Of a stretch of 61,253 nucleotides of DNA, positions 1 to 61,253 are shown in pieces. The translations under genes were made by a program, and so were the position numbers. How positions within the stretch are numbered: the first letter of the stretch is position 1; each line of letters opens with the position of its first letter. This stretch comes from Oscillospiraceae bacterium (GTDB lineage: Bacteria > Bacillota > Clostridia > Oscillospirales > Oscillospiraceae), in NCBI GenBank assembly GCA_016282135.1, contig JAEEKA010000064.1, positions 1 to 61,253 on the forward strand, given 5' to 3'. The notes under the pieces were generated by a model. That model had not been told where the DNA came from. It searched no databases and worked only from the letters and a program-made list of their open reading frames with translations.

Positions 1-335
1 CGCACAATGTGCGCCCCTACGCAGTATCGTATTCGTCAGCGCCCGTAGGGACGAGCAGTGCTCGTCCGCGTTTGCGGAGCAAACAATCGCCCACCAGGGC
101 GATCCGGCAGGGTTGGATATGCAGGGGAAATTGCCGCCGTTGTACGAGACACCCCCTCATCCGGCCCTTCGGACCACCTTCCCCCCAGGGGGAAGGCTTT
201 AGATTCGCCTCCGGCAAATTGCCCGCGCTGCAGGGATTGTGCGGATTTTTACCTGTCGATGAACGTGCCGGGCTGGCCGCCTGCACGGGGATATCCAAAA
301 GGGCACTCCCTTTTGGCCGTTTGAATTAGGGGAGT

Positions 336-372
336 CCAGAGGGGGAAGAGATTCGGAATCTTCCCCCTCTGG
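336..372. repeat. Perfect 14-bp inverted repeat
   Basis: The arms CCAGAGGGGGAAGA (336-349) and TCTTCCCCCTCTGG (359-372) are exact reverse complements around a 9-base loop. There is no T run on either side, so it is not a standard terminator. It is best read as part of an intergenic repeat element. Confidence 0.75.
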
Positions 373-384
373 CCAGTTCTTTCT

Positions 385-412
385 CCGCTTTCTTGCCGGA
401 ACAAGAAAGCGG
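385..412. repeat. Perfect 11-bp inverted repeat
   Basis: The arms CCGCTTTCTTG (385-395) and CAAGAAAGCGG (402-412) pair perfectly around the loop CCGGAA. Together with the neighbouring inverted repeat it forms a tandem of hairpins in a non-coding stretch. Its role is unknown. Confidence 0.7.
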
Positions 413-614
413 GCCGCCGGAGGCATGACCCGCTTTCGATGATCGGTAACAGTATCGTGTTTTGGAAATATGGGGTAAGGATTCTTCGCTGCGCAGCGAA
501 GCAAGTTCTTTAGGGCGCTCAGAATGACTGTGGAGAGCGGTCGGCAGATTGCCGACGCTGCAGGGGGATCAAGGGCGGATGTGGGCATCCGCTCCTACGG
601 GCGGGCACGGGCCC

Positions 615-2435
615 CTATCTCGCGTCTGATTCATATACCGTTCTTTTGCCTGTATGCTCTCCCTTGCCGTCCGCGCGGCAGACCCGGTTCTTTCCGGATT
701 TCTTGGCAACGTAGAGGGCGACGTCCGCCCGCAGGACCAAGGGATCGGCTTCCTCGCCCGGCTGGGCCTGGGCTACGCCGAAGCTGGCGGTCTCCCTGCC
801 GCAAAGCGCAAAGTGGAGGTTTTCGATTCTCACGCGCAGGGACTCCGCGAAAGCCGCCGCCGCGTCCAGCGGCATTCCCGGCAGCATGACCATGAACTCC
901 TCGCCGCCCCAGCGCCCGCCGACAGCGCCGTTTCCCAGCGCCTCCAGCGCCGCCCGGATTTGGGCGGAGACGGCGATCAACACCTGGTCGCCTTCGTTGT
1001 GACCGTAGGTGTCGTTGATCTGCTTGAAATCGTCCAGGTCGATCATGACCAGGCTGGTGGCGTTTTCACCCACGGGGGCAGAGCAATTCTCCTGGATGCG
1101 TTCGGTAATCTGCCGCTGGATCTCCCCGCGGTTGTACAGTTGGGTCAATTGATCCGTAATGGCCATAATGGACAGCCGGGTGTTGGCTTCGATGACCTCG
1201 GCGGTGGCCGTGTTGATGAAGTTTACCAGGCGGCTGACCATGGACATGCTGGATTCATTCTGCCTGACTTCTTCCTGGATCGCCGTCATTTCCTGTTCCC
1301 CGGGACCGCCCTCCCGCATGGCAGCCACGACCAGCGAGAGGTTGTGGTGGTCCATGCCGCCCTGCCAGCGGATCAACTCTCCGGCGGTGCAGAAGCCGTA
1401 GGTGGGGGCCAGCTTGTGCAGGGGCCGCGTCTCGCGGCTGCCCTCCGTGCCGCCCCAAAAGCTCTTTCTGCCGAAGCAGTCGAAGATCGAAATGACCTCC
1501 GGCGCGAAATCCCGAACCTGATCGGCACAGAGCGACACGTTCTGCATGATCGTGTCCGGGTCGCCGTAGGTCAGGTGCAGGATGCTGCCCTCCGGGATAT
1601 CCGTGCTCATATCAATGGAGCCGTCATCGTGGCAGGCCAGCGCATGGCGCAAAAGAATGCGGTTCTGGTGACTCACGGCAAAGGGAAACTCCAGCGCGTT
1701 GTAGAAGATGTGCTCGTCATTGGGAATGCGCAGATAGTGCTGGTAGATTTGATAGGCAGGATTGCCGTCCAGCTCACACAGCACCTTCCCCTTCGCCCGG
1801 GTCACCTTCAGCGCGGAGCCCAGCGGCTTCCATCCAATGACGTAGGAGGTCATGACGTGCAGGTCTCCGCCGCCCATCATTGCCAGGACGATACCGTGGG
1901 TATTGGCTTGCCCTTTGTCAAAGATATAGGCGGTAAAGACGTTGTCGCCGAAGGCACCGCCGCCCCAGATCGGAATGTGCTCCGGAATCTCTTCCTGGAG
2001 AATGGCGCACACCTCCCGGATCGGGATGGTGTCGATGGTCATGATGACCTCGATTGCCTTCACGCCCGCAAAATCCGCTTTCATTGCCCGCAGCGCTGTC
2101 CGCAGTGTGCTTGCGTCCCGGTTCTCAATGGAAAAGAAGCGAGTGCGGACAAAGCTGTCGGAATGCTCAAATACCGTGCAGGTGACCACCAGCTTCTCCG
2201 TCGTGATGTTTCCTTCGAAGATATTGCCCGACGCAGACGCCCCGATGCAGGACGCGTCCGGCAGCAGATGTCCTACGATCTCCCGGGCGCAGCTGACATC
2301 CGCGACGTCGGCATCATCGGAAAAAATGTGGACCAGCGCCTGTCCGGGAGCGTGCGCGTCCTGCCATGCTTTCCATTCCGCGACAGAGCTGCGAAAGGAT
2401 TCCCGATCCCGATACACCGTCTGAAACTGCTTCAT
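615..2435 (-). CDS. FIST domain sensor diguanylate cyclase (FIST-FIST_C-GGDEF)
   Basis: The 606-residue protein has a FIST sensory module over about residues 35-390, with the typical 'IWGGGAFGD' glycine stretch and a 'GELI' motif near the end of FIST_C. A GGDEF domain follows from about 430 to 590, with an intact active site 'RWGGEEF'. It is expected to make cyclic di-GMP in the cytosol in response to a small ligand bound by FIST (proposed in the literature to be amino-acid-like). There is no signal peptide or membrane segment. I start at the ATG at 2435 because GAGGGG lies 9 bases ahead; an ATG at 2444 abuts that site. It is a single gene with its own promoter at 2608-2636. Confidence 0.92.
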   Translation of the reverse strand: MKQFQTVYRDRESFRSSVAEWKAWQDAHAPGQALVHIFSDDADVADVSCAREIVGHLLPDASCIGASASGNIFEGNITTEKLVVTCTVFEHSDSFVRTRFFSIENRDASTLRTALRAMKADFAGVKAIEVIMTIDTIPIREVCAILQEEIPEHIPIWGGGAFGDNVFTAYIFDKGQANTHGIVLAMMGGGDLHVMTSYVIGWKPLGSALKVTRAKGKVLCELDGNPAYQIYQHYLRIPNDEHIFYNALEFPFAVSHQNRILLRHALACHDDGSIDMSTDIPEGSILHLTYGDPDTIMQNVSLCADQVRDFAPEVISIFDCFGRKSFWGGTEGSRETRPLHKLAPTYGFCTAGELIRWQGGMDHHNLSLVVAAMREGGPGEQEMTAIQEEVRQNESSMSMVSRLVNFINTATAEVIEANTRLSIMAITDQLTQLYNRGEIQRQITERIQENCSAPVGENATSLVMIDLDDFKQINDTYGHNEGDQVLIAVSAQIRAALEALGNGAVGGRWGGEEFMVMLPGMPLDAAAAFAESLRVRIENLHFALCGRETASFGVAQAQPGEEADPLVLRADVALYVAKKSGKNRVCRADGKGEHTGKRTVYESDAR

Positions 2436-2607
2436 CAAACCCATCCCCTCAAAGTATCGTTAGGATCATTGCCGTACGTTTAATCTATGAGCACTGAGAA
2501 CACCGGGACAGGTGGAGAATGGGTTCTTTTTCATTTGAACCGCTCCCTGGCTTCCGCCCGGCGCTCTGAATCGCCTGAAACGCAAGGAAATCCAAATTGG
2601 CAGAATA

Positions 2608-2636
2608 ATTATAACATGTCTGCTTGGATTCGTCAA
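2608..2636 (-). promoter_or_regulatory. Promoter of the FIST-GGDEF gene
   Basis: On the minus strand TTGACG (2631-2636) and TATAAT (2608-2613) are separated by exactly 17 bases. It leaves a 5' leader of about 165 bases before the start at 2435. I see no clear structure in that leader. Confidence 0.8.
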
Positions 2637-2710
2637 CCACCATGCGGGGACTTTTTTGGAGAAAATCAGGATTTTCGGAGGCCAAGCGGGGGCTGCGATC
2701 AGAAAGGGGC

Positions 2711-2739
2711 TTGCCATACCGCGCTGACTGTGGTACAAT
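2711..2739 (+). promoter_or_regulatory. Extended -10 promoter of the exported hydrolase
   Basis: TTGCCA (2711-2716), a 17-base spacer and TACAAT (2734-2739), preceded by TGG as an extended -10. The layout and the TGTGGTACA core match the promoter at 4528-4556. Confidence 0.75.
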
Positions 2740-2903
2740 CAAGACGTGTTATATCTATGCAGTAAAAACACGCAAACGAATGATAATCCTCGACTGAAGC
2801 ATTGGAATTTCCAGAGAAACCCGCCAAACCCGCCGCGCTGCGCTGAATGAGGCCGTCAATCTGATCGATGCGAGAACAAACACTATGAAAGAGAGGACTT
2901 ATT

Positions 2904-3740
2904 ATGATTCGGAAGTTACTTAAGAAATCATGCAGCCTTGCGCTTGCGATCATCCTGGTCGCGAGTCTCTCCTTGAGCGCGTTTGCCGTCGTCCCCGTTT
3001 CGCAAAAAGAGACCGTGAGAAATCCCCTCAGAATCGCCTATGAGCAGGTCGTGGCTTACGCAGAGGAAAACAACATAGAGCTGGGCATGAGCTTTGACGA
3101 TTTCGTCAACAACTATGCCGGGCAGCCGATCGAAGAATATGTGAAGGCCTATTATGCCGTGCTTATGCCGGAACAGGCCCCGGTTCGCTCCAGCGGAGGA
3201 AGCAAATACTATTACAACACCGGCACCTCCTGCCCCTCCCAGGCAAACTACAACAAATACAATCTGCTCAACGTGGTCAAGAAGGGTGACGTCATCTTTG
3301 AGGCGAACGGCGGCTTCGGCATCACGGGGCACATTGCCATCGTGGAGGGCATCTATAACAGAAACGACGGCACCGGCCGGAAGTACATTCGCGTGATCGA
3401 AGCGATCTCCAACAGCGAAGGCGGCGTGACCAGAAGCATCCTGGACGATACGAGAGTGGATGACAAGGCTGTGAAGGTTCTGAGAGTCTCCGGTGCCACG
3501 ACGACGAAAATCAACAACGCGGTTTCTTTCTGCCAGGGCGAGCTTGGCTCCTCCTATTTCCTGGACTTTGCCAAGGATCACAGCTCCAGCGAAACGGATT
3601 GGTACTGCTCCGAACTGGTCTGGGCAGCCTACTACAACCAGGGGATCAACATCGAAGTCGGCGGCCTCCACGGCGAGCCCGGCGTTACGCCCCGGGATAT
3701 TCGCAACTGCAGTCTGACCTACGAAATTGGATATAAGTGA
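2904..3740 (+). CDS. Exported papain-fold hydrolase, YiiX/NlpC-P60-like
   Basis: The 278-residue protein starts with a classical signal peptide (KKSC, hydrophobic core, cleavage after about 'SAFA', residue 28), so it is secreted. Residues 125-240 carry the permuted papain-like triad layout seen in YiiX/NlpC-P60 enzymes: 'GDVIF' then 'TGHIAIVEG' with His143, 'VIEA' with Glu167, and 'WYCSELVWAAY' with Cys235. Such enzymes hydrolyse amide or thioester bonds, often in cell wall peptides; the substrate here is unknown. ATG 2904 follows GAGAGG. It stands alone ahead of the S24/S26 peptidase and shares promoter architecture with the surface-protein operon downstream, which suggests a link to it. Confidence 0.8.
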   Translation: MIRKLLKKSCSLALAIILVASLSLSAFAVVPVSQKETVRNPLRIAYEQVVAYAEENNIELGMSFDDFVNNYAGQPIEEYVKAYYAVLMPEQAPVRSSGGSKYYYNTGTSCPSQANYNKYNLLNVVKKGDVIFEANGGFGITGHIAIVEGIYNRNDGTGRKYIRVIEAISNSEGGVTRSILDDTRVDDKAVKVLRVSGATTTKINNAVSFCQGELGSSYFLDFAKDHSSSETDWYCSELVWAAYYNQGINIEVGGLHGEPGVTPRDIRNCSLTYEIGYK

Positions 3741-3915
3741 TAACAGGGAAGAATCAAAAGGCAGAGGAAGCCATCGAGGTACGCATACGTAATCTCGTTC
3801 AATGTGAGTGAGATTTCCGCAAATTCATGTTAGACCTCACAGCGCAGCGCGGTTTTCCATACATCAGGAAAAGGACGGCCCCGGAACCGTACGGATGTTG
3901 TAATGGGTTGAGACG

Positions 3916-4386
3916 ATGAAGATTTCTTTGGAAGAGCTCCTTGCCCGCGACGGCAAGCTTGTGTACAAGACCCGCGGCGTGAGCATGGAGCCCATGCTGC
4001 GGCAAAACAGGGATCTGGTAATGATCTGCGTCCCCGCTGCACGGCTGAGAAAATACGACGTGGCGCTGTATAAGCGTGGCAAAGACTACGTTCTGCACAG
4101 GGTCATCCGCGTGGAGGACGGCAGTTACCGGATTCGCGGCGACAACACCTTTTCTCTGGAAACCGTACCGGACGGAAATGTGATCGGCGTGCTGTCTGCC
4201 TTCCAGCGCAAGGGAAAGCAGCGAGACGTTTCGGACCGGGGCTATCGGCTGTACGTCCGCTTTTGGTGCGCCATCTATCCGCTGCGATACGGTTATTTCC
4301 TGTTTCGCCGTGCAGCAGTCCTGACGGCCCGCAGGCTTGGGATCCTGCCGGCTCTGAAAAAGATGAAGAAACGCGGCCAGTCGTGA
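3916..4386 (+). CDS. Small S24/S26 family (signal-peptidase-like) protease
   Basis: The 156-residue protein has the catalytic box 'RGVSMEPML' with Ser23 and the second box 'YVLHRVI', then 'RGDNT'. This is the layout of S24/S26 Ser proteases, but the usual base Lys is replaced by His61, as in archaeal/ER-type and SipW-like signal peptidases. There is no clear N-terminal membrane anchor; a weakly hydrophobic stretch lies near residues 115-135. Proteins of this kind often sit near PqqD/radical SAM peptide clusters in Clostridia, and one lies 5.8 kb downstream here. It could trim a modified peptide, but that is inference. The ribosome binding site is weak (TTGAGACG). It is followed by a strong terminator. 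Confidence 0.75.
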   Translation: MKISLEELLARDGKLVYKTRGVSMEPMLRQNRDLVMICVPAARLRKYDVALYKRGKDYVLHRVIRVEDGSYRIRGDNTFSLETVPDGNVIGVLSAFQRKGKQRDVSDRGYRLYVRFWCAIYPLRYGYFLFRRAAVLTARRLGILPALKKMKKRGQS

Positions 4387-4441
4387 ACTGCCAATGAAGC
4401 CACACTTTGTGTCGCGTGTCGTTTTTTAGCATAATCATTCT

Positions 4442-4484
4442 CTCCTCCGCGGTGATGCATCCGGTCATCGCGGAGGAGTTTTTT
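4442..4484 (+). terminator. Intrinsic terminator after the S24/S26 peptidase
   Basis: CTCCTCCGCG and CGCGGAGGAG form a GC-rich stem (further extended by TG/CA pairs) followed directly by TTTTTT. This separates the peptidase from the surface-protein operon. Confidence 0.88.
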
Positions 4485-4527
4485 GATGCATATTTCTTAA
4501 AATCCATTAATCCTTCACATTTCCTAC

Positions 4528-4556
4528 TTGCATTGTGCCTGCCGGTGTGGTACAGT
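4528..4556 (+). promoter_or_regulatory. Extended -10 promoter of the surface-protein/RiPP operon
   Basis: TTGCAT (4528-4533), 17 bases, TACAGT (4551-4556), with TGG directly before the -10. The core TGTGGTACA is shared with the promoter at 2711-2739. Confidence 0.72.
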
Positions 4557-4611
4557 TACAGTGTGGGTTTATACGCAGACAACGAATTTGTATTTATAAG
4601 TACTGCATTGC

Positions 4612-4676
4612 AGGCTTTTGTGACACAGGCGTTCCCCGTGGCACGCACGCCTGTGTGATGAAAGCCGCTTTTTATA
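4612..4676 (+). promoter_or_regulatory. Terminator-like hairpin in the leader (candidate attenuator)
   Basis: Nested arms GGCTTT...AAAGCC and ACACAGGCGT...ACGCCTGTGT form a long stem with a loop, followed by GCTTTTTATA. It lies about 50 bases after the predicted transcription start and about 230 bases before the gene. If transcription stops here, expression of the whole downstream operon would be conditional. I do not recognise a known riboswitch class. Confidence 0.55.
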
Positions 4677-4903
4677 TGGGCAAATCGGAGCCGATGCGGT
4701 GGCAGCCGACGCAGCGCTGCCCCCCAAAAAAGGCCGTCGTTTCGTCCGCACGGAGACACATGGAGGTGGTCAGAAGAAGGGCGGAAGCACTTACTCCGGA
4801 CATTAGACCTGATCGAGGCAATTACCTCGTTCGGGTGAGGCACGATTCCTGCCGGTTCCGGCAGGAAAGACAGTAACCTGTTGTTGGAAGGAGGTTTTTG
4901 GGA

Positions 4904-7900
4904 ATGGTATTCAAAAGGATCCTAAGTGTTGTTCTTTCCATCTGCTTGTGTATTTCATTCTTTTCCGGGGTGGCCTACGCCCAGGGAGAATACGCAGCGC
5001 AGATCGGCGAGATAAAGTATGAAACCCTGACAGATGCGGTTGCAGCAGCAGCGGCTGACGATACTGTTGTCCTGCTTGCGGACGTTGCCCTGACGGCAAC
5101 GGTGGAGATTACGAAGGATCTGACAATCGATCTGGACGGTCATAATATCACCGCCGCGGATTGCCGCGCCCTGTGGGTCAAGAGCGGTGAGGTGATAATC
5201 ACCGGAACCGGAACGATCAGCGCGAGCAAGACGGAAGGCAGCGACTTTGTCAATTCTTCCTCTGTAATCCGCGTCGGCAGCAGCGGCAATGATAAGGCGG
5301 AGCTGACCATCGGCGCAAACGTGACTGTTTCCACGGGCTTCTGCTACGGTGTGACGGCGTTTGGTACGAACACCAACGGCGTTGCGCTTGTGGTGAATGG
5401 CATGGTTGCCGTCACCGGTGAGAGCAGCGCAATCTCCGGCAACGGAAACAGCGGCAACAAGGGCGCTGTGACCATCAACGAGGGCGCTGTGGTCTCCGCG
5501 ACGGCTGACGCGGCGATTTACCATCCGCAGGGTGACGCGCTGACCATCAACGGCGGCACCGTTACCGGACCGACGGCGGTGTACGTGAAGTCCGGCACAT
5601 TGAACATCAATGGCGGTACGCTGAACGGCACCGGCGCTGCTGCGGCCTACAGCTACAGCGGCGATGGCTGCAATCCCACCGGCGACGCGCTGGTTGTGGA
5701 GAACTGCAACTATCCCGGCGGCGCACCCACCGCGACGATTTCCGGCGGCACCTTCACCAGTGCGTATGCCAATCAGATCGGCGCGTACTTTGGCGGAAAA
5801 CCCGGTAATGAAGCAACGGAGATTGCAACGATTACCGCAACAACCAACACGCTTTCCGCTCCTGCCGGCTATCAGTGGGTGGCGAACGGCTCCGGTGGGT
5901 ATACGCTGGAAGAGGTTCTCTGCGTGGCCAGGATCGGCAATGTGGAGTATGAGACCCTGGAAGCTGCCTTTGCGGCGGTGGAGAACGGCCAGACCATCAC
6001 GCTTCTGGCGGATGTCGCGCTGACAGATCGCCTGTTCGTGAACGCCGGCGCAGCGCCGGCCTTTGGCGGCACCAACAACCGCTACGCGACCACTTCGGAA
6101 AACAAGAGCGTCACGCTGGACCTGAACGGCTATAACATCACCACCGCCAGCAACATTGCCCTGGCGGGCGGCACGCTGAACATCACCGGCGAGGGCACCA
6201 TCAAGACGACGAATGCCAGCCTTGCTCCTGTGGAAATTCGCGGCACCGGTGATCTGACGGCGAAGCGTACGCTGACGATCGGCGCAGACGTGACCCTGGA
6301 GGGTACAGACTACGGCCTGAACGTCTTTGGCAGCAACGACGCCCAGCTGAATAAGATCGACGTGACCGTGAACGGCACCGTGAAGGGCACGCTGTTTGTG
6401 CTGGGCAACCTGAAGCATGCGAGCAACGAGATCAACATCATCGTAAACGGCAGCGTGATTGCGGCGCCGGGGGACGCGAGCAACCTGAACGTAGGTATCG
6501 CGCTGAACGGCAACGCGAGCGTGACCGTGAACGACGGCGCGATTGTCAGCGGCGACTCCGGTATCGAAGTCCGGTGCGGCAGCCTGACGGTGAACGGCGG
6601 CACGATTACCGCTACGGCGGAGGCGTTCAGCTACACAGCCAACGGCAGCGGCAGTACCACAAGAGGCGCCGCGATTGCGGTTGCGCCGTACGGCACCACG
6701 ATTGCAACCAGCGCGGTGCTGAACGGCGGCACGCTCTCCGGTCCGGAGATGATTGGCGTCACCAACGTCAACAACGACATGTCCAATGTTACCGTGACCG
6801 CCACGGCGGCCTTCACCGAGAACGCTGTGGTTCCTGCCGGTTATCAGTGGGTGGAGAGCTCCGGCGGCAATTATACGCTGCAGGCAATCCCCTATGTGGC
6901 CCAGATTGGCGAGACAAAGTACGAGACCCTGAAAGCCGCGGTTGCGGCGGCAAACGGCAAGACGATCGTTCTGCTGAGCGACGTCAATTTGGCTTCCGAC
7001 CCAATCATTGACAGTAGCGGTTACGCGGCGGTCTCTCCCGCGGGTACGACCATTACCCTGGACCTGAACGGCAAGGCAGTTACCGGCGGCGCGCTGGACG
7101 TCTACGGCAAGCTGACCATCACGGACAGCTCCGAGGGCGCGACCGGCTCCGTTACCGGCTCAAGGCACGGCGCCTGGGTGAATCCCGGCGGAAACCTGAC
7201 CCTGGCAGCCGGCACGATCAACGCCGGGTCAGGCAGCGGTGTTGTCGTTGATAAATCGACATTCACCATGACCGGCGGCACGATTAATGCGCCTGAGGGC
7301 AACGGTGTTGCTGCACAGGATGGGGCAACATTCACCATGACCGGCGGCACGATCAATGCCGATGAAAGCAGCGGCGTGGTTGTCATTGAGTCAACATTCA
7401 CCATGACCGGCGGTACCGTTCAAGCAACAGGGGACAGCGTGAATGCCGTTTCTGTCCTGGCCGGAAGTACGGTCACGATCAACGACGGCACAGTGAGCGC
7501 GCCCAACGGTTACGGTGTGGTCATCACCGGCAACGGAGATGTGGACAGCGCAACGCTGAACGTCAACGGCGGCACGATTTCTGCCGGCGTCTTCGGCATT
7601 TCCGGCAACGGTTCTGACGGTAACGGCGGGACGAATATTACGATTACCGACGGCACAATCACTTCCACCGGCGACGACGGCGCGGGCATCTATCAGCCGC
7701 AGGACGGTACGCTGACCATCAGCGGCGGTACGATCAGCGGCGCAGCCGGTATCTACCAGAAGTCCGGCACGTTGGCCATTTCCGGCGGTACGATTACTGG
7801 CAACGGCGCGGCAGCGGCCTACAACTACAACGGCAACGGCTGCAACCCCACCGGCGACGCGATTGTGGTTGATAACTGCGGCTATCCCGGCGGCGTACCT

Positions 7901-9964
7901 ACCGCGACGATTTCCGGCGGTACTTTCACCAGTGCCAACGCGAAGCAGATCGGCGCGTACGTTGGCAACACAGCGACGGTGATTCCGACAATCACCGCGA
8001 CAACGAATACACTTACCGTTCCCGCGGGCTATGAGTGGGTCAGCGTCGGCGAAAACAGCTATACGCTGCAGGCTATCCCCTATGTGGCCCAGATCGACAG
8101 CGTGAAGTACGAGACCTTGGAAGCTGCCTTTGCGGCGGTGGAGAACGGCCAGACCATCACGCTTCTGGCGGATGTCGCGCTGACGGATCGCCTGTTCGTG
8201 AACGCCGGCGCAACGCCGGCCTTTGGCAACAACAACCGCTTTGCGACTACCTCGGAAAACAATAGCGTCACGCTGGACCTGAACGGCTATAACATCACCA
8301 CCGCCAGCAACATTGCCCTGGCGGGCGGCACGCTGAACATCACCGGCGAGGGCACCATCAAGACGACGAATGCCGGCCTTGCTCCCGTGGAAATCCGCGG
8401 CACCGGCGATCTGACGGCGAAGCGCACGCTGACGATCGGCGCAGACGTGACCCTGGAGGGTACAGACTACGGCCTGAACGTCTTTGGCAGCAACGACGCC
8501 CAGCTGAATAAGATCGACGTGACCGTGAACGGCACTGTGAAGGGCACGCTGTTTGTGCTGGGCAACCTGAAGCATGCGAACAACGAGATCAACATCATCG
8601 TAAACGGCAGCGTGATTGCGGCGCCGGGCAGCGCGAGCAACCTGAACGTGGGCATTGCGCTGAACGGCAACGCGAATGTGACCGTGAACGACGGCGCGAT
8701 TGTCAGCGGCGATTCCGGCATCGAGGTCCGCTGCGGCAGCCTGACGGTGAACGGCGGCACGATTACCGCTACGGCAGAGGAGTTCAGCTACACGGCCAAC
8801 AACAGCGGCTGTACCACAAGAGGCGCGGCGATTGCGGTTGCGCCGTACAGCACCACGATTGCCACCGGCGCAGTGCTGAACGGCGGCACGCTCACCGGTC
8901 CGAAGATGATCGGCGTCACCAATGTCAATGGGGATATGTCCAATGTTACCGTGATCGCCACGGAGGCCTTTACCGAGAAATCCGTGATTCCCGCGGGCTA
9001 TCAGTGGGTCAGCGACGGCAGCGGCAATTACACATTGCAGGCAATGGAGCGGGTTTCCGCAACCCTGACGCTGCGGGAGAATATCAACATCAACGTGTAC
9101 GTCAATAACATTCAGGGTTCCCCTGAGCAGTACACAGTCAGAATCTATGATGACCCGGCTGCTGATCCGCTGGTCGAGCACAGTTTAACGGCGGCCGACC
9201 TGACCACCTGGGGCTACAAGGTCTGCTCCGGAGACATCTACTCCTTCCAGATGAGCAAGTCCTACTACATCGACGTGAGGAAAACGGGAGCGGGTGACGA
9301 GGTCGTAATCCTGGGTATGTACGAGTACTCCGTACAGGCTTACTTCGACCACACCTACGATAACGCCAACAGCAGCGCCGCGCTGAAAGCGCTCTGCCAG
9401 GCCGGCCTGTATTATGGCCGGGCGGCCCAGCAGTATTTCGACGGCAAGACCTACTCCGATGAGAACGGATTGCAGAATTACGACGTGGGCGTGCCCATCA
9501 ATGATGAGCGGCTTGCGGACTATAATCCCAACCTTACGAAGCCGGATGAAACCTACCAGGCGGCTGTGACGGGCAGCATCAGCGAGCTCGATGGAGCACC
9601 GCGGATTGCCGCCACACTGCAGCTTGGCTCTGAGACTTCGATTATGATTTGTGTAATCGGCAGCGGAAGCTACCCGGAGAAAATCCACGCAAGGCTGGCG
9701 GGAAGCGAAACGGAATTGCAGCCCGTAACGCTTTATGGAAGCACAAGTCAAAATACCAAGGTTTTTGTAATCAAGAACATCAAATCCTACCAGTTGGCCA
9801 ATCTCTATTCTGTTGAAATCTATGATGAGTCGAACCACAATGTAACGGTGACCTATTCCCCCTATTCCTACGCTCGTTCGAAGTGGGATAACGAAAACAT
9901 CGGCAATCTGGTTCGTGCCCTGGTGGCCTACGGCAATGCGGCAAAGGCCATGGGATGGCAATAG
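4904..9964 (+). CDS. Giant exported repeat surface protein, beta-helix/adhesin-like
   Basis: The 1,686-residue protein begins with a signal peptide (cleavage near 'VAYAQG', residue 26). Four long repeat units follow, each opening with a motif like 'AQIGEIKYETLTDAVAAA' (about residues 28, 343, 663 and 1061) and rich in short 'GG(T/S)(I/L)xxxG' rungs such as 'MTGGTINA', as in right-handed beta-helix folds. Units 2 and 4 are almost identical, and units 1 and 3 share their ends, giving an A-B-A'-B' order. The last 300 residues form a different, non-repetitive domain. I see no LPXTG or SLH anchor. ATG 4904 follows AAGGAGG by 9 bases; a TTG at 4898 is too close. The gene lies 25 bases before the radical SAM substrate peptide. 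Adhesion or carbohydrate binding is plausible but unproven. Confidence 0.85.
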   Translation: MVFKRILSVVLSICLCISFFSGVAYAQGEYAAQIGEIKYETLTDAVAAAAADDTVVLLADVALTATVEITKDLTIDLDGHNITAADCRALWVKSGEVIITGTGTISASKTEGSDFVNSSSVIRVGSSGNDKAELTIGANVTVSTGFCYGVTAFGTNTNGVALVVNGMVAVTGESSAISGNGNSGNKGAVTINEGAVVSATADAAIYHPQGDALTINGGTVTGPTAVYVKSGTLNINGGTLNGTGAAAAYSYSGDGCNPTGDALVVENCNYPGGAPTATISGGTFTSAYANQIGAYFGGKPGNEATEIATITATTNTLSAPAGYQWVANGSGGYTLEEVLCVARIGNVEYETLEAAFAAVENGQTITLLADVALTDRLFVNAGAAPAFGGTNNRYATTSENKSVTLDLNGYNITTASNIALAGGTLNITGEGTIKTTNASLAPVEIRGTGDLTAKRTLTIGADVTLEGTDYGLNVFGSNDAQLNKIDVTVNGTVKGTLFVLGNLKHASNEINIIVNGSVIAAPGDASNLNVGIALNGNASVTVNDGAIVSGDSGIEVRCGSLTVNGGTITATAEAFSYTANGSGSTTRGAAIAVAPYGTTIATSAVLNGGTLSGPEMIGVTNVNNDMSNVTVTATAAFTENAVVPAGYQWVESSGGNYTLQAIPYVAQIGETKYETLKAAVAAANGKTIVLLSDVNLASDPIIDSSGYAAVSPAGTTITLDLNGKAVTGGALDVYGKLTITDSSEGATGSVTGSRHGAWVNPGGNLTLAAGTINAGSGSGVVVDKSTFTMTGGTINAPEGNGVAAQDGATFTMTGGTINADESSGVVVIESTFTMTGGTVQATGDSVNAVSVLAGSTVTINDGTVSAPNGYGVVITGNGDVDSATLNVNGGTISAGVFGISGNGSDGNGGTNITITDGTITSTGDDGAGIYQPQDGTLTISGGTISGAAGIYQKSGTLAISGGTITGNGAAAAYNYNGNGCNPTGDAIVVDNCGYPGGVPTATISGGTFTSANAKQIGAYVGNTATVIPTITATTNTLTVPAGYEWVSVGENSYTLQAIPYVAQIDSVKYETLEAAFAAVENGQTITLLADVALTDRLFVNAGATPAFGNNNRFATTSENNSVTLDLNGYNITTASNIALAGGTLNITGEGTIKTTNAGLAPVEIRGTGDLTAKRTLTIGADVTLEGTDYGLNVFGSNDAQLNKIDVTVNGTVKGTLFVLGNLKHANNEINIIVNGSVIAAPGSASNLNVGIALNGNANVTVNDGAIVSGDSGIEVRCGSLTVNGGTITATAEEFSYTANNSGCTTRGAAIAVAPYSTTIATGAVLNGGTLTGPKMIGVTNVNGDMSNVTVIATEAFTEKSVIPAGYQWVSDGSGNYTLQAMERVSATLTLRENININVYVNNIQGSPEQYTVRIYDDPAADPLVEHSLTAADLTTWGYKVCSGDIYSFQMSKSYYIDVRKTGAGDEVVILGMYEYSVQAYFDHTYDNANSSAALKALCQAGLYYGRAAQQYFDGKTYSDENGLQNYDVGVPINDERLADYNPNLTKPDETYQAAVTGSISELDGAPRIAATLQLGSETSIMICVIGSGSYPEKIHARLAGSETELQPVTLYGSTSQNTKVFVIKNIKSYQLANLYSVEIYDESNHNVTVTYSPYSYARSKWDNENIGNLVRALVAYGNAAKAMGWQ
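5926..6890 (+). repeat. Intragenic long repeat, copy 1 (unit B)
   Basis: About 960 bases within the surface protein gene are nearly identical at the DNA level to 8083-9045, offset by 2,160 bases and, after one codon is lost, by 2,157. Most differences are single bases, which implies a recent duplication or ongoing gene conversion. Confidence 0.9.
8083..9045 (+). repeat. Intragenic long repeat, copy 2 (unit B')
   Basis: Partner of 5926-6890. It encodes the fourth repeat unit, 'AQIDSVKYETLEAAFAAV' onward, and differs from copy 1 in scattered codons and one missing codon near the 'ATPAFG' stretch. Confidence 0.9.
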
Positions 9965-9989
9965 TCTATGATTATTTGGAGGTAACAGA

Positions 9990-10115
9990 ATGAAGACATT
10001 TGAGTTCCCGGAATGCGAGTGCATCCATCTGGATGACACGGACGTCATCATCACAAGCGGATGCCTGGCGGCCATGCCTGAAGAATTCGATTGCCTGGGA
10101 GGCCCGGAGGGCTGA
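9990..10115 (+). CDS. Candidate radical SAM-modified precursor peptide, 41 aa
   Basis: A short gene with an excellent site (TTTGGAGGTAACAGA-ATG) encodes 41 residues beginning 'MKTFEFPECECIHLDD' and ending 'LGGPEG'. It has four Cys (9, 11, 25, 35), a 'DVIITSG' stretch at 18-24 and an acidic tail. It lies 25 bases after the surface protein and about 70 bases before a radical SAM/SPASM enzyme and a PqqD-like protein, the usual place for a RiPP substrate. Cys residues suggest a thioether (sactipeptide or ranthipeptide) product. From memory, similar 'DVI(T)TSG' peptides occur near such enzymes in clostridial genomes; I could not check this. Confidence 0.72.
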   Translation: MKTFEFPECECIHLDDTDVIITSGCLAAMPEEFDCLGGPEG

Positions 10116-10126
10116 CCCAAAAGCCT

Positions 10127-10167
10127 GTGCGGCAGGCAGTATGCACTGCCTGCCGCACTTCCGTTTT
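10127..10167 (+). terminator. Terminator-like hairpin between precursor and maturase
   Basis: TGCGGCAGGCAGT and ACTGCCTGCCGCA pair perfectly around a 4-base loop (about 10130-10159), followed by TCCGTTTTTT. It would let the abundant substrate transcript end here, with partial read-through into the enzyme genes, as in many RiPP operons. Confidence 0.8.
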
Positions 10168-10184
10168 TTCCCTGGAGGTACATA

Positions 10185-11537
10185 TTGGAAACGATCAAAG
10201 CCGGCAATCAGACTGTCCGTGCTGTGGCAGGGGCGCAGCCTTATCATCCGGAGCGAAGCTACCGCTTCTCCCGGCATTGCCTGGAAGTGGATTGCCCGGA
10301 GGGACGGCTGCTCTTTCACAGCCTGTCCGGCGAGCTGCTGCTTCTGCGGGAATCGGAGTCCCCGGAGAACCCGGCTCTGCGGGAAGAATTGGTCAAACGC
10401 TGGTTCCTTGTTCCACTGGAGTTCCGTGACAGACAACACTGTGACCAGGTGCGGTCTGTGACCCGCCTGACCCAAAAGGACAAGGGCGCGATTACCGATT
10501 ACGTGGTCTTTACCACCACAGACTGCAACGCCCGCTGCTACTACTGCTTTGAAAAGGGCCAGCGCAGACTTTCCATGACGGAGCAGACAGCCCGGGATGC
10601 GGCGTGCTGGATGCTTGCCCATGCCAAGGGCGAGAAGATCAAGATTCGCTGGTTCGGCGGCGAGCCCCTTTATAACGCAGGGGTGATCGACCGCATCTCC
10701 CGGACGCTTCTCGACGGCGGCGCCGCCTATGAATCGACGATGGTTACCAACGCCTATCTGTTCGATCCCACATTGATCGAAAAAGCGTCGAAGCTCTGGA
10801 ATCTGCGGCAGGCCCTCGTTACGGTGGACGGCACAGAGGAGGTCTATAACCGCACCAAGGCCTATATCCATCAGGAGGGCAGTGCCTACAAACGAGTGCT
10901 GTCCAACCTGGAGCGGCTTCTGGAGGCGGGAATTGCCACAACCGTCAACCTCAACATGGACGCCCACAATGCCGAGGATCTCCTTGCCCTGGCGGAGGAG
11001 CTGGGGCGGCGTTTCGGCGGGAAAAAGGGCTTTGCGGCCCGCTGCGAGCTGCTGGTGGCGTACGTGGGGGAGGTCGCGGCCTTTGAAAGCGACCAACAGG
11101 CGCTGGATACCCGCCGGGCCGTCAACGAACGGCTTGAGGCATTTGGCATTCGGCGGAAGGCGACCGTGGAGCAGGGCTTGAAGCTCAATTCCTGCATGGC
11201 GGACGATCCCCGCTCCGTTACGATCCTTCCCGACGGACGGATCGGACGCTGCGAGCACTTCGGCGACAGCGAAGAGGTGGGCAGCATCTATCACGAGGCG
11301 TGGGATCCGGAAAAACTGGCAGCATGGCTGGAGCCCCGTCCGGCGGAGGAAGCCTGCGAGGACTGCGTGCTGTATCCCCAGTGTTACCGGCTCAAAAAAT
11401 GCAATGCCTGTCCGGACCGATGCAATTTCCTGTTCCGGGAACAGCGCATTGGGAATTTGCGGGACAAGGTGCGGAATACCTGGGAGCGCTGGAGACAAAA
11501 ACAATCTCTGCAAGCGGGAGGGGAACATGAAGATTAA
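10185..11537 (+). CDS. Radical SAM/SPASM peptide maturase
   Basis: The 450-residue enzyme has the radical SAM cluster motif CNARCYYC at 114-121, 'RWFGGEPL' soon after, and a C-terminal SPASM region with 'NSCMADD', 'GRCEHF' and a Cys-dense run ('CEDC', 'QCYRLKKCNACPDRC') that should hold auxiliary 4Fe-4S clusters. Residues 1-100 may form a peptide-binding region. It should use S-adenosylmethionine to install crosslinks (thioether or C-C) in the small peptide encoded just upstream. The start is a TTG at 10185 with GGAGG six bases ahead; no ATG fits. It overlaps the PqqD-like gene by 11 bases, so the two are translationally coupled. The family (sacti-, ranthi- or other) cannot be set by eye. Confidence 0.88.
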   Translation: METIKAGNQTVRAVAGAQPYHPERSYRFSRHCLEVDCPEGRLLFHSLSGELLLLRESESPENPALREELVKRWFLVPLEFRDRQHCDQVRSVTRLTQKDKGAITDYVVFTTTDCNARCYYCFEKGQRRLSMTEQTARDAACWMLAHAKGEKIKIRWFGGEPLYNAGVIDRISRTLLDGGAAYESTMVTNAYLFDPTLIEKASKLWNLRQALVTVDGTEEVYNRTKAYIHQEGSAYKRVLSNLERLLEAGIATTVNLNMDAHNAEDLLALAEELGRRFGGKKGFAARCELLVAYVGEVAAFESDQQALDTRRAVNERLEAFGIRRKATVEQGLKLNSCMADDPRSVTILPDGRIGRCEHFGDSEEVGSIYHEAWDPEKLAAWLEPRPAEEACEDCVLYPQCYRLKKCNACPDRCNFLFREQRIGNLRDKVRNTWERWRQKQSLQAGGEHED

Positions 11538-11796
11538 GGACACTTTTATTCTGAGTCAGGTTGACGACAGCCTGATTGCGGTTCCTGTTGATGCGGCTGC
11601 CGAGTCCTATCACGGCATTGTGCGCCTCAATGAGACCGGCGGCTTTATCTGGAAGGCCCTGGCGGATGGACTGGAGCCGAAGCAGATCGAGGCAAAGCTG
11701 ATGTCAGAGTATTCGGGAGTGGATGTGGAAACGGCGGGGAAAGCGGTTGCGGCCGTTGTGAACCAACTCCGCTCCGAAGGTATTTTGGAGGAGTGA
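11527..11796 (+). CDS. PqqD-like RiPP recognition element protein
   Basis: The 89-residue protein has the PqqD fold signature: 'LNETGGFIWKAL' in the middle and a C-terminal helix with 'VVNQLRSEGIL'. PqqD-type proteins bind the leader of a precursor peptide and deliver it to a radical SAM enzyme. The gene overlaps the end of the maturase gene and is followed 6 bases later by the lipoprotein gene, so all are in one operon. ATG 11527 has GGGAGGGG just upstream. Confidence 0.88.
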   Translation: MKIKDTFILSQVDDSLIAVPVDAAAESYHGIVRLNETGGFIWKALADGLEPKQIEAKLMSEYSGVDVETAGKAVAAVVNQLRSEGILEE

Positions 11797-11802
11797 GCAA
11801 AC

Positions 11803-12297
11803 GTGAATCGGATTTTGTTCATTTGTGCTGCGGTGATTCTTCTGCTCTCCCTTGTGAGCTGTAAAGATCCCCCCAAAGAGCAGCACGCCGAGTCCGGGTC
11901 CGCTGCTGCTCGTGGGCTGGCCACGGAGTATGCGGCGCCTTCCGCAACGGATGCATTGGCGCTTGAGACCCTGGCACCCTGGGAGACCGAACCCACGGGG
12001 CAGACCATCGACATGGAGGAGCTCCGGAAGCTCGCGGAGGAGGCAGGAGCGATTGTCAGCGACGAGGGGATCGAGCTGCCCCCAGACGATCTGACGGGAC
12101 ACAATGCTGCTTCAGACAATCCCCAGGAGCAGACTCCGTCGGCTTCGCCGGAGAGCACCGCACCGGCTCCGCCGGAAACGCCTGCTTCTGAACCGGCGGA
12201 GCCTGTTCCGACTTCTCTGGCGGCTTCCGGGTCGGAGGCAAGCGAGGCAACGGAGCCCGGCGGAATCGGCCAGCTTCCCCTTGACCCGATTGGCTGA
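11803..12297 (+). CDS. Small Pro/Glu/Ala-rich lipoprotein
   Basis: The 164-residue protein has a lipoprotein signal peptide with lipobox 'LVSC' (Cys20), so it should be anchored to the outer face of the membrane. The rest is low-complexity, rich in Pro, Glu, Ala and Ser, and probably disordered or a spacer. The start is GTG at 11803 with GGAGGAG nine bases ahead, overlapping the end of the PqqD-like gene. I do not recognise a family. Its place in the radical SAM operon suggests a role in handling or displaying the modified product at the envelope, but nothing in the sequence proves it. Confidence 0.7.
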   Translation: MNRILFICAAVILLLSLVSCKDPPKEQHAESGSAAARGLATEYAAPSATDALALETLAPWETEPTGQTIDMEELRKLAEEAGAIVSDEGIELPPDDLTGHNAASDNPQEQTPSASPESTAPAPPETPASEPAEPVPTSLAASGSEASEATEPGGIGQLPLDPIG

Positions 12298-12319
12298 TAT
12301 ATAGAGGGGAGAATGCATT

Positions 12320-13030
12320 ATGATAAAAAAGGCCCCGTTTTTTTTCATCATTGCCGCAGCGATGGCAGTGCTGTTTGTTCCGATTGCAGCGGCACATACC
12401 CCGGAACAGGAGCAGACAGCCGATGCGCTGCATGAGCTGGGGCTGTTTCTGGGAACCGGCGATCAGCCGGACGGGACGCCCTCCTATGATTTGGACGCAG
12501 AGCTGACCAGAGCCCAAAGCGTGACGCTGCTGATCCGAATGCTGGGCAAGGAGGACGAGGTCAAAAGCGGTGACTATCCCCATCCGTTCCAGGATACGGC
12601 CGACTGGTATTCCAATTATGTCGGATACGCCTATGCCAACGGGCTGACAAACGGCACTGGTGCGACTACCTTCCGCGGCAGCGGACCGGCTACCGCACAG
12701 ATGTTTGCTACCTTCTGTCTGCGTGCGCTGGGATATGAGGATATGAACGGCGCGACGGATTTTTTGTGGTTTGAGGCAAGCGTCAAGGCGGATGCACTGG
12801 GCATCCGAGTGAACACAGACGCTGCCGTCTACACCCGCGGCGACGCAGTGATTACGTTCTGGGATACGCTGAAAACAAAGCGCAAGGGCTCCGACAAGAC
12901 CCTTGCGGAAAACCTGATTTCGCAGGGTGTTTTTTCCTATGATACTTTTGCAAGAATTTGGCGTGGCCTCTACGGCACAGAGCCTCCGTTCCCCGGCCCC
13001 GGGGAACTGCCTCCGGATCCGCTGAACTAA
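12320..13030 (+). CDS. Exported SLH-like protein
   Basis: The 236-residue protein has a signal peptide (cleavage near 'AAAH', residue 25). It then has segments resembling S-layer homology repeats: 'ELTRAQSVTLLIRMLG', 'HPFQDTADWYSNYVGYAYANGLTNG', 'PATAQMFATFCLRALGY' (each quoted as seen in order). SLH domains bind pyruvylated cell wall polymers. It ends in a short Pro-rich tail. ATG 12320 follows AGAGGGGAG. It is the last gene of the radical SAM operon, 22 bases after the lipoprotein, and is followed by a strong terminator. Confidence 0.8.
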   Translation: MIKKAPFFFIIAAAMAVLFVPIAAAHTPEQEQTADALHELGLFLGTGDQPDGTPSYDLDAELTRAQSVTLLIRMLGKEDEVKSGDYPHPFQDTADWYSNYVGYAYANGLTNGTGATTFRGSGPATAQMFATFCLRALGYEDMNGATDFLWFEASVKADALGIRVNTDAAVYTRGDAVITFWDTLKTKRKGSDKTLAENLISQGVFSYDTFARIWRGLYGTEPPFPGPGELPPDPLN

Positions 13031-13034
13031 ATGG

Positions 13035-13088
13035 ACGAGCTGTGAAGTACGGGGTGTGTTTGTTTCTGTATTTCACAGCTCGTTGTTT
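13035..13088 (+). terminator. Terminator of the radical SAM operon
   Basis: ACGAGCTGTGAA (13035-13046) and TTCACAGCTCGT (13072-13083) form a perfect 12-bp stem, followed by TGTTTTG. Confidence 0.85.
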
Positions 13089-13225
13089 TGCGGATGGGGC
13101 TGTCTCCGTGAGAAAGATCCGGCCGTTGTGAAAAAGTTTGATCGAGCCGACAACCGCCCGCCTGCATCAAAACCGTTTTGAGCGAATCGCAAGGCTATTT
13201 CGGGTTCACTCCCCAAAACAGGGGG

Positions 13226-13254
13226 TAGAAAAAGGCGGGATAATGGTGTATAAT
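13226..13254 (+). promoter_or_regulatory. Probable promoter of the membrane GGDEF gene
   Basis: TAGAAA (13226-13231), 17 bases, perfect TATAAT (13249-13254). The -35 matches only four of six consensus bases. Confidence 0.55.
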
Positions 13255-13350
13255 TATTTAAAATTGCGGATCACCCTTGCGCCTGCCGGCTGAATCCGGG
13301 CAGCGAAGCAAACAATAACCCGACCGGATGCAAGAACGTGGAGGACAGCT

Positions 13351-14748
13351 ATGAAAAAATCACTGCGAACAAAGACGATTATTTTGATTGTGTTGATTGT
13401 TCTTGCGGTTGGAGTAACCGGAATCCTTGTCAGTAATGGATTTGTTCAGAATATCGTCAATGATTTTTACAGCAACAGAGCGGATGAGATTGCCCATACT
13501 GTGGCTGTCGTCCTGGATGCCGAACAGGTCAAGTCCCTGGTGGGAAAGATGAGTGAAATCTACGACTCCGTGGACGAAAAGGTGAGCAGCGAGGATTGGG
13601 GATCGGAAGCGTTTGAGGCATACATTGCCAAGTTCAGCGAGCTGGAGCAGACGGAGGAATATCGGGACCTGCTGCGGCAGCTCCGCGCTGTTCAGGACAA
13701 CAACGACGTGGATTGTCTGTATATTTCCGTGCTGGACGTGGCGGATGAGAGCTTTATCTACCTGGTGGACGCTGCGGAAGAGGACGCCTGCCCCATCGGC
13801 TGCTTCGACCCGGTGTACGAGGAGAACAAGGAGCTCTTCACGAACCCGGAACGGGGCTACCCGCCTTATATTACCAACACGGAGCCCTATGGCTGGCTGG
13901 TCACAGCCGGCGCGCCGATTTACAGCGAGAGTCATAAGGTGATCGGCTACGCGATGGTGGATATCTCCATGGATATGATCCGCTCGCAGCAGACCGGGTT
14001 TATGCGCAGACTGTCGATTACCCTTGCCGCCATTACAATCGTAATCAGTCTTCTGGCCATCTTGGCGGTCAACCGCTCCATTATTCGCCCGATCAATATG
14101 TTGAGTCACGCCGCGTCAAACTACCGGGCCGGGCGGGAGAGCGCAAGCGAATTTGACTCCATGTCCATTCGGACGCAGGACGAGATCGAGTCGCTGTATC
14201 TGTCGGTGCGGCAGATGCTCCACGATATTACCACCTACATCGACAATCTGGTGGCCACCTCCCGGGAGCTGTCTCAGACAAGGGACAAGGCGGACGAAAT
14301 GAGCGAGTTGGCCCACCGGGACGCCCTCACCGGAGCGGGAAGCAAGCTGGCCTATGAGCAGAAGAAGGAGGAGCTTGCGCAGGGAGACGGCAGGTATGGC
14401 ATCGTGATGGCGGACCTGAACGATCTGAAGACGATCAACGACACCGAAGGTCATGCCAAGGGCGACGCGGCCATTCGGATGGTTTGCGGCATCCTTTCCG
14501 ACACCTATCAGGATTCTCCGGTTTACCGAGTTGGCGGCGATGAGTTTGTCGTGATTATCGCGGGAGAAAGCTGTGACCGGGCGGAGGAGCTGGCAGGGCG
14601 CTTCACCCGAAATATCGCCCAATCCGGCGGTGGGATCAGCGCGGCCATCGGATATGCCCTGCATGCGGAAGGTGAGTCGGCGGAAGACGTCTTCCGCCGG
14701 GCTGACAGCACCATGTATGAGAACAAGAGACGAATGAAAGGACAATAA
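13351..14748 (+). CDS. Membrane sensor diguanylate cyclase (extracellular sensor-HAMP-GGDEF)
   Basis: The 465-residue protein has a membrane segment at about 9-31 and a second at about 220-240. These flank an extracellular sensory region that ends in a Cache/PAS-like 'GWLVTAGAPIYSESHKVIGY' stretch. A HAMP region follows ('NRSIIRPINML'), a coiled linker, and a GGDEF domain from about 325 with active site 'RVGGDEF'. It should make cyclic di-GMP in response to an outside signal. It is a single gene; ATG 13351 has GGAGG 9 bases ahead, and a strong hairpin terminator follows. Confidence 0.9.
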   Translation: MKKSLRTKTIILIVLIVLAVGVTGILVSNGFVQNIVNDFYSNRADEIAHTVAVVLDAEQVKSLVGKMSEIYDSVDEKVSSEDWGSEAFEAYIAKFSELEQTEEYRDLLRQLRAVQDNNDVDCLYISVLDVADESFIYLVDAAEEDACPIGCFDPVYEENKELFTNPERGYPPYITNTEPYGWLVTAGAPIYSESHKVIGYAMVDISMDMIRSQQTGFMRRLSITLAAITIVISLLAILAVNRSIIRPINMLSHAASNYRAGRESASEFDSMSIRTQDEIESLYLSVRQMLHDITTYIDNLVATSRELSQTRDKADEMSELAHRDALTGAGSKLAYEQKKEELAQGDGRYGIVMADLNDLKTINDTEGHAKGDAAIRMVCGILSDTYQDSPVYRVGGDEFVVIIAGESCDRAEELAGRFTRNIAQSGGGISAAIGYALHAEGESAEDVFRRADSTMYENKRRMKGQ

Positions 14749-14759
14749 GCATTTTATAA

Positions 14760-14805
14760 GCGGCGCGTCCCAACCCGGAAAACCCGGTTGGGACGCGCCG
14801 CTTTT
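14760..14805. terminator. Terminator between convergent genes
   Basis: GCGGCGCGTCCCAACC and GGTTGGGACGCGCCGC form a 16-bp stem followed by TTTT. It serves the GGDEF gene and may also stop the HAD gene coming from the other side. Confidence 0.9.
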
Positions 14806-14861
14806 CATCGCGGGGCAGGAGCGTCCGTGTAAGCCGCCGCGGGGCGTTCGGGGATCCAGCG

Positions 14862-15491
14862 TCAGTGAAGCTGAGCGAGAACCCCAGGAATCTCGGCAAG
14901 ACAGGACACCGTGCAGTCCGGCACCTCTGCCGCGCAGGACGGCCGCATATACACCGCAAGGCCTTTTCGCATGCGGATAGAGGTCATTCCCAGCGCCTTG
15001 ACGGGGCGAACGTCGTTATCCAGCCGGTCCCCGACCATGACGGCGTTTTCCGGCCTGCAGTCCGCCATTGCCAGCGCCCGCAGGAATATTTCCCGGTCCG
15101 GCTTTGCCACGCCCATCTCCGCGGAGACTGCAATCACGGAAAAGAATCGGCCGAGGCCCCAGGCGTCAAGCCGTTCTCTGGCGCCGGGCTCCTGGTTCGC
15201 GATGACGCCGAGTTGATAGCCCGCGTCACGGAGCGTTTGCAGGGTTTGGGCGCAGTCCGCGAAGGGAACTTCGTCCTCGCTGTGCCAGGGCGTCTTGGTC
15301 AGCCCAAAGTATTCAATCGCCCTCTGATCGCCGTTGAAGCCCGCTTTCGCAAATTGTACGCGTTTTTCATAATACTGTTCAAGGGTAACGGCGGTGCCCC
15401 GGATCATATCTCTGGCGCGATGGCGATAAGCCGCTTCCTCGTCCACCAGCGTGGAGCCGACGTCAAAGAACACCCAATGAAGCGATTTCAT
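14862..15491 (-). CDS. HAD superfamily hydrolase
   Basis: The 209-residue protein has the HAD motifs in order: motif I 'FFDVGSTLVD' (Asp near residue 9), motif II Asn within 'VIANQEPG', motif III Lys in 'GVAKPDREIF', and motif IV 'VMVGDRLDND'. The helical cap lies between motifs I and II. In motif I the second Asp of DxD is replaced (DVGST), as in some members that are not classical phosphatases, so the activity is uncertain. It overlaps the HD gene upstream by 4 bases (ATGA), so the two are co-translated. Confidence 0.85.
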   Translation of the reverse strand: MKSLHWVFFDVGSTLVDEEAAYRHRARDMIRGTAVTLEQYYEKRVQFAKAGFNGDQRAIEYFGLTKTPWHSEDEVPFADCAQTLQTLRDAGYQLGVIANQEPGARERLDAWGLGRFFSVIAVSAEMGVAKPDREIFLRALAMADCRPENAVMVGDRLDNDVRPVKALGMTSIRMRKGLAVYMRPSCAAEVPDCTVSCLAEIPGVLAQLH

Positions 15492-16054
15492 TCGCCGGAA
15501 CCCAGCAGGCCGATATCCGCCGCGTGGGCCTTCATGCCTTCAATGCAGATTTCCGCCACCTCGCTGACGGACATGCCCAGCATCTCGCAGCCCCGCTGGA
15601 TCAGCTCCCGGTCGCACTTGGCGGCAAACTTTTTGTCCTTGAACTTCTTCATGAAGCTCTTGGTTTCCAGGTCGGTGATTCCAAGGGGCCGCATTCTGGC
15701 GCTGGCCTGGATGATGCCGGTCAGCTCGTCTACCGTGAACAGGCTCTTTTCCAGATCGGTTTCCGGCTTTACGTCGGTGCAGTGACCGTAGCCGTGGCTC
15801 AGGATCGCACGCACGTCCGCCTCCGGGACACCGGCCTCCAGCAGGGGCTTTTCGGTGAATTGCAGGTGGGCGTCCGGGTGCTTTTCATAGTCGTAATCGT
15901 GCAGATAGCCCACAGCCATCCAGTGCTCCCGGTCCTGGCCGAAGTGCTCCGCCATCGCCCCCATGGCGTACATGACGTTTTTGGCGTGGAGGATCAGGTG
16001 CTCCTCCGTTACCTGAGAATCGTGGAGCGCTCTTGCTTGCTGCAGGGTCAACAT
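15488..16054 (-). CDS. HD domain metal-dependent hydrolase
   Basis: The 188-residue protein has the HD signature 'VGYLHDYDYEKHP' (His52-Asp53) and a further 'LSHGYGH'. HD proteins hydrolyse phosphate esters, often nucleotides; small stand-alone forms like this are usually uncharacterised. The start ATG at 16054 has AGAGGAAG ahead. It lies 30 bases after the LanT gene on the same strand and may be co-transcribed with the lanthipeptide operon, although its function looks unrelated. Confidence 0.85.
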   Translation of the reverse strand: MLTLQQARALHDSQVTEEHLILHAKNVMYAMGAMAEHFGQDREHWMAVGYLHDYDYEKHPDAHLQFTEKPLLEAGVPEADVRAILSHGYGHCTDVKPETDLEKSLFTVDELTGIIQASARMRPLGITDLETKSFMKKFKDKKFAAKCDRELIQRGCEMLGMSVSEVAEICIEGMKAHAADIGLLGSGE

Positions 16055-16083
16055 TTGAAGACTTCCTCTCTGAATGGATTATT

Positions 16084-18192
16084 CTACTCATTTGCGCCGC
16101 ATTGATACAGAGCAAAGTATTCGCCGCCCTTTTGCATCAACGCATCGTGGGTGCCCTCCTCCACCACGCGGCCGTCCTTCATGACGTAGATGTGATCCGC
16201 GTCGGCAACGGTGGAGAGCCGGTGGGCAATGACCACCAGGGTAAGGCCCAGCTTGTTCAGCTCGTCAAAAATCTGATGCTCTGTGATGGAGTCCAGAGCG
16301 CTGGTGGCCTCGTCCAGCAGGAGGATCTTCGGCTTGGACATCAATGCCCGGGCCAAAATGATCCGCTGTTTTTGTCCGCCGGAGAAAACAGAGCCCTTTT
16401 CCGCCACCATTGTCGCGGCTTTCATGGGCAGCCCCATGATGTCGTCGTAGATTCTGGTGATTTTGCAGACCTCGTCCACCTGGTCCTGGGTATAATCCTC
16501 GGCCAGCATGACGAGATTATCCAGAATGGAGCGGCCCAACAGCGTTCCGTCCTGCCCCACGTAACCAAAGATATGCCGAAGCGCTTTGTTATCCATGGAT
16601 TCGGAATCCGTCCCGTCAAACAGGATTTTCCCCTCCGCGGGCGCGTACATTTTGATCAACAGCTTTGCGATGGAGGATTTTCCGCTGCCGGAGCCGCCGA
16701 TGATTGCGATTTTCTTTCCCTTTTCAATGGTCATGGAGACGTCCTTCAGGACCAGCGGAGCGTGCTTGTCGTAACGGAAGGAAACGTGATCCAGCTGAAT
16801 TTTGGAAATGTCTTCCGGCTTTTTGTCGCCGCTTTTTTCTTCGGGGTGAAAGACAATATCCTTCACCCGATCCGTCAGGTTGCCCATGGTGCGGAAGGAA
16901 TTGACGGAGGAAAAGAGATTCATCGCAAAGGAGGAAACGATTGTTGACAGGGAATACAGGGAAATCGCCGTACCCATTGTGATCCGGTCGGCGCTCACCA
17001 TGTAGAAGGCGGCCAGAAGAATCACCAGCGGAAGTACCAGGGTAAGAACTGCGGTCAGAGAGTTGTAAAAGGCCTCGCTTCGGCTTTTTTGCAAGTTCTT
17101 TTTCACAGAATCCGCAAAGGATTTTTCCCACTCGGAGTAAAATGTGTCCTCCCGCCCGTAGGCCTTTAATTCGCAGATGGAGCTGAGAAATTCAAACTGC
17201 TTTCCCTTCAGCCGGGATCTGCTGCTGATTTCCGACTGATTCAGGCGGACCACCCGATTGTTGGAAAGGCGCAGGACGATGAAGGAGAGCAGCAGCAGCA
17301 GCGCCATCACCCAAAAGAGCCGGAGGGAGCTGACAGCAAAAAAGATGGACAGGATTACCACCGCGCCTCCGGAGATCAGGGAGTTGACCATGAGAACGCT
17401 GTAGCTGTCGTTGATGGTATCGATGCAGTCCAGATTGTAAGAGATCACGCCCAGCGGCCGCATCAGGAAATACCGGAAGTCCGATTTCCCCAGTTTTTCC
17501 ATGGCCAGGGAGAAGAAGGATTTATAGATTCTGGATTTGACCACTACGCTGAACAGGGTGCTGACGGTATAGGCGATCGCGTATCCCAAAAGCGCCGCCC
17601 CGCCGATCAGGATCAAGGGATTCATCTCGGTAGTTGGAGCGTCTATGATTTTTTGCACCAGCATGGGGACGACGGTGGAAATGACGTAGGCCAGCAGGCT
17701 CAGCAGCAGCACGGAGGCGATCAGCAGCTTGTTTTTTGCCAGCAAAAACGTATAATTCCACCACAGGGAGCGGCCGGGCGCCCGCTTTTCAAAGCGCTCC
17801 GAGGGCTTTGGGCAGAAGATCAGGCCGGAAAACAGCTGGTCAAATTCTTCCAAGGAAACGATGACCCGTCCGGCTCCGGGGTCAACGATATAGACCCGGC
17901 TGCCCTTGGTTTTTTCGATTACAACGTAATGGGAGCCCTCCCAAAAAGCGATGGCCGGCAGGGGAATGGCGGGAAGGTGCTCCCGTTTACAGCGGTAGAT
18001 CTTGCAGTCAAAGCCCAGCCATTCCAGCAGCGTGCTCAACTGTTTGCCGGAAATGCCGTCTCGGCCGGGCTGCTGGTAGTCCCGGAGCTCTTCCAGCGAG
18101 ACGCTGCGTCCGTAGTACTGGGAGATCATGGCGGCACAGCACAGACCGCATTCAGTTTTCAGAAACTGTGAGACAACTTTGATTTTTTTCAT
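16084..18192 (-). CDS. Peptidase-containing lanthipeptide ABC exporter (LanT)
   Basis: The 702-residue protein has an N-terminal C39 peptidase domain with catalytic 'TECGLCCAAMI' (Cys15), 'GSHYVVIEK' (His near 98) and 'YIVDPGAG' (Asp near 113). A six-helix membrane region follows (about 150-430), then an ATPase domain with Walker A 'GGSGSGKSSI', signature 'FSGGQKQRI' and Walker B 'ILLLDEATSAL'. It should cut the leader from modified peptides and export the core across the membrane. It starts 13 bases after the LanM gene ends, so both are in one operon. The four precursor genes upstream are its likely cargo. Confidence 0.92.
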   Translation of the reverse strand: MKKIKVVSQFLKTECGLCCAAMISQYYGRSVSLEELRDYQQPGRDGISGKQLSTLLEWLGFDCKIYRCKREHLPAIPLPAIAFWEGSHYVVIEKTKGSRVYIVDPGAGRVIVSLEEFDQLFSGLIFCPKPSERFEKRAPGRSLWWNYTFLLAKNKLLIASVLLLSLLAYVISTVVPMLVQKIIDAPTTEMNPLILIGGAALLGYAIAYTVSTLFSVVVKSRIYKSFFSLAMEKLGKSDFRYFLMRPLGVISYNLDCIDTINDSYSVLMVNSLISGGAVVILSIFFAVSSLRLFWVMALLLLLSFIVLRLSNNRVVRLNQSEISSRSRLKGKQFEFLSSICELKAYGREDTFYSEWEKSFADSVKKNLQKSRSEAFYNSLTAVLTLVLPLVILLAAFYMVSADRITMGTAISLYSLSTIVSSFAMNLFSSVNSFRTMGNLTDRVKDIVFHPEEKSGDKKPEDISKIQLDHVSFRYDKHAPLVLKDVSMTIEKGKKIAIIGGSGSGKSSIAKLLIKMYAPAEGKILFDGTDSESMDNKALRHIFGYVGQDGTLLGRSILDNLVMLAEDYTQDQVDEVCKITRIYDDIMGLPMKAATMVAEKGSVFSGGQKQRIILARALMSKPKILLLDEATSALDSITEHQIFDELNKLGLTLVVIAHRLSTVADADHIYVMKDGRVVEEGTHDALMQKGGEYFALYQCGANE

Positions 18193-18204
18193 GGATTCCT
18201 ATCC

Positions 18205-21087
18205 TCACGGTATTTCCAGCGCTAAAACGGAGGGAATGTCCGGCCGCAGCTGCTGCAGCAGGCAGTAGCCCAGACCGCATAATCCGTCCATGAAGGAGAT
18301 TTGCAGGGTGTTTGTGGCGTCCCGCATCAGGACGCCGTCTTCCCGCAGCAGCCGCAGCAGCCGGGACAGGCCCTGGGCGGCTGCCTGGGCCGCGCTCTCG
18401 TCGCCGCTGCGCTTCGCGTACCATTGCAGCGCCGACAGATTCCCTGCCAGACCGTGGCAGAGCAGGGGGCGCTCGTCGCCGGAGCGTACGGCATCTATGG
18501 TGCAGCGGAGGGCCAGGGCGATGTCACGCTCTGCCAAAGCCCGGTCCGCGTCCTTGATGAAGGGTCGAGCCAGCTCCCGGGCGATCAGGATTCCCGGCCC
18601 GCCGTAGCACCAGGCGTTCATGCCGGTTCGATATCCGTCGGTGGTGTCCCAGCTGTTTCGCGCGGGGTTGTATTTTGCGCTTTCCCACCCCATAAGGTCC
18701 AGCCCCGCAGCGTAGTAGTTCTCATTGCCGGTGACGCCGCTGAGCATCAGCAGGGCGGTGCTGATGCCGGCGTATCCGTGGGCAAAGCCGGTTTGCTCGA
18801 TCAGCTGACCGGCGGAACAGGCTTCGTACAGCGTTTCTCCGCAGACCTCGGCCAGGGTACGCAGTCCGGCAAAGCCCGGCAGCTTGCCCCAGGCGTTCAG
18901 ACAGCAGATCATGAGCCCTGCGTGGCCGGAAATGACGTCACATTCCGTGGGAAACGCTTTCACCATTGGAATCATTTGCCGGCAAAGCTGCTCCGCGGCT
19001 TCCAGGTGCCGGTCGTCCTTTGTGGCGCCGTAAAGATAGAGATGGAGATACAGAGCGGAGCCCAGGCCGGTAAAAACGCCGATGCTGCGGTCTGCGCCGC
19101 TCAGAAACAGAGGCGTTTGCAGGGGAGAATCCGGACTGGTGACAGCGTGGAGCATGGCCTCATAAGCCTGCCGTCCCCGGCCCAGAACGGCGGCGTACTG
19201 GAAATAAAACAGGGTAGAACCGATCCCGCTGTACAGAATCGGCGGCTCCGGCTGCAACATGACTTTCCCGTTTCCCGGTGCGCCGGCCAGGTACAGGGGG
19301 GAGGGATCGTCCGTCGGCGTGATGCGGAAGTATCGCTCCCGGAGATCGACGATCCAATCGGCCAGGGCGGTGATCTGTGCGGCTTGCCCCGAAGCACGAA
19401 AAACAGCGGGGTCAATGGGATAGTACCGTTTTTCCCGGTAATCCGGATGGGTCAGCGCTCTGCGCAGGCAGAACAGCTGCCGGAAGCAGTCAGCCTCGCT
19501 CAGCCTGCCGACAAACGCAGAAAACAGCTCTTCCACCGAATACCGATAGAAGCCCTCCGCCACACAGCCCTCCGATGAGAACAGGTCCCGGGAGGAGAAG
19601 GTGGTATAAAAATAGGGGACGTCGTCCTGCAGTAATTGTCGGATCTCCGATTGGACGAGGAGCCGGTGCTCCGGGGAATAAAAGCCGCTCTTGCCCTTGA
19701 GCTTTCCAAAGACTGCCATCCGGGTCTCGCTGCTTCCCAGATAGGAGGGGTGATAGCTTGCGATCAGGTATTTTCCGTACAGCTCCGTATCCCGGAAAAG
19801 CTGGCGGAATACGCCCTTTGCAAAGAAACCGGAGCGGGCCAGCCCCAACAGCGCCTCCCGGCGGGCCAGGGCTGCCTCATAGGCGTCCCGGAAGCCCTTG
19901 GAAAGCGTATCGACGTAATCCCCGGCGTGAAGGGGACAGTGGGCAAGATAGGGGAGATTGGTATAAATCGTCTCTTCCGGGGGAAGGACTTCCTCGGAAA
20001 AGCTCATCTCATCCGTGCCCGGCCGGACGATGGTTTGCACCGGGGGCGGCGCCTTTCCGGTGTCCAGACCCCACAGGATTCCGTTGCCGATGTAGCGCTC
20101 AAAGAGCTTTCCGGGCAAAAGGTCCGCCGGAAGCAGGCCGGAGGCAAAGACGGAACGCAGAATAAAGCGCTTCCAGGGGTCCACGGAATCCATGTGATAG
20201 CCCTTCAGACAGTGCTGGTTGTGGAACATGGTTTCCGTATCCACAAGCACCGGGGAATCTCCCCAGGCCACGATGTTCTCCCGGTGCAGATCGCAGCAGG
20301 CGGTGAGATAGGCCAGGAAGATCAGGGCGCCCAGACGGTACATATAGCGCTCCGCCTCGGTCTCATCCCGGCAGGCTCGGTGGGAAATGTACTCCTGCCA
20401 GCCGTAGCCGTCCCGGGAGAGGACCCGCAAATGCCGCAGTGGGAAAGCCAGCTTCCCGGAGGCGTTCAGCCATTGGGCCAATCCGGAAAAAATAAGATCG
20501 TTTTCCAGGGAATGGGGCTTGTAGACCAGCTTTTGATTTCCGTTTACCGTCAAAATGGCGACGGTTCTGCCGCCGTTGTGGGTATCCCCCTGGCTCACCT
20601 CCAGGTCGTCGACGGAAGCGATGGGAGCGCCGAGAAATTCGTTCAGCAGGTCAAAATCGTCCAGCAGCCGGTCAAGAAGCTCCGCAACAGCGGCCAGAGA
20701 GCAGCGGACTCGGTTGGAGACAAGCCGGCCCAACTCGGTGGAGGGCGCCAGCAGTTGTTCTCTGCGCGCAAGCAGACAGTTTTGCAGGAAAAACTGATAC
20801 CGGGCCTCCGGGGTCTCCCCCCGGAGATCCTTCTTCGCGTAATACAGCTCTCCCAGAAAGCTGCGGGAGCACAGACGAACAAGGGCGCTCAAAAGCGCCT
20901 TTCCCAAGGATAAAAGAATCGCCCCGGTATTACACGCAACCCCTGGCTTCCGCTGCCGGAAGGTCGCCAAACGCTCCTCCACAGCGGACAAATACGTTAA
21001 AAGAGTTGTCTGGAATACCGGACCGAAAAAACCGTCGGCCTTTTCAATTAACTGCGCGCAGACAGTCTGCGCTTCGCGATGCAACAT
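18205..21087 (-). CDS. lanM: Class II lanthipeptide synthetase LanM
   Basis: The 960-residue bifunctional enzyme has an N-terminal dehydratase with 'GDTHNGGR' (about 167-174), 'LVYKPHSL' (about 187-194), 'CDLHRENIVAWG' (about 265-276) and 'LVDTETMF'. The C-terminal LanC-like cyclase has 'GFAHGYAG', then zinc ligands in 'WCYGGPG' (Cys near 827) and 'LLCHGLAG' (Cys-His near 877). It should phosphorylate and dehydrate Ser/Thr in the cores and then add Cys to form (methyl)lanthionine rings. I use the ATG at 21087, which has AGGGTGG five bases ahead; a GTG at 21096 would add three residues. The length and the intact motifs suggest an active enzyme. Confidence 0.95.
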   Translation of the reverse strand: MLHREAQTVCAQLIEKADGFFGPVFQTTLLTYLSAVEERLATFRQRKPGVACNTGAILLSLGKALLSALVRLCSRSFLGELYYAKKDLRGETPEARYQFFLQNCLLARREQLLAPSTELGRLVSNRVRCSLAAVAELLDRLLDDFDLLNEFLGAPIASVDDLEVSQGDTHNGGRTVAILTVNGNQKLVYKPHSLENDLIFSGLAQWLNASGKLAFPLRHLRVLSRDGYGWQEYISHRACRDETEAERYMYRLGALIFLAYLTACCDLHRENIVAWGDSPVLVDTETMFHNQHCLKGYHMDSVDPWKRFILRSVFASGLLPADLLPGKLFERYIGNGILWGLDTGKAPPPVQTIVRPGTDEMSFSEEVLPPEETIYTNLPYLAHCPLHAGDYVDTLSKGFRDAYEAALARREALLGLARSGFFAKGVFRQLFRDTELYGKYLIASYHPSYLGSSETRMAVFGKLKGKSGFYSPEHRLLVQSEIRQLLQDDVPYFYTTFSSRDLFSSEGCVAEGFYRYSVEELFSAFVGRLSEADCFRQLFCLRRALTHPDYREKRYYPIDPAVFRASGQAAQITALADWIVDLRERYFRITPTDDPSPLYLAGAPGNGKVMLQPEPPILYSGIGSTLFYFQYAAVLGRGRQAYEAMLHAVTSPDSPLQTPLFLSGADRSIGVFTGLGSALYLHLYLYGATKDDRHLEAAEQLCRQMIPMVKAFPTECDVISGHAGLMICCLNAWGKLPGFAGLRTLAEVCGETLYEACSAGQLIEQTGFAHGYAGISTALLMLSGVTGNENYYAAGLDLMGWESAKYNPARNSWDTTDGYRTGMNAWCYGGPGILIARELARPFIKDADRALAERDIALALRCTIDAVRSGDERPLLCHGLAGNLSALQWYAKRSGDESAAQAAAQGLSRLLRLLREDGVLMRDATNTLQISFMDGLCGLGYCLLQQLRPDIPSVLALEIP

Positions 21088-21117
21088 TCGAACCACCCTA
21101 AATATTTGTCAGCGCAC

Positions 21118-21151
21118 TGCAGGCTGCGCCTGTGTCCGGACGCAGCCCGCA
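21118..21151 (-). promoter_or_regulatory. Hairpin between the precursor genes and lanM
   Basis: TGCAGGCTGCG and CGCAGCCCGCA pair with one mismatch. There is no T run. It could shield the abundant precursor message or dampen translation of lanM; this is inference. Confidence 0.45.
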
Positions 21152-21272
21152 GAGGAATCGACTCTGTAGCTGGGGAAAGGTGCTTTTGATCATTCATTCC
21201 CGGAATGAAGGCAGAGGTACAATTTCATCGACGCCGTCGGCAGGACCGACGAGCTTCAGATAATAGCGGTTA

Positions 21273-21416
21273 TCAGATGCAGATTCCGCCCATTCCCAAA
21301 AGGGGCTTAAACCCGGGGGTGTTGCTGAGGCAGGCAGCGGAAACCTCCGTCACCTCTTCCGCCTGAACTTCAAGCTCTTCCAGATTGATTGCGCCGGTCA
21401 TCTTTTCGTAAGTCAT
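21273..21416 (-). CDS. Lanthipeptide precursor D, 47 aa
   Basis: The leader (residues 1-28) starts MTYEKMTGAINLEELEV and ends EVSAA. The predicted core of 19 residues is CLSNTPGFKPLLGMGGICI, with two Cys, one Ser and one Thr, so up to two rings are possible. The start has AGGAGGAACGCTC-ATG. It is the precursor gene closest to lanM (185 bases away). The core ends in a Gly-rich, hydrophobic stretch with a near-terminal Cys. Confidence 0.88.
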   Translation of the reverse strand: MTYEKMTGAINLEELEVQAEEVTEVSAACLSNTPGFKPLLGMGGICI

Positions 21417-21503
21417 GAGCGTTCCTCCTGAAAATCTTGTTGTTTTCTCTTTCGCGTCAGCGAGGCTGACAAATTCCGTTGGTTTCTTACGGTTGGCGGA
21501 GAA

Positions 21504-21647
21504 TCAGAGGCACAGCAGCGGGTACATTTCACGGAAAAACTGTGAGAAGCTGGTGGCCAAAATCGCAGCGGAAACTTCCGTAACCTCTTCCGCCTGGACC
21601 TCAAGCGCTTCCAGATCGATTGCGCCGGTCATCTTTTCGTAAGTCAT
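21504..21647 (-). CDS. Lanthipeptide precursor C, 47 aa
   Basis: The leader is identical in protein sequence to that of precursor B over residues 1-28. The predicted core is ILATSFSQFFREMYPLLCL: one Thr, two Ser and a single Cys near the C-terminus, so one ring plus possible free dehydro residues. The site GAGGTAATTCC-ATG is strong. Another frame across this region gives a longer but meaningless protein. Confidence 0.87.
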   Translation of the reverse strand: MTYEKMTGAIDLEALEVQAEEVTEVSAAILATSFSQFFREMYPLLCL

Positions 21648-21711
21648 GGAATTACCTCCTCAATAGTTGGTTGTGGTCTCCCTGCTGTCAGCGGACCTGA
21701 CAGACCTGGTT

Positions 21712-21861
21712 TTATTCGTTGCAGAACCCGTAAAAAGCGGCCAGGCGCCAGTTGCCGGAAATCAACGTGCAAACACCGGCGGCGGAAACCTCCGTCACCT
21801 CTTCGGCCTGAACCTCAAGCGCTTCCAGATCGATCGCACCGGTCATTTTTTCGTAAGTCAT
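21712..21861 (-). CDS. Lanthipeptide precursor B, 49 aa
   Basis: The leader (MTYEKMTGAIDLEALEV ... EVSAA) is followed by a core beginning GVCTLISGNW and ending FYGFCNE, with two Cys, one Thr and one Ser: a two-ring arrangement is possible. GGAGGTATTCCC precedes the ATG. It lies 29 bases after precursor A stops. Confidence 0.88.
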   Translation of the reverse strand: MTYEKMTGAIDLEALEVQAEEVTEVSAAGVCTLISGNWRLAAFYGFCNE

Positions 21862-21890
21862 GGGAATACCTCCTTGCACTCTTTGATTTC

Positions 21891-22022
21891 TCAGTTGAAG
21901 ACGAAAATTCTGCAGAAAGCCAGGCTCCAAGTTTCGGCAGCGGCAGAAACTTCGGCAACTTCTTCGGCCTGAACTTCCAGCTCGTCCAAATTGATCGCGC
22001 CGGTTATCTTTTCATAAGTCAT
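21891..22022 (-). CDS. Lanthipeptide precursor A, 43 aa
   Basis: First gene of the operon. The leader is the most divergent of the four (MTYEKITGAINLDELEV ... VAEVSAA). The core AETWSLAFCRIFVFN is the shortest and most hydrophobic, with one Thr, one Ser and one Cys, so only one ring can form. GGAGGTAATCCC precedes the ATG, and a consensus-like promoter lies 90 bases upstream. Confidence 0.87.
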   Translation of the reverse strand: MTYEKITGAINLDELEVQAEEVAEVSAAAETWSLAFCRIFVFN

Positions 22023-22110
22023 GGGATTACCTCCAATATGATGATTCGCTTTGCTCCAGCTACAGAGCCGATGGATTGGCAGGCGGCGTATCCCGTCTGC
22101 GGGCATAAAA

Positions 22111-22139
22111 AGCATACAAAAAAATAGGGGAAAAGTCAA
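22111..22139 (-). promoter_or_regulatory. Promoter of the lanthipeptide operon
   Basis: On the minus strand TTGACT (22134-22139), a 17-base AT-rich spacer and TATGCT (22111-22116). It lies between the GH3 stop and precursor A, so the operon has its own start even though GH3 points the same way. Confidence 0.8.
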
Positions 22140-22197
22140 ATATATACACATAAACGAATAAAAAATTGTTGGCCTGCACAAATTCAAATTCCTCTTT

Positions 22198-24624
22198 TTA
22201 GGAATCTTGACGTTTGCCTGCGAGCTCCAGTGCCATGCGCAAAATCCGGGTTGCGTTGATCTGAAGCTGTCTTCGGGTCACAGTTCCCGCTTGCAGGCCC
22301 TTCAGCATAGCGCTCAGATCTCCCTGGCAGCCGGGCATGATCAGATCATTTCCGGCGGCCGCGATCTTCGGCGCCTCCGGGCCGGGGTATTTGTTGCCCC
22401 TGCCGCTCAGCGCGGCCACGATCCAGTCAGTCATCACGATTCCCCGGAAGCCGAATTCGGCCCGGAGGACGTCCTGGATCAGATCCCGCCGTTGGGAGGT
22501 ATGGACGCCGTTGATGAGGTTGTAGGAGCTCATCAGGGCGTGGGGTTGGCCCTCCCGGACCGCGATTTCGAAGCCCCGGAGGTAGAGCTCCCGCAGAGTC
22601 CGTTCGCTGGCCTGGCTGTTGGAGTTATAGCGGTTGGTCTCCTGGTTGTTGGCGGCAAAGTGCTTGACGGTGGCGCCGCGCCCCGGGTGCCGCTGTACGC
22701 CCTGGGTCAGGGCTGCGGCAAATTTGCCGGAGATCAGCGGATCCTCGGAGAAATATTCAAAGTTGCGGCCGCAGCGGACGTCCCGGTGGAGATTCAGGGC
22801 CGGGGCCAGCCAGAGGTGGACCCCGAAGCGCTCCATCTCGTCGCCCACAATGTCGCCGCATTGCCGGGCAAAATCCAGGTTCCAGCTCTGGGCCAGAGCG
22901 GAGGCGATGGGAATTGCCGTGCAGTATTGCTCGTGGATCTCGCCCGTGGTCTGCTTCGCTCTGTCCCGAAGCCGGATCGCCAGGGCAGCCGGAGCGGGCA
23001 TCAGCTCCATCACGCTTTCCAGCATGCTGCCCTCCAGAGGGTGAGCGCCCGTTTCGTCCCGGGTATACCGGCGGCTCAGCCGCAGGCCGGCGGGGCCGTC
23101 GGCCATGACCAGGGCGGGGACGCCCAGGTCGGTGAGGCAGGCGCTGGTTTCCCCCGCGGCCCCAGCCACGGTGTTGGCGGCGTTGCCCGCGACGCTTTGC
23201 AGGCCCTTCAGCTTGAAGGCACCGATGTTCATGAGGCAGAGCGTTTCGTCGGTCAGGCGCGCAGCCATCGGGTCGATCTCCTGGGGCAGCACGTAGTCAA
23301 CGATTTCCGTCGCAAAGTCGGCGGCGGAGACCCGCAGAACGGGAAGTCCCTCGGGGATGGCTTCGGATTTTACATGCGGCGTCCAGTCGGGGAAATCCGG
23401 CTTGCCCAGACAGTTTTTGACCTTTTTCAGAACTGCCTCTCCATCCAGGCGGAGGAGGGCGACGGGTCGGGCGTCCCGGCTGGAACTGCCCAGCCGCAGC
23501 GCATAGTCTCCCGGCTCCAGGATCCAGCAGGCTTGGACCTCGTCGTAGGAGGCCAGATCCCGCAGGTCAAAGCACAGCTGCAGCGTCTGTTCTGCGCCCG
23601 GCTGCAGGGTTTCGGTTTTTGCGAAAGCGGCAAGAGCCTGGAAGGGCTTGTCCAGCCTGCCCCGGGGCTGGGAGACGTAGAGCTGCAGAACCTCCTTGCC
23701 GGGGAAGCTGCCGGTATTGTTTACCGCGGCTTCCACCGTGACGGTTCCGCCTGCCTCCGCGGCCTGAATAAAGCGGTGGGAAAAGTCGGTGTAGCTCAGG
23801 CCGAAGCCAAAGGGGAAAAGAGGCGCTTTGCCCACGCTGTCAAAATAGCGGTAGCCTACGTAGAGCCCTTCTTTGTAGTGGGTGTCGTTCTTCCTGCCGA
23901 AGCAGCCCACGGCGGGGTAGTCGCCCCAGGCGGCCCAGCTTGTGGCCAACTTGCCGGAGGGTGTGGCTTTGCCCAGAAGCAGGTCCGCCAGGATGCTGCC
24001 GGTTTCTGCACCCAGCTGACTGAGCAGCAGGATGTTTCGGACCTCAAGCACCGGCGAGAGATCCACTACCCCGCCCACGTTCAGCACCAGCAGGAAATGC
24101 CGGAACCTCCGGTTGAGGGCGAGGATGTTCCGCCGCTCCGTCTCGGTCAGCAGGATGTCGCCGGGAATGGGCTTCCGATCCGAGCCCTCCCCGGAGATTC
24201 GGGACAGGACGTAGACGGCGGCTTCTCCCGCCCCGTCCAGGGGAAGCTGATATTCCGGCTCCGGCATCACCGCGCCCATGCTGCTTAACACGGCCAGGGT
24301 CCCATGTCTCAGCGCGGTGTGCTTCAGCCGGCGGATAAAGCCCTTTTTCGCCTTCCGCCAGACGCCTTCATACCGGTCCAGCCAGGCCTTGCTGGTAATG
24401 GAAAAGCCCGCGGCCTCCAGGCCCTGCTCCGCCGTCACAAAGCAGCGGGAATTGACTTCGCCGGAGCCGGTGCCGCCCTTGACGGTACGCCGGGCGCCGC
24501 TGCCGTACAGGGCCAGCCTGCAGGGAGCGGCCAGGGGGAAGCTGCCGTCGCGCTTGAGCAGTACGGCGCACTCGGCGCCGAAGCGCCGCACGATGGCGTT
24601 GTGTTCGATTTCATAGGGATTCAT
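22198..24624 (-). CDS. Permuted GH3 family beta-glycosidase
   Basis: The 808-residue enzyme has its domains in permuted order. The alpha/beta sandwich comes first (with 'TPSGKLATSW' and 'LFPFGFGLSYTDF'), then a fibronectin-III-like domain ('SFPGKEVLQLYV'). The GH3 TIM barrel is last, with 'MADGPAGLR', 'KHFAANNQE' and the nucleophile motif 'GIVMTDW' near residue 755. It should release terminal beta-linked glucose, xylose or arabinose from oligosaccharides. There is no signal peptide, so it acts in the cytosol on imported sugars. ATG 24624 has GGAGGTTTTGCC ahead. It neighbours the arabinose genes and probably feeds them. There is no obvious terminator before the lanthipeptide operon. Confidence 0.9.
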   Translation of the reverse strand: MNPYEIEHNAIVRRFGAECAVLLKRDGSFPLAAPCRLALYGSGARRTVKGGTGSGEVNSRCFVTAEQGLEAAGFSITSKAWLDRYEGVWRKAKKGFIRRLKHTALRHGTLAVLSSMGAVMPEPEYQLPLDGAGEAAVYVLSRISGEGSDRKPIPGDILLTETERRNILALNRRFRHFLLVLNVGGVVDLSPVLEVRNILLLSQLGAETGSILADLLLGKATPSGKLATSWAAWGDYPAVGCFGRKNDTHYKEGLYVGYRYFDSVGKAPLFPFGFGLSYTDFSHRFIQAAEAGGTVTVEAAVNNTGSFPGKEVLQLYVSQPRGRLDKPFQALAAFAKTETLQPGAEQTLQLCFDLRDLASYDEVQACWILEPGDYALRLGSSSRDARPVALLRLDGEAVLKKVKNCLGKPDFPDWTPHVKSEAIPEGLPVLRVSAADFATEIVDYVLPQEIDPMAARLTDETLCLMNIGAFKLKGLQSVAGNAANTVAGAAGETSACLTDLGVPALVMADGPAGLRLSRRYTRDETGAHPLEGSMLESVMELMPAPAALAIRLRDRAKQTTGEIHEQYCTAIPIASALAQSWNLDFARQCGDIVGDEMERFGVHLWLAPALNLHRDVRCGRNFEYFSEDPLISGKFAAALTQGVQRHPGRGATVKHFAANNQETNRYNSNSQASERTLRELYLRGFEIAVREGQPHALMSSYNLINGVHTSQRRDLIQDVLRAEFGFRGIVMTDWIVAALSGRGNKYPGPEAPKIAAAGNDLIMPGCQGDLSAMLKGLQAGTVTRRQLQINATRILRMALELAGKRQDS

Positions 24625-24709
24625 GGCAAAACCTCCATAGGCGGGCGCGCAATGCGCGCCGCTACAAATTACCCATGCGTCTATCATAGCAAATCCGATG
24701 GAAAAAGTC

Positions 24710-24737
24710 TTGCTTTTTTTTCGGTTTTCTATAAAAT
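24710..24737 (+). promoter_or_regulatory. Possible promoter of araD
   Basis: TTGCTT (24710-24715), 16 bases, TAAAAT (24732-24737). The -35 is weak. It lies upstream of the AraR-like operator at 24803. Confidence 0.35.
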
Positions 24738-24802
24738 AGTGATATGATTCATTTGAATGACACGCGGAACGTGTTTTTTACAATTGGTCAAAGCAAAGAG
24801 AA

Positions 24803-24818
24803 ATTCGTACGTTCAATA
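24803..24818 (+). promoter_or_regulatory. Candidate AraR operator upstream of araD
   Basis: ATTCGTAC-GTTCAATA matches 12 of 16 positions of the Bacillus subtilis AraR operator ATTTGTACGTACAAAT. Placed 40 bases before the araD start, downstream of the possible promoter, it would block elongation or initiation. Confidence 0.45.
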
Positions 24819-24858
24819 ATGCCGCGGCGGGAGCCCGCGGAATCAAGGAGGATGCGTT

Positions 24859-25557
24859 ATGCTGGAAGAACTGAAACAGAAAGTCTATGAGGCCAATATG
24901 GAGCTGCCCCGGCGGAATCTGGTGACCTATACCTGGGGGAACGTCTCCGGCATCGATCGGGAGCGGGGGCTGTTTGTAATCAAGCCCTCCGGTGTGGAAT
25001 ACGCCGCGCTTCGGCCCGAGGATCTGGTGGTTATGGATCTACAGGGCAACAAGGTGGAGGGCGGCATGAACCCCTCCTCCGACACCCTCACCCACATGGT
25101 GCTCTACAACGCCTTCCCGGAAATCGGCGGCATCGTCCACACCCACAGCCCTTACGCCGTGGCCTGGGCCCAGGCCGGCCGGGACATCCCCTGCTACGGC
25201 ACCACCCACGCGGACTATTTCTACGGTCCCGTTCCCTGCGCCCGCCACCTGACCCAGGAGGAGCTGGACGGGGGCTATGAGCTGAACACCGGCCGTACCA
25301 TTGTGGAATGCTTCCGGCAGCGGGGCATCGACTGCATGGCGATCCCCGCGGTGATTTGTCACAGCCACGGCCCCTTTACCTGGGGCAAGGACGCCGCTCA
25401 GGCGGTTTACCACGCGGTAGTCCTGGAAGAGGTGGCCAAAATGGCAATCCTGACCTGCCAGGTGGATCCTGCTGCCAAGCCCGCGCCCCAGCGCATCCAG
25501 GACAAGCATTATCTGCGCAAGCACGGCCCCAACGCCTATTACGGCCAGGGGAGATAA
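24859..25557 (+). CDS. araD: L-ribulose-5-phosphate 4-epimerase
   Basis: The 232-residue class II aldolase-fold enzyme has 'TWGNVSG', 'IKPSGV', 'SSDTLTHMVLY' and the zinc ligands 'VHTHSPYA' (two His) with a later 'HGPFTWG'. The length is as usual for AraD. It converts L-ribulose-5-phosphate to D-xylulose-5-phosphate, the last step of arabinose entry to the pentose phosphate pathway. ATG 24859 has AAGGAGG. It is transcribed towards araR, away from the araA-kinase operon, so the pathway is split over two units sharing a regulator. Confidence 0.95.
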   Translation: MLEELKQKVYEANMELPRRNLVTYTWGNVSGIDRERGLFVIKPSGVEYAALRPEDLVVMDLQGNKVEGGMNPSSDTLTHMVLYNAFPEIGGIVHTHSPYAVAWAQAGRDIPCYGTTHADYFYGPVPCARHLTQEELDGGYELNTGRTIVECFRQRGIDCMAIPAVICHSHGPFTWGKDAAQAVYHAVVLEEVAKMAILTCQVDPAAKPAPQRIQDKHYLRKHGPNAYYGQGR

Positions 25558-25571
25558 GCATCCCCGGACAA

Positions 25572-25617
25572 ATTACAAATCGCCTCTTTCGGCACACCGA
25601 AAGAGGCGATTTGTAAT
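25572..25617. terminator. Perfect 21-bp hairpin between araD and araR
   Basis: Arms 25572-25592 and 25597-25617 are exact reverse complements (starting ATTACAAATCGCC) around a CACA loop. It lies between convergent genes and probably acts as a two-way terminator, although a T run is missing. Confidence 0.75.
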
Positions 25618-25638
25618 GCGCGGGAGGGCGGTCCGGGG

Positions 25639-26721
25639 TCAGCTGCTCTCCTTCTCCACCAGGATCCAGGGAGCCAGCCGGGATTCGCAGGGCTCGCCCC
25701 GGAGCAGGCAAAAGAGAGTTTCGGCGGCGATCCGGCCTACGTTGAACCGCTCGTGGGACAGGGAGGTGATCCGGGGCGTGGACATCTCGCTGTAAGGGCT
25801 GTTGTCAAAGCTGACCACGGCGATGTCGCCGGGAACAGAGAGACCCTTTCGGGTGAGATAGGCAATGACCCGGGCGGCAATCTCGTCGTTGTAACAGACA
25901 ATGGCGCTGCAGGAGGACAGCATCCCGGCCATTCGCTCCTCGGTGTAGTCGTCCCGCAGAAAATGGTCCTTTTGGGCTGTGCCGTACCAGAGCACGTTGT
26001 TGTCCTCCGGGGAGAGATCAAACTTTTGCAGGCCCTCCAGATACCCGGCAAAACGCTGCCGCCCCTGGAGGTCGTCATATTTGAAGATTCCGCCGATCCC
26101 CCGGTGGCCCTTTTGGTACAGGTACTCCACCAGCATTCGGCCGCCGGCTACGTTGTCGTCCAGAACGGAGAGGGTGTCGGGCAGCTGCTCATAGTTACCG
26201 TGCATGAACACCAGGGGAATGCCCTTTTCCATCAGCCGGTGGCAGAGGGAGATATTGGGATTGGGGAAGCCGGTTTTGGTGCCCTCGATCAGGATTCCGT
26301 CCAGTTCCTCAGTTTCGATCAGGGTCTGCAGAATCCGCCGCTCGTTGGAAAACTGGTTCTGGGTGGCGAACAGCAGGGGGGCGCTGTTGTTCTCCGAGCA
26401 GACCGCCTCGATCTCCCGCAGAATACTGGGGAAAATGTAGTCGCTGATGTAGGTGGTTACAACGGCAATGGAGCGGCGGGGGAGGGGGGCAGGGTCCCGT
26501 TTTTCCCGGATGAAGGAGCCGCTGCCCTGCCTGCGCTCAATCAGACGCTCACTTTCCAAAATAGAGAGGGCCTGCCGCACGGTTTGCCGGCTGACCTGAA
26601 ACTGACCGCAAAGCGCCTGCTCTGTGGGAAGCATCCTTTGGTATTTTCCGGAGAGGATCCCGGTTCGCAGAGATTCCGCGAGAATCTGATACTTTGGCGT
26701 CATAATTTGGCTCACATCCAT
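25639..26721 (-). CDS. araR: AraR-type repressor (GntR N-terminus, LacI-type sugar-binding C-terminus)
   Basis: The 360-residue regulator has a GntR winged helix at about 8-75 ('MLPTEQALCGQFQVSRQTVRQ' region, 'IERRQGSGSFI'). A LacI/GalR-type ligand domain follows ('IAVVTTYISDYIFPSI', 'LVFMHGNYE', 'AVVSFDNSPYSEM'). This fusion is the AraR family, which represses arabinose genes until L-arabinose binds. I start at the ATG at 26721, after AAGGA, rather than further upstream where the frame runs through the promoter. It is divergent from the sugar transporter operon and has a consensus promoter. Confidence 0.9.
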   Translation of the reverse strand: MDVSQIMTPKYQILAESLRTGILSGKYQRMLPTEQALCGQFQVSRQTVRQALSILESERLIERRQGSGSFIREKRDPAPLPRRSIAVVTTYISDYIFPSILREIEAVCSENNSAPLLFATQNQFSNERRILQTLIETEELDGILIEGTKTGFPNPNISLCHRLMEKGIPLVFMHGNYEQLPDTLSVLDDNVAGGRMLVEYLYQKGHRGIGGIFKYDDLQGRQRFAGYLEGLQKFDLSPEDNNVLWYGTAQKDHFLRDDYTEERMAGMLSSCSAIVCYNDEIAARVIAYLTRKGLSVPGDIAVVSFDNSPYSEMSTPRITSLSHERFNVGRIAAETLFCLLRGEPCESRLAPWILVEKESS

Positions 26722-26739
26722 ACAATTTTTCTTTTCCTT

Positions 26740-26768
26740 ATTATAAGCACATCTGGAATTTGTGTCAA
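26740..26768 (-). promoter_or_regulatory. araR promoter
   Basis: Perfect TTGACA (26763-26768) and TATAAT (26740-26745) with a 17-base spacer on the minus strand. The predicted start gives a leader of only about 12 bases before the ATG at 26721. Confidence 0.88.
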
Positions 26769-26799
26769 TATTAGTTTTATATTTTTTATAAATTGTTTT

Positions 26800-26815
26800 A
26801 GTTGTATGTATCAAT
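26800..26815. promoter_or_regulatory. Candidate AraR operator near the araR promoter
   Basis: AGTTGTAT-GTATCAAT matches 12 of 16 positions of ATTTGTACGTACAAAT. It lies about 30 bases upstream of the araR -35 and could mediate autorepression. Confidence 0.4.
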
Positions 26816-26981
26816 TGGGAGGGAAATTGTGCAAAGCAACGAACAAGTTCGGACGGGTAATGGGAAGAAAAACACTGAAAATACAAGAAATACGGTGGGT
26901 TTTTTCACAAAAATGTGATTTGTACGGTGCCGGGCTGTGGTGATGAATAAATTTGTATTGTGCATGGCAACAAAAATCATT

Positions 26982-26997
26982 TTTTGTGCGTACATAT
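26982..26997. promoter_or_regulatory. Candidate AraR operator of the sugar operon
   Basis: TTTTGTGC-GTACATAT matches 13 of 16 positions of the B. subtilis AraR consensus and ends two bases before the -35 of the operon promoter. Confidence 0.5.
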
Positions 26998-26999
26998 TG

Positions 27000-27028
27000 T
27001 TGACAATCCTGTGGCAGAGTGGTATTCT
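27000..27028 (+). promoter_or_regulatory. Promoter of the sugar transporter-araA-kinase operon
   Basis: TTGACA (27000-27005), 17 bases, TATTCT (27023-27028). Confidence 0.85.
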
Positions 27029-27085
27029 GTTAGCAGAAAGCCCGGGGTGATCCGGGCGGAAGAAAAAATGAAAGAAGGAAAGATT

Positions 27086-28069
27086 ATGCGCAAACTGTTT
27101 GCACTGCTTCTCGTTGCAGCCATGATCTTCACGCTGGTTGCCTGCAGCGATGAGAAGAAGCCCGAGGAAGGCGGCCTGATCAAGGTCGGCGTCATCAACA
27201 ATCCTCCCTCCGAGTCCGGTTACCGCGAAGCCAACGTCAACGACTTCATCAAAGTGTTCACCAAGGAAAACGGCTATGACGCCAAGTTCTATTACAGCAT
27301 CAAGAACGATGAGCAGCTCAGCACTGCCCGCCAGTACATCACCGACGGCGTGGATTACCTGCTGATTTCCGCCGCCGAGACCACCGGCTGGGATGCCGTC
27401 CTGAAGGACGCCAAGGACGCCGGCGTGAAGGTTTTCCTCTTCGACCGTATGATCAACTGCGACAAGAGCCTGTTTGAGGCCGCTGTCGTCTCCAACATGG
27501 CCAATGAGGGCGACACCGCCGTCAAGTGGCTGCTGGACCAGAAGCTTCCCGAGTACAACGTCATTCACATCCAGGGCGCCATGGGCAGTGACGCGCAGAT
27601 CGGCCGTACCGGAGCCCTCGACGCGCAGTTTGCCGCCGGCACCATGAAGAAGGTCGTGCAACAGACCGCCACCTGGGACGAGGCTGAGGCGAAGAAGATC
27701 GTGGAGTCCGTCATCAACTCCGGCGAAAAGTTCAATGTTATCTACGCGGAGAACGACGGCATGGCCAAGGGCGCTGTCGCCGCGTTGGACGAGGCCGGCA
27801 TTACCCACGGCGTCGGCAAGGACGTGGTCGTGATGGGCTTCGACTGCAACAAGTGGGCGCTCCGCGAGCTGCTGGCCGGCAACTGGAACTACGACGGTCA
27901 GTGCTCCCCCTTCCAGGCGCAGGTCATCAGTGACATGATCAAGAACCTGGAGGCCGGCAAGAAGATCGAGGGCCTGAACGACGCCAAGCAGATCATCTCC
28001 GTGGAGAAGGGCTTCGACGCCGCCACCCTGACCCAGGCGGACATCGACACCTACGGCCTGGGCGAGTAA
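27086..28069 (+). CDS. Sugar ABC transporter substrate-binding lipoprotein (RbsB/YtfQ-like)
   Basis: The 327-residue protein has a lipoprotein signal with lipobox 'LVAC' (Cys20). A type I periplasmic-binding fold follows: 'KVGVINNPPSESGYRE', 'GVDYLLISAAE', 'VIHIQGAMGSDAQIGRTGA', 'VIYAENDGMAKGA', 'VVVMGFDCNK'. It captures a sugar outside the membrane for the ATPase and two permeases that follow. The 'one binding protein, one ATPase, two permeases' set matches the YtfQRT-YjfF (galactofuranose) type. Linkage to araA suggests arabinose, perhaps as the furanose. ATG 27086 has GAAGGAAAG; an upstream in-frame extension crosses the promoter and is rejected. Confidence 0.88.
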   Translation: MRKLFALLLVAAMIFTLVACSDEKKPEEGGLIKVGVINNPPSESGYREANVNDFIKVFTKENGYDAKFYYSIKNDEQLSTARQYITDGVDYLLISAAETTGWDAVLKDAKDAGVKVFLFDRMINCDKSLFEAAVVSNMANEGDTAVKWLLDQKLPEYNVIHIQGAMGSDAQIGRTGALDAQFAAGTMKKVVQQTATWDEAEAKKIVESVINSGEKFNVIYAENDGMAKGAVAALDEAGITHGVGKDVVVMGFDCNKWALRELLAGNWNYDGQCSPFQAQVISDMIKNLEAGKKIEGLNDAKQIISVEKGFDAATLTQADIDTYGLGE

Positions 28070-28106
28070 TCGAACAAGCGCAACAAGCATACACGAGGAC
28101 AAAGCA

Positions 28107-28157
28107 GAGCGCGGTGTGGGATAGTGGTTTGATCCGCGATCCACATCGCGCTCTTTT
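28107..28157 (+). terminator. Attenuator hairpin after the binding protein
   Basis: GAGCGCGGTGTGG pairs with CCACATCGCGCTC with one G-T pair, then TTTT. It would let most transcripts stop after the binding protein, giving excess of that component over the membrane parts. Confidence 0.75.
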
Positions 28158-28213
28158 AACCGAAATTCCCGGATCTTTCGGAGAATCCGGAAACAAGGAC
28201 AGGAGTTGAGCGG

Positions 28214-29713
28214 ATGCAAGACGACGTTGTTTTGACGATGCGTGGGATCTGCAAGTATTTTCCGGGGGTAAAGGCCCTGGAAAACGTGGATTTTACCCTG
28301 CGCAAAGGAACGATCCACGCGCTGATGGGAGAAAACGGTGCCGGGAAATCCACGCTGATTAAGGTTTTGACCGGCGTTTACCCCATGGACGGCGGAGAGA
28401 TCCGGATCGACGGGGTGGAGGACGCCATTGTCATACGGTCTCCCCAGGAGGCGCAGGGCTACGGTATCAGCACCGTCTATCAGGAGATCACCCTCTGCCC
28501 GAATCTCACCGTGGCGGAGAATATGTTCATCGGACGCAGCCGGAAGAGCCGGGTAGACTGGAAGCAGATGGAAAAGCGTTCCGGCGAGCTGCTGCAAAAG
28601 CTGGGCATTCCGGCCAGACCCAAGCAGCAGCTGGGCAACTGCTCCCTGGCTGTGCAGCAGATGGTTGCCATCGCCCGGGCGGTGGACACCGACTGCAAGG
28701 TGCTGATTTTGGACGAGCCCACCTCTTCTCTGGACGACAAGGAAGTGGAGATGCTCTTTACCCTGATGCGCCAGCTGAAGGAAAGCGGCGTGGGCATCAT
28801 TTTTGTGACCCACTTCCTGGAGCAGGTTTACGCCGTCAGCGACCAGATCACCGTCCTGCGGAACGGCCAGCTGGTGGGTGAGTACGAGGTCCGGGAGCTG
28901 CCCCAGGTGAAGCTGGTGGAAAAGATGATCGGCAAGGATCTGGAAGACCTGTCCTCCATGAAAAAGAAGGAAACCGTATTGGACGGCGAGGACTTTTATG
29001 AGGCAAGGGGCCTGGCCAGCACCGAGAGCCGTCCCTTTGACTTCCACATTGCCGCAGGCGAGGTAAACGGCTTTACCGGCCTGCTGGGTTCCGGCCGCAG
29101 CGAGAGCGTCCGCGCCATCTTCGGCGCAGATCCGGTCACCGGCGGCACCGTCAAGGTGAACGGAAAGCAGGTTAAGATTTCAAAGCCTCTGGACGCCATG
29201 AAGCAGGGAATCGGCTATTTGCCGGAGGACCGCAAACGGGACGGCATCATTGCCGACCTGTCCGTGCGGGAGAACATCATCCTGGCCCTGCAGGTAATCC
29301 AGGGAATGGGGCATCCCATCTCCCGGGCAAAGGCGGAGGCCTTTGCCGACGAGTACATCAAGGCCCTTGCCATCAAGACGGCGTCCTCGGATACCCCCGT
29401 GGGCTCCCTCTCCGGCGGCAACCAGCAGAAGGTCATCCTGGCCCGCTGGCTGCTGACCCATCCCCAGTACCTGATTCTGGACGAGCCCACCCGCGGCATC
29501 GACGTGGGAACCAAGACCGAGATCCAGAAGCTGGTTCTGCAGCTGGCGGAGGACGGCAAGAGCATCACCTTTATCTCTTCCGAGATCGAGGAGATGCTGC
29601 GGACCTGTTCCCGACTGATCGTCATGCGGGACCGCAACATCGTGGGCGAGCTGAAGGGGGACGAATTAAGTCAGGAGCGCGTGATGCGCACCATCGCGGG
29701 AGGAGGAGAATGA
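28214..29713 (+). CDS. Sugar ABC transporter ATPase (two NBDs, MglA/YtfR-like)
   Basis: The 499-residue protein has two ABC domains. The first has Walker A 'GENGAGKSTLIK' (about 34), a degenerate signature ('NCSLAVQQ') and Walker B 'VLILDEPTSSL'. The second has a degenerate Walker A ('GLLGSGRSESV') but 'LSGGNQQKVILARWL' and 'YLILDEPTRGI'. This asymmetric pattern is normal for the sugar (CUT2) class. ATG 28214 follows AGGAG. The following permease starts one base after its stop. Confidence 0.93.
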   Translation: MQDDVVLTMRGICKYFPGVKALENVDFTLRKGTIHALMGENGAGKSTLIKVLTGVYPMDGGEIRIDGVEDAIVIRSPQEAQGYGISTVYQEITLCPNLTVAENMFIGRSRKSRVDWKQMEKRSGELLQKLGIPARPKQQLGNCSLAVQQMVAIARAVDTDCKVLILDEPTSSLDDKEVEMLFTLMRQLKESGVGIIFVTHFLEQVYAVSDQITVLRNGQLVGEYEVRELPQVKLVEKMIGKDLEDLSSMKKKETVLDGEDFYEARGLASTESRPFDFHIAAGEVNGFTGLLGSGRSESVRAIFGADPVTGGTVKVNGKQVKISKPLDAMKQGIGYLPEDRKRDGIIADLSVRENIILALQVIQGMGHPISRAKAEAFADEYIKALAIKTASSDTPVGSLSGGNQQKVILARWLLTHPQYLILDEPTRGIDVGTKTEIQKLVLQLAEDGKSITFISSEIEEMLRTCSRLIVMRDRNIVGELKGDELSQERVMRTIAGGGE

Positions 29714-29714
29714 G

Positions 29715-30788
29715 ATGAAAAAAGCAAAGACGTCGAAATTCTTTGCCAAAAACGCTCAGCTTTTAATCCCGCTGATCGCGATTCTGCTGCTGGTGATCTT
29801 CAATCTGATTCGGGACCCCAGCTTTTTCTCCATCGGCATTTCCGCCAATAACCGGGGCGACCCTGTTCTGCAGGGCAACCTGGTCTCCATCCTCAACGGC
29901 GCTTCGGAGCTGGTGATCCTCGCCATGGGCATGACCCTGGTGACGGCGGCAGCCGGCGGACAGGATATTTCCGTGGGCGCCTTGGCTGCCATCGCGGGCA
30001 GCGTGTTCGTTAAGATTCTCAAGGGCGGCGCTGTGACGGGCCCCACCGTGCTGCTGGCCTTTCTGGCCTGCTGTGTGGCAGCCATGCTCTTCGGCGCGTT
30101 CAATGGGTCGTTGGTTGCCTTCTTCCGGATCCAGCCCATGATCGCCACGCTGATTCTTTTTACCTGCGGACGCAGCATTGCCTACTGGATCAACGGCGGC
30201 GCGACACCCACCGTGGAAAGTCCCATCATTAACGCCATCGGCAGCTTCATCCCCGGCATTCCCATTCCCACTCCGATCCTGATTGTGATTGTCATGGGAA
30301 TCCTGTTCGGGCTGGTTTTCCGCTTTACGACGCTGAGCCTCTACGTTCAGACCGTGGGCATCAATCAGGGCGCGGCTCGGCTCAACGGCGTCAACACCGT
30401 GGGCATCAAGCTGCTCGCCTTCATCATCCTGGGCGTCTGCTGTGCGGTGGCGGGCACCATTGGCGTGAGCCGATTGGGCTTGATAAACCATGAAACCCTG
30501 CTCATTAACATTGAGATGGACGCCATTCTGGCCGTGGCAATCGGCGGCAACAACCTGGGCGGCGGCAAGTTCAAGATGCTTGGCTCCGTCCTGGGCGCCT
30601 ACGCGATTCAGATGCTGACCATCACACTCTATGCCATGAAGGTTCCCTCCACGGACGTGAAGGCCTACAAGGCCGTGGTCATCATCATCCTGGTGGTGAT
30701 GGGCTCTCCCGTGGTGAAGAACAGCATGAGCCGGTTCTGGAAAAAGCTTAAGAGGAACCATCCCGCCGGGGAAAAGGAGGTGGCCTGA
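29715..30788 (+). CDS. Sugar ABC transporter permease 1 (RbsC/YtfT-like)
   Basis: The 357-residue membrane protein of the CUT2 permease family has about 9-10 hydrophobic segments and the family motif 'TAAAGGQDISVGALAAIAGSV' region (about 75-97) and 'AIGGNNLGGGKFKMLGS' near 275. It forms the channel with the second permease. It begins two bases after the ATPase stop, indicating coupling. Confidence 0.9.
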   Translation: MKKAKTSKFFAKNAQLLIPLIAILLLVIFNLIRDPSFFSIGISANNRGDPVLQGNLVSILNGASELVILAMGMTLVTAAAGGQDISVGALAAIAGSVFVKILKGGAVTGPTVLLAFLACCVAAMLFGAFNGSLVAFFRIQPMIATLILFTCGRSIAYWINGGATPTVESPIINAIGSFIPGIPIPTPILIVIVMGILFGLVFRFTTLSLYVQTVGINQGAARLNGVNTVGIKLLAFIILGVCCAVAGTIGVSRLGLINHETLLINIEMDAILAVAIGGNNLGGGKFKMLGSVLGAYAIQMLTITLYAMKVPSTDVKAYKAVVIIILVVMGSPVVKNSMSRFWKKLKRNHPAGEKEVA

Positions 30789-30791
30789 TCC

Positions 30792-31907
30792 ATGAAATCA
30801 ATTTCGGGAAACGGGACGCTTCGACACAGGGAACCGCTGACGGATTCCCAGCTCCTCCTGTTTATTACCATCGGCATCTTTGCGGTCATGTATGTGCTGG
30901 CTATGGTGATTCTGGGCGGCGGCTATCTGAAGCCCCAGATGCTGTTTGACCTGCTCAATGACAACGCTTATCTGATTATTATCTCCTGCGGCCTGACAAT
31001 GGTTATGATCACCGGCAGTATCGACATCTCTGTGGGCGGCGTGACGGCCCTGGTGGCCATGGTGGGCGTGATGATCCTCAACGGCAACATCAGCCTGTTC
31101 AACGGGCTCATCAGCACGCTGGGCCTGACCGAGGAGTGGCGGATCGTGTTCGCCCTGCTGGCGTCGCTGCTGATTGGCCTGGCCTTCGGCGCGGTCCAGG
31201 GCTTCCTGATCGCGCACCTACAGATTCAGCCCTTCATCATCACCCTGGCCGGCATGTTCTTTGCCCGGGGCATGATTACCATTGTGAGCGTGGATCCGCA
31301 GAAAGCGCCGCAGAATCTGATGGATATTTTGCAGACGCGCATCGAGATTCCATGGCTGGGCTCCGCGAATAATCGGGGCGTCCGGATTCCCGCGCGGGTG
31401 GAGATCGGCGTGGTCATCGCCCTGGTGATCGTGATTCTGGTCTTCTTCCTGCTGCGCAGGCGGAAGCTGGGCCGCTGCTTCTATGCGGTGGGCGGCAACC
31501 AGCAGAGCGCGCTGATGCTGGGTGTGAACGTGCGCAGAACCCGTTTTATGGCCCATCTGCTCTGCGGGTTGCTCAGCGGTATTGCGGGCTTCGTGTTTAT
31601 GATGCACACCGGCGCGGGCAACGCCACCAACGCCACGGCGGCGGAGATGAACGCCATCGCTTCCTCCATCATCGGAGGAACCCTGCTCACCGGCGGCGTG
31701 GGCAGCGTGGTCGGCACCTTCTTCGGCGTGCTGACCCTCAGCACCATTAAATCCATTGTGACGACATCCGGCCTTCGGGATCCCTGGTGGCAGAGCATTA
31801 CCACCGGCGCCATGCTGTGCCTGTTTATTCTGCTGCAGAGCGTGGTCCTGATGCGAAGAAACAGAGCGAAGGATACAACCAAGGAAAGGGGCAAAAAGGA
31901 AACATGA
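30792..31907 (+). CDS. Sugar ABC transporter permease 2 (YjfF-like)
   Basis: The 371-residue CUT2 permease has 'MITGSIDISVGGVTALVAM' near 77 and 'VGGNQQSALMLGVNVRRT' near 235, and several hydrophobic helices. GGAGGTGGCC precedes the ATG. Its stop overlaps the araA start (ATGA at 31904), so transport and metabolism are coupled. Confidence 0.9.
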   Translation: MKSISGNGTLRHREPLTDSQLLLFITIGIFAVMYVLAMVILGGGYLKPQMLFDLLNDNAYLIIISCGLTMVMITGSIDISVGGVTALVAMVGVMILNGNISLFNGLISTLGLTEEWRIVFALLASLLIGLAFGAVQGFLIAHLQIQPFIITLAGMFFARGMITIVSVDPQKAPQNLMDILQTRIEIPWLGSANNRGVRIPARVEIGVVIALVIVILVFFLLRRRKLGRCFYAVGGNQQSALMLGVNVRRTRFMAHLLCGLLSGIAGFVFMMHTGAGNATNATAAEMNAIASSIIGGTLLTGGVGSVVGTFFGVLTLSTIKSIVTTSGLRDPWWQSITTGAMLCLFILLQSVVLMRRNRAKDTTKERGKKET

Positions 31908-33367
31908 AATATGAATTTTGGTTCGTAGTGGGCAGTCAGTTTCTGTACGGTCCGCAGGTTTTGGAGACCGTAGAGACCCGGGCGAAGGAGATGGCAGAGG
32001 AACTTTCCCAGGTTCTGCCCTACCCTCTGATCTACAAGGTCACTGCCAAGGCCAACAAGGAAATCACCGACGTGGTCCGGGAAGCCAACTATCGGGGGGA
32101 GTGCGCGGGCATTATCACCTGGTGCCACACCTTTTCTCCCAGCAAGATGTGGATCGACGGCCTGCGGGACCTGCAAAAGCCCTGGTGCCATTTCGCCACC
32201 CAGTATAACAAAGAGATTCCCAACGAAGAGATCGACATGGACTTTATGAACCTGAACCAGGCCGCCCACGGCGACCGGGAGCACGGGTTCATCGGCGCCA
32301 GACTCCGGAAGCCCCGGAAGATCGTGGCCGGTTACTGGAAGGACCCGAAGGTCCATAAGCGGATTTCCGATTGGATGAAGGCTGCCGTGGGTGTGGCCGT
32401 ATCCAAAGATATGAAGATCATGCGTTTCGGCGACAATATGCGGGAAGTCGCCGTCACCGAGGGCGACAAGGTGGAGGCCCAGATCAAGCTGGGCTGGCAG
32501 GTGAATACCTGGGCCGTGGGCGATCTTGTGAAGGAGATGAACGCTGTCACCGAGGCGGAGATCGACGCCCTGGTGGCGGAATACAAGGCAGCCTACGACG
32601 TTGCTACAGACAACATGGCCGCCATCCGCTATCAGGCCAGGGAAGAGATCGCCATTCGCCGGATGATGGATCGGGAGGGCTGCAGAGGCTTCTCCAACAC
32701 CTTCCAGGATCTCTACGGCATGGAGCAGCTTCCCGGCCTGGCCAGCCAGCACCTGATGGCCCTGGGCTACGGCTACGGCGGCGAGGGCGACTGGAAGGTC
32801 AGCGCTCTGACTGCCATCCTCAAGGCCATGGGCGAGAACGGCAACGGCGCCTCCGCCTTTATGGAGGACTATACCTATCACCTGGCGGAGGGTCAGGAGT
32901 ATTCCCTGGGCGCCCACATGCTGGAGGTCTGTCCCTCCCTGGCGGCAGACAAGCCCCGGATCGAGACCCACCACCTGGGCATCGGCATGAACGAAAAGGA
33001 TCCCGCCCGCCTGGTCTTCGAGGGCAAGGCAGGTCCCGCCCTGGTGACGACTCTGATCGATATGGGCGGACGGCTTCGGCTGATCGTCCAGGACATCGAG
33101 GCGGTCAAGCCCATCCTTCCCATGCCCAATCTGCCCGTGGCCCGGGTCATGTGGCGGGCCATGCCGGACCTGACCACCGGCGTGGAGTGCTGGATCACCG
33201 CCGGCGGCGCCCACCATACGGTGCTGAGCTACGACGTCAGCCCGGAAATGCTGCGGGATTGGGCCAGAATGCTGGGCATTGAATTCGTCCACATCACCAA
33301 GGAAACCTCCCCCGAGAAGCTGGAGGACGAGCTGCTGGTCAAGGACCTGATTTGGAAATTAAAATGA
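31904..33367 (+). CDS. araA: L-arabinose isomerase
   Basis: The 487-residue enzyme shows the AraA hallmarks: the N-terminal '[13 protein letters not shown]', '[15 protein letters not shown]', '[15 protein letters not shown]' and '[10 protein letters not shown]'. It converts L-arabinose to L-ribulose with a divalent metal in the cytosol. The length is near the usual 495-500. ATG 31904 overlaps the permease stop and follows AAAAGGAAAC; an upstream in-frame extension inside the permease gene is rejected. Confidence 0.96.
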
Positions 33368-34920
33368 TGGATCTGAAACAATGTACAATCGGAATTGAGC
33401 TGGGCAGCACCCGGATCAAGGCGGTGCTGATCGACCGGCGGCATATTCCCTTGGCCTCCGGTGATTTTGAGTGGGAGAACCAGCTGGTGGACGGCATTTG
33501 GACCTATTCCATGGAAGCGGTCCACCGGGGGCTGCAGGCCTGCTTCGCCGGGCTGATGGCGGACGTGGCGGCCAAATTCGGCGTCCGGCTCACCACCGTG
33601 GGCGCCATCGGCGTCTCGGCCATGATGCACGGCTATCTGCCCTTTGACAAAGCGGGCAGACAGTTGGTCCCCTTCCGCACCTGGCGCAACACCATTACCG
33701 GCCCGGCTGCCGAAAAGCTGACGGAGCTCTTCGGCTTCAACATCCCCCAGCGCTGGAGCATTGCCCACCTCTATCAGGCCATCCTGAACGGGGAAGAGCA
33801 CGTAAAGGACGTCGACTTCCTCACCACCCTGGCGGGCTATATCCACTGGCAACTCACCGGGGAGAAGTGCATGGGCGTGGGCGAGGCCTCCGGCATGTTC
33901 CCCATTGACGGCAAGACCCTGGACTATGACGCCGGCATGGCGGAGACATTCCGGACCCTTACGGGGGTGGATCTCCGGGCCGTCCTGCCCAAGGTCCTGC
34001 CCGCCGGTGTTCAGGCCGGAAGCCTGACGGAATCCGGCGCCCGTTTCCTGGACCCCAGCGGGGTCCTGCTGCCCGGCATCCCCGTTGCCCCCTGCGAGGG
34101 CGACGCGGGCACCGGCATGACGGCCACAAACTCCGTCCGTGTCCGGACGGGCAACGTGTCCGCCGGCACCTCTGATTTTGCCATGATTGTCACGGACAAG
34201 GCCCTCGGTGTTCACCGGGAGATCGATATGGTCACGACGCCGGACGGCCTGTCCGTGGCAATGGTCCACTGCAACAACTGCACTTCCGACATCAACGCCT
34301 GGGTCAATCTGTTCTCTGAGCTTTGCGAAACGCTGCGCGTGGAGACCTCCAAGGGGGAGCTTTTCACCAGGCTCTTCCAAAAGGCCCTGGAGGGCGAGCC
34401 GGACTGCGGCGGTCTGCTGTCCTACAACTATTTCTCCGGCGAGGGCGTCACCGATCTGGACGAGGGCAGGCCCGTCTTCGCCCGGACGCAGAACGCCCGC
34501 TTCACCCTGGGCAACTTTATGCGCACCCATCTGCTCTCGGCCCTGGCCACGCTGAAAATCGGTATGGACATTCTGACCCGGAGCGAGGGCGTGGAGATCG
34601 ACAGGCTCTACGGCCACGGCGGCTTCTTCAAGACCCCGGAGGTGGGACAGCGGATGCTCTCCGCCGCCGTGGGCGCGCCTGTCTCCGTCATGGAGACGGC
34701 AGGGGAGGGCGGCCCCTACGGCATGGCCCTGCTGGCCGCCTATATGCTGTGGAAGGACGAGGGCGAAAGCCTCTCCGACTACCTGGATCACAAGGTCTTT
34801 GCCGGTTCGAAGGCCGTTACCATCATGGCGGAGGAAAAAGACGTGGAGGGCTTCAACCGCTTCCTGGCCCGCTACCAAAAGGCGCTCCCCCTGGAGAAGG
34901 CTGCGATTGCGGCCCTGTAA
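33364..34920 (+). CDS. araB: FGGY carbohydrate kinase, probably ribulokinase
   Basis: The 518-residue sugar kinase has '[15 protein letters not shown]' at the N-terminus (ATP phosphate 1 motif), '[13 protein letters not shown]', '[13 protein letters not shown]' and '[15 protein letters not shown]' near the C-terminus. By position between araA and the araD/araR unit it should phosphorylate L-ribulose. It is shorter than classical AraB (about 560), so the exact FGGY subfamily is uncertain. ATG 33364 overlaps the araA stop (ATGA). A long perfect terminator follows. Confidence 0.85.
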
Positions 34921-34938
34921 TCCGTGAAAATCTGCGAT

Positions 34939-34994
34939 CACAGCAGGAAACCCGCCGCATAAGCGGCGGGTTTCCTGCTGTGAACAATTTTTTT
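34939..34994 (+). terminator. Terminator of the arabinose operon
   Basis: A 20-bp perfect stem (arms from 34939 and ending 34982, starting CACAGCAGGAAACCC) around an ATAA loop, then AACAATTTTTTT. Confidence 0.95.
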
Positions 34995-35014
34995 GCAAAA
35001 ATACAAAAAAGTTG

Positions 35015-35043
35015 TTGACAGACAGAATACTTCGTGATACGAT
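35015..35043 (+). promoter_or_regulatory. Promoter of the PadR operon
   Basis: TTGACA (35015-35020), 17 bases, TACGAT (35038-35043), just after the arabinose operon terminator. Confidence 0.85.
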
Positions 35044-35048
35044 GTATC
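35036..35048. promoter_or_regulatory. Candidate PadR operator over the -10
   Basis: GATAC-GAT-GTATC is a perfect inverted repeat covering the -10 element of the padR promoter, the expected place for autorepression. Confidence 0.5.
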
Positions 35049-35067
35049 CCGCGAAGGGAGGTATGAT

Positions 35068-35388
35068 ATGGACGTCCAATTAAAGCGCGGTTTGCTGGAC
35101 GTATGCGTCCTGGCCGCCATCAAAAATGAAGATTCCTACGGCTATCGGATCATCAAGGATATGAAGCCCTACCTGGAGCTGTCCGAATCGACCCTGTACA
35201 CGATTCTGAAGCGATTGGAGCTGGGGGAAATGCTGACAGTCCGAAGCGCGGAGCACGACGGCAGACTCCGAAAATACTATCACATCACAGAAAAGGGCCT
35301 GCGTCGTATTGAAGAATTTAAGGACGACTGGAGAGAAATCGTGTCGATTTACCGGTTTGTCACCAAGGAGGAGCAAGAAAATGGATAA
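35068..35388 (+). CDS. PadR family transcriptional regulator
   Basis: The 106-residue protein is a PadR winged helix with 'LKRGLLDVCVLAAIKNEDSYGYRI' at the N-terminus, 'SESTLYTILKRLE' as recognition helix and 'RKYYHITEKGLRRI' in the wing. Small PadR proteins of this type commonly pair with DUF1700 and DUF4097 genes, as here. ATG 35068 has AAGGGAGG. Its stop overlaps the next start by 8 bases. Confidence 0.94.
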   Translation: MDVQLKRGLLDVCVLAAIKNEDSYGYRIIKDMKPYLELSESTLYTILKRLELGEMLTVRSAEHDGRLRKYYHITEKGLRRIEEFKDDWREIVSIYRFVTKEEQENG

Positions 35389-35983
35389 GCAAGCGTTTTT
35401 GAACCGACTGAGGGAGGGGCTGAACGGTCTTCCCCAGGACGATATTGCGGAGCGTCTGAACTTTTACAGTGAGATGATCGATGACCGCGTAGAGGAAGGA
35501 TTGACGGAGGAGGCGGCAGTCAACGAGATCGGCCCCGTGGATCAAATCGCGGCGCAGATTCTCCGGGAGACCCCCATCGCCAGGCTGGTTCGGGAAAAGG
35601 TCCGGCCGAATCATCGGCTTCAGATATGGGAGATCATCCTGCTGGTACTGGGCGCGCCCATCTGGCTGTCCCTTCTGGTCTCGGCGGCGGCGGTGGTTTT
35701 TTCCGTCTATGTGGTTCTTTGGGCGGTGATCCTGTCTCTGTGGGCTGCTGAGATTTCCCTGATTGCCGGCTCTCTGGCCGGCTTTGGAATGAGCGTTTTC
35801 CGGTTTGTCCGGGGCCAAAAGACCCAAGCCCTGGCATTCCTCAGCGCGGGTATCCTGCTGGCCGGACTGTCCATCTTCCTGTTTTTCGGATGCATGGCCG
35901 CGACCGAGGGTATTTTGTGCCTCACCAAGAAACTTGCCTTGTGGGTTAAATCCCTGTTCCTCAGAAAGGAGAACGTAAGATGA
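35381..35983 (+). CDS. DUF1700 family membrane protein
   Basis: The 200-residue protein starts 'MDKQAFLNRLREGLNGLPQ' and has the DUF1700 pattern 'YSEMIDDRVEEGLTEEAAVNEIG'. About four hydrophobic helices follow from residue 85 on. The function is unknown. It always travels with PadR and DUF4097 genes, suggesting a membrane partner in an envelope-response module. It overlaps both neighbours by a few bases. Confidence 0.9.
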   Translation: MDKQAFLNRLREGLNGLPQDDIAERLNFYSEMIDDRVEEGLTEEAAVNEIGPVDQIAAQILRETPIARLVREKVRPNHRLQIWEIILLVLGAPIWLSLLVSAAAVVFSVYVVLWAVILSLWAAEISLIAGSLAGFGMSVFRFVRGQKTQALAFLSAGILLAGLSIFLFFGCMAATEGILCLTKKLALWVKSLFLRKENVR

Positions 35984-36948
35984 AACAGTCGAGGATTGTA
36001 TGGCTGATTGTGGCGGGAGCCCTGGTGCTGCTGGGCGCGATTTTGTTCGTATGCACCATGGCGGCAAACGATTGGGACTTTTCCAAGCTGAGTACCTCGA
36101 AGTATGAAAACCGAATCGTGGAGATTGAAGAAGACTTCCAAAATATCTCCATTCGTTCCGAAACGGAAGATATTGACTTTGTTCCTACCGACGACGGGAG
36201 CTGCAAGATTGTGTTTTACGAGCGGGAAAAGGTAACGCACAGCACTGAGGTTGCCAACGGAACGCTTTCCATCAAGCAGGAGGATAGCAGAAAATGGTAT
36301 GACAATATCGCGGCTTTCTCCACGGAATCCCCGAAAATCACGGTGTATCTGCCCCGGAATGAATACGCGGCCCTTTCGATTGAAGAAAGTTCGGGAGATG
36401 TTTCTCTGCCCGGTGAAATCGGATTTGAAAGCATCCATATTACTGCCAGCACCGGCGATATCACCTGCTTCTCTTCCACTTCAAAGTCCATTCGGGTGGA
36501 GACCAGCACGGGACATATCCGCCTGGAAAAGCTCTCCGCCGGGGAGATTGACCTCACTGCTTCCACGGGCCGGATCGAGCTGCGCGCTGTGGAGTGCGCC
36601 GGCGCCCTGCGGGTGGGCGTGAGCACAGGCAGGGTGGAAATGTCTGAGCTTCGCTGTGAAAGCCTTGGATCCACAGGCAGTACCGGCAACATCACCCTGA
36701 AGCAGGTGACTGCTGCGGGGAAGATGGAAATTGAGCGCAGCACTGGCGACGTGCGCTTTGAGCAAAGCGACGCCGGGGAACTGTTCATTGAAACCGATAC
36801 CGGCGACGTGACCGGCTCTCTGCGTTCCGCAAAGATTTTCTTCGCCCAGAGTGATACCGGACACATCGAGGTTCCCGAAACCACCACCGGCGGCAAGTGC
36901 AAGATTACGACGGACACCGGAGATATCGAAATCAGTGTGGCGGACTGA
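35980..36948 (+). CDS. DUF4097 beta-repeat membrane-anchored protein
   Basis: The 322-residue protein has an N-terminal membrane helix (6-28) and then a repetitive outside domain with many 'STGDI' or 'DTGDV' motifs ('ASTGDITCF', 'TSTGHIRLE', 'ASTGRIELR', 'RSTGDVRFE', 'DTGDVTGS'), typical of the adhesin-like DUF4097 beta fold. It is the third gene of the PadR module. A role in the envelope is likely; the ligand is unknown. Confidence 0.9.
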   Translation: MKQSRIVWLIVAGALVLLGAILFVCTMAANDWDFSKLSTSKYENRIVEIEEDFQNISIRSETEDIDFVPTDDGSCKIVFYEREKVTHSTEVANGTLSIKQEDSRKWYDNIAAFSTESPKITVYLPRNEYAALSIEESSGDVSLPGEIGFESIHITASTGDITCFSSTSKSIRVETSTGHIRLEKLSAGEIDLTASTGRIELRAVECAGALRVGVSTGRVEMSELRCESLGSTGSTGNITLKQVTAAGKMEIERSTGDVRFEQSDAGELFIETDTGDVTGSLRSAKIFFAQSDTGHIEVPETTTGGKCKITTDTGDIEISVAD

Positions 36949-36952
36949 GCCC

Positions 36953-37504
36953 ATGGAGTATGAGATTGTCCGGTCCCGGCGGAAGACAATTTCCCTGCAA
37001 ATGACGCCCAAGGGCCTGATCGTCCGGGCGCCCCTCCGGGCTACGGACGGGCAAATTGCCGATGTCGTAGCCCTGCACGGAGCCTGGATCGAAAAGCAGG
37101 AGAAGAGGATCGCGGCGGCGGAACAGAATCTGACTGATCTGGGACTGCTGAGCGAGGAAGAAATTCGCGGGCTGGCGGCGGAAGCCCTCCGGGTGATTCC
37201 AGCCCGGGTGGCCCATTACGCGCCCCTGGTGGGCGTCAGTTACGGGCGCGTTACCATCCGAAATCAGCGTTCCCGCTGGGGGAGCTGCAGCAGTCAGGGA
37301 AATTTGAATTTCAACTGCCTGCTGATGCTGGCACCCCCGGAGGTGCTGGACAGTGTGGTGGTCCATGAGCTCTGTCACCGGAAGGAGCCGAACCATTCCA
37401 AACGCTTTTACGCGGAGGTTCTGCGGGTCTTCCCAAACTACCGGGCCTGTGAAAAATGGCTCAAGGACAACGGCCCCGGCCTGATGCGCCGGATGACGGG
37501 CTGA
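36953..37504 (+). CDS. YgjP-like zinc metallopeptidase (DUF45, M48-related)
   Basis: The 183-residue protein begins 'MEYEIVRSRRKTISLQM', and has 'RSRWGSCSSQGNLNFN' and the zinc motif 'VVHELCHRKEPNHSKRFY' (HExxH as HELCH, with a later His). These are the signatures of the YgjP/SprT-like family. It lies 4 bases after the DUF4097 gene and 11 before sfsA, in the same operon. The substrate is unknown. Confidence 0.9.
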   Translation: MEYEIVRSRRKTISLQMTPKGLIVRAPLRATDGQIADVVALHGAWIEKQEKRIAAAEQNLTDLGLLSEEEIRGLAAEALRVIPARVAHYAPLVGVSYGRVTIRNQRSRWGSCSSQGNLNFNCLLMLAPPEVLDSVVVHELCHRKEPNHSKRFYAEVLRVFPNYRACEKWLKDNGPGLMRRMTG

Positions 37505-37515
37505 GGGAGGCTGCG

Positions 37516-38208
37516 ATGCGCTACGACAACATCACCCGGGCGGTGTTTCTGAACCGTCCCAACCGCTTTATTGCCCACGTTCGGATCGGGGACAGGACGG
37601 AAACCGTCCACGTGAAGAACACGGGCCGCTGCAAGGAGCTGCTGCTTCCGGGGGTGGAGGTCTGGCTGACAGCCTCCCACAATCCCGCCCGGAAGACGAA
37701 GTATGACCTGGTGGCGGTCCGCAAGACCAACGGCAGGCTGATCAACATCGACAGCCAGGCACCCAACCGGGTTGCCGCCGAATGGCTGGCGGGACAGGGC
37801 TTTGACCGGGTCACGCCCGAGTACCGTTACGGGGATTCCCGGATTGATTTCTATATGGAGCGGGGCGGCGAAAGATTCCTGATGGAGGTCAAGGGCTGCA
37901 CCCTGGAGCTGGACGGCGTGGGCTATTTTCCCGACGCCCCCACGGAGCGGGGCGTGAAGCACCTCCGGGAGCTGATGAAGGCCAAAGAAGCCGGTTTTCA
38001 CACCATTTTGGCCTTTGTGATTCAGATGGACGGGGTGACGGAGGTTCGGGCCAACACAGAAACACACCCAGCCTTCGGCGAAGCCCTGGAGGCTGCAAAA
38101 CAGGCCGGCGTGGAGGTCCTCTTCCTGCCCTGCCACGTGGAGCCGGACAGGCTTGAGACAGAGGGAAACTGTGACGCCTCAAATTCGGCAGAGGGAAAGG
38201 AAGCATGA
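37516..38208 (+). CDS. sfsA: SfsA family DNA/RNA nuclease-like protein
   Basis: The 230-residue protein has SfsA signatures: 'FLNRPNRFIAHV', 'HVKNTGRCKELLLPG', 'IDSQAPNR', 'YGDSRIDFYME', 'EVKGCTLE' and 'FPDAPTERGVKHL'. SfsA was first linked to maltose use in E. coli and belongs to the PD-(D/E)xK nuclease fold. ATG 37516 has GGGAGG. The stop overlaps the MATE gene by 4 bases. Confidence 0.93.
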   Translation: MRYDNITRAVFLNRPNRFIAHVRIGDRTETVHVKNTGRCKELLLPGVEVWLTASHNPARKTKYDLVAVRKTNGRLINIDSQAPNRVAAEWLAGQGFDRVTPEYRYGDSRIDFYMERGGERFLMEVKGCTLELDGVGYFPDAPTERGVKHLRELMKAKEAGFHTILAFVIQMDGVTEVRANTETHPAFGEALEAAKQAGVEVLFLPCHVEPDRLETEGNCDASNSAEGKEA

Positions 38209-39533
38209 CAGGAGTGTACCGCAAAACAACAGATTCTCTGAAACGTTTCAATTTTAAGCTTTTCCTTGCTTTGCTGGTGCTGGGACTGTGCCCCACAGTC
38301 TATACCACAGTGCGGGTGTTTTTCCTCGGACAGCTTCCGGGAGAGTGGGCTTTTTCCATTGCGGGACAGCTTTCATGGGTAAACCTGCTCTATGAGGTCG
38401 TCTGCGAGGCGATTATTCTGCCGCTGTTCTTCTTCGTCGGGAAGGTCAAGCGCGATAAAGCCGCCTTTTCCAACCGGGTTCGTACGGGAATGTTGGCTGC
38501 TCTGGGCGCGTATCTCATCCTTTCGGCGGGGATTCTCCTGTTTGCGGAACCGCTGCTGCGGATAATGGCTGCCGACGAAAGCATTCTTGCCGCTTCCGCA
38601 TCCTACATACGGATCGAGAGCGTTGCCAACGTTTTCTCAATTCTGGCGCAGTTCACCCTGGTGGCGCTGGTTTCCGTGAACAAAAGCAGGTATCTGTACA
38701 TTCTTACCGCAGCACGGCTGGTGCTCTCCCTGATTATTGACACTTTCTTCGTATCCTCGCTGCCGGTCTCACTGGGTCTCGGCGTCAACGGGATCGGGTA
38801 CTCCAATATCCTCGTCAACGCCCTGCTGCTGGCGGTTTCCCTTTTGCTGCTGAATCGGGAGGGAGTGAAAACCTTTTCCAAACAAAGACTGGACTTCGGC
38901 TGGATGCGGGAGTTTGCCCGGATCGGCGGGATTTCAGGTCTGGAATCTCTGGTGCGCAACATTACCTACATGGTGATGATCTCTCGCATGGTGAACGTGG
39001 TAGGCGAACAGGGAACCTACTGGGTCGCCAATAATTATATCTGGGGATGGCTGCTGCTTCCGGTGCTCCAACTCGGCGAGTTAATCAAGGAAGAGACTGC
39101 AGAAGACCAGGAAAACGTGCGGAGGAACACGCCGGGCTATTTCTGCATTACGGCTTGGATCTGCCTTCTTTGGTGCGCAAGCATTCCCTTCTGGAAGCCC
39201 TTCATGGCCCACGTCCTGGGGTTTTCAGACGTGGACAAGCTCTTTAACCTGGTGCTGCTCCTGTTGGGCTTCTATGTGCTTTACGCGGTCCAAAATATCT
39301 TTGACGCCACCTTTTACGGCCTCGGAAAGACAAACTATATGCTCTTCGAGTCGGTGGTTACCAACACGGTTTATTATGGAGCGGCATTTCTTCTCTGGCG
39401 CGCCGGTCTCTGGGCGCCCACGCTCACCGGAATCGCGATTCTGTTCGGTGTGGGCACGGCCTTTGACAGCCTGGTTTCTTTTGGGGCGTATATGTATTTG
39501 CGCAAGGTGCGCCTTTCAAATCGCAGAGGGTAA
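38205..39533 (+). CDS. MATE family efflux transporter
   Basis: The 442-residue membrane protein has about 12 hydrophobic helices and the two-fold layout of MATE/MatE transporters, for example 'YIRIESVANVFSILAQF' and 'LGVNGIGYSNILVNALLL'. It should export drugs or metabolites with Na+ or H+. It is the last gene of the PadR operon and overlaps sfsA by 4 bases (ATGA). Confidence 0.82.
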   Translation: MTGVYRKTTDSLKRFNFKLFLALLVLGLCPTVYTTVRVFFLGQLPGEWAFSIAGQLSWVNLLYEVVCEAIILPLFFFVGKVKRDKAAFSNRVRTGMLAALGAYLILSAGILLFAEPLLRIMAADESILAASASYIRIESVANVFSILAQFTLVALVSVNKSRYLYILTAARLVLSLIIDTFFVSSLPVSLGLGVNGIGYSNILVNALLLAVSLLLLNREGVKTFSKQRLDFGWMREFARIGGISGLESLVRNITYMVMISRMVNVVGEQGTYWVANNYIWGWLLLPVLQLGELIKEETAEDQENVRRNTPGYFCITAWICLLWCASIPFWKPFMAHVLGFSDVDKLFNLVLLLLGFYVLYAVQNIFDATFYGLGKTNYMLFESVVTNTVYYGAAFLLWRAGLWAPTLTGIAILFGVGTAFDSLVSFGAYMYLRKVRLSNRRG

Positions 39534-39637
39534 GTAAAGCTGAAATAGTGAGAACACGGGTATTTTGTTTCTGCAATGCCACAAGGATGATTTCAATAAA
39601 GGACAAAACAAATTAATCGACACTTGGAGAGCTTATT

Positions 39638-40498
39638 ATGAAGAATGTAGTCGCATCAAAACCGAACAAAACCCATTTAAGCAGATTGTGGTGGTATCTG
39701 CTCCTGATTCTCATTCTGTCAGCGTTTTGCTATGTTACCCTTGATGTGTGGCTGCTGCCGTATTCCATCGAGCACAGTAAAACGGGGGAAATGACGGCAG
39801 GTTATTTCCTGTACGCAGCAATTGGCCTGCTATTCTCAACGCCGACGCCTTTTATAGCGGTTCTGATTATTTCCTTATTCATAGAGAAAATCAGTATCAG
39901 GCAGATGTTCCGCATCATTTTCCGCACGGAGAACAAATTGAAGACGATTTTGATTACAGGCGGCTTTTGTTTGCTTGCTTTCGTCTACGCAATCCTGTTC
40001 GGAACGCCCAACGGTTCGCCCTGGTATCTGTTTCCCGTAGGGTTTCTGATCATGATACCCTTTGTCGGGATTGCGGAGGAAACAGGCTGGCGGGGGCTCC
40101 TGCAGCCGGAATTGGATAAAAGAATACCGTATCCATTTTCGGTTCTTCTTACCGCCGCAATTTGGTTTGTCTGGCATTTTCCCGTGTTTATAGACCCAAC
40201 ATCACACCATTACGGAGACAGTATCATCGGCTTTGGGATCACGATCTTTATCTGGGCCTTTGCTTTGGCTGCAATATACAAATCGACCAAAAGTGTGATT
40301 GCCTGTGCGCTGTATCATACGTTTATTGACGCTATCGGCGCGGTTTATGATTGGAACGCATTATTTGACGGATTCCCGGGAAGCGTATCGACAAATATTT
40401 ACCGGGTTATTTGGCTGACAGCAGCGCTTGTCTTATGGATTAAAGCAGAGAAGAAAGAGCCGCGGCCGTATGATGGCAGATTGAATAATAAAGGATAG
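39638..40498 (+). CDS. CPBP family intramembrane metalloprotease
   Basis: The 286-residue membrane protein has the CPBP motifs 'EETGWRG' (Glu147-Glu148), 'FVWHFP' (His180) and a later 'YHTFID'. Such proteins (CAAX-like, Abi) cleave within membranes or confer self-immunity to bacteriocins. It stands alone, with a lower GC content than its neighbours. A link to the RiPP clusters 17 kb away is possible but unsupported. Confidence 0.9.
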   Translation: MKNVVASKPNKTHLSRLWWYLLLILILSAFCYVTLDVWLLPYSIEHSKTGEMTAGYFLYAAIGLLFSTPTPFIAVLIISLFIEKISIRQMFRIIFRTENKLKTILITGGFCLLAFVYAILFGTPNGSPWYLFPVGFLIMIPFVGIAEETGWRGLLQPELDKRIPYPFSVLLTAAIWFVWHFPVFIDPTSHHYGDSIIGFGITIFIWAFALAAIYKSTKSVIACALYHTFIDAIGAVYDWNALFDGFPGSVSTNIYRVIWLTAALVLWIKAEKKEPRPYDGRLNNKG

Positions 40499-40514
40499 AA
40501 AATGATAAACAGGA

Positions 40515-40564
40515 GCCGGATTCGCGTGGCTATAAACACGCGGATCCGGCCCTGAGGTCTTTTC
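40515..40564. terminator. Hairpin between convergent CPBP and MerR genes
   Basis: GCCGGATTCGCGTG and CACGCGGATCCGGC pair with one mismatch around an 8-base loop; a short TTTT follows 8 bases later. Confidence 0.6.
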
Positions 40565-40582
40565 GGTTAGTAAAGCGGTGAA

Positions 40583-40963
40583 TCAGTCCCTTTCCGGGCC
40601 CTCGTAGGCCCGGAGCTTTTCGGTGTAGTAGTTGAGCTTGCGGGTCACCTTGTCCAGGTGGGTCTGCATCTGCTCCATCTGGGCCAGGACCTTGTTCCGG
40701 TGGGCCTCCAGCAGCTCCACCCGCTGGCGGAGCGTTTGATCTCCCTCCCGGGAGAGCTCCAGAAAGCGGGCAATCTCCCGCAGGGACATTCCGGTGTTTT
40801 TCAGGCAGCAGATTCCGCTCAGGACCTCCAGATCGTCGTCTGTGTACTGGCGGAAGCCGCTTTCGCTCCGCTCCACGGAGCCCAGAAGCCCTTCCTTTTC
40901 GTAAAACCGGAGCGTGTGGGCGGTCAGCCCGGTCTTTTGACTTACTTCCTGAATCGAATACAT
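40583..40963 (-). CDS. MerR family transcriptional regulator
   Basis: The 126-residue protein starts 'MYSIQEVSQKTGLTAHTLRFYEKEG' (seen over residues 1-25), the MerR helix-turn-helix. It ends in a coiled-coil dimer helix without Cys metal ligands. This is the pattern of small-molecule or redox-stress MerR proteins (AdhR/NmlR-like). It is divergent from the nitroreductase and aldo-keto reductase genes, whose promoter has the long spacer that MerR proteins control. Confidence 0.93.
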   Translation of the reverse strand: MYSIQEVSQKTGLTAHTLRFYEKEGLLGSVERSESGFRQYTDDDLEVLSGICCLKNTGMSLREIARFLELSREGDQTLRQRVELLEAHRNKVLAQMEQMQTHLDKVTRKLNYYTEKLRAYEGPERD

Positions 40964-40984
40964 GAAAAACCCTCCCGAAAATGC

Positions 40985-41015
40985 TTGACTTAGAGCGAAC
41001 TTTAAGGTTTAGAAT
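40985..41015 (+). promoter_or_regulatory. MerR-controlled promoter with 19-bp spacer
   Basis: TTGACT (40985-40990), 19-base spacer, TAGAAT (41010-41015). A near-palindrome CTTAGAG-CGAA-CTTTAAG (40989-41006) fills the spacer, the classic geometry for MerR activation by DNA untwisting. Confidence 0.88.
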
Positions 41016-41080
41016 GATTATACGCAGAATCAAGAGGAATGTCAATTCCCGGAGAACAATATTGTAAGGAGGTAAATGCA

Positions 41081-41596
41081 ATGGATGCGATGAATATGTT
41101 ATTGGAGCGGCGCAGCTGCCGCAGCTACAATCCCGAGCTGATACCCCAGGGCGTGCTGGATCAGATTTTAGAGGCGGGCAAGTTTGCCGCCACCGGAATG
41201 GGGAAGCAGTCTCCCATTATGATCGCCGTCACCGACAAGGCCCTGCGGGACCGGCTTGCCAAGTTGAACGCCGCCATCATGGGCTGGGACGGGGATCCCT
41301 TCTACGGCGCGCCGGAGCTGGTGATTGTGCTGGCGGACCGGAGCGTGCCCACCTACCTGTACGACGGCAGCCTGGTGATGGGCAATTTGATGAACGCCGC
41401 CTACGCCCTGGGGATCGGAAGCTGCTGGATCCACCGGGCCAAGGAGGAATTCGACAGCGAGGAGGGCAAGGCCCTGCTGAAGGAGCTTGGAATCGAAGGG
41501 GACTACGAGGGCATCGGCCACTGCATTCTGGGTTACCCCGAAGGCCCCTGCCGTCCCGCCGCGCCACGGAAAGAGAACTACGTTTACCGAATTTAA
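41081..41596 (+). CDS. Nitroreductase family protein
   Basis: The 171-residue FMN-dependent oxidoreductase has 'LLERRSCRSY' at the N-terminus, 'AGKFAATGMGKQSP' and 'YALGIGSCWIHRAKEEF', the usual flavin-binding motifs. It should reduce nitro- or quinone-type compounds with NAD(P)H. AAGGAGG precedes the ATG at 41081. It is followed 15 bases later by the aldo-keto reductase; both look like a MerR-controlled electrophile-stress pair. Confidence 0.92.
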   Translation: MDAMNMLLERRSCRSYNPELIPQGVLDQILEAGKFAATGMGKQSPIMIAVTDKALRDRLAKLNAAIMGWDGDPFYGAPELVIVLADRSVPTYLYDGSLVMGNLMNAAYALGIGSCWIHRAKEEFDSEEGKALLKELGIEGDYEGIGHCILGYPEGPCRPAAPRKENYVYRI

Positions 41597-41611
41597 GAGG
41601 AGGATCACGCC

Positions 41612-42742
41612 ATGAAATACCGTACTATGGGCAAGCTGGGCATTCAGGCCTCCGCCTTTGGCCTGGGCTGTATGCGCTTCAACGGGCCGGCCTCCGGCGA
41701 CACCATCATCGATGAGCAGAAGGCGATTTCCCTGATTCGCCAGGCCATCGACGGCGGCGTCACCTACATCGACACCGCGTACATCTACCTGGACAAGACC
41801 TCCGAGATCGTTCTGGGCAAGGCCCTGCAGGACGGCTACCGGGATCGGGTGACCATCGCCACCAAGATGCCCATGGAGGCTGTGCACAATCGGGCGGAGA
41901 TGGAGGCCCTGCTGGCTGAGGAGCTGGGAAAGCTCCAAACTGACCACATCGACTTCTACCTGATGCACGGCATCAACAAGGAAAAATGGGAGTATTTCAA
42001 GTCCATCGGCGCACCGGAGTTCTTCGACGATATGAAGCGGGAAGGGAAGATTCGCTTTAAGTGCTTCTCCTTCCACGGCTCTTACGAGGACTTTGAATAC
42101 GTGCTGAACGACTGGGACTGGGACATGGTCCAGATTCAATACAACTTCATGGACATCAACAACCAGGCGGGTACCAAGGGCTTGGAGCTGGCGGGCAGCA
42201 AGGGAATCCCGGTGGTCATCATGGAGGGTCTTCTGGGCGGCAGACTGTCCAAGGCCCCGGAAAACGTCCAGGCCCTCTACGACGCCTTCCCGGTGAAGCG
42301 TTCCCCGGTGGAATGGGCCTTCCGCTGGCTCTGCGATCATCCCCAGGTGTCGGTGGTGCTCTCCGGCTGCAACGAGCCGGAACAGATTGCGGAGAACCTT
42401 CGCATCTTCGACACTGTGGAGCCCGGCATCATGGACGAGGCCGAGCGAAAGCTGATGGAGGACGTGCGGGCCGCCTATCTCAGCCGCACCAAGATCGGCT
42501 GCACCGGCTGCCGGTACTGCATGCCCTGTCCCAACGGCGTGAGCATTCCGGGAATCTTCTCCCTGTGGAATGACAAATCCCTCTACGGCATCGAGCCCGC
42601 CCAGGACTGGCGGATGAAGCGGATTACGGCGGAGGACGCCGGGGCGGATCGCTGCGTGGGCTGCGGCGCCTGCGAGGCGGCCTGCCCCCAGCATCTGCCC
42701 ATCATCGAGCAGCTGCAAAACGCCTGGACGGAACTGAACTGA
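41612..42742 (+). CDS. Aldo-keto reductase with C-terminal 4Fe-4S domain
   Basis: The 376-residue protein has an aldo-keto reductase barrel ('GVTYIDTAYIYLDKTSE' with the catalytic Tyr, 'IATKMPM', 'YLMHGI'). A C-terminal ferredoxin-like extension has 'GCTGCRYCMPCPNGV' and 'CVGCGACEAACPQHLPI', enough Cys for two 4Fe-4S clusters. This iron-sulfur AKR family is common in anaerobes. It may take electrons from ferredoxin; the substrate is unknown. GGAGG precedes the ATG. Confidence 0.92.
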   Translation: MKYRTMGKLGIQASAFGLGCMRFNGPASGDTIIDEQKAISLIRQAIDGGVTYIDTAYIYLDKTSEIVLGKALQDGYRDRVTIATKMPMEAVHNRAEMEALLAEELGKLQTDHIDFYLMHGINKEKWEYFKSIGAPEFFDDMKREGKIRFKCFSFHGSYEDFEYVLNDWDWDMVQIQYNFMDINNQAGTKGLELAGSKGIPVVIMEGLLGGRLSKAPENVQALYDAFPVKRSPVEWAFRWLCDHPQVSVVLSGCNEPEQIAENLRIFDTVEPGIMDEAERKLMEDVRAAYLSRTKIGCTGCRYCMPCPNGVSIPGIFSLWNDKSLYGIEPAQDWRMKRITAEDAGADRCVGCGACEAACPQHLPIIEQLQNAWTELN

Positions 42743-42818
42743 CTAACGCAAACCATGGCAGGGAAAACGTTTTTTCCTGCCATTGGCTTGCAATCTCATT
42801 ACAGTTGGAGACGAAAAT

Positions 42819-43814
42819 ATGTTGAAATTTGACGAACGGAAGCAGATTGACAGTGTCCGGGGAGCTTTGGCTCTGCGCGGACACATCGAGACAATTGTGG
42901 ACGCCGCTTGGAACAAGGGCGTGAAAAATTTGTGCTGGCTGGGAATCGGCGGCACCTGGGCCAGCGCCATGCAGGCAGTTTGCCACATGAAGGAGCGGAC
43001 TGCCCTGGAAACCTTTGCGGTGAATGCTGCAGAGTACAACACCACCGGGGATCGGCGAATCGGCCCCGGCAGCTTTGTGGTGTTTTCCTCCGTTACCGGC
43101 ACAACGACGGAGGTTGTTACAGCAGTAGAAAAGGCCAAACAGGCCGGCGCAAGGGTGCTGGGCTTTGTAGACAAGGCGGATGCCCCGCTGGCAAAGCTGG
43201 CGGATCATTGTCTTACCTACCCTGCCAACGAGCAGCTTAAATTCTTTATGACAGCAGATCGCTTCCTGTATCTGGCGGGAGAATTGCCGGAATACGGGGC
43301 CATGTACGAAAGCTTTGACGCCTTTCTGCCGGAGGCGCTGGCTGCGGCGGAGCAATCGGCGGACGACTTCGGCGCAGCCTTTGCCGCCGCCCACAAGGAC
43401 GATCCTATGCACTATTTTGTGGGAGCCGGCAGTCTCTATGGAGCTACCTACTCCTATGCCATGTGTTACTGGGAGGAAATGCACTGGCGGCCCACGAAGT
43501 CTATTCATGCTGCGGAGCTCTTCCACGGAACCCTGGAAATCATTGATGCGGATACTGCCGTAACCCTCTTCCTGGGAGAAGATGCACAGCGGAGTCTGGG
43601 GGAGCGGGTGGCCCGTTTCCTGCCCCGGGTTTGCAAGAACTATACGATCATCGACACAAAGGACTACTTGCTGCCCGGCATTGATTCGGCCTATCGCTGG
43701 GCGGTCTGCCATCTGGTGATGCACGCCGTCACCAACCGAATTGACGCCCACCTGGAAGCTCTTTCCGGCCATGATATGAGCCTGCGGCGGTATTACCGCA
43801 AGCTGGATTATTGA
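42819..43814 (+). CDS. frlB: SIS domain protein, FrlB-like fructoselysine-6-phosphate deglycase
   Basis: The 331-residue protein has two sugar isomerase (SIS) domains: 'WLGIGGTWASAMQAV' near 45 and 'VVFSSVTGTTTEVV' near 90, then 'YFVGAGSLYGATYSYAM' and 'AAELFHGTLEII' in the second half. Together with the FrlD-like kinase that follows after 18 bases it should split fructoselysine-6-phosphate (or a related Amadori product) to glucose-6-phosphate and the amino acid. An ATG at 42783 is less likely than 42819, which follows TTGGAG. No transporter gene for the substrate is visible. Confidence 0.8.
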   Translation: MLKFDERKQIDSVRGALALRGHIETIVDAAWNKGVKNLCWLGIGGTWASAMQAVCHMKERTALETFAVNAAEYNTTGDRRIGPGSFVVFSSVTGTTTEVVTAVEKAKQAGARVLGFVDKADAPLAKLADHCLTYPANEQLKFFMTADRFLYLAGELPEYGAMYESFDAFLPEALAAAEQSADDFGAAFAAAHKDDPMHYFVGAGSLYGATYSYAMCYWEEMHWRPTKSIHAAELFHGTLEIIDADTAVTLFLGEDAQRSLGERVARFLPRVCKNYTIIDTKDYLLPGIDSAYRWAVCHLVMHAVTNRIDAHLEALSGHDMSLRRYYRKLDY

Positions 43815-43832
43815 AAACAGGAGGAGACCGGA

Positions 43833-44621
43833 ATGAGAATTGCCTGTATTGGCGACAACTGCATTGATTATTATGATGCGACAGGGCAAGCCTATCCGGG
43901 CGGCAATTCCGTAAATGTGGCAGTGTACCTCCGCCGTATGGGCCTGGAGGTCTCCTATACGGGAGCCGTGGGCAACGACGCATACGGAGCGCTGCTGCGT
44001 CAGGCGCTGGCGGAAAAGGGTGTGGATTTGTCCCACCTTCGGGTGGCGCCCGGAAGAACGGCCGTTAGTCACGTCGGACTTGTAGCCGGAGACCGGGTGT
44101 TCGGCAATTACGAAGAGGGCGTCATGGCGGATTTCCGTCCGGACGCTGCAGATCTGGACTTTTTCTGCAGCCACGATCTGGCTGTATCGATCCTTTGGGG
44201 CCATGCGGAGGACATTCTCCCGGAGCTTCGACGCCGTGGCGTTTTTACGGCCTTCGATGCTGCAGATCGGCCCTTTTCCCAGCCCGCGCAGCGAGCTCTG
44301 CCCGGCTCGACAGTCTTTTTCTTTTCGGACGCAGGCAGCAAAGACGATGCGCTGCGGGAAAGACTGCGGCAACTCCAGGGTATGGGGCCGGAGCTTGTGG
44401 TTGCTACCAGGGGCGCCCGGGGCAGCATAGCCTTTGACGGAAGCACCTTCCACGAGGCGGGGATTGTTCCCTGTGAGGTAGTGGACACCATCGGCGCCGG
44501 CGACAGCTACATTGCCGGATTTCTGGCCGCCTGGCTGGAAAGCGCTCCGATTCCGTTCTGCATGCAGCAAGGCGCAGAAGCTGCCGCTGTTACCATCGGC
44601 TACAACGGCGCGTGGCAATAA
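43833..44621 (+). CDS. frlD: PfkB family kinase, FrlD-like fructoselysine 6-kinase
   Basis: The 262-residue kinase resembles E. coli FrlD along its length: 'IGDNCIDYYDATGQAYPGGN' at the N-terminus, 'VFGNYEEGVMADF' in the middle, 'ILWGHAED' and the PfkB motif 'DTIGAGDSYIAGFL' near 220. It should phosphorylate Amadori compounds such as fructoselysine. AGGAGG precedes the ATG. It forms a two-gene operon with frlB and is followed by a hairpin terminator. Confidence 0.85.
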   Translation: MRIACIGDNCIDYYDATGQAYPGGNSVNVAVYLRRMGLEVSYTGAVGNDAYGALLRQALAEKGVDLSHLRVAPGRTAVSHVGLVAGDRVFGNYEEGVMADFRPDAADLDFFCSHDLAVSILWGHAEDILPELRRRGVFTAFDAADRPFSQPAQRALPGSTVFFFSDAGSKDDALRERLRQLQGMGPELVVATRGARGSIAFDGSTFHEAGIVPCEVVDTIGAGDSYIAGFLAAWLESAPIPFCMQQGAEAAAVTIGYNGAWQ

Positions 44622-44635
44622 TTTAGAAGGCCAAA

Positions 44636-44669
44636 AAATCGACGGCTCGCGTCAGCGTACCGTCGATTT
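44636..44669. terminator. Terminator after frlD
   Basis: AAATCGACGG and CCGTCGATTT pair perfectly, followed by AACTTCTTTTG. The A/T-flanked stem can work on both strands, and the ANTAR gene converges on it. Confidence 0.8.
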
Positions 44670-44739
44670 AACTTCTTTTGTTGGTGCCCGCCAAAGCAGG
44701 CGAATATCGTTCCTATGTCGGTGCCCGCACTATGTGGCG

Positions 44740-45357
44740 TCAGGCGGGAGAAGAATCCTCTTTCGGGGAACGGGTATCTGAACCGCCGAGCAGTTCCTCA
44801 GCGATTCTCCGTTTGCTGATGCACCGATCCATGGCCTGTTTTTCCAGAAAGTGGTGGGCTTCCGACTCGCTCATGCCCCGCTGCTCGATCAGCAGCCATT
44901 TGGCCCGGTTCAGAAGCCGGAGCTCCTGCAGCTCCTGCTCCGCGGTCTTTGTCCCCGCCTCCACCCGGCGCAGACGCTCCCGGGTGGTGTTCATCCACTG
45001 CAAAGCCATGGACAGGGCCTGCTTGGTGGTGGGCTTGGGCAGGGTGAAGACGCCCCGATCCATCACCTGGCTGTGGATCTCCTCGTGGAGGGCAGCCCGA
45101 ACCAGCATCAAAACCACGGTCTGCCCGTTGCCGCTCTGGGCGACGGAGAAGGCGGTTCCAAAGTCGTCGGGCAGCGGGGTGTTGACGATGACCAGGTCAA
45201 AAACCTGTTCCAGGGCGGCCCGTTTTGCCGCGCCAACGGAAGACACGACCCGGATCGGCGCACAGCCGGAGGCCGAGAGCAGACTGAGAATCATCTGATT
45301 GAACTGGTCGGAATCGGACGCCAGCAGGACGCTGCGGCTGTTCTGGAGAAAAACCAA
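44740..45357 (-). CDS. ANTAR domain response-regulator-like protein
   Basis: The 205-residue protein has a receiver-like domain (1-115; 'VLLASDSDQF', 'DLVIVNTPLP', 'PKPTTKQAL'). It lacks a clean Asp phosphorylation pocket at the usual site: 'IVNTP' has Asn where the phospho-Asp is expected. A coiled linker and a C-terminal ANTAR RNA-binding domain follow ('RLLNRAKWLLIEQRGMSESEAHHFL'). ANTAR proteins stop transcription termination by binding twin hairpins. The start is a TTG at 45357 with GGGGGG ahead. It is divergent from purA, whose leader has an attenuator-like hairpin. Confidence 0.88.
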   Translation of the reverse strand: MVFLQNSRSVLLASDSDQFNQMILSLLSASGCAPIRVVSSVGAAKRAALEQVFDLVIVNTPLPDDFGTAFSVAQSGNGQTVVLMLVRAALHEEIHSQVMDRGVFTLPKPTTKQALSMALQWMNTTRERLRRVEAGTKTAEQELQELRLLNRAKWLLIEQRGMSESEAHHFLEKQAMDRCISKRRIAEELLGGSDTRSPKEDSSPA

Positions 45358-45433
45358 ATGCCGTCCCCCCTTCCGTAGTCTTCACAAAATAACCACCCTA
45401 TTATACTACAAATCAACCCGGTTGAAAAGGGGG

Positions 45434-45462
45434 TTGACAAAGATTTCTTTCTCTCGTATAAT
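45434..45462 (+). promoter_or_regulatory. Consensus promoter of purA-guaA
   Basis: Perfect TTGACA (45434-45439) and TATAAT (45457-45462) with a 17-base spacer. The predicted start is near 45469, leaving a leader of about 130 bases. Confidence 0.93.
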
Positions 45463-45474
45463 GTTTCGGTAAAA

Positions 45475-45526
45475 GGCAATGGAGTCTTTGAGACCACAGT
45501 CTCAGTGCCCCCATTGCCCCCTTTTT
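45475..45526 (+). promoter_or_regulatory. Attenuator-like terminator in the purA leader
   Basis: Outer arms GGCAATGG (45475-45482) and CCATTGCC (45511-45518) enclose an inner stem TGAGAC/GTCTCA, followed by CCCTTTTT. It starts a few bases after the predicted transcription start, so purA expression is probably controlled by premature termination. Confidence 0.75.
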
Positions 45527-45596
45527 ATGGGTTTCCCAAGGCGGAAACGGAGAGAAGGGGAGCGGCTGTTTGACGTTTGAGAGGAGTAATGTGAAC

Positions 45597-46868
45597 ATGA
45601 ACTGTGCGATCGTCGGAATCAACTGGGGCGACGAAGGCAAGGGCCGGATGGTGGACCTGCTGACGGCGGACTACGACGTGGTGGTGCGCTATCAGGGCGG
45701 CGGCAACGCCGGCCATACGGTGGTAAACGAATACGGAAAATTCGCCCTGCATCTGTTGCCCTCCGGCATTTTTCACCCGGGCATTGTAAACATTCTGGGC
45801 AACGGCGTGGCCCTGGACCCGGAAAACCTCTGGCAGGAAATGGAAACCGTGATCTCTCAGGGCGTGCGCATTACGCCGGAGAATCTGAAAATCAGCGACC
45901 GGGCCTCTCTGCTGCTGCCCTGGCACCGGGAGCTGGACGCCCTGGAGGAGGCCCGTCTGAAGGACCGGAAATACGGCTCCACCAAACAGGGCATCGCCCC
46001 CTTCTATTCTGACAAATATCAAAAGAAAACCGTCCTGGCCGGAGAGCTGCGGCGTCCGGAGCAGCTCCGGGCCCATCTGGCGGAGCTGCTGGAATGGAAA
46101 AATCTGACCTTGACCGGCGTTTACGGCGCGGAGCCTCTGACCATGGAGTCCCTGGACCGCTGGTTGGAGGACTACGCCAACCGCATCCTGCCCTTCCTCT
46201 GCGACACCGGCAACTGGCTGCGCAGGGCCCAGGCCGAGGGGAAACGGATTCTGTTCGAGGCCCAGTTGGGCGCGCTGCGGGATCTGGACTACGGCATCTA
46301 CCCCTACACCACCTCCTCCAACGCCATTGCGGCCTACGCGCCCATCGGCTCCGGGCTGCCCTCGGCAAGGATTGACCGGGTTGTGGGCGTGGTCAAGGCC
46401 TACTCCACCTGCGTGGGCGAGGGCCCCTTCCCCTGTGAGTGGTTCGGGGAAGAGGCAGAGGAGCTGCGCAAGGCCGGCGGCGAGTACGGCGCCAAGACCG
46501 GGCGCCCCCGCCGGGTGGGACCGGTGGATCTGGTGGCTACCCGCTACGGCACGCAGGTCCAGGGCGCCACGGAGCTGGCTCTGACCAAGCTGGATATTTT
46601 GAGCTATATGAAGAAAATCCCCGTCTGCGTCCGCTACGCGACGCCGGAGGGGGAGACCGAGGAATTCCCCTTCCCCACCGAGCAGGCGGAGGCAAAGCCT
46701 GTTTTGGAGTATCTTGAGGGCTGGCAGACTGACATTTCCGGCTGCCGGACCTGGGAATCCCTGCCGGAGGCGGCCCGCCGCTACGTGGAGTATTTGGAGC
46801 AGCGCATTGGCTGTCCGATCCGCTATGTTTCCGTCGGCGCGGAGCGGGACAGTATTATCATCCGATAA
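45597..46868 (+). CDS. purA: Adenylosuccinate synthase
   Basis: The 423-residue enzyme has the PurA signatures 'GINWGDEGKGRMVDLL', 'GGGNAGHTVV', 'FEAQLGALRDLDYGIYPYTTSS' region and 'GEGPFPCEW'. It makes adenylosuccinate from IMP, Asp and GTP. I start at ATG 45597; a GTG at 45591 is also in frame after GAGGAG. It is followed 30 bases later by guaA, so both branches from IMP are transcribed together. Confidence 0.95.
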   Translation: MNCAIVGINWGDEGKGRMVDLLTADYDVVVRYQGGGNAGHTVVNEYGKFALHLLPSGIFHPGIVNILGNGVALDPENLWQEMETVISQGVRITPENLKISDRASLLLPWHRELDALEEARLKDRKYGSTKQGIAPFYSDKYQKKTVLAGELRRPEQLRAHLAELLEWKNLTLTGVYGAEPLTMESLDRWLEDYANRILPFLCDTGNWLRRAQAEGKRILFEAQLGALRDLDYGIYPYTTSSNAIAAYAPIGSGLPSARIDRVVGVVKAYSTCVGEGPFPCEWFGEEAEELRKAGGEYGAKTGRPRRVGPVDLVATRYGTQVQGATELALTKLDILSYMKKIPVCVRYATPEGETEEFPFPTEQAEAKPVLEYLEGWQTDISGCRTWESLPEAARRYVEYLEQRIGCPIRYVSVGAERDSIIIR

Positions 46869-46898
46869 AACGATCACGATTGCAGAGAGGAGAACGGC

Positions 46899-48431
46899 AT
46901 GGAAAAGATCCTGGTATTGGATTTTGGCGGACAGTACAACCAGCTCATCGCCCGGCGGGTCCGGGACCAGCGGGTTTACGCGGAAATCAAGCCCTGCTGG
47001 AAGATTACCCCGGAGGAGATCCGGGCGGCCGGCTACAAGGGCGTTATCTTCACCGGCGGCCCTAACAGCGTCTATGACCCCGCGTCCCCCCACTATGATC
47101 CCGCGGTTCTGGATCTGGGGATCCCCGTTTTGGGCATCTGCTACGGCGATCAGCTCCTGGCCTGGATGGCCGAGGGAACGGTCAGCCCCGCGGCTCAGGC
47201 AGGGGAGTACGGCAGAACGGAGCTGACGGTGGAAGATCATGCGCTGTTCCGGGGCGTGCCCCGAAAGAGCATTTGTTGGATGAGCCACCGGGACTACATC
47301 AGCCAGGCGCCGAAGGGCTTTGCCACCCTGGCTTCCACGGATCACTGTCCCTGCGCCGCCATGGGCGACGACAGCCGGAAGCTCTACGGCGTGCAGTTCC
47401 ATCCGGAGGTCACCCATTCGGAATACGGCGGCACGATCCTGCACAATTTCCTCTTTGACATCTGCGGCTGCGCAGGGGACTGGTCCATGGAGAACTATGC
47501 GGAGCGGGCCATTGAGTCTCTGCGGGAAAAGCTTCAGGACAAGACCGTGCTCCTGGCCCTTTCCGGCGGCGTGGATTCCTCCGTGGCGGCCCTGCTGCTG
47601 CATCGGGCGGTGGGGGATCGGCTGACCTGCGTGTTTGTGGATCACGGTCTGCTCCGGAAGGACGAGGCCAAGCTGGTAGAAATCACCTTCCGCCCCCTGT
47701 TCGGGGAGAAGCTGATCTGCGTGGATGCCAGCGAACGCTTCCTCACTGCCCTGGCCGGGGTTACCGAGCCGGAGCGCAAGCGGAAGATCATCGGCGAGGC
47801 CTTTATCCGGGTCTTTGAGGCCGAGGCCAAGAAGCTGGGCCATGTGAACGCCCTGGCCCAGGGTACCATCTATCCCGACGTGATCGAGAGCGGCAAGGGC
47901 GACTCCGCTGTGATCAAGAGCCACCACAACGTGGGCGGCCTGCCGGACGTGATCGATTTTGACGAGCTGGTGGAGCCCCTGCGGGATCTGTTCAAGGACG
48001 AGGTCCGCCGCCTGGGCGAGACCCTTGGCCTGCCCCATGAGCTGGTGTGGCGCCAGCCCTTCCCCGGCCCCGGTCTGGCGGTCCGCATCCTGGGCGAAAT
48101 CACCCGGGACAAACTGAGCCGCCTGCGGGAGGCGGACGCCATTTTCCGGGAGGAAATTGCCGCCGCGAAACCCAACCCCATGCCGGATCAGTATTTTGCC
48201 GTGCTTACCGACGCCCGGAGCGTGGGCGTCATCGGCGACGGCCGGGCCTATGGCGATACCGTGGCCCTGCGGGCTGTGTCCACCGACGATTTCATGACCG
48301 CTGCCTGGACCAGACTGCCCTACGAGGTTCTGGAGCGGGCCAGCTCCCGCATCACCAACGAGGTCCCGGGCGTTACCCGGGTGGTCTACGACATTTCCTC
48401 CAAACCGCCTGCCACAGTGGAATGGGAGTGA
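46899..48431 (+). CDS. guaA: GMP synthase (glutamine-hydrolysing)
   Basis: The 510-residue enzyme has a class I glutamine amidotransferase domain ('[12 protein letters not shown]' with the nucleophile Cys, 'GVQFHPEV'), an ATP pyrophosphatase domain ('[16 protein letters not shown]') and the C-terminal dimer domain ending 'KPPATVEWE'. It turns XMP into GMP. AGAGGAG precedes the ATG. A structured repeat element starts directly after its stop codon. Confidence 0.97.
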
Positions 48432-48624
48432 GCCGCGCAGAGCGCGGCAGTTAGGATCGCCAAGGGCGAGTGATCAGTGATGATGCGTTTCGCGCAGTTA
48501 TGAGCTGCCTGCGGCAGCGCTGACGCATTCGGGCGATCCTATCATCACTTGCGCGGAGCGCAATCATAACTTTCGCCGCAGGCGAAATCATAACTCTAAA
48601 CTCTTACCGGAAAGAGTAACGCAC
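48432..48624. repeat. Structured intergenic repeat R1 (after guaA)
   Basis: It begins right after the guaA stop with the hairpin GCCGCGC-AGA-GCGCGGC. It contains a large inverted repeat, AGGATCGCC (48453-48461) with GGCGATCCT (48532-48540), nested GCTGC/GCAGC arms, and GTGATGAT/ATCATCAC arms. Its first 50 bases and its end resemble R2 at 49351-49442. Confidence 0.7.
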
Positions 48625-49350
48625 ATGAAACAAGGTTACGGTATATTCGGAAAGCCCTATGAAATCATGCTGAAAAATGATCTCCATGATCTCGCTTCGA
48701 TTGACCACATGCTCATACGGAACATGATTCTTTTGGACGAGGAATCTTCCCAAGTACTGTATCAGAAGACTTCTTGCCTAAACGTGGAAGGCCATGAACT
48801 GTATGCCTTTGCACAGCAATTCAAAGCAGCGCACGATCGGCAGAGCATACGGAACGTGTTGGATTATACGAGTGATATTGCCATGCGATATGACGTTGAT
48901 TTCAAGGATATGTCTTTTGGCGGCACCGAACAGCAAATCCTCCAACGCGGAACGGATTGGTGTGCAGACATGGCAAGAGTCGGAACGGTCTTGCTCCAAT
49001 GTCTGGGCATTCCCTGCAGGATCCTCCATTTGGTCAATCTGAACAAAGCCTATCACGGTCATGTGGTCGGCGAAGCGTATTACGAAGGCCGCTATGGCGT
49101 CGTTGATTTTATCTATGGATACCAGTTTTACGGGGAAACGCCCATCAGCGCCCGTGACATTCTGCGCAACGCGGACGTTTTGAGCGCCTATCCGGAAGAA
49201 TACGGGGGGCTGTATTCCGCAATCGGTGTCAGCGAATACAATCCGATGGATGCAAGCAATGATTACGCAATATCCAGGCCGAATACGTACTATTTGAAGC
49301 TTATCTACACAGATCGCCATGATAAGTGGATTATGGGAGAAGACGCATAG
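48625..49350 (+). CDS. Transglutaminase-like cysteine protease-fold protein
   Basis: The 241-residue protein has a Cys-His-Asp triad in transglutaminase-like spacing: 'GTDWCADMARVGTVLLQCLG' with Cys113, 'YHGHVVGEAYY' with His146, and 'GRYGVVDFIYG' with Asp161. There is no signal peptide. The role is unknown; such proteins can be peptidases or amide-forming enzymes. GC content and codon use are lower than in guaA and pyrG, between which it is inserted together with the next gene. Its ribosome binding site is weak (GGAAAGAG). Confidence 0.7.
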   Translation: MKQGYGIFGKPYEIMLKNDLHDLASIDHMLIRNMILLDEESSQVLYQKTSCLNVEGHELYAFAQQFKAAHDRQSIRNVLDYTSDIAMRYDVDFKDMSFGGTEQQILQRGTDWCADMARVGTVLLQCLGIPCRILHLVNLNKAYHGHVVGEAYYEGRYGVVDFIYGYQFYGETPISARDILRNADVLSAYPEEYGGLYSAIGVSEYNPMDASNDYAISRPNTYYLKLIYTDRHDKWIMGEDA

Positions 49351-49442
49351 GCCGCGCCTTACGCGACAGTTCGGATCGCCAGCGGCGAGTGATCAGTGGT
49401 GAGATTATAACGTACAACTCTTAACGAGAAGGTTGACCGCTC
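49351..49442. repeat. Intergenic repeat R2 (between the two accessory genes)
   Basis: It starts immediately after a stop codon, as R1 does, with GCCGCGC. It carries the shared block (about 80 percent alike over 50 bases) containing GGATCGCC and GCGAGTGATCAGTG, and ends with a similar ACTCTTAAC stretch before the ATG. It lacks the long central stem of R1. Confidence 0.65.
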
Positions 49443-49805
49443 ATGAACGACAGCATATTACGAACAAAGTCCAAGGAATTCGCCAAGAACACCGTCTTCC
49501 TGTGTCGAAGACTGAAAGAAAACCGCGTCGAATCGGTGCTGATTAATCAGCTTCTTCGCTGCGGTACTTCCGTAGGCGCGAACATATATGAAGCGCAATA
49601 CGCCCAAGGTGCGAGAGACTTTATTTCCAAATTCGAAATTGCTTTGAAGGAGTGCAATGAAAGCGAATACTGGCTTATGCTGTTGTTTGAAACAAACAGC
49701 ATATCAAAAGAGGAATTTCAACGCTTTCAAATTCAATGCGTTGAAATTCGAAGAATGCTCGTTTCGTCGGTAAAAACAATCAAGGAGCGTGCCAAAACAG
49801 TCTGA
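49443..49805 (+). CDS. Four-helix bundle protein (S23/23S rRNA intervening sequence family)
   Basis: The 120-residue all-helical protein has the family pattern: 'NDSILRTKSKEFA' at the N-terminus, 'LINQLLRCGTSVGANIYEAQ' in the middle and 'KFEIALKECNESEYWLMLL'. Members were first found inside rRNA intervening sequences and are now seen as free genes in many genomes. The function is unknown. It sits with the transglutaminase-like gene between guaA and pyrG, with lower GC content than its neighbours. Confidence 0.88.
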   Translation: MNDSILRTKSKEFAKNTVFLCRRLKENRVESVLINQLLRCGTSVGANIYEAQYAQGARDFISKFEIALKECNESEYWLMLLFETNSISKEEFQRFQIQCVEIRRMLVSSVKTIKERAKTV

Positions 49806-51461
<1,656 letters not shown>

Positions 51462-51472
51462 GAGGCACACAT

Positions 51473-52210
51473 ATGGAAACCGAACGTTTGATCATCGACC
51501 GGCTGCGGGAGAGCGACAAGGCGGATTACTTTGAGAATATCTCCCACGACAAGCGGGTGCTGGAAACCTTTATCTGCAATTACTGCGAGCGGCTGGAAGA
51601 TTTTGATTTCTCCGGTTATCTTGCCAAGGACAGCCTCTTTGCCATTCGCCTGAAGCAGACCGGGCGGCTGATCGGCATTATCCTGTACTTTGACGAGAAG
51701 GACGGGGCCTGCGAGATCGGCTACGGGATCGGCTCCGCCCATTGGAACAAGGGCTACGTCACCGAGGCGACCCGGCGTTTTTTGACGTATTGCTTTGCCG
51801 AACGGGGCCTGCAGCGGGTGTATGCCTCCTTCTTTACCGGAAACGACGCCTCCCGGCGGGTCATGGAGAAGTGCGGCATGACCTATCACCACTTCAACGA
51901 AAAGGAATTAAGCTATCTGGGCGTAGAGCGGGACCTGACCTACTACGCCATCGAGCGGGCTCAATGGGCCCAGGCCGCCTATGAGACAACGGCGCGCGCC
52001 ATCCAGCCCGGCCGGTATCGACATTTCAAGGGCAGGGAATACGAGGTCATCGGCGTCGCCCGCCACTCGGAGACGGAGGAGCCCCTGGTGGTCTACCGGA
52101 AGTGCTATGACGACGGCAGCCTCTGGGTCCGGCCCGCGGAAATGTGGAACGAGACGGTGGAGCGGGACGGAAGGATCCAGCCCCGGTTCGCACGGATTCC
52201 GGAGGAATAG
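51473..52210 (+). CDS. GNAT acetyltransferase fused to DUF1653
   Basis: The 245-residue protein has a RimJ/RimL-type GNAT domain at 1-170 ('METERLIIDRLRESD', 'GYGIGSAHWNKGYVTEA', 'NDASRRVMEKCGM'). A DUF1653 domain follows at about 178-240 ('PGRYRHFKGREYEVIGVA', 'LVVYRKCYDDGSLWVRP'). DUF1653 usually occurs as a free small protein. It lies 11 bases after pyrG and is likely co-transcribed. The acetyl acceptor is unknown. Confidence 0.88.
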   Translation: METERLIIDRLRESDKADYFENISHDKRVLETFICNYCERLEDFDFSGYLAKDSLFAIRLKQTGRLIGIILYFDEKDGACEIGYGIGSAHWNKGYVTEATRRFLTYCFAERGLQRVYASFFTGNDASRRVMEKCGMTYHHFNEKELSYLGVERDLTYYAIERAQWAQAAYETTARAIQPGRYRHFKGREYEVIGVARHSETEEPLVVYRKCYDDGSLWVRPAEMWNETVERDGRIQPRFARIPEE

Positions 52211-52220
52211 AACAGAACAA

Positions 52221-52257
52221 GAGGGCCCTGATCGACTCAAGATCAGGGCCCTCTTTT
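52221..52257. terminator. Bidirectional terminator
   Basis: GAGGGCCCTGATC and GATCAGGGCCCTC pair perfectly around a 7-base loop, followed by TTTT. It lies between convergent genes. Confidence 0.92.
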
Positions 52258-52271
52258 GATCGGCTGCGGGC

Positions 52272-53441
52272 TCAGGAAACTACCTGCACCCGCTCTTTTT
52301 TGCGCTTCTTGTCTTCATAGAGCTTTGCGTCGGCCCGCTTCAGGCAGTCGTGGAAGGACTCCTGCTCCACGTCCCATTCATCGAATCCCACGGAAACGGT
52401 GAGGGAGTAGGGCGTCTGGGCGGAGGCGCTGGAATCCAACAGATTGCGGCGGATGTCCCGGACAAGCTGCTCCACTTCCGCGGGCTGATCGGCGTGGACG
52501 ATGATGGCAAACTCATCGCCGCCGTACCGGCTCAGGCAGGAGGAGTAACGCATGGCCTTGGAGCAGCTTTTCATGGCGTTGGCGATCATGACCAGCGCCC
52601 GGTCGCCCTCGGCATGGCCGTAGTTGTCGTTGATGCTCTTGAAGTTGTTTGCGTCCGCCATAACAACAAAGGTTTTCGTGTCCTCTCGGCGATGAGATTT
52701 CTCCTGCAGGGCGTAACGAAGCAGTTGGCCCCGGTTGTTGATCTTGGTCAGCGGGTCCAGGGAAATCTGGTCGTTCATGGAATGAATGTAGAAGAACAGC
52801 ATCATGGTGGTGCAGCCGAAGCAGAACAACGGCGCGTTGAGAAACGCAAGCTGAAAAACGCCGAAAAATACCACCGTCAGCGGATACAAGCCGATGGTTC
52901 GGAAGAGCTTGCGTTCCGCCGGGTCTTCTGTTTTGTTTGCGTTTTTCAGAGAGAAAACGCAGGAGAAAATCACATAGAACAGCGGAGCGGCCAGCATCAA
53001 GGGATAATACGAAACGTTCAGCTCGCACTTTTCGTTGATCCAGAACCTGGGCGCGACAAAGTAGGCAACAAGGATAAGCGTGGTCATTATGATATAGGGC
53101 AGCCGGAACAGCGTCCGTCCGCGCTTGGTGCCGAGGAAAGGCATACGCTCCGACACACCGGCAAAAAAAGCCCATTCAAAGGCAATGGCAGACAGGAGAA
53201 AATAATTTCCGAAGTTCAGGATCGCCACTGCGAAGCGGGTTCGGGGCAGGGCGCCGGCGAGGGTGCCTGCCCAGAAAATATCTGTGACAAAATACAGGAC
53301 ATGGGCAACCAGAGCGCGGTCAAACACGATCTGCTTTTCCTGCTTGTTCACGCTGAAATGGTCATTCAGCAGCAGAATTCCGAAAATCAGAATGCAGAAG
53401 ATATTTGCCTCCGCGTAAAAGAGGAAATAATTGCCGTCCAT
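52272..53441 (-). CDS. Membrane GGDEF protein
   Basis: The 389-residue protein has about six hydrophobic helices in the first 225 residues ('FCILIFGILLLNDHF' first), then a GGDEF domain from about 235 with active site 'SRYGGDEF'. It should be a membrane-bound diguanylate cyclase; the N-terminal membrane domain is a sensor of unknown ligand. GGAGG precedes the ATG at 53441. It lies 39 bases after the MMPL gene on the same strand. Confidence 0.9.
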   Translation of the reverse strand: MDGNYFLFYAEANIFCILIFGILLLNDHFSVNKQEKQIVFDRALVAHVLYFVTDIFWAGTLAGALPRTRFAVAILNFGNYFLLSAIAFEWAFFAGVSERMPFLGTKRGRTLFRLPYIIMTTLILVAYFVAPRFWINEKCELNVSYYPLMLAAPLFYVIFSCVFSLKNANKTEDPAERKLFRTIGLYPLTVVFFGVFQLAFLNAPLFCFGCTTMMLFFYIHSMNDQISLDPLTKINNRGQLLRYALQEKSHRREDTKTFVVMADANNFKSINDNYGHAEGDRALVMIANAMKSCSKAMRYSSCLSRYGGDEFAIIVHADQPAEVEQLVRDIRRNLLDSSASAQTPYSLTVSVGFDEWDVEQESFHDCLKRADAKLYEDKKRKKERVQVVS

Positions 53442-53480
53442 GTTTTCCGCGCCTCCTTTCTGCCGGGATTCATCCGCAAA

Positions 53481-56186
53481 TCAGGATGCGTCGCCGCTCC
53501 TGTCATTCTTTTTTGTTACCAGTCTGTCGCACGCGGCCAAAACGCCGGGCAGGACGAATAAAATCAGCAGTATGACGCTGAAGGACCCGATGGAAATCGT
53601 CCGTACAATGGCGGTGACCGTTGCGTCCTCAAAGAGCCTGCCCACGGCTGCCGTAATCAGGACCAGAACGCAGCCGGAGGTCAGGATGGTGTGCATCGAG
53701 CCGGCATAGGCCCGTTTCAGAGATTCCAGAACGCCCGCCGTTTTGCGATGCTCGCGGTAGTAGTTTGTATAGAGAATGCCGTAGTCGATGGTGGCGCCCA
53801 TCAGAATGCACTCTACAATCAACAGAGCCAGGTAGTACATACTGCCGCTCATAATTCCCGTTACGGTAACGGTGATATAAACGCCGCACTGCACCATCAG
53901 CACCAGAATGACCGGCACAGCCAGAGACCGGAAGGTGAGGGCCACAATCAGAAAAATCGCCAGCGCGGTCAGCAGCGTAATGGACAGCAGCTCCCGGTCG
54001 AAGCTTTTCTGCATCTCATAGGCCATGACGGAGTTGCCGATGAGGTAGACCTCTCCTCCCGAATTGTCGGAAAGATACTTGTCGATGTCCGCCAAAAAAG
54101 CGGTGGTCTCATCGCTTTCCTCCGGATAGGTGGTTGTGACGATCATCCTGGCGTACCGGTCGGAAACGAGTTGGGCCTTTCCGCTTGCCAGCGCGGCCTG
54201 CCCTTCCGACAGCTTTGCCCGCAGATCGGCGTCGATCAGAGCGGAAAAACGCGGATCGGTCAGAACGTTTCCGGTCAAAAGGCGGAACAGCTCCTCCGGC
54301 GAAGCAGTTTGGGGAGGCTGTGAATGATCCATGCACTCCTTGTATAAATATAACATTTCTATCGACGTTTTGTCAAGACGATCCGTCAATCCGCCGATAA
54401 TCTTCAGCATTTCTTCACCAGAGTACGGCTGATTGCCGATCACCGCGTCCATGAGCGCCTTTATGCCGGACAGTATCTGCGTTTGCTCGGGCGGAGCGCT
54501 GCCCAGGAAGCCGCTCATCAGGGGATCGGAGAGAATGAAATCGACAAATTCCGACAGGGACATGGTGTCACCGCCGCCCTGGGCGCCGTGCAGCATAAAG
54601 ACGGTTTTTACTGCGGATTCGTCCATCCCCTCGGGCGCAATTCCGGCCAATACCCCCGCCAGCTCCTCCGCGGTCAATTGCTTTTGCAGGGCTTCCGGGT
54701 TTGCAAACCGGCCCAGCAGACCGGCCTGACTGCGCATTTCGTCGTCCAGGAAGGCGGAAAAGCTCTCGTCGTGTTCCATGCGCTCGGAAAGGAAGGAGAG
54801 AAATTCACCTGCGGTCATCGTCCCGGCAGCGTTCCCGGCGTGGCTTTGATAGATGAGCAGATTGATGAGGTCCGGACTCACTTCGACGCCTCCGCCCATT
54901 TCCCCAAGCATAGCAGCCAGCTCTTCGGCGGTGCAGGGCTTGCCCAGCGTTGTGCCGTAGCCCATCACAGAGCTGACGTTTTTGTCCTGCTCCAGCCTGC
55001 TGCTCAGTTCTGTCAGGCATGGTTCATCTTGGTTTTCATAGACCAGGACGACCGTGTTGCGCTTGGGAAACACATCGGCTACGGCGTCGTCCTTCACCAG
55101 GGTATAGGCGATTCCGGTCTGAGTCTGCAAAAAATAGAAACCCACAAAAAGCACGAGGAAAAGAACGGACAGCCCATAGCGCATTTTGTGGCTGAACCGC
55201 GCCGCCCAATCCATAGGGACATGCAGGGCCTTTTTTGCCGTCTTGGTCAGCAGCCGATCACACAGCAGAATCAATGCCGGCAGGATGGTCAGCACGCAGA
55301 CCATGCTGATAAACACGCCCTTGGCCAGCACGAGGCCTACGTCAGCGCCGATCTTGAAGCTCATGAACACCAGCATCAGCAATCCAGCCACCGTGGTGAG
55401 GGAGCTGGAAGCCACCGAGGAAAAGGCGTTGGACCAAGCTTTTTTCATGGCCCGGAATTTGTCCGGCTCCGCCTGCCGCTCCTGCCGGTAACGGTTCATC
55501 AGAATGACGGAGTAGTCCATGGAAAGACCCATTTGCAGGATTGCGGCCATGGAGTTTGTGACGCTGGATACACTGCCCAGAAGCAGGTTGGTTCCGGTAT
55601 TGATCAGCACCGCGCAGCCGATACTCGCAAGAAACAGAAAGGGCTCCACCCAGGATCCGCACATGGTAAACAGAACCGCCAGCAGGAGAACCGCAACGAC
55701 TGCGTAGACCCGCAGCGGGATAATCGGCGCACTGGGGTCGTCGTCTTGCCATACAATAGAACGGCCCGAAAAGCGGGCTTCCAACTCTGCCGCAATTGTC
55801 TGCGCCTCCGGGCTGTCGTAGCCGCAGGACATGTGGATTACATACAGGGTGTGATTGTCCCGATTGTATTCCTCGCTGAGCGGGTCGTGATCCACGCTTT
55901 CCACCCCGGGAATCGAGGCCATTTTCTCCAGGACCTCCGCCTTCTCCGGGCCTGTCAGGTCGTCCACCATCACCCGAATGGTATTTGACGTTTCAAGATC
56001 CGGGAACGCTTCGTCCATGAGGTCCATTCCGATCTTCATCCTGGAATCGTCCGGCAGGTACTTTGTCAGATCCTCGTTGATAGTGACAAAGCGGGACCCG
56101 ACGGCTCCCGCGACAGTGAGAACCAGCATCAGGACCAGGACCGCGATTCTATGATTTACAATAAAGGAAGATGTTTTTTTCAGCAT
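53481..56186 (-). CDS. MMPL/RND family transporter
   Basis: The 901-residue membrane protein has the RND-like two-fold layout: helix 1 near residue 12-32, an outside loop, helices 2-6 at about 175-320, a long second outside region with 'DRYARMIVTTTYPEESDE', and helices 8-12 at the C-terminus. Typical motifs are 'MGLSMDYSVILMNRYRQER' and 'MGATIDYGILYTNYYREHR'. It should export lipids or drugs using the proton gradient. I use the ATG at 56186 with GGAGG 9 bases ahead. It is divergent from a TetR regulator that probably controls it. Confidence 0.9.
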   Translation of the reverse strand: MLKKTSSFIVNHRIAVLVLMLVLTVAGAVGSRFVTINEDLTKYLPDDSRMKIGMDLMDEAFPDLETSNTIRVMVDDLTGPEKAEVLEKMASIPGVESVDHDPLSEEYNRDNHTLYVIHMSCGYDSPEAQTIAAELEARFSGRSIVWQDDDPSAPIIPLRVYAVVAVLLLAVLFTMCGSWVEPFLFLASIGCAVLINTGTNLLLGSVSSVTNSMAAILQMGLSMDYSVILMNRYRQERQAEPDKFRAMKKAWSNAFSSVASSSLTTVAGLLMLVFMSFKIGADVGLVLAKGVFISMVCVLTILPALILLCDRLLTKTAKKALHVPMDWAARFSHKMRYGLSVLFLVLFVGFYFLQTQTGIAYTLVKDDAVADVFPKRNTVVLVYENQDEPCLTELSSRLEQDKNVSSVMGYGTTLGKPCTAEELAAMLGEMGGGVEVSPDLINLLIYQSHAGNAAGTMTAGEFLSFLSERMEHDESFSAFLDDEMRSQAGLLGRFANPEALQKQLTAEELAGVLAGIAPEGMDESAVKTVFMLHGAQGGGDTMSLSEFVDFILSDPLMSGFLGSAPPEQTQILSGIKALMDAVIGNQPYSGEEMLKIIGGLTDRLDKTSIEMLYLYKECMDHSQPPQTASPEELFRLLTGNVLTDPRFSALIDADLRAKLSEGQAALASGKAQLVSDRYARMIVTTTYPEESDETTAFLADIDKYLSDNSGGEVYLIGNSVMAYEMQKSFDRELLSITLLTALAIFLIVALTFRSLAVPVILVLMVQCGVYITVTVTGIMSGSMYYLALLIVECILMGATIDYGILYTNYYREHRKTAGVLESLKRAYAGSMHTILTSGCVLVLITAAVGRLFEDATVTAIVRTISIGSFSVILLILFVLPGVLAACDRLVTKKNDRSGDAS

Positions 56187-56244
56187 AACTCCATTCCTCC
56201 TTGCTGCGTGTCTTTTCGGATTATTGACAGGCTGCTCTGAAAAT

Positions 56245-56273
56245 AGTATAATAAACATGTGTTGTTTTCACAA
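56245..56273 (-). promoter_or_regulatory. Promoter of the MMPL gene
   Basis: Minus-strand TTGTGA (56268-56273), 17 bases, TATACT (56245-56250). Confidence 0.65.
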
Positions 56274-56332
56274 CCAACAGTTAATTTCCATTTGGCTGTG
56301 AAGCCGACACAGCAGGAAGAAATGTTGTTTTC
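56260..56332. promoter_or_regulatory. Repeated TGTTGTTTTC motif (candidate TetR sites)
   Basis: TGTTGTTTTC occurs at about 56260-56269, overlapping the MMPL -35, and again at about 56323-56332, just ahead of the tetR gene. The first copy is part of GTTG-TTTTCA-CAAC. These could be regulator sites; no symmetry is perfect. Confidence 0.35.
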
Positions 56333-56359
56333 GTAATAAAAAGTTCAGGAGTAGGGCTT

Positions 56360-56881
56360 ATGAATCAGAGAATCGCTCTCACGAAAAAGCTGCTGAAAAA
56401 CGGCCTGACGGAAATGCTGCAAAGCCATAGCATCTATGAGATCTCCATTCGGGAGCTGTGCCAGCGGGCCGGAATCAACCGCTCTACCTTCTATAAGTAC
56501 TACGGCAGCCAGTTTGATCTGCTTTCCGAGATGGAGCAGGATCTTCTCGGCAGCGTAGAAACGACCCTGACCTCTCAGGAGAATTCCAGTGCGAGTGTCA
56601 TTCAGCAGGTTATGGAATACCTGGAAAAGGACATTGAGTTTATCCGCCTGCTTCTGAACTCCAACGTGGATCCGCAGTTTCCGGAAAAGCTGTTTTCCCT
56701 GGAGCAGATCCGCCGCCTGAGCGAGGAGCTGAAGGCGGATATGACCGAGGATGAATACGAGTATTACTACTGCTTCATCCTTCACGGCGCCTACGAGATG
56801 GTCCACCGATGGATCAACAAGGACGACCGGGAGCCTCCCGCCTGGATTGCCTCTCTTATCTATCATTTTATCCGGGGATGA
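56360..56881 (+). CDS. TetR/AcrR family transcriptional regulator
   Basis: The 173-residue protein has the TetR helix-turn-helix at 5-55 ('YEISIRELCQRAGINRSTFYKYYGS', seen at about 30-54) and a helical ligand domain. It is divergent from the MMPL exporter gene and probably represses it. AGGAG precedes the ATG at 56360. Confidence 0.92.
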   Translation: MNQRIALTKKLLKNGLTEMLQSHSIYEISIRELCQRAGINRSTFYKYYGSQFDLLSEMEQDLLGSVETTLTSQENSSASVIQQVMEYLEKDIEFIRLLLNSNVDPQFPEKLFSLEQIRRLSEELKADMTEDEYEYYYCFILHGAYEMVHRWINKDDREPPAWIASLIYHFIRG

Positions 56882-56903
56882 CGCTTCTGAATTCCCGCGC
56901 GGC

Positions 56904-56938
56904 AAAAACGCCCTCTTGCCATACAGGCAAGAGGGCGT
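56904..56938 (-). terminator. Minus-strand terminator downstream of the tRNA
   Basis: ACGCCCTCTTGCC and GGCAAGAGGGCGT pair perfectly around ATACA. The T run (AAAAA on the plus strand at 56904-56908) is on the minus strand, so it stops transcripts coming from the tRNA side. Confidence 0.7.
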
Positions 56939-57016
56939 GCTCGGTGCGTTTTGGGAAGAGGTGCGCCAAAAAGATGCCGCGCAGCGGGAAAAGGAGGAGC
57001 AGAAGGGCACAGCCGA

Positions 57017-57051
57017 AGAAAACCCGACCGCATCAAGCGATCGGGTTTTCT
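57017..57051. terminator. Terminator of the tRNA-Leu gene
   Basis: AGAAAACCCGA and TCGGGTTTTCT pair perfectly. On the minus strand the stem is followed by T-rich sequence, 26 bases after the tRNA 3' end. Confidence 0.8.
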
Positions 57052-57076
57052 GAGCCGTGCGGAGGGATCTCCGACG

Positions 57077-57163
57077 TGGTGCCGGTAGCCGGAGTCGAAC
57101 CGGCACGCTGTCGCCAGCGGCGGATTTTGAGTCCGCTACGTCTACCAATTCCATCATACCGGC
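57077..57163 (-). tRNA. tRNA-Leu (anticodon CAA)
   Basis: The 87-base sequence on the minus strand folds with acceptor GCCGGTA/TACCGGC, a 7-base anticodon loop CTCAAAA closed by GCGGA/TCCGC, a long variable arm CGCTGGCGACAGCG and a T arm GCCGG-TTCGACT-CCGGC. The 3' CCA is encoded (57077-57079). The anticodon is CAA, reading TTG codons. Confidence 0.95.
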
Positions 57164-57176
57164 AGATTGCAGAGGT

Positions 57177-57205
57177 ATTATAATACAGCCGGGGCAGAAT
57201 TGCAA
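57177..57205 (-). promoter_or_regulatory. Promoter of tRNA-Leu, overlapping a hairpin
   Basis: Minus-strand TTGCAA (57200-57205), 17 bases, TATAAT (57177-57182). The spacer contains one arm of a GC-rich hairpin, AGCCGGGGCA/TGCCCCGGCT (57187-57224). Confidence 0.8.
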
Positions 57206-57286
57206 GTGCAAATTTGCCCCGGCTGGTGATTTCTCAATTTGCTCGGACCCAACGGCCTGCCCGGGCCGCTTCTTTCCCCGAGGCGG

Positions 57287-57793
57287 TCAGGCGGTCTGGC
57301 CGATCCGGTCCATGATATATGCGTGGACCTGGGCGGGCTGGATATCCAGGGCGCCGGCGAACTCGTCGTAGAGCAGGCGCTGGGCTTCCCGGAGGAAGGT
57401 CTCGTCGGAGACGTGGAGGCTTTTGCCGTCGGCCTGGCGGCGTTCCTTGTGGGCGTTGAGGGTCTTGATCAGGACGATCAGACTTCTGCACTCGTTGCTC
57501 CGCAGCAGACTGTCAAAGGCGGCTTTCCTGGCCTGGGGGTCTTCCTCCCAGACGGTGGGGATTTCCGGCACGCTTTTGATCAGGGCCTCTACCTCGTCGC
57601 GTGAGAGGACCGGACGCATTTTGGCCACCAGCTGCGCGTTATCCACGGGAACGTAGATCACGGAGGCGTTTTGATAGACGGGTTTGAGGACATAATACCG
57701 TTCCCGGGTGCGGCCAAAACGCATGGTGGCGATTTCCTGAATCACGCAAACACCGCTGCCGCCGTAATGTATCCTCTCGTTGACGCTGTACAT
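57287..57793 (-). CDS. CarD-like transcriptional regulator
   Basis: The 168-residue protein begins 'MYSVNERIHYGGSGVCVIQ', the CarD/TRCF RNA-polymerase-interaction fold ('YYVLKPVYQNASVIYVPVDN'). A helical C-terminal half follows with 'RLLYDEFAGAL'. CarD proteins bind RNA polymerase and stabilise open complexes. I start at the ATG at 57793 with AAAGGAG ahead; an in-frame upstream extension crosses the promoter. Confidence 0.92.
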   Translation of the reverse strand: MYSVNERIHYGGSGVCVIQEIATMRFGRTRERYYVLKPVYQNASVIYVPVDNAQLVAKMRPVLSRDEVEALIKSVPEIPTVWEEDPQARKAAFDSLLRSNECRSLIVLIKTLNAHKERRQADGKSLHVSDETFLREAQRLLYDEFAGALDIQPAQVHAYIMDRIGQTA

Positions 57794-57836
57794 GACGCAC
57801 TCCTTTCGTCCCGCATAGCAAAAAACCCACCATGTT

Positions 57837-57865
57837 ATTATAGCACACTTTTTTCGAAATTCCAA
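57837..57865 (-). promoter_or_regulatory. Promoter of the CarD-like gene
   Basis: Minus-strand TTGGAA (57860-57865), 17 bases, TATAAT (57837-57842). Confidence 0.8.
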
Positions 57866-57917
57866 GTAAAAATACATGAAAAAAACACAAATTTTTCGCA
57901 GATTTTTCGAAATCCTC

Positions 57918-57946
57918 TTGTCAAGCGGCGCAAAATCCTGTAAACT
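57918..57946 (+). promoter_or_regulatory. Promoter of prmA
   Basis: TTGTCA (57918-57923), 17 bases, TAAACT (57941-57946). Confidence 0.78.
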
Positions 57947-57994
57947 ATAGGGGCTCTTTCCCAAAAACTATTTTCCTGAAATGAGGATTTTTAT

Positions 57995-58969
57995 ATGGAA
58001 TGGTTGGAACTCACCGTTGACTCTGCCTCCCGGGGCATCGGCCTGCTGGAGGCCGCGCTGACATTGAATGGATTTGACAGCTTCATTATAGACGATGAAG
58101 CGGAATTTCACACGTTTTTGGAGACAAACCGGGATTACTGGGACATCGTGGACGAGGACCTGGAAAAGAGTCTGGACGGGGTTTCCCGGATTCGACTCTA
58201 TTTGGCCGACGGCCCCGATGCGCCGGAGGAGATCGCCCGGCTGCGGGAGCTGTTGACCGGTCTGCTGGCCGCCTACCCCGACGCCGGCCTGGGGACTTTG
58301 AACCTGAGCCTGGCCAACGTCCGGGATGAGGACTGGGAAAACAACTGGAAGCAGTACTACCAGCCCATCCCCATCGGGCAGCGGTTGCTGGTGGTGCCCA
58401 AGTGGATGGAGCCTGATCCCGCCGAGAACCGCATCCCGGTCTTTCTGGATCCCGGCATGATCTTCGGCACCGGGGCCCATGCCTCTACCCAGATGTGCAT
58501 GCTTCGCCTTGAGGAGCTGATCCGGGGCGGGGAAGAGGTCCTGGACCTGGGCAGCGGCAGCGGCATCCTCTCCATCACGGCCCTGCGCTTGGGAGCGGCC
58601 CACGCCACCGGTGTGGACGTGGACCCCAAGGCGGAGGACATCGCCCGGGAGAACGCGGCCATCAACGGCCTTGGAGCGGACCGTTTTACGGCGGTCACCG
58701 GCAACGTCATCACCGGCCAGGGGGCCCTGGCAGAGCTCTTTGCCCGGACCTACGACGTGGTTTGCATGAACATCTTTGCGGACGTGATTATTCCCATGGC
58801 GGCGGTGCTGCCCCGGTTTATGACGGAAAAGACCAAGGTAATCTGCTCCGGCGTCCTGGAGAGCCGCTATGAGGAGGTCCGGGCTGCCATTGAGGCGGCG
58901 GGACTGCGGATCGCGTCTTTGCAGACCATGAACGACTGGTGCTGCTTTACCGCGGAAAAGGGGGAGTGA
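57995..58969 (+). CDS. prmA: Ribosomal protein L11 methyltransferase
   Basis: The 324-residue protein has the PrmA N-terminal domain and the methyltransferase motifs 'DPGMIFGTGAHASTQMCM', 'VLDLGSGSGILSI' (SAM binding) and 'VCMNIFADVIIPM' (NxxA-like). It trimethylates ribosomal protein L11. ATG 57995 follows ATGAGGAT. The next gene starts 2 bases after its stop. Confidence 0.94.
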   Translation: MEWLELTVDSASRGIGLLEAALTLNGFDSFIIDDEAEFHTFLETNRDYWDIVDEDLEKSLDGVSRIRLYLADGPDAPEEIARLRELLTGLLAAYPDAGLGTLNLSLANVRDEDWENNWKQYYQPIPIGQRLLVVPKWMEPDPAENRIPVFLDPGMIFGTGAHASTQMCMLRLEELIRGGEEVLDLGSGSGILSITALRLGAAHATGVDVDPKAEDIARENAAINGLGADRFTAVTGNVITGQGALAELFARTYDVVCMNIFADVIIPMAAVLPRFMTEKTKVICSGVLESRYEEVRAAIEAAGLRIASLQTMNDWCCFTAEKGE

Positions 58970-58971
58970 CC

Positions 58972-59997
58972 TTGCGCTCCATATCCTACCGGACCAAGAC
59001 CCGGATGCGAAAGGGCATGAAGATCTTCCTGGCTGTGGCGGCGATTCTGCTTCTGGGTATGATCCTCTTTGCGGTCTATCTGGAGCGCTTTATCGTCTAT
59101 ACCCCGGAGGGCGCCCACCTGGACTTTGACCGGAACACCTCCCGGGACGTCACCGTCCCCGCGGGCAGCACGGAAAAGACCTCGCTGCCCACGGACGTCA
59201 CCATCGAGTTTGCCGACCCGGACCCCAATGGCAGAGAGACCGAGCGTGTCAGCGGGTACTATATCGACCTGGAAATGCTCCAGGACCCGGAAACGGTTCT
59301 GGAAGCCGTCCAGGAGCTGAGCTCGCCCTGCACGGTGCTGATCGACCTGAAGGGCGGCAACGGATCCTTCTATTATACCACGGCTATTGACGGCGCCCGG
59401 CAGGCGGCCATTGACATTGAAACCGTGGACGCGGTGATTTCTTACCTGCGCAGCCACGGCTTCACCATGGTGGCCCGGATCCGCACCTTCCAGGACACCC
59501 ACTTTGCGGAGGAGCATATCAACTGCGCACTGCGGAAGAGCGGAGGCTCCCTCTGGGTGGGCAACGGCTTCTATTGGCTGGATCCCGATAACCCCACCGT
59601 GGTGGCCTATCTCAAACAGATTGCCCGGGAGCTGGCGGAGAAGGGCTTCAAGGAGATCGTGCTGGATGATTTCCGCTTCCCCAGCGCAACCCAGATCGTC
59701 TACAACTCCGAGAAGAGCCGCGCAGAGCTGATTGCCGGGGTGGCGGAGGAGATGCTGAACTTTTTTGCCAGCAGCAATATCACCATTTCCTTCGGCAATC
59801 CCGCCGCCGACTTTGCCCTGACCGGGTCTTCCCACGTCTACGTCTCCGGCGTCACCGGCTCCGGCGTCAGCGCCACAGTGAAGGGCTACGCCCTGCTGGA
59901 CGACCTGGAAAACCAGCTGATCTTCCTGACCGGCTCCAAGGACCGCCGCTTTGAGGACTACCAGGTCCTCCGCCCCCTGGTGAGCAAAGCGGGATAA
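58972..59997 (+). CDS. Membrane-anchored DUF4015-like putative glycoside hydrolase
   Basis: The 341-residue protein has an N-terminal membrane helix at about 17-36 and an outside domain. This contains 'PCTVLIDLKGGNGSFYYTT', 'GFTMVARIRTFQDTHFA', 'GFKEIVLDDFRFPS' and 'NITISFGNPAADF', the order of strands seen in DUF4015/GH13-like barrels with possible acidic catalytic residues (for example in 'VLDDFRFP'). The substrate is unknown, perhaps a cell wall or exopolysaccharide. The start is uncertain: TTG 58972 has GGGGGAG five bases ahead; an ATG at 59005 would still keep the helix. Confidence 0.72.
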   Translation: MRSISYRTKTRMRKGMKIFLAVAAILLLGMILFAVYLERFIVYTPEGAHLDFDRNTSRDVTVPAGSTEKTSLPTDVTIEFADPDPNGRETERVSGYYIDLEMLQDPETVLEAVQELSSPCTVLIDLKGGNGSFYYTTAIDGARQAAIDIETVDAVISYLRSHGFTMVARIRTFQDTHFAEEHINCALRKSGGSLWVGNGFYWLDPDNPTVVAYLKQIARELAEKGFKEIVLDDFRFPSATQIVYNSEKSRAELIAGVAEEMLNFFASSNITISFGNPAADFALTGSSHVYVSGVTGSGVSATVKGYALLDDLENQLIFLTGSKDRRFEDYQVLRPLVSKAG

Positions 59998-60063
59998 CAG
60001 CGCGGACTATCGCTTCGCGCCGCTGCCCGCCGGGAGCGGCCCTTGGCACTGCTGAAAAATTTG

Positions 60064-60104
60064 AGCTTCGACGCACAGTTTTTTGCGTCGAAGCTTGCTT
60101 TTTT
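60064..60104 (+). terminator. Terminator after the DUF4015-like gene
   Basis: AGCTTCGACGCA and TGCGTCGAAGCT pair perfectly, followed by TGCTTTTTT. Confidence 0.92.
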
Positions 60105-60123
60105 GGCTTCCTTTTGGTAAAAT
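60095..60123 (+). promoter_or_regulatory. Possible promoter of the BspA-like gene
   Basis: TTGCTT (60095-60100), 17 bases, TAAAAT (60118-60123) with TGG as extended -10. It overlaps the T run of the preceding terminator. Confidence 0.5.
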
Positions 60124-60176
60124 ATGCTATCATTTTTTGGCTGCTTTTAGAATCAATCAGAAATGGAGAATATGAC

Positions 60177-61253
60177 ATGAAGACAACGAAACGCCTTGCA
60201 GCGCTGATCCTTGCCCTGGTGCTGGCAGTCTCTCTGCTTCCTACCGTCAGCCTCCCGGTCAGCGCCACTTATTTGGAGGAAACGTCCCTGCAATGCACAT
60301 GCATTATTCAGGACGACATGCCGTTATCTGACGGAACAAGCGGCGTAAAGCTTACGGTTGTTCCGACAAACGGCGACAGCGGGCGCATGGACACTTATGG
60401 GGCCCTGATTTACAACTTGCTTAGCACCGCGCCCTGGGCCTCCTATATCCCTCAAATCGAGGAGGTCGAACTGACAGACGGCGTTCTGAACGCGGGCAAC
60501 AATATGATGTCTTATTTCCAAAACAAAAGCACGAAGCTGAAAAAGATTATTTTTGCCGACAGCGTGCAGGAAATCGGAACGAACGCGTTTTACCGGGAAC
60601 ACGTTGACGAGACGCCCCTGGAAGTTGACTGGGGATCCGGGATCAAGTCCATTTTCAGCACCGCTTTTAAGCAGTCCGGTGTAACGAGGGTTTGCCTGCC
60701 CGCGATAAGAAAAGTTGAGAATGCGGCGTTTCGTCATTGCAATAAACTTGAGTCGGTCTATATGGCGTCGGTATCAGGCGGATTGGAACTGGGCAAATGG
60801 GTTTTCGAGAATTGTGCCAATCTGAAAGAAGTGACGTTGGTGGGCTCCGTTCCGAACATTTCGGCTTACACGTTTTCCGGCTGCGAAAAGCTGCAATCCA
60901 TTATGCTGCCCGCTTCGGTCGAGCGCGTTGAGCAGGACGCGTTCTATAAATGTACGTCTCTCAGCGCGGTGTTTTACGCGGGCACGCCCCAGCAGTGGGC
61001 CCAGATCAGCATCGCGGAGGGCAACGAGTGCCTGCAAAACGCCACGGTCATCTACAACAGTAAGCCTTACACGATCACCTTTGATCCCCACGGCGGCTAC
61101 GTTTCCCCTGAAAGCATGGTGACGGCAGCGAGCGGCAAGCTGCCCAGCCTGCCCACGCCCACCCGGTCGGGTTACTCCTTTGTGGGCTGGTTTACGGAGC
61201 CGGAGGGCGGGAGCAGCGTTTCCACCAATACGGTGTTCAACGGCGACACGACC
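60177..61253 (+). CDS. BspA-like leucine-rich repeat surface protein with InlB-type repeat (partial)
   Basis: The frame is open for 359 codons and runs off the end of the window, so the C-terminus is missing. A signal peptide ('KTTKRLAALILALVLAVSL', cleavage near 'VSA', residue 31) is followed by BspA-type LRR units: 'VQEIGTNAFYREH', 'IRKVENAAFRHCNKLESV', 'VFENCANLKEVTL', 'TFSGCEKLQSIMLP', 'ASVERVEQDAFYKCTSL'. A Listeria-Bacteroides (InlB B-type) repeat ends the visible part ('YTITFDPHGGYVSPES', 'GYSFVGWFTEPEGGS'). It is an exported adhesion-type protein. ATG 60177 follows GGAGAATATGAC; an overlapping ATG at 60172 stops at once. Confidence 0.88.
   Translation, partial: MKTTKRLAALILALVLAVSLLPTVSLPVSATYLEETSLQCTCIIQDDMPLSDGTSGVKLTVVPTNGDSGRMDTYGALIYNLLSTAPWASYIPQIEEVELTDGVLNAGNNMMSYFQNKSTKLKKIIFADSVQEIGTNAFYREHVDETPLEVDWGSGIKSIFSTAFKQSGVTRVCLPAIRKVENAAFRHCNKLESVYMASVSGGLELGKWVFENCANLKEVTLVGSVPNISAYTFSGCEKLQSIMLPASVERVEQDAFYKCTSLSAVFYAGTPQQWAQISIAEGNECLQNATVIYNSKPYTITFDPHGGYVSPESMVTAASGKLPSLPTPTRSGYSFVGWFTEPEGGSSVSTNTVFNGDTT

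Follow-up and report, generated by a model that had tools for sequence, protein, structure and literature searches.

The window analysed here, a stretch of 61,253 nucleotides from an Oscillospiraceae genome (contig JAEEKA010000064.1), carries four short precursor genes followed by lanM and a gene for a C39-ABC exporter, all on its minus strand. Our analysis points to a multi-substrate class II lanthipeptide operon in which the precursor segment would be closed by an mRNA helix, a reading to which we give a probability of about 0.72.

Layout of the operon

The features of the operon, in the direction of transcription, are as follows.

22111..22139, minus strand: promoter-like site TTGACT-17-TATGCT upstream of the operon (consensus match, 9/12)
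22079..22100, minus strand: predicted 5' leader hairpin directly upstream of the UP arm (sequence and computed folds)
22056..22072, minus strand: UP arm ATCGGCTCTGTAGCTGG in the 5' leader, complementary to the DN arm (complementarity, folds)
21891..22022, minus strand: precursor P1, 43 aa, core AETWSLAFCRIFVFN (ORF, leader alignment, leader profile)
21712..21861, minus strand: precursor P2, 49 aa, core GVCTLISGNWRLAAFYGFCNE (ORF, leader alignment, leader profile)
21504..21647, minus strand: precursor P3, 47 aa, core ILATSFSQFFREMYPLLCL (ORF, leader alignment, leader profile)
21273..21416, minus strand: precursor P4, 47 aa, core CLSNTPGFKPLLGMGGICI, with a similar core in locus L014 (ORF, leader alignment and profile)
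21157..21173, minus strand: DN arm CCAGCTACAGAGTCGAT between P4 and lanM (complementarity, folds)
18205..21087, minus strand: lanM, class II lanthipeptide synthetase, 960 aa from ATG, with WCYG and LCHG motifs (domains, alignments)
16084..18192, minus strand: lanT, C39 peptidase-ABC exporter, 702 aa (domains, alignment)

A sequence-only reading had described four tandem genes of 43 to 49 codons with ribosome sites of their own, and these are present, GGAGG lying 7 nucleotides 5' of the ATG in all four. The lanM start was taken as ATG, since the alternative GTG start listed at 21096 falls within the probable ribosome-binding site. The placement of the whole operon under one promoter holds insofar as a promoter-like site lies upstream, but this site is a consensus match only, of a kind that is frequent (7 per 8.5 kb versus 2.8 expected). 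No terminator-like site is listed between the last precursor gene and lanM. The HD gene at 15488-16054 was considered as a member of the operon and rejected: in L004, the near copy of the operon, it stays with the HAD and GGDEF genes, and the lan operon lies on their other side.

Synthetase and exporter

LanM scores 567.5 bits against TIGR03897 (cut-off, 304) and consists of a DUF4135 domain (N-terminal dehydratase) and a LANC_like domain (C-terminal cyclase), while the exporter contains Peptidase_C39, ABC_membrane, and ABC_tran domains. These domain matches confirm that the precursor genes are succeeded, on the same strand, by genes for a full-length LanM and an exporter of the C39-ABC type. 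Two solved relatives were found at E ≤ 0.001, namely, LicM2 (6st5; aligned query residues 63-960) and CylM (5dzt; 56-538), both of which serve two-peptide lantibiotics. The dehydratase stretches YKP, DLHxEN, and DxET align with LicM2 (DFHxEN there) and CylM, and the cyclase stretches WCYG and LCHG align with LicM2 (WCHG there); we take the aligned residues to be the catalytic residues of the kinase-like lyase and the zinc ligands of the cyclase. The zinc motif is CHG in all five aligned LanM copies, including that of the window, and the CCG of the ProcM type is absent. Stretches with Cys, His, and Asp/Asn, presumably catalytic, are present in all four aligned C39 domains. The window's own genome contains no second LanM.

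Precursors with a common leader and diverse cores

The near-identity of the leaders was borne out by alignment: 23 of the first 28 residues are invariant among P1 to P4, and the leaders of P2 and P3 are identical. A profile built on the leader matched four places at E ≤ 0.001 in the 2.5-Mb genome, which are P1 to P4 themselves. None of the four precursors matched an NCBIfam model; in Pfam they gave two chance-level matches, far under the cut-off, and no match to Nif11 at E ≤ 1 in any of the four.

Thirteen precursors from four operons (the window, L014, L009, and L015) were aligned, the four of L004 being omitted as near copies; their leaders align and their cores diverge. All 13 listed cores, including the four of the window, contain at least two Ser/Thr and at least one Cys. 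The window cores are 15 to 21 residues long with one or two Cys each. Given a Cys frequency of 0.0188, as calculated from five window proteins, all four would contain Cys by chance with a probability of 0.007. Core net charge ranges from -1 to +2. By eye, two L009 cores (SPMSAVYVILCRICDGMY and SPVSAVFTILCRACDGQY) keep the ring-type residues and differ in the others, and three of the four L015 cores share an xCTxCCPxW motif. The description of the C-terminal parts as unrelated is correct within the window but not across species, since a recognizable counterpart of the P4 core (CLSNTPGFKPLLGMGGICI) occurs in L014 (FLSNTPGFKPIIGTCICI), an operon whose LanM shares 71% identity with that of the window.

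Between the window and L004, the cores differ by four synonymous changes and one nonsynonymous change (pS, 0.081; pN, 0.006; few sites), and the leaders by no synonymous and two nonsynonymous changes (again few sites). The corresponding values are a pS of 0.075 and a pN of 0.014 for lanM and 0.280 and 0.035 for lanT. With its LanM and C39 families and the shared leader family, the cluster is, as judged from sequence and as had been proposed, well supported as one of the class II lanthipeptide type in which a single synthetase would serve several substrates.

Distribution of the operon

A LanM match at E ≤ 1e-10 was obtained in 5 of the 23 genomes of the genus. One of them, G409, was rejected as a carrier: its match covers 128 residues (32% identity) of a 755-aa ORF, and no leader-profile match accompanies it. 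Because that match is so short, full-length LanM amounts to five copies in four genomes: the window's own (G000), G405 (97% identity), G401 (71% and 44%), and G359 (52%). The leader family (E ≤ 0.01) occurs in exactly these 4 of the 23 genomes, with 17 precursors (four in G000, four in G405, six in G401, and three in G359). All five full-length lanM copies, the window and its 97% near copy included, are adjoined by two to four precursor genes of the common leader family, so that the genus holds no relative with lanM and without such ORFs, an arrangement that would have spoken against the sequence-only reading. The frames are open in all five operons. Precursor numbers vary (four in the window, two in L014, three in L009, and four in L015). 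The four carriers are drafts of 72 to 88% completeness, and the operon is absent from all four genus genomes with at least 90% completeness and at most 5% contamination. The near copy L004, taken as the G405 locus, comes from Oscillospiraceae bacterium RGIG8286 of the water buffalo rumen.

Outside the genus, close LanM relatives are scarce. In a family-level sample that included 9 of the 23 genus genomes, LanM was matched at E ≤ 1e-30 in 2 of 400 genomes, both of the genus; in an order-level sample (E ≤ 1e-60), the only match among 394 genomes was the window's own genome; and in a class-level sample, relatives were present in 7 of 391 genomes, its own included. No small ORF passed a crude precursor filter in three class-level LanM regions (L049 to L051), which therefore serve as weak controls only. 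Viral contigs yielded one LanM relative (25% identity). Plasmids yielded 189 LanM records, all below 60% identity, the best 15 of the 189 lying at 24 to 28%. PADLOC gave no LanM match.

A candidate cut site behind Ala-Ala

All four window leaders end in VSAA, and none of them has the double-Gly type of end (GG, GA, or GS), which is customary in class II clusters but not obligatory. Leader ends are SAA and SAS in L014 and SAA (two) and AAA (one) in L009, and in the paralogous operon L015 they are VSGG (three) and VSGA (one). According to the available part of one review (PMC10885120), canonical C39 leader ends are GG, GA, or GS, and the C39 domain recognizes hydrophobic residues at positions -4, -7, and -12. 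By eye, hydrophobic residues occupy these three positions in all 13 leaders. Because this pattern is kept, we read the Ala-Ala end as a variant site, behind which cleavage would occur. The C39 domain of the window is 72% identical to that of L015, the operon with GG ends; thus, no large protease change accompanies the change of site. An Ala-Ala cut site was not found in the open-licence literature searched, a partial collection. In one mining pipeline, as far as the available part of its description goes (PMC7268733), the leader is delimited by GG, by GA, or by the spacing from Ser/Thr to Cys; leaders with Ala-Ala would broaden the range of ends that mining tools recognize.

Complementary arms enclose the precursor genes

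In four distinct operons, a complementary pair of 12 to 18 bp encloses the precursor array. The window has the UP arm (ATCGGCTCTGTAGCTGG, 22072-22056) in the 5' leader and the DN arm (CCAGCTACAGAGTCGAT, 21173-21157) before lanM. The same or nearly the same pair is found in L004 and L014, and a diverged one (GCGGTTCCGTAGTTG/CAACTACGGAACCG) in L009, where the second precursor is without a properly matching pair. L015 has one pair in each of three units; at a single position, both arms of unit 1 differ from those of the other two units. An 11-mer of the UP arm (GGCTCTGTAGC) is identical in the window and L004, L014, and two L015 units.

Covariation was assessed in an alignment of six distinct units and 12 columns that was compiled by hand from the loci. 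Standard pairs fill 72 of 72 cells, and shifted partners are at most 46% paired; this percentage is biased because the arms were chosen for complementarity before counting, and two-sided changes are the better evidence. They occur in 5 of the 12 pairs: L009 by itself accounts for three, and L014 and L015 unit 1 contribute one each; of the remaining pairs, two show one-sided changes and five are invariant. None of 500 shuffles reached the observed value on four of five measures, and the fifth, further pair types, was reached in 89 of 500. The non-Watson-Crick cells within the 12 columns are G-U (columns 6-43, 8-41, and 4-45, the first two one-sided), and mismatches lie outside these columns. 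The covariation spans operons whose LanM proteins are 43 to 71% identical to that of the window, and the pair is repeated per unit where the precursors are separate.

In computed folds of transcripts from the 5' leader to the spacer, the mean pairing probability of the arms is at least 0.98 in eight of eight cases, two of them from L009. Eight pairs were compared with 400 dinucleotide shuffles each. For six of them no shuffle reached the best complement, whereas four did for L015 unit 1 and one did for L015 unit 3. With the same geometry, none of 1,242 other places in the window reached the arm score of 41.5 (maximum, 37.5).

A motif-blind search compared the 200 nucleotides before lanM with the region 320 to 1,600 nucleotides upstream. 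The arm element ranked best in all five operons (41.5, 41.5, 38.0, and 42.5, with L015 at 32.5), and controls at the starts of three other LanM genes scored 24.5 to 27.0 and a neighboring ORF start 23.0. At 300 random places, the 95th percentile was 32.0; three places scored at least 38, two of them reached 41.5, and the highest score was 59.0. The L015 score is about the 95th percentile of this background, and L015 alone would therefore not stand out. The case for the arms rests on the recurrence of one element across operons.

Two other sources of the arms were considered and rejected. As for a genome-wide repeat, the UP arm is the sole exact match of the 14-mer GGCTCTGTAGCTGG in its own genome; two further sites differ from it by one nucleotide, and the DN arm is one of these. 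As for a known RNA family, one match in the window region and three in the L015 units all lie far under gathering scores; at gathering score, the sole families matched in L009, L014, and L015 are a TPP riboswitch and a group II intron, both outside the precursor region. An enclosing long-range helix in such operons was not found in the open-licence literature searched, a partial collection.

Position and movement of the operon

The operon occupies a different position in its closest relative. This difference, which only a comparison with relatives could reveal, goes beyond the sequence-only reading, as do the Ala-Ala leader ends and the complementary arms. Positions 16095-22225 of the window are 94.7% identical to L004, and the flanking blocks are 84.7%, 87.2%, and 90.0% identical. 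The window operon is flanked by a GH3 gene and the HD gene, whereas that of L004 lies between the GGDEF gene and a gene for a YiiX-like amidase, a place taken in the window by a radical-SAM RiPP-like cluster. The aldolase-HD interval of L004 holds a carbon-nitrogen hydrolase gene and a PF00144 gene. Because L004 is only 16 kb long, the other genes of the window may exist elsewhere in that genome. In 200-nucleotide bins, identity is 0.965 to 0.995 over 22000-19001, 0.94 to 0.965 over 19000-18601, 0.885 to 0.945 over 18600-16601, and 0.85 to 0.87 over 16600-16201. As identity falls toward lanT, exchange of the precursor genes and of the greater part of lanM seems to be of more recent date than that of lanT.

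The neighbors of the other operons are MoxR-type ATPase, DUF4129, and SPFH genes (L014); a transglutaminase-like gene and a group II intron (L009); and PNPase and phage portal genes (L015). Two regulator-like genes were seen by eye in these surroundings, a GntR-like one with sugar genes at 25639-26886 of the window and, in L015, an XRE-like ORF that follows the exporter gene.

Proposed function and alternative explanations

We propose that one LanM recognizes the leader common to the four precursors, dehydrates Ser/Thr, and closes thioether rings onto the one or two Cys of each core. The C39-ABC transporter would then cut behind Val-Ser-Ala-Ala and export four different lanthipeptides of 15 to 21 residues, whose biological activity we infer. 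On the message, the arm in the 5' leader would pair in vivo with the arm before lanM, so that a loop of about 880 nucleotides sets the precursor genes apart as a separate segment. Such a helix would most likely stabilize or demarcate the precursor mRNA and thereby provide substrates in excess over LanM and LanT. A wider form of the proposal, that operons of this genus fence their precursor genes by a conserved long-range mRNA helix that sets the substrate:enzyme ratio, with C39 sites shifted between Gly-Gly and Ala-Ala, is put forward tentatively, at slightly less than even odds.

Several observations count against the preferred reading: AA is not among the C39 ends named in the cited review, the zinc motif is CHG and not CCG, the leaders differ from those of L004 by nonsynonymous changes only, L009 supplies three of the five two-sided changes, the measure of further pair types does not exceed shuffles, the L015 score does not stand out from random places, pairing is imperfect outside the 12 columns, the second L009 precursor has no proper pair, and the 11-mer of the UP arm is kept beyond the needs of pairing. 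The last of these bears on the main rival, in which the lanthipeptide part is right and the arms are a DNA inverted repeat, either regulator sites or the trace of a mobile element or cassette. The different places of the operon in the window and L004 would suit this explanation, as would L015 units 2 and 3, which are tandem copies that begin with the promoter-like box and extend slightly beyond the DN arm. However, the block that the window shares with L004 (16095-22225) does not end at the arms (within 21157-22072), and the L015 UP arm lies inside the repeated unit. By eye, the motif is not palindromic in all loci. The departures from Watson-Crick pairing in the 12 columns, all of them G-U, and the matched difference in both arms of L015 unit 1, which binding by a common regulator would not require, also speak against a DNA role. 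We consider such a role unlikely, and the mRNA helix is favored.

The remaining alternatives concern the product. The sequence-only reading had suggested a multi-component bacteriocin, that is, a lantibiotic of two or more components in which the four peptides work together. Several peptides are indeed encoded in one operon behind one promoter-like site, and multi-core peptides of Ruminococcus flavefaciens FD-1 were reported, in the available part of the source, to be active against R. albus (PMC13289728). Nevertheless, a Pfam scan of part of the flanking ORFs of the five loci found no LanFEG- or LanI-like immunity gene among 17 proteins, the number and kind of cores vary by operon, and the low net charge of the cores points the same way; the suggestion gained no specific support and is improbable in our view. 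Decay or silencing of the operon, with no product formed, is very improbable. All carriers are incomplete drafts, and the distribution is sparse within the genus, which would fit decay, but the open frames in all five operons and a pN below pS in the cores (few sites), lanM, and lanT are at odds with it. If the arms do form an mRNA helix, as we prefer, they would constitute an RNA device setting the substrate-to-enzyme ratio in a RiPP operon, suggest how such an operon makes far more substrate than enzyme without a listed terminator-like site, and offer a simple part for expression design.

Comparison with known systems

Multi-precursor class II systems are already known, also from rumen bacteria (PMC6363468, PMC12328550, and PMC13289728); the comparisons drawn here extend to the available parts of these sources. 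The LahA1-9/LahT system of Lachnospiraceae bacterium C6A11 (PMC6363468) has nine precursors with a conserved leader and diverse cores and a C39-ABC transporter, and, like the window system, it belongs to a gut bacterium of the Clostridium group. By description it is set apart by its leaders, which are of the Nif11 type and end in double Gly, whereas those of the window have 28 residues, end in Ala-Ala, and give no Nif11 match. The rumen strains R. flavefaciens FD-1 and XPD3002 (PMC13289728) are similar by description in having several class II cores per strain, six in XPD3002.

The prochlorosins and ProcM (PMC12328550) resemble the window system in that one LanM acts on several substrates with similar leaders. 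The available part of that source associates the CCG zinc motif with the ProcM group and with substrate tolerance, and ProcM-like enzymes carry CCG, in contrast to the CHG of the window LanM. Compared with the prochlorosins, the window substrates are few, lie within the same operon, and have short leaders. Unlike LicM2 and CylM, the window LanM is accompanied by four leader-sharing substrates and by no second LanM in its genome. A survey of lanthipeptide clusters in rumen metagenome-assembled genomes (PMC8241843, available part) concerns the same habitat, includes Oscillospiraceae, the family of the near relative RGIG8286, and finds class II to predominate; it counts clusters and names precursor diversity as future work. 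To these systems the window adds a small multi-substrate LanM with four ready substrates and sister operons, from an order in which close LanM relatives are rare.

A possible insertion site for peptide clusters

When window positions 3872-13340 were compared with positions 6004-12580 of L004, a 16-kb locus of a close relative that carries a near copy of the lanthipeptide (lan) operon with a 97% identical LanM, the lan operon in L004 was found to occupy the place of the window's radical-SAM cluster. In L004, it is flanked by a GGDEF gene and a YiiX-like amidase gene, and it is possible that the interval between these genes is an insertion hot spot for peptide clusters. The radical-SAM cluster (3916-11796, + strand) is a second RiPP-like cluster of the window besides the lan operon.

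Genes of the radical-SAM cluster
3916-4386, +, signal peptidase-like gene (match below cut-off)
4898-9964, +, repeat protein of 1688 aa
9990-10115, +, Cys-containing ORF of 41 aa
10185-11537, +, radical SAM protein
11524-11796, +, PqqD protein

The radical SAM protein matches TIGR04463 and further peptide-maturase models, all far below cut-off.

RNA features and surroundings of the lan operons

Small hairpins lie 3' of two window precursor genes on the - strand, CTGTCAGGTCCGCTGACAG after P2 (21685-21703) and GTCAGCCTCGCTGAC after P3 (21456-21470); they might tune each precursor's share. In L015, the paralogous GG-type lan operon of genome G401, all three precursor units (7160-8630) have a strong predicted 5' hairpin (GCAGCA...TGCTGC), preceded in units 2 and 3 by a clear promoter-like box, and a hairpin-like repeat follows the precursor gene (partly by eye). 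An Rfam search of 7160-8630 gave no match close to a gathering score. Downstream of this operon (14150-17484) are XRE-like and IrrE-like ORFs, named by eye, and a P22-type portal protein; therefore, a prophage may adjoin it. Beside the operon of G359, a genome of the same genus, a group II intron domain (L009 17903-18056) starts about 100 nt 3' of the exporter gene.
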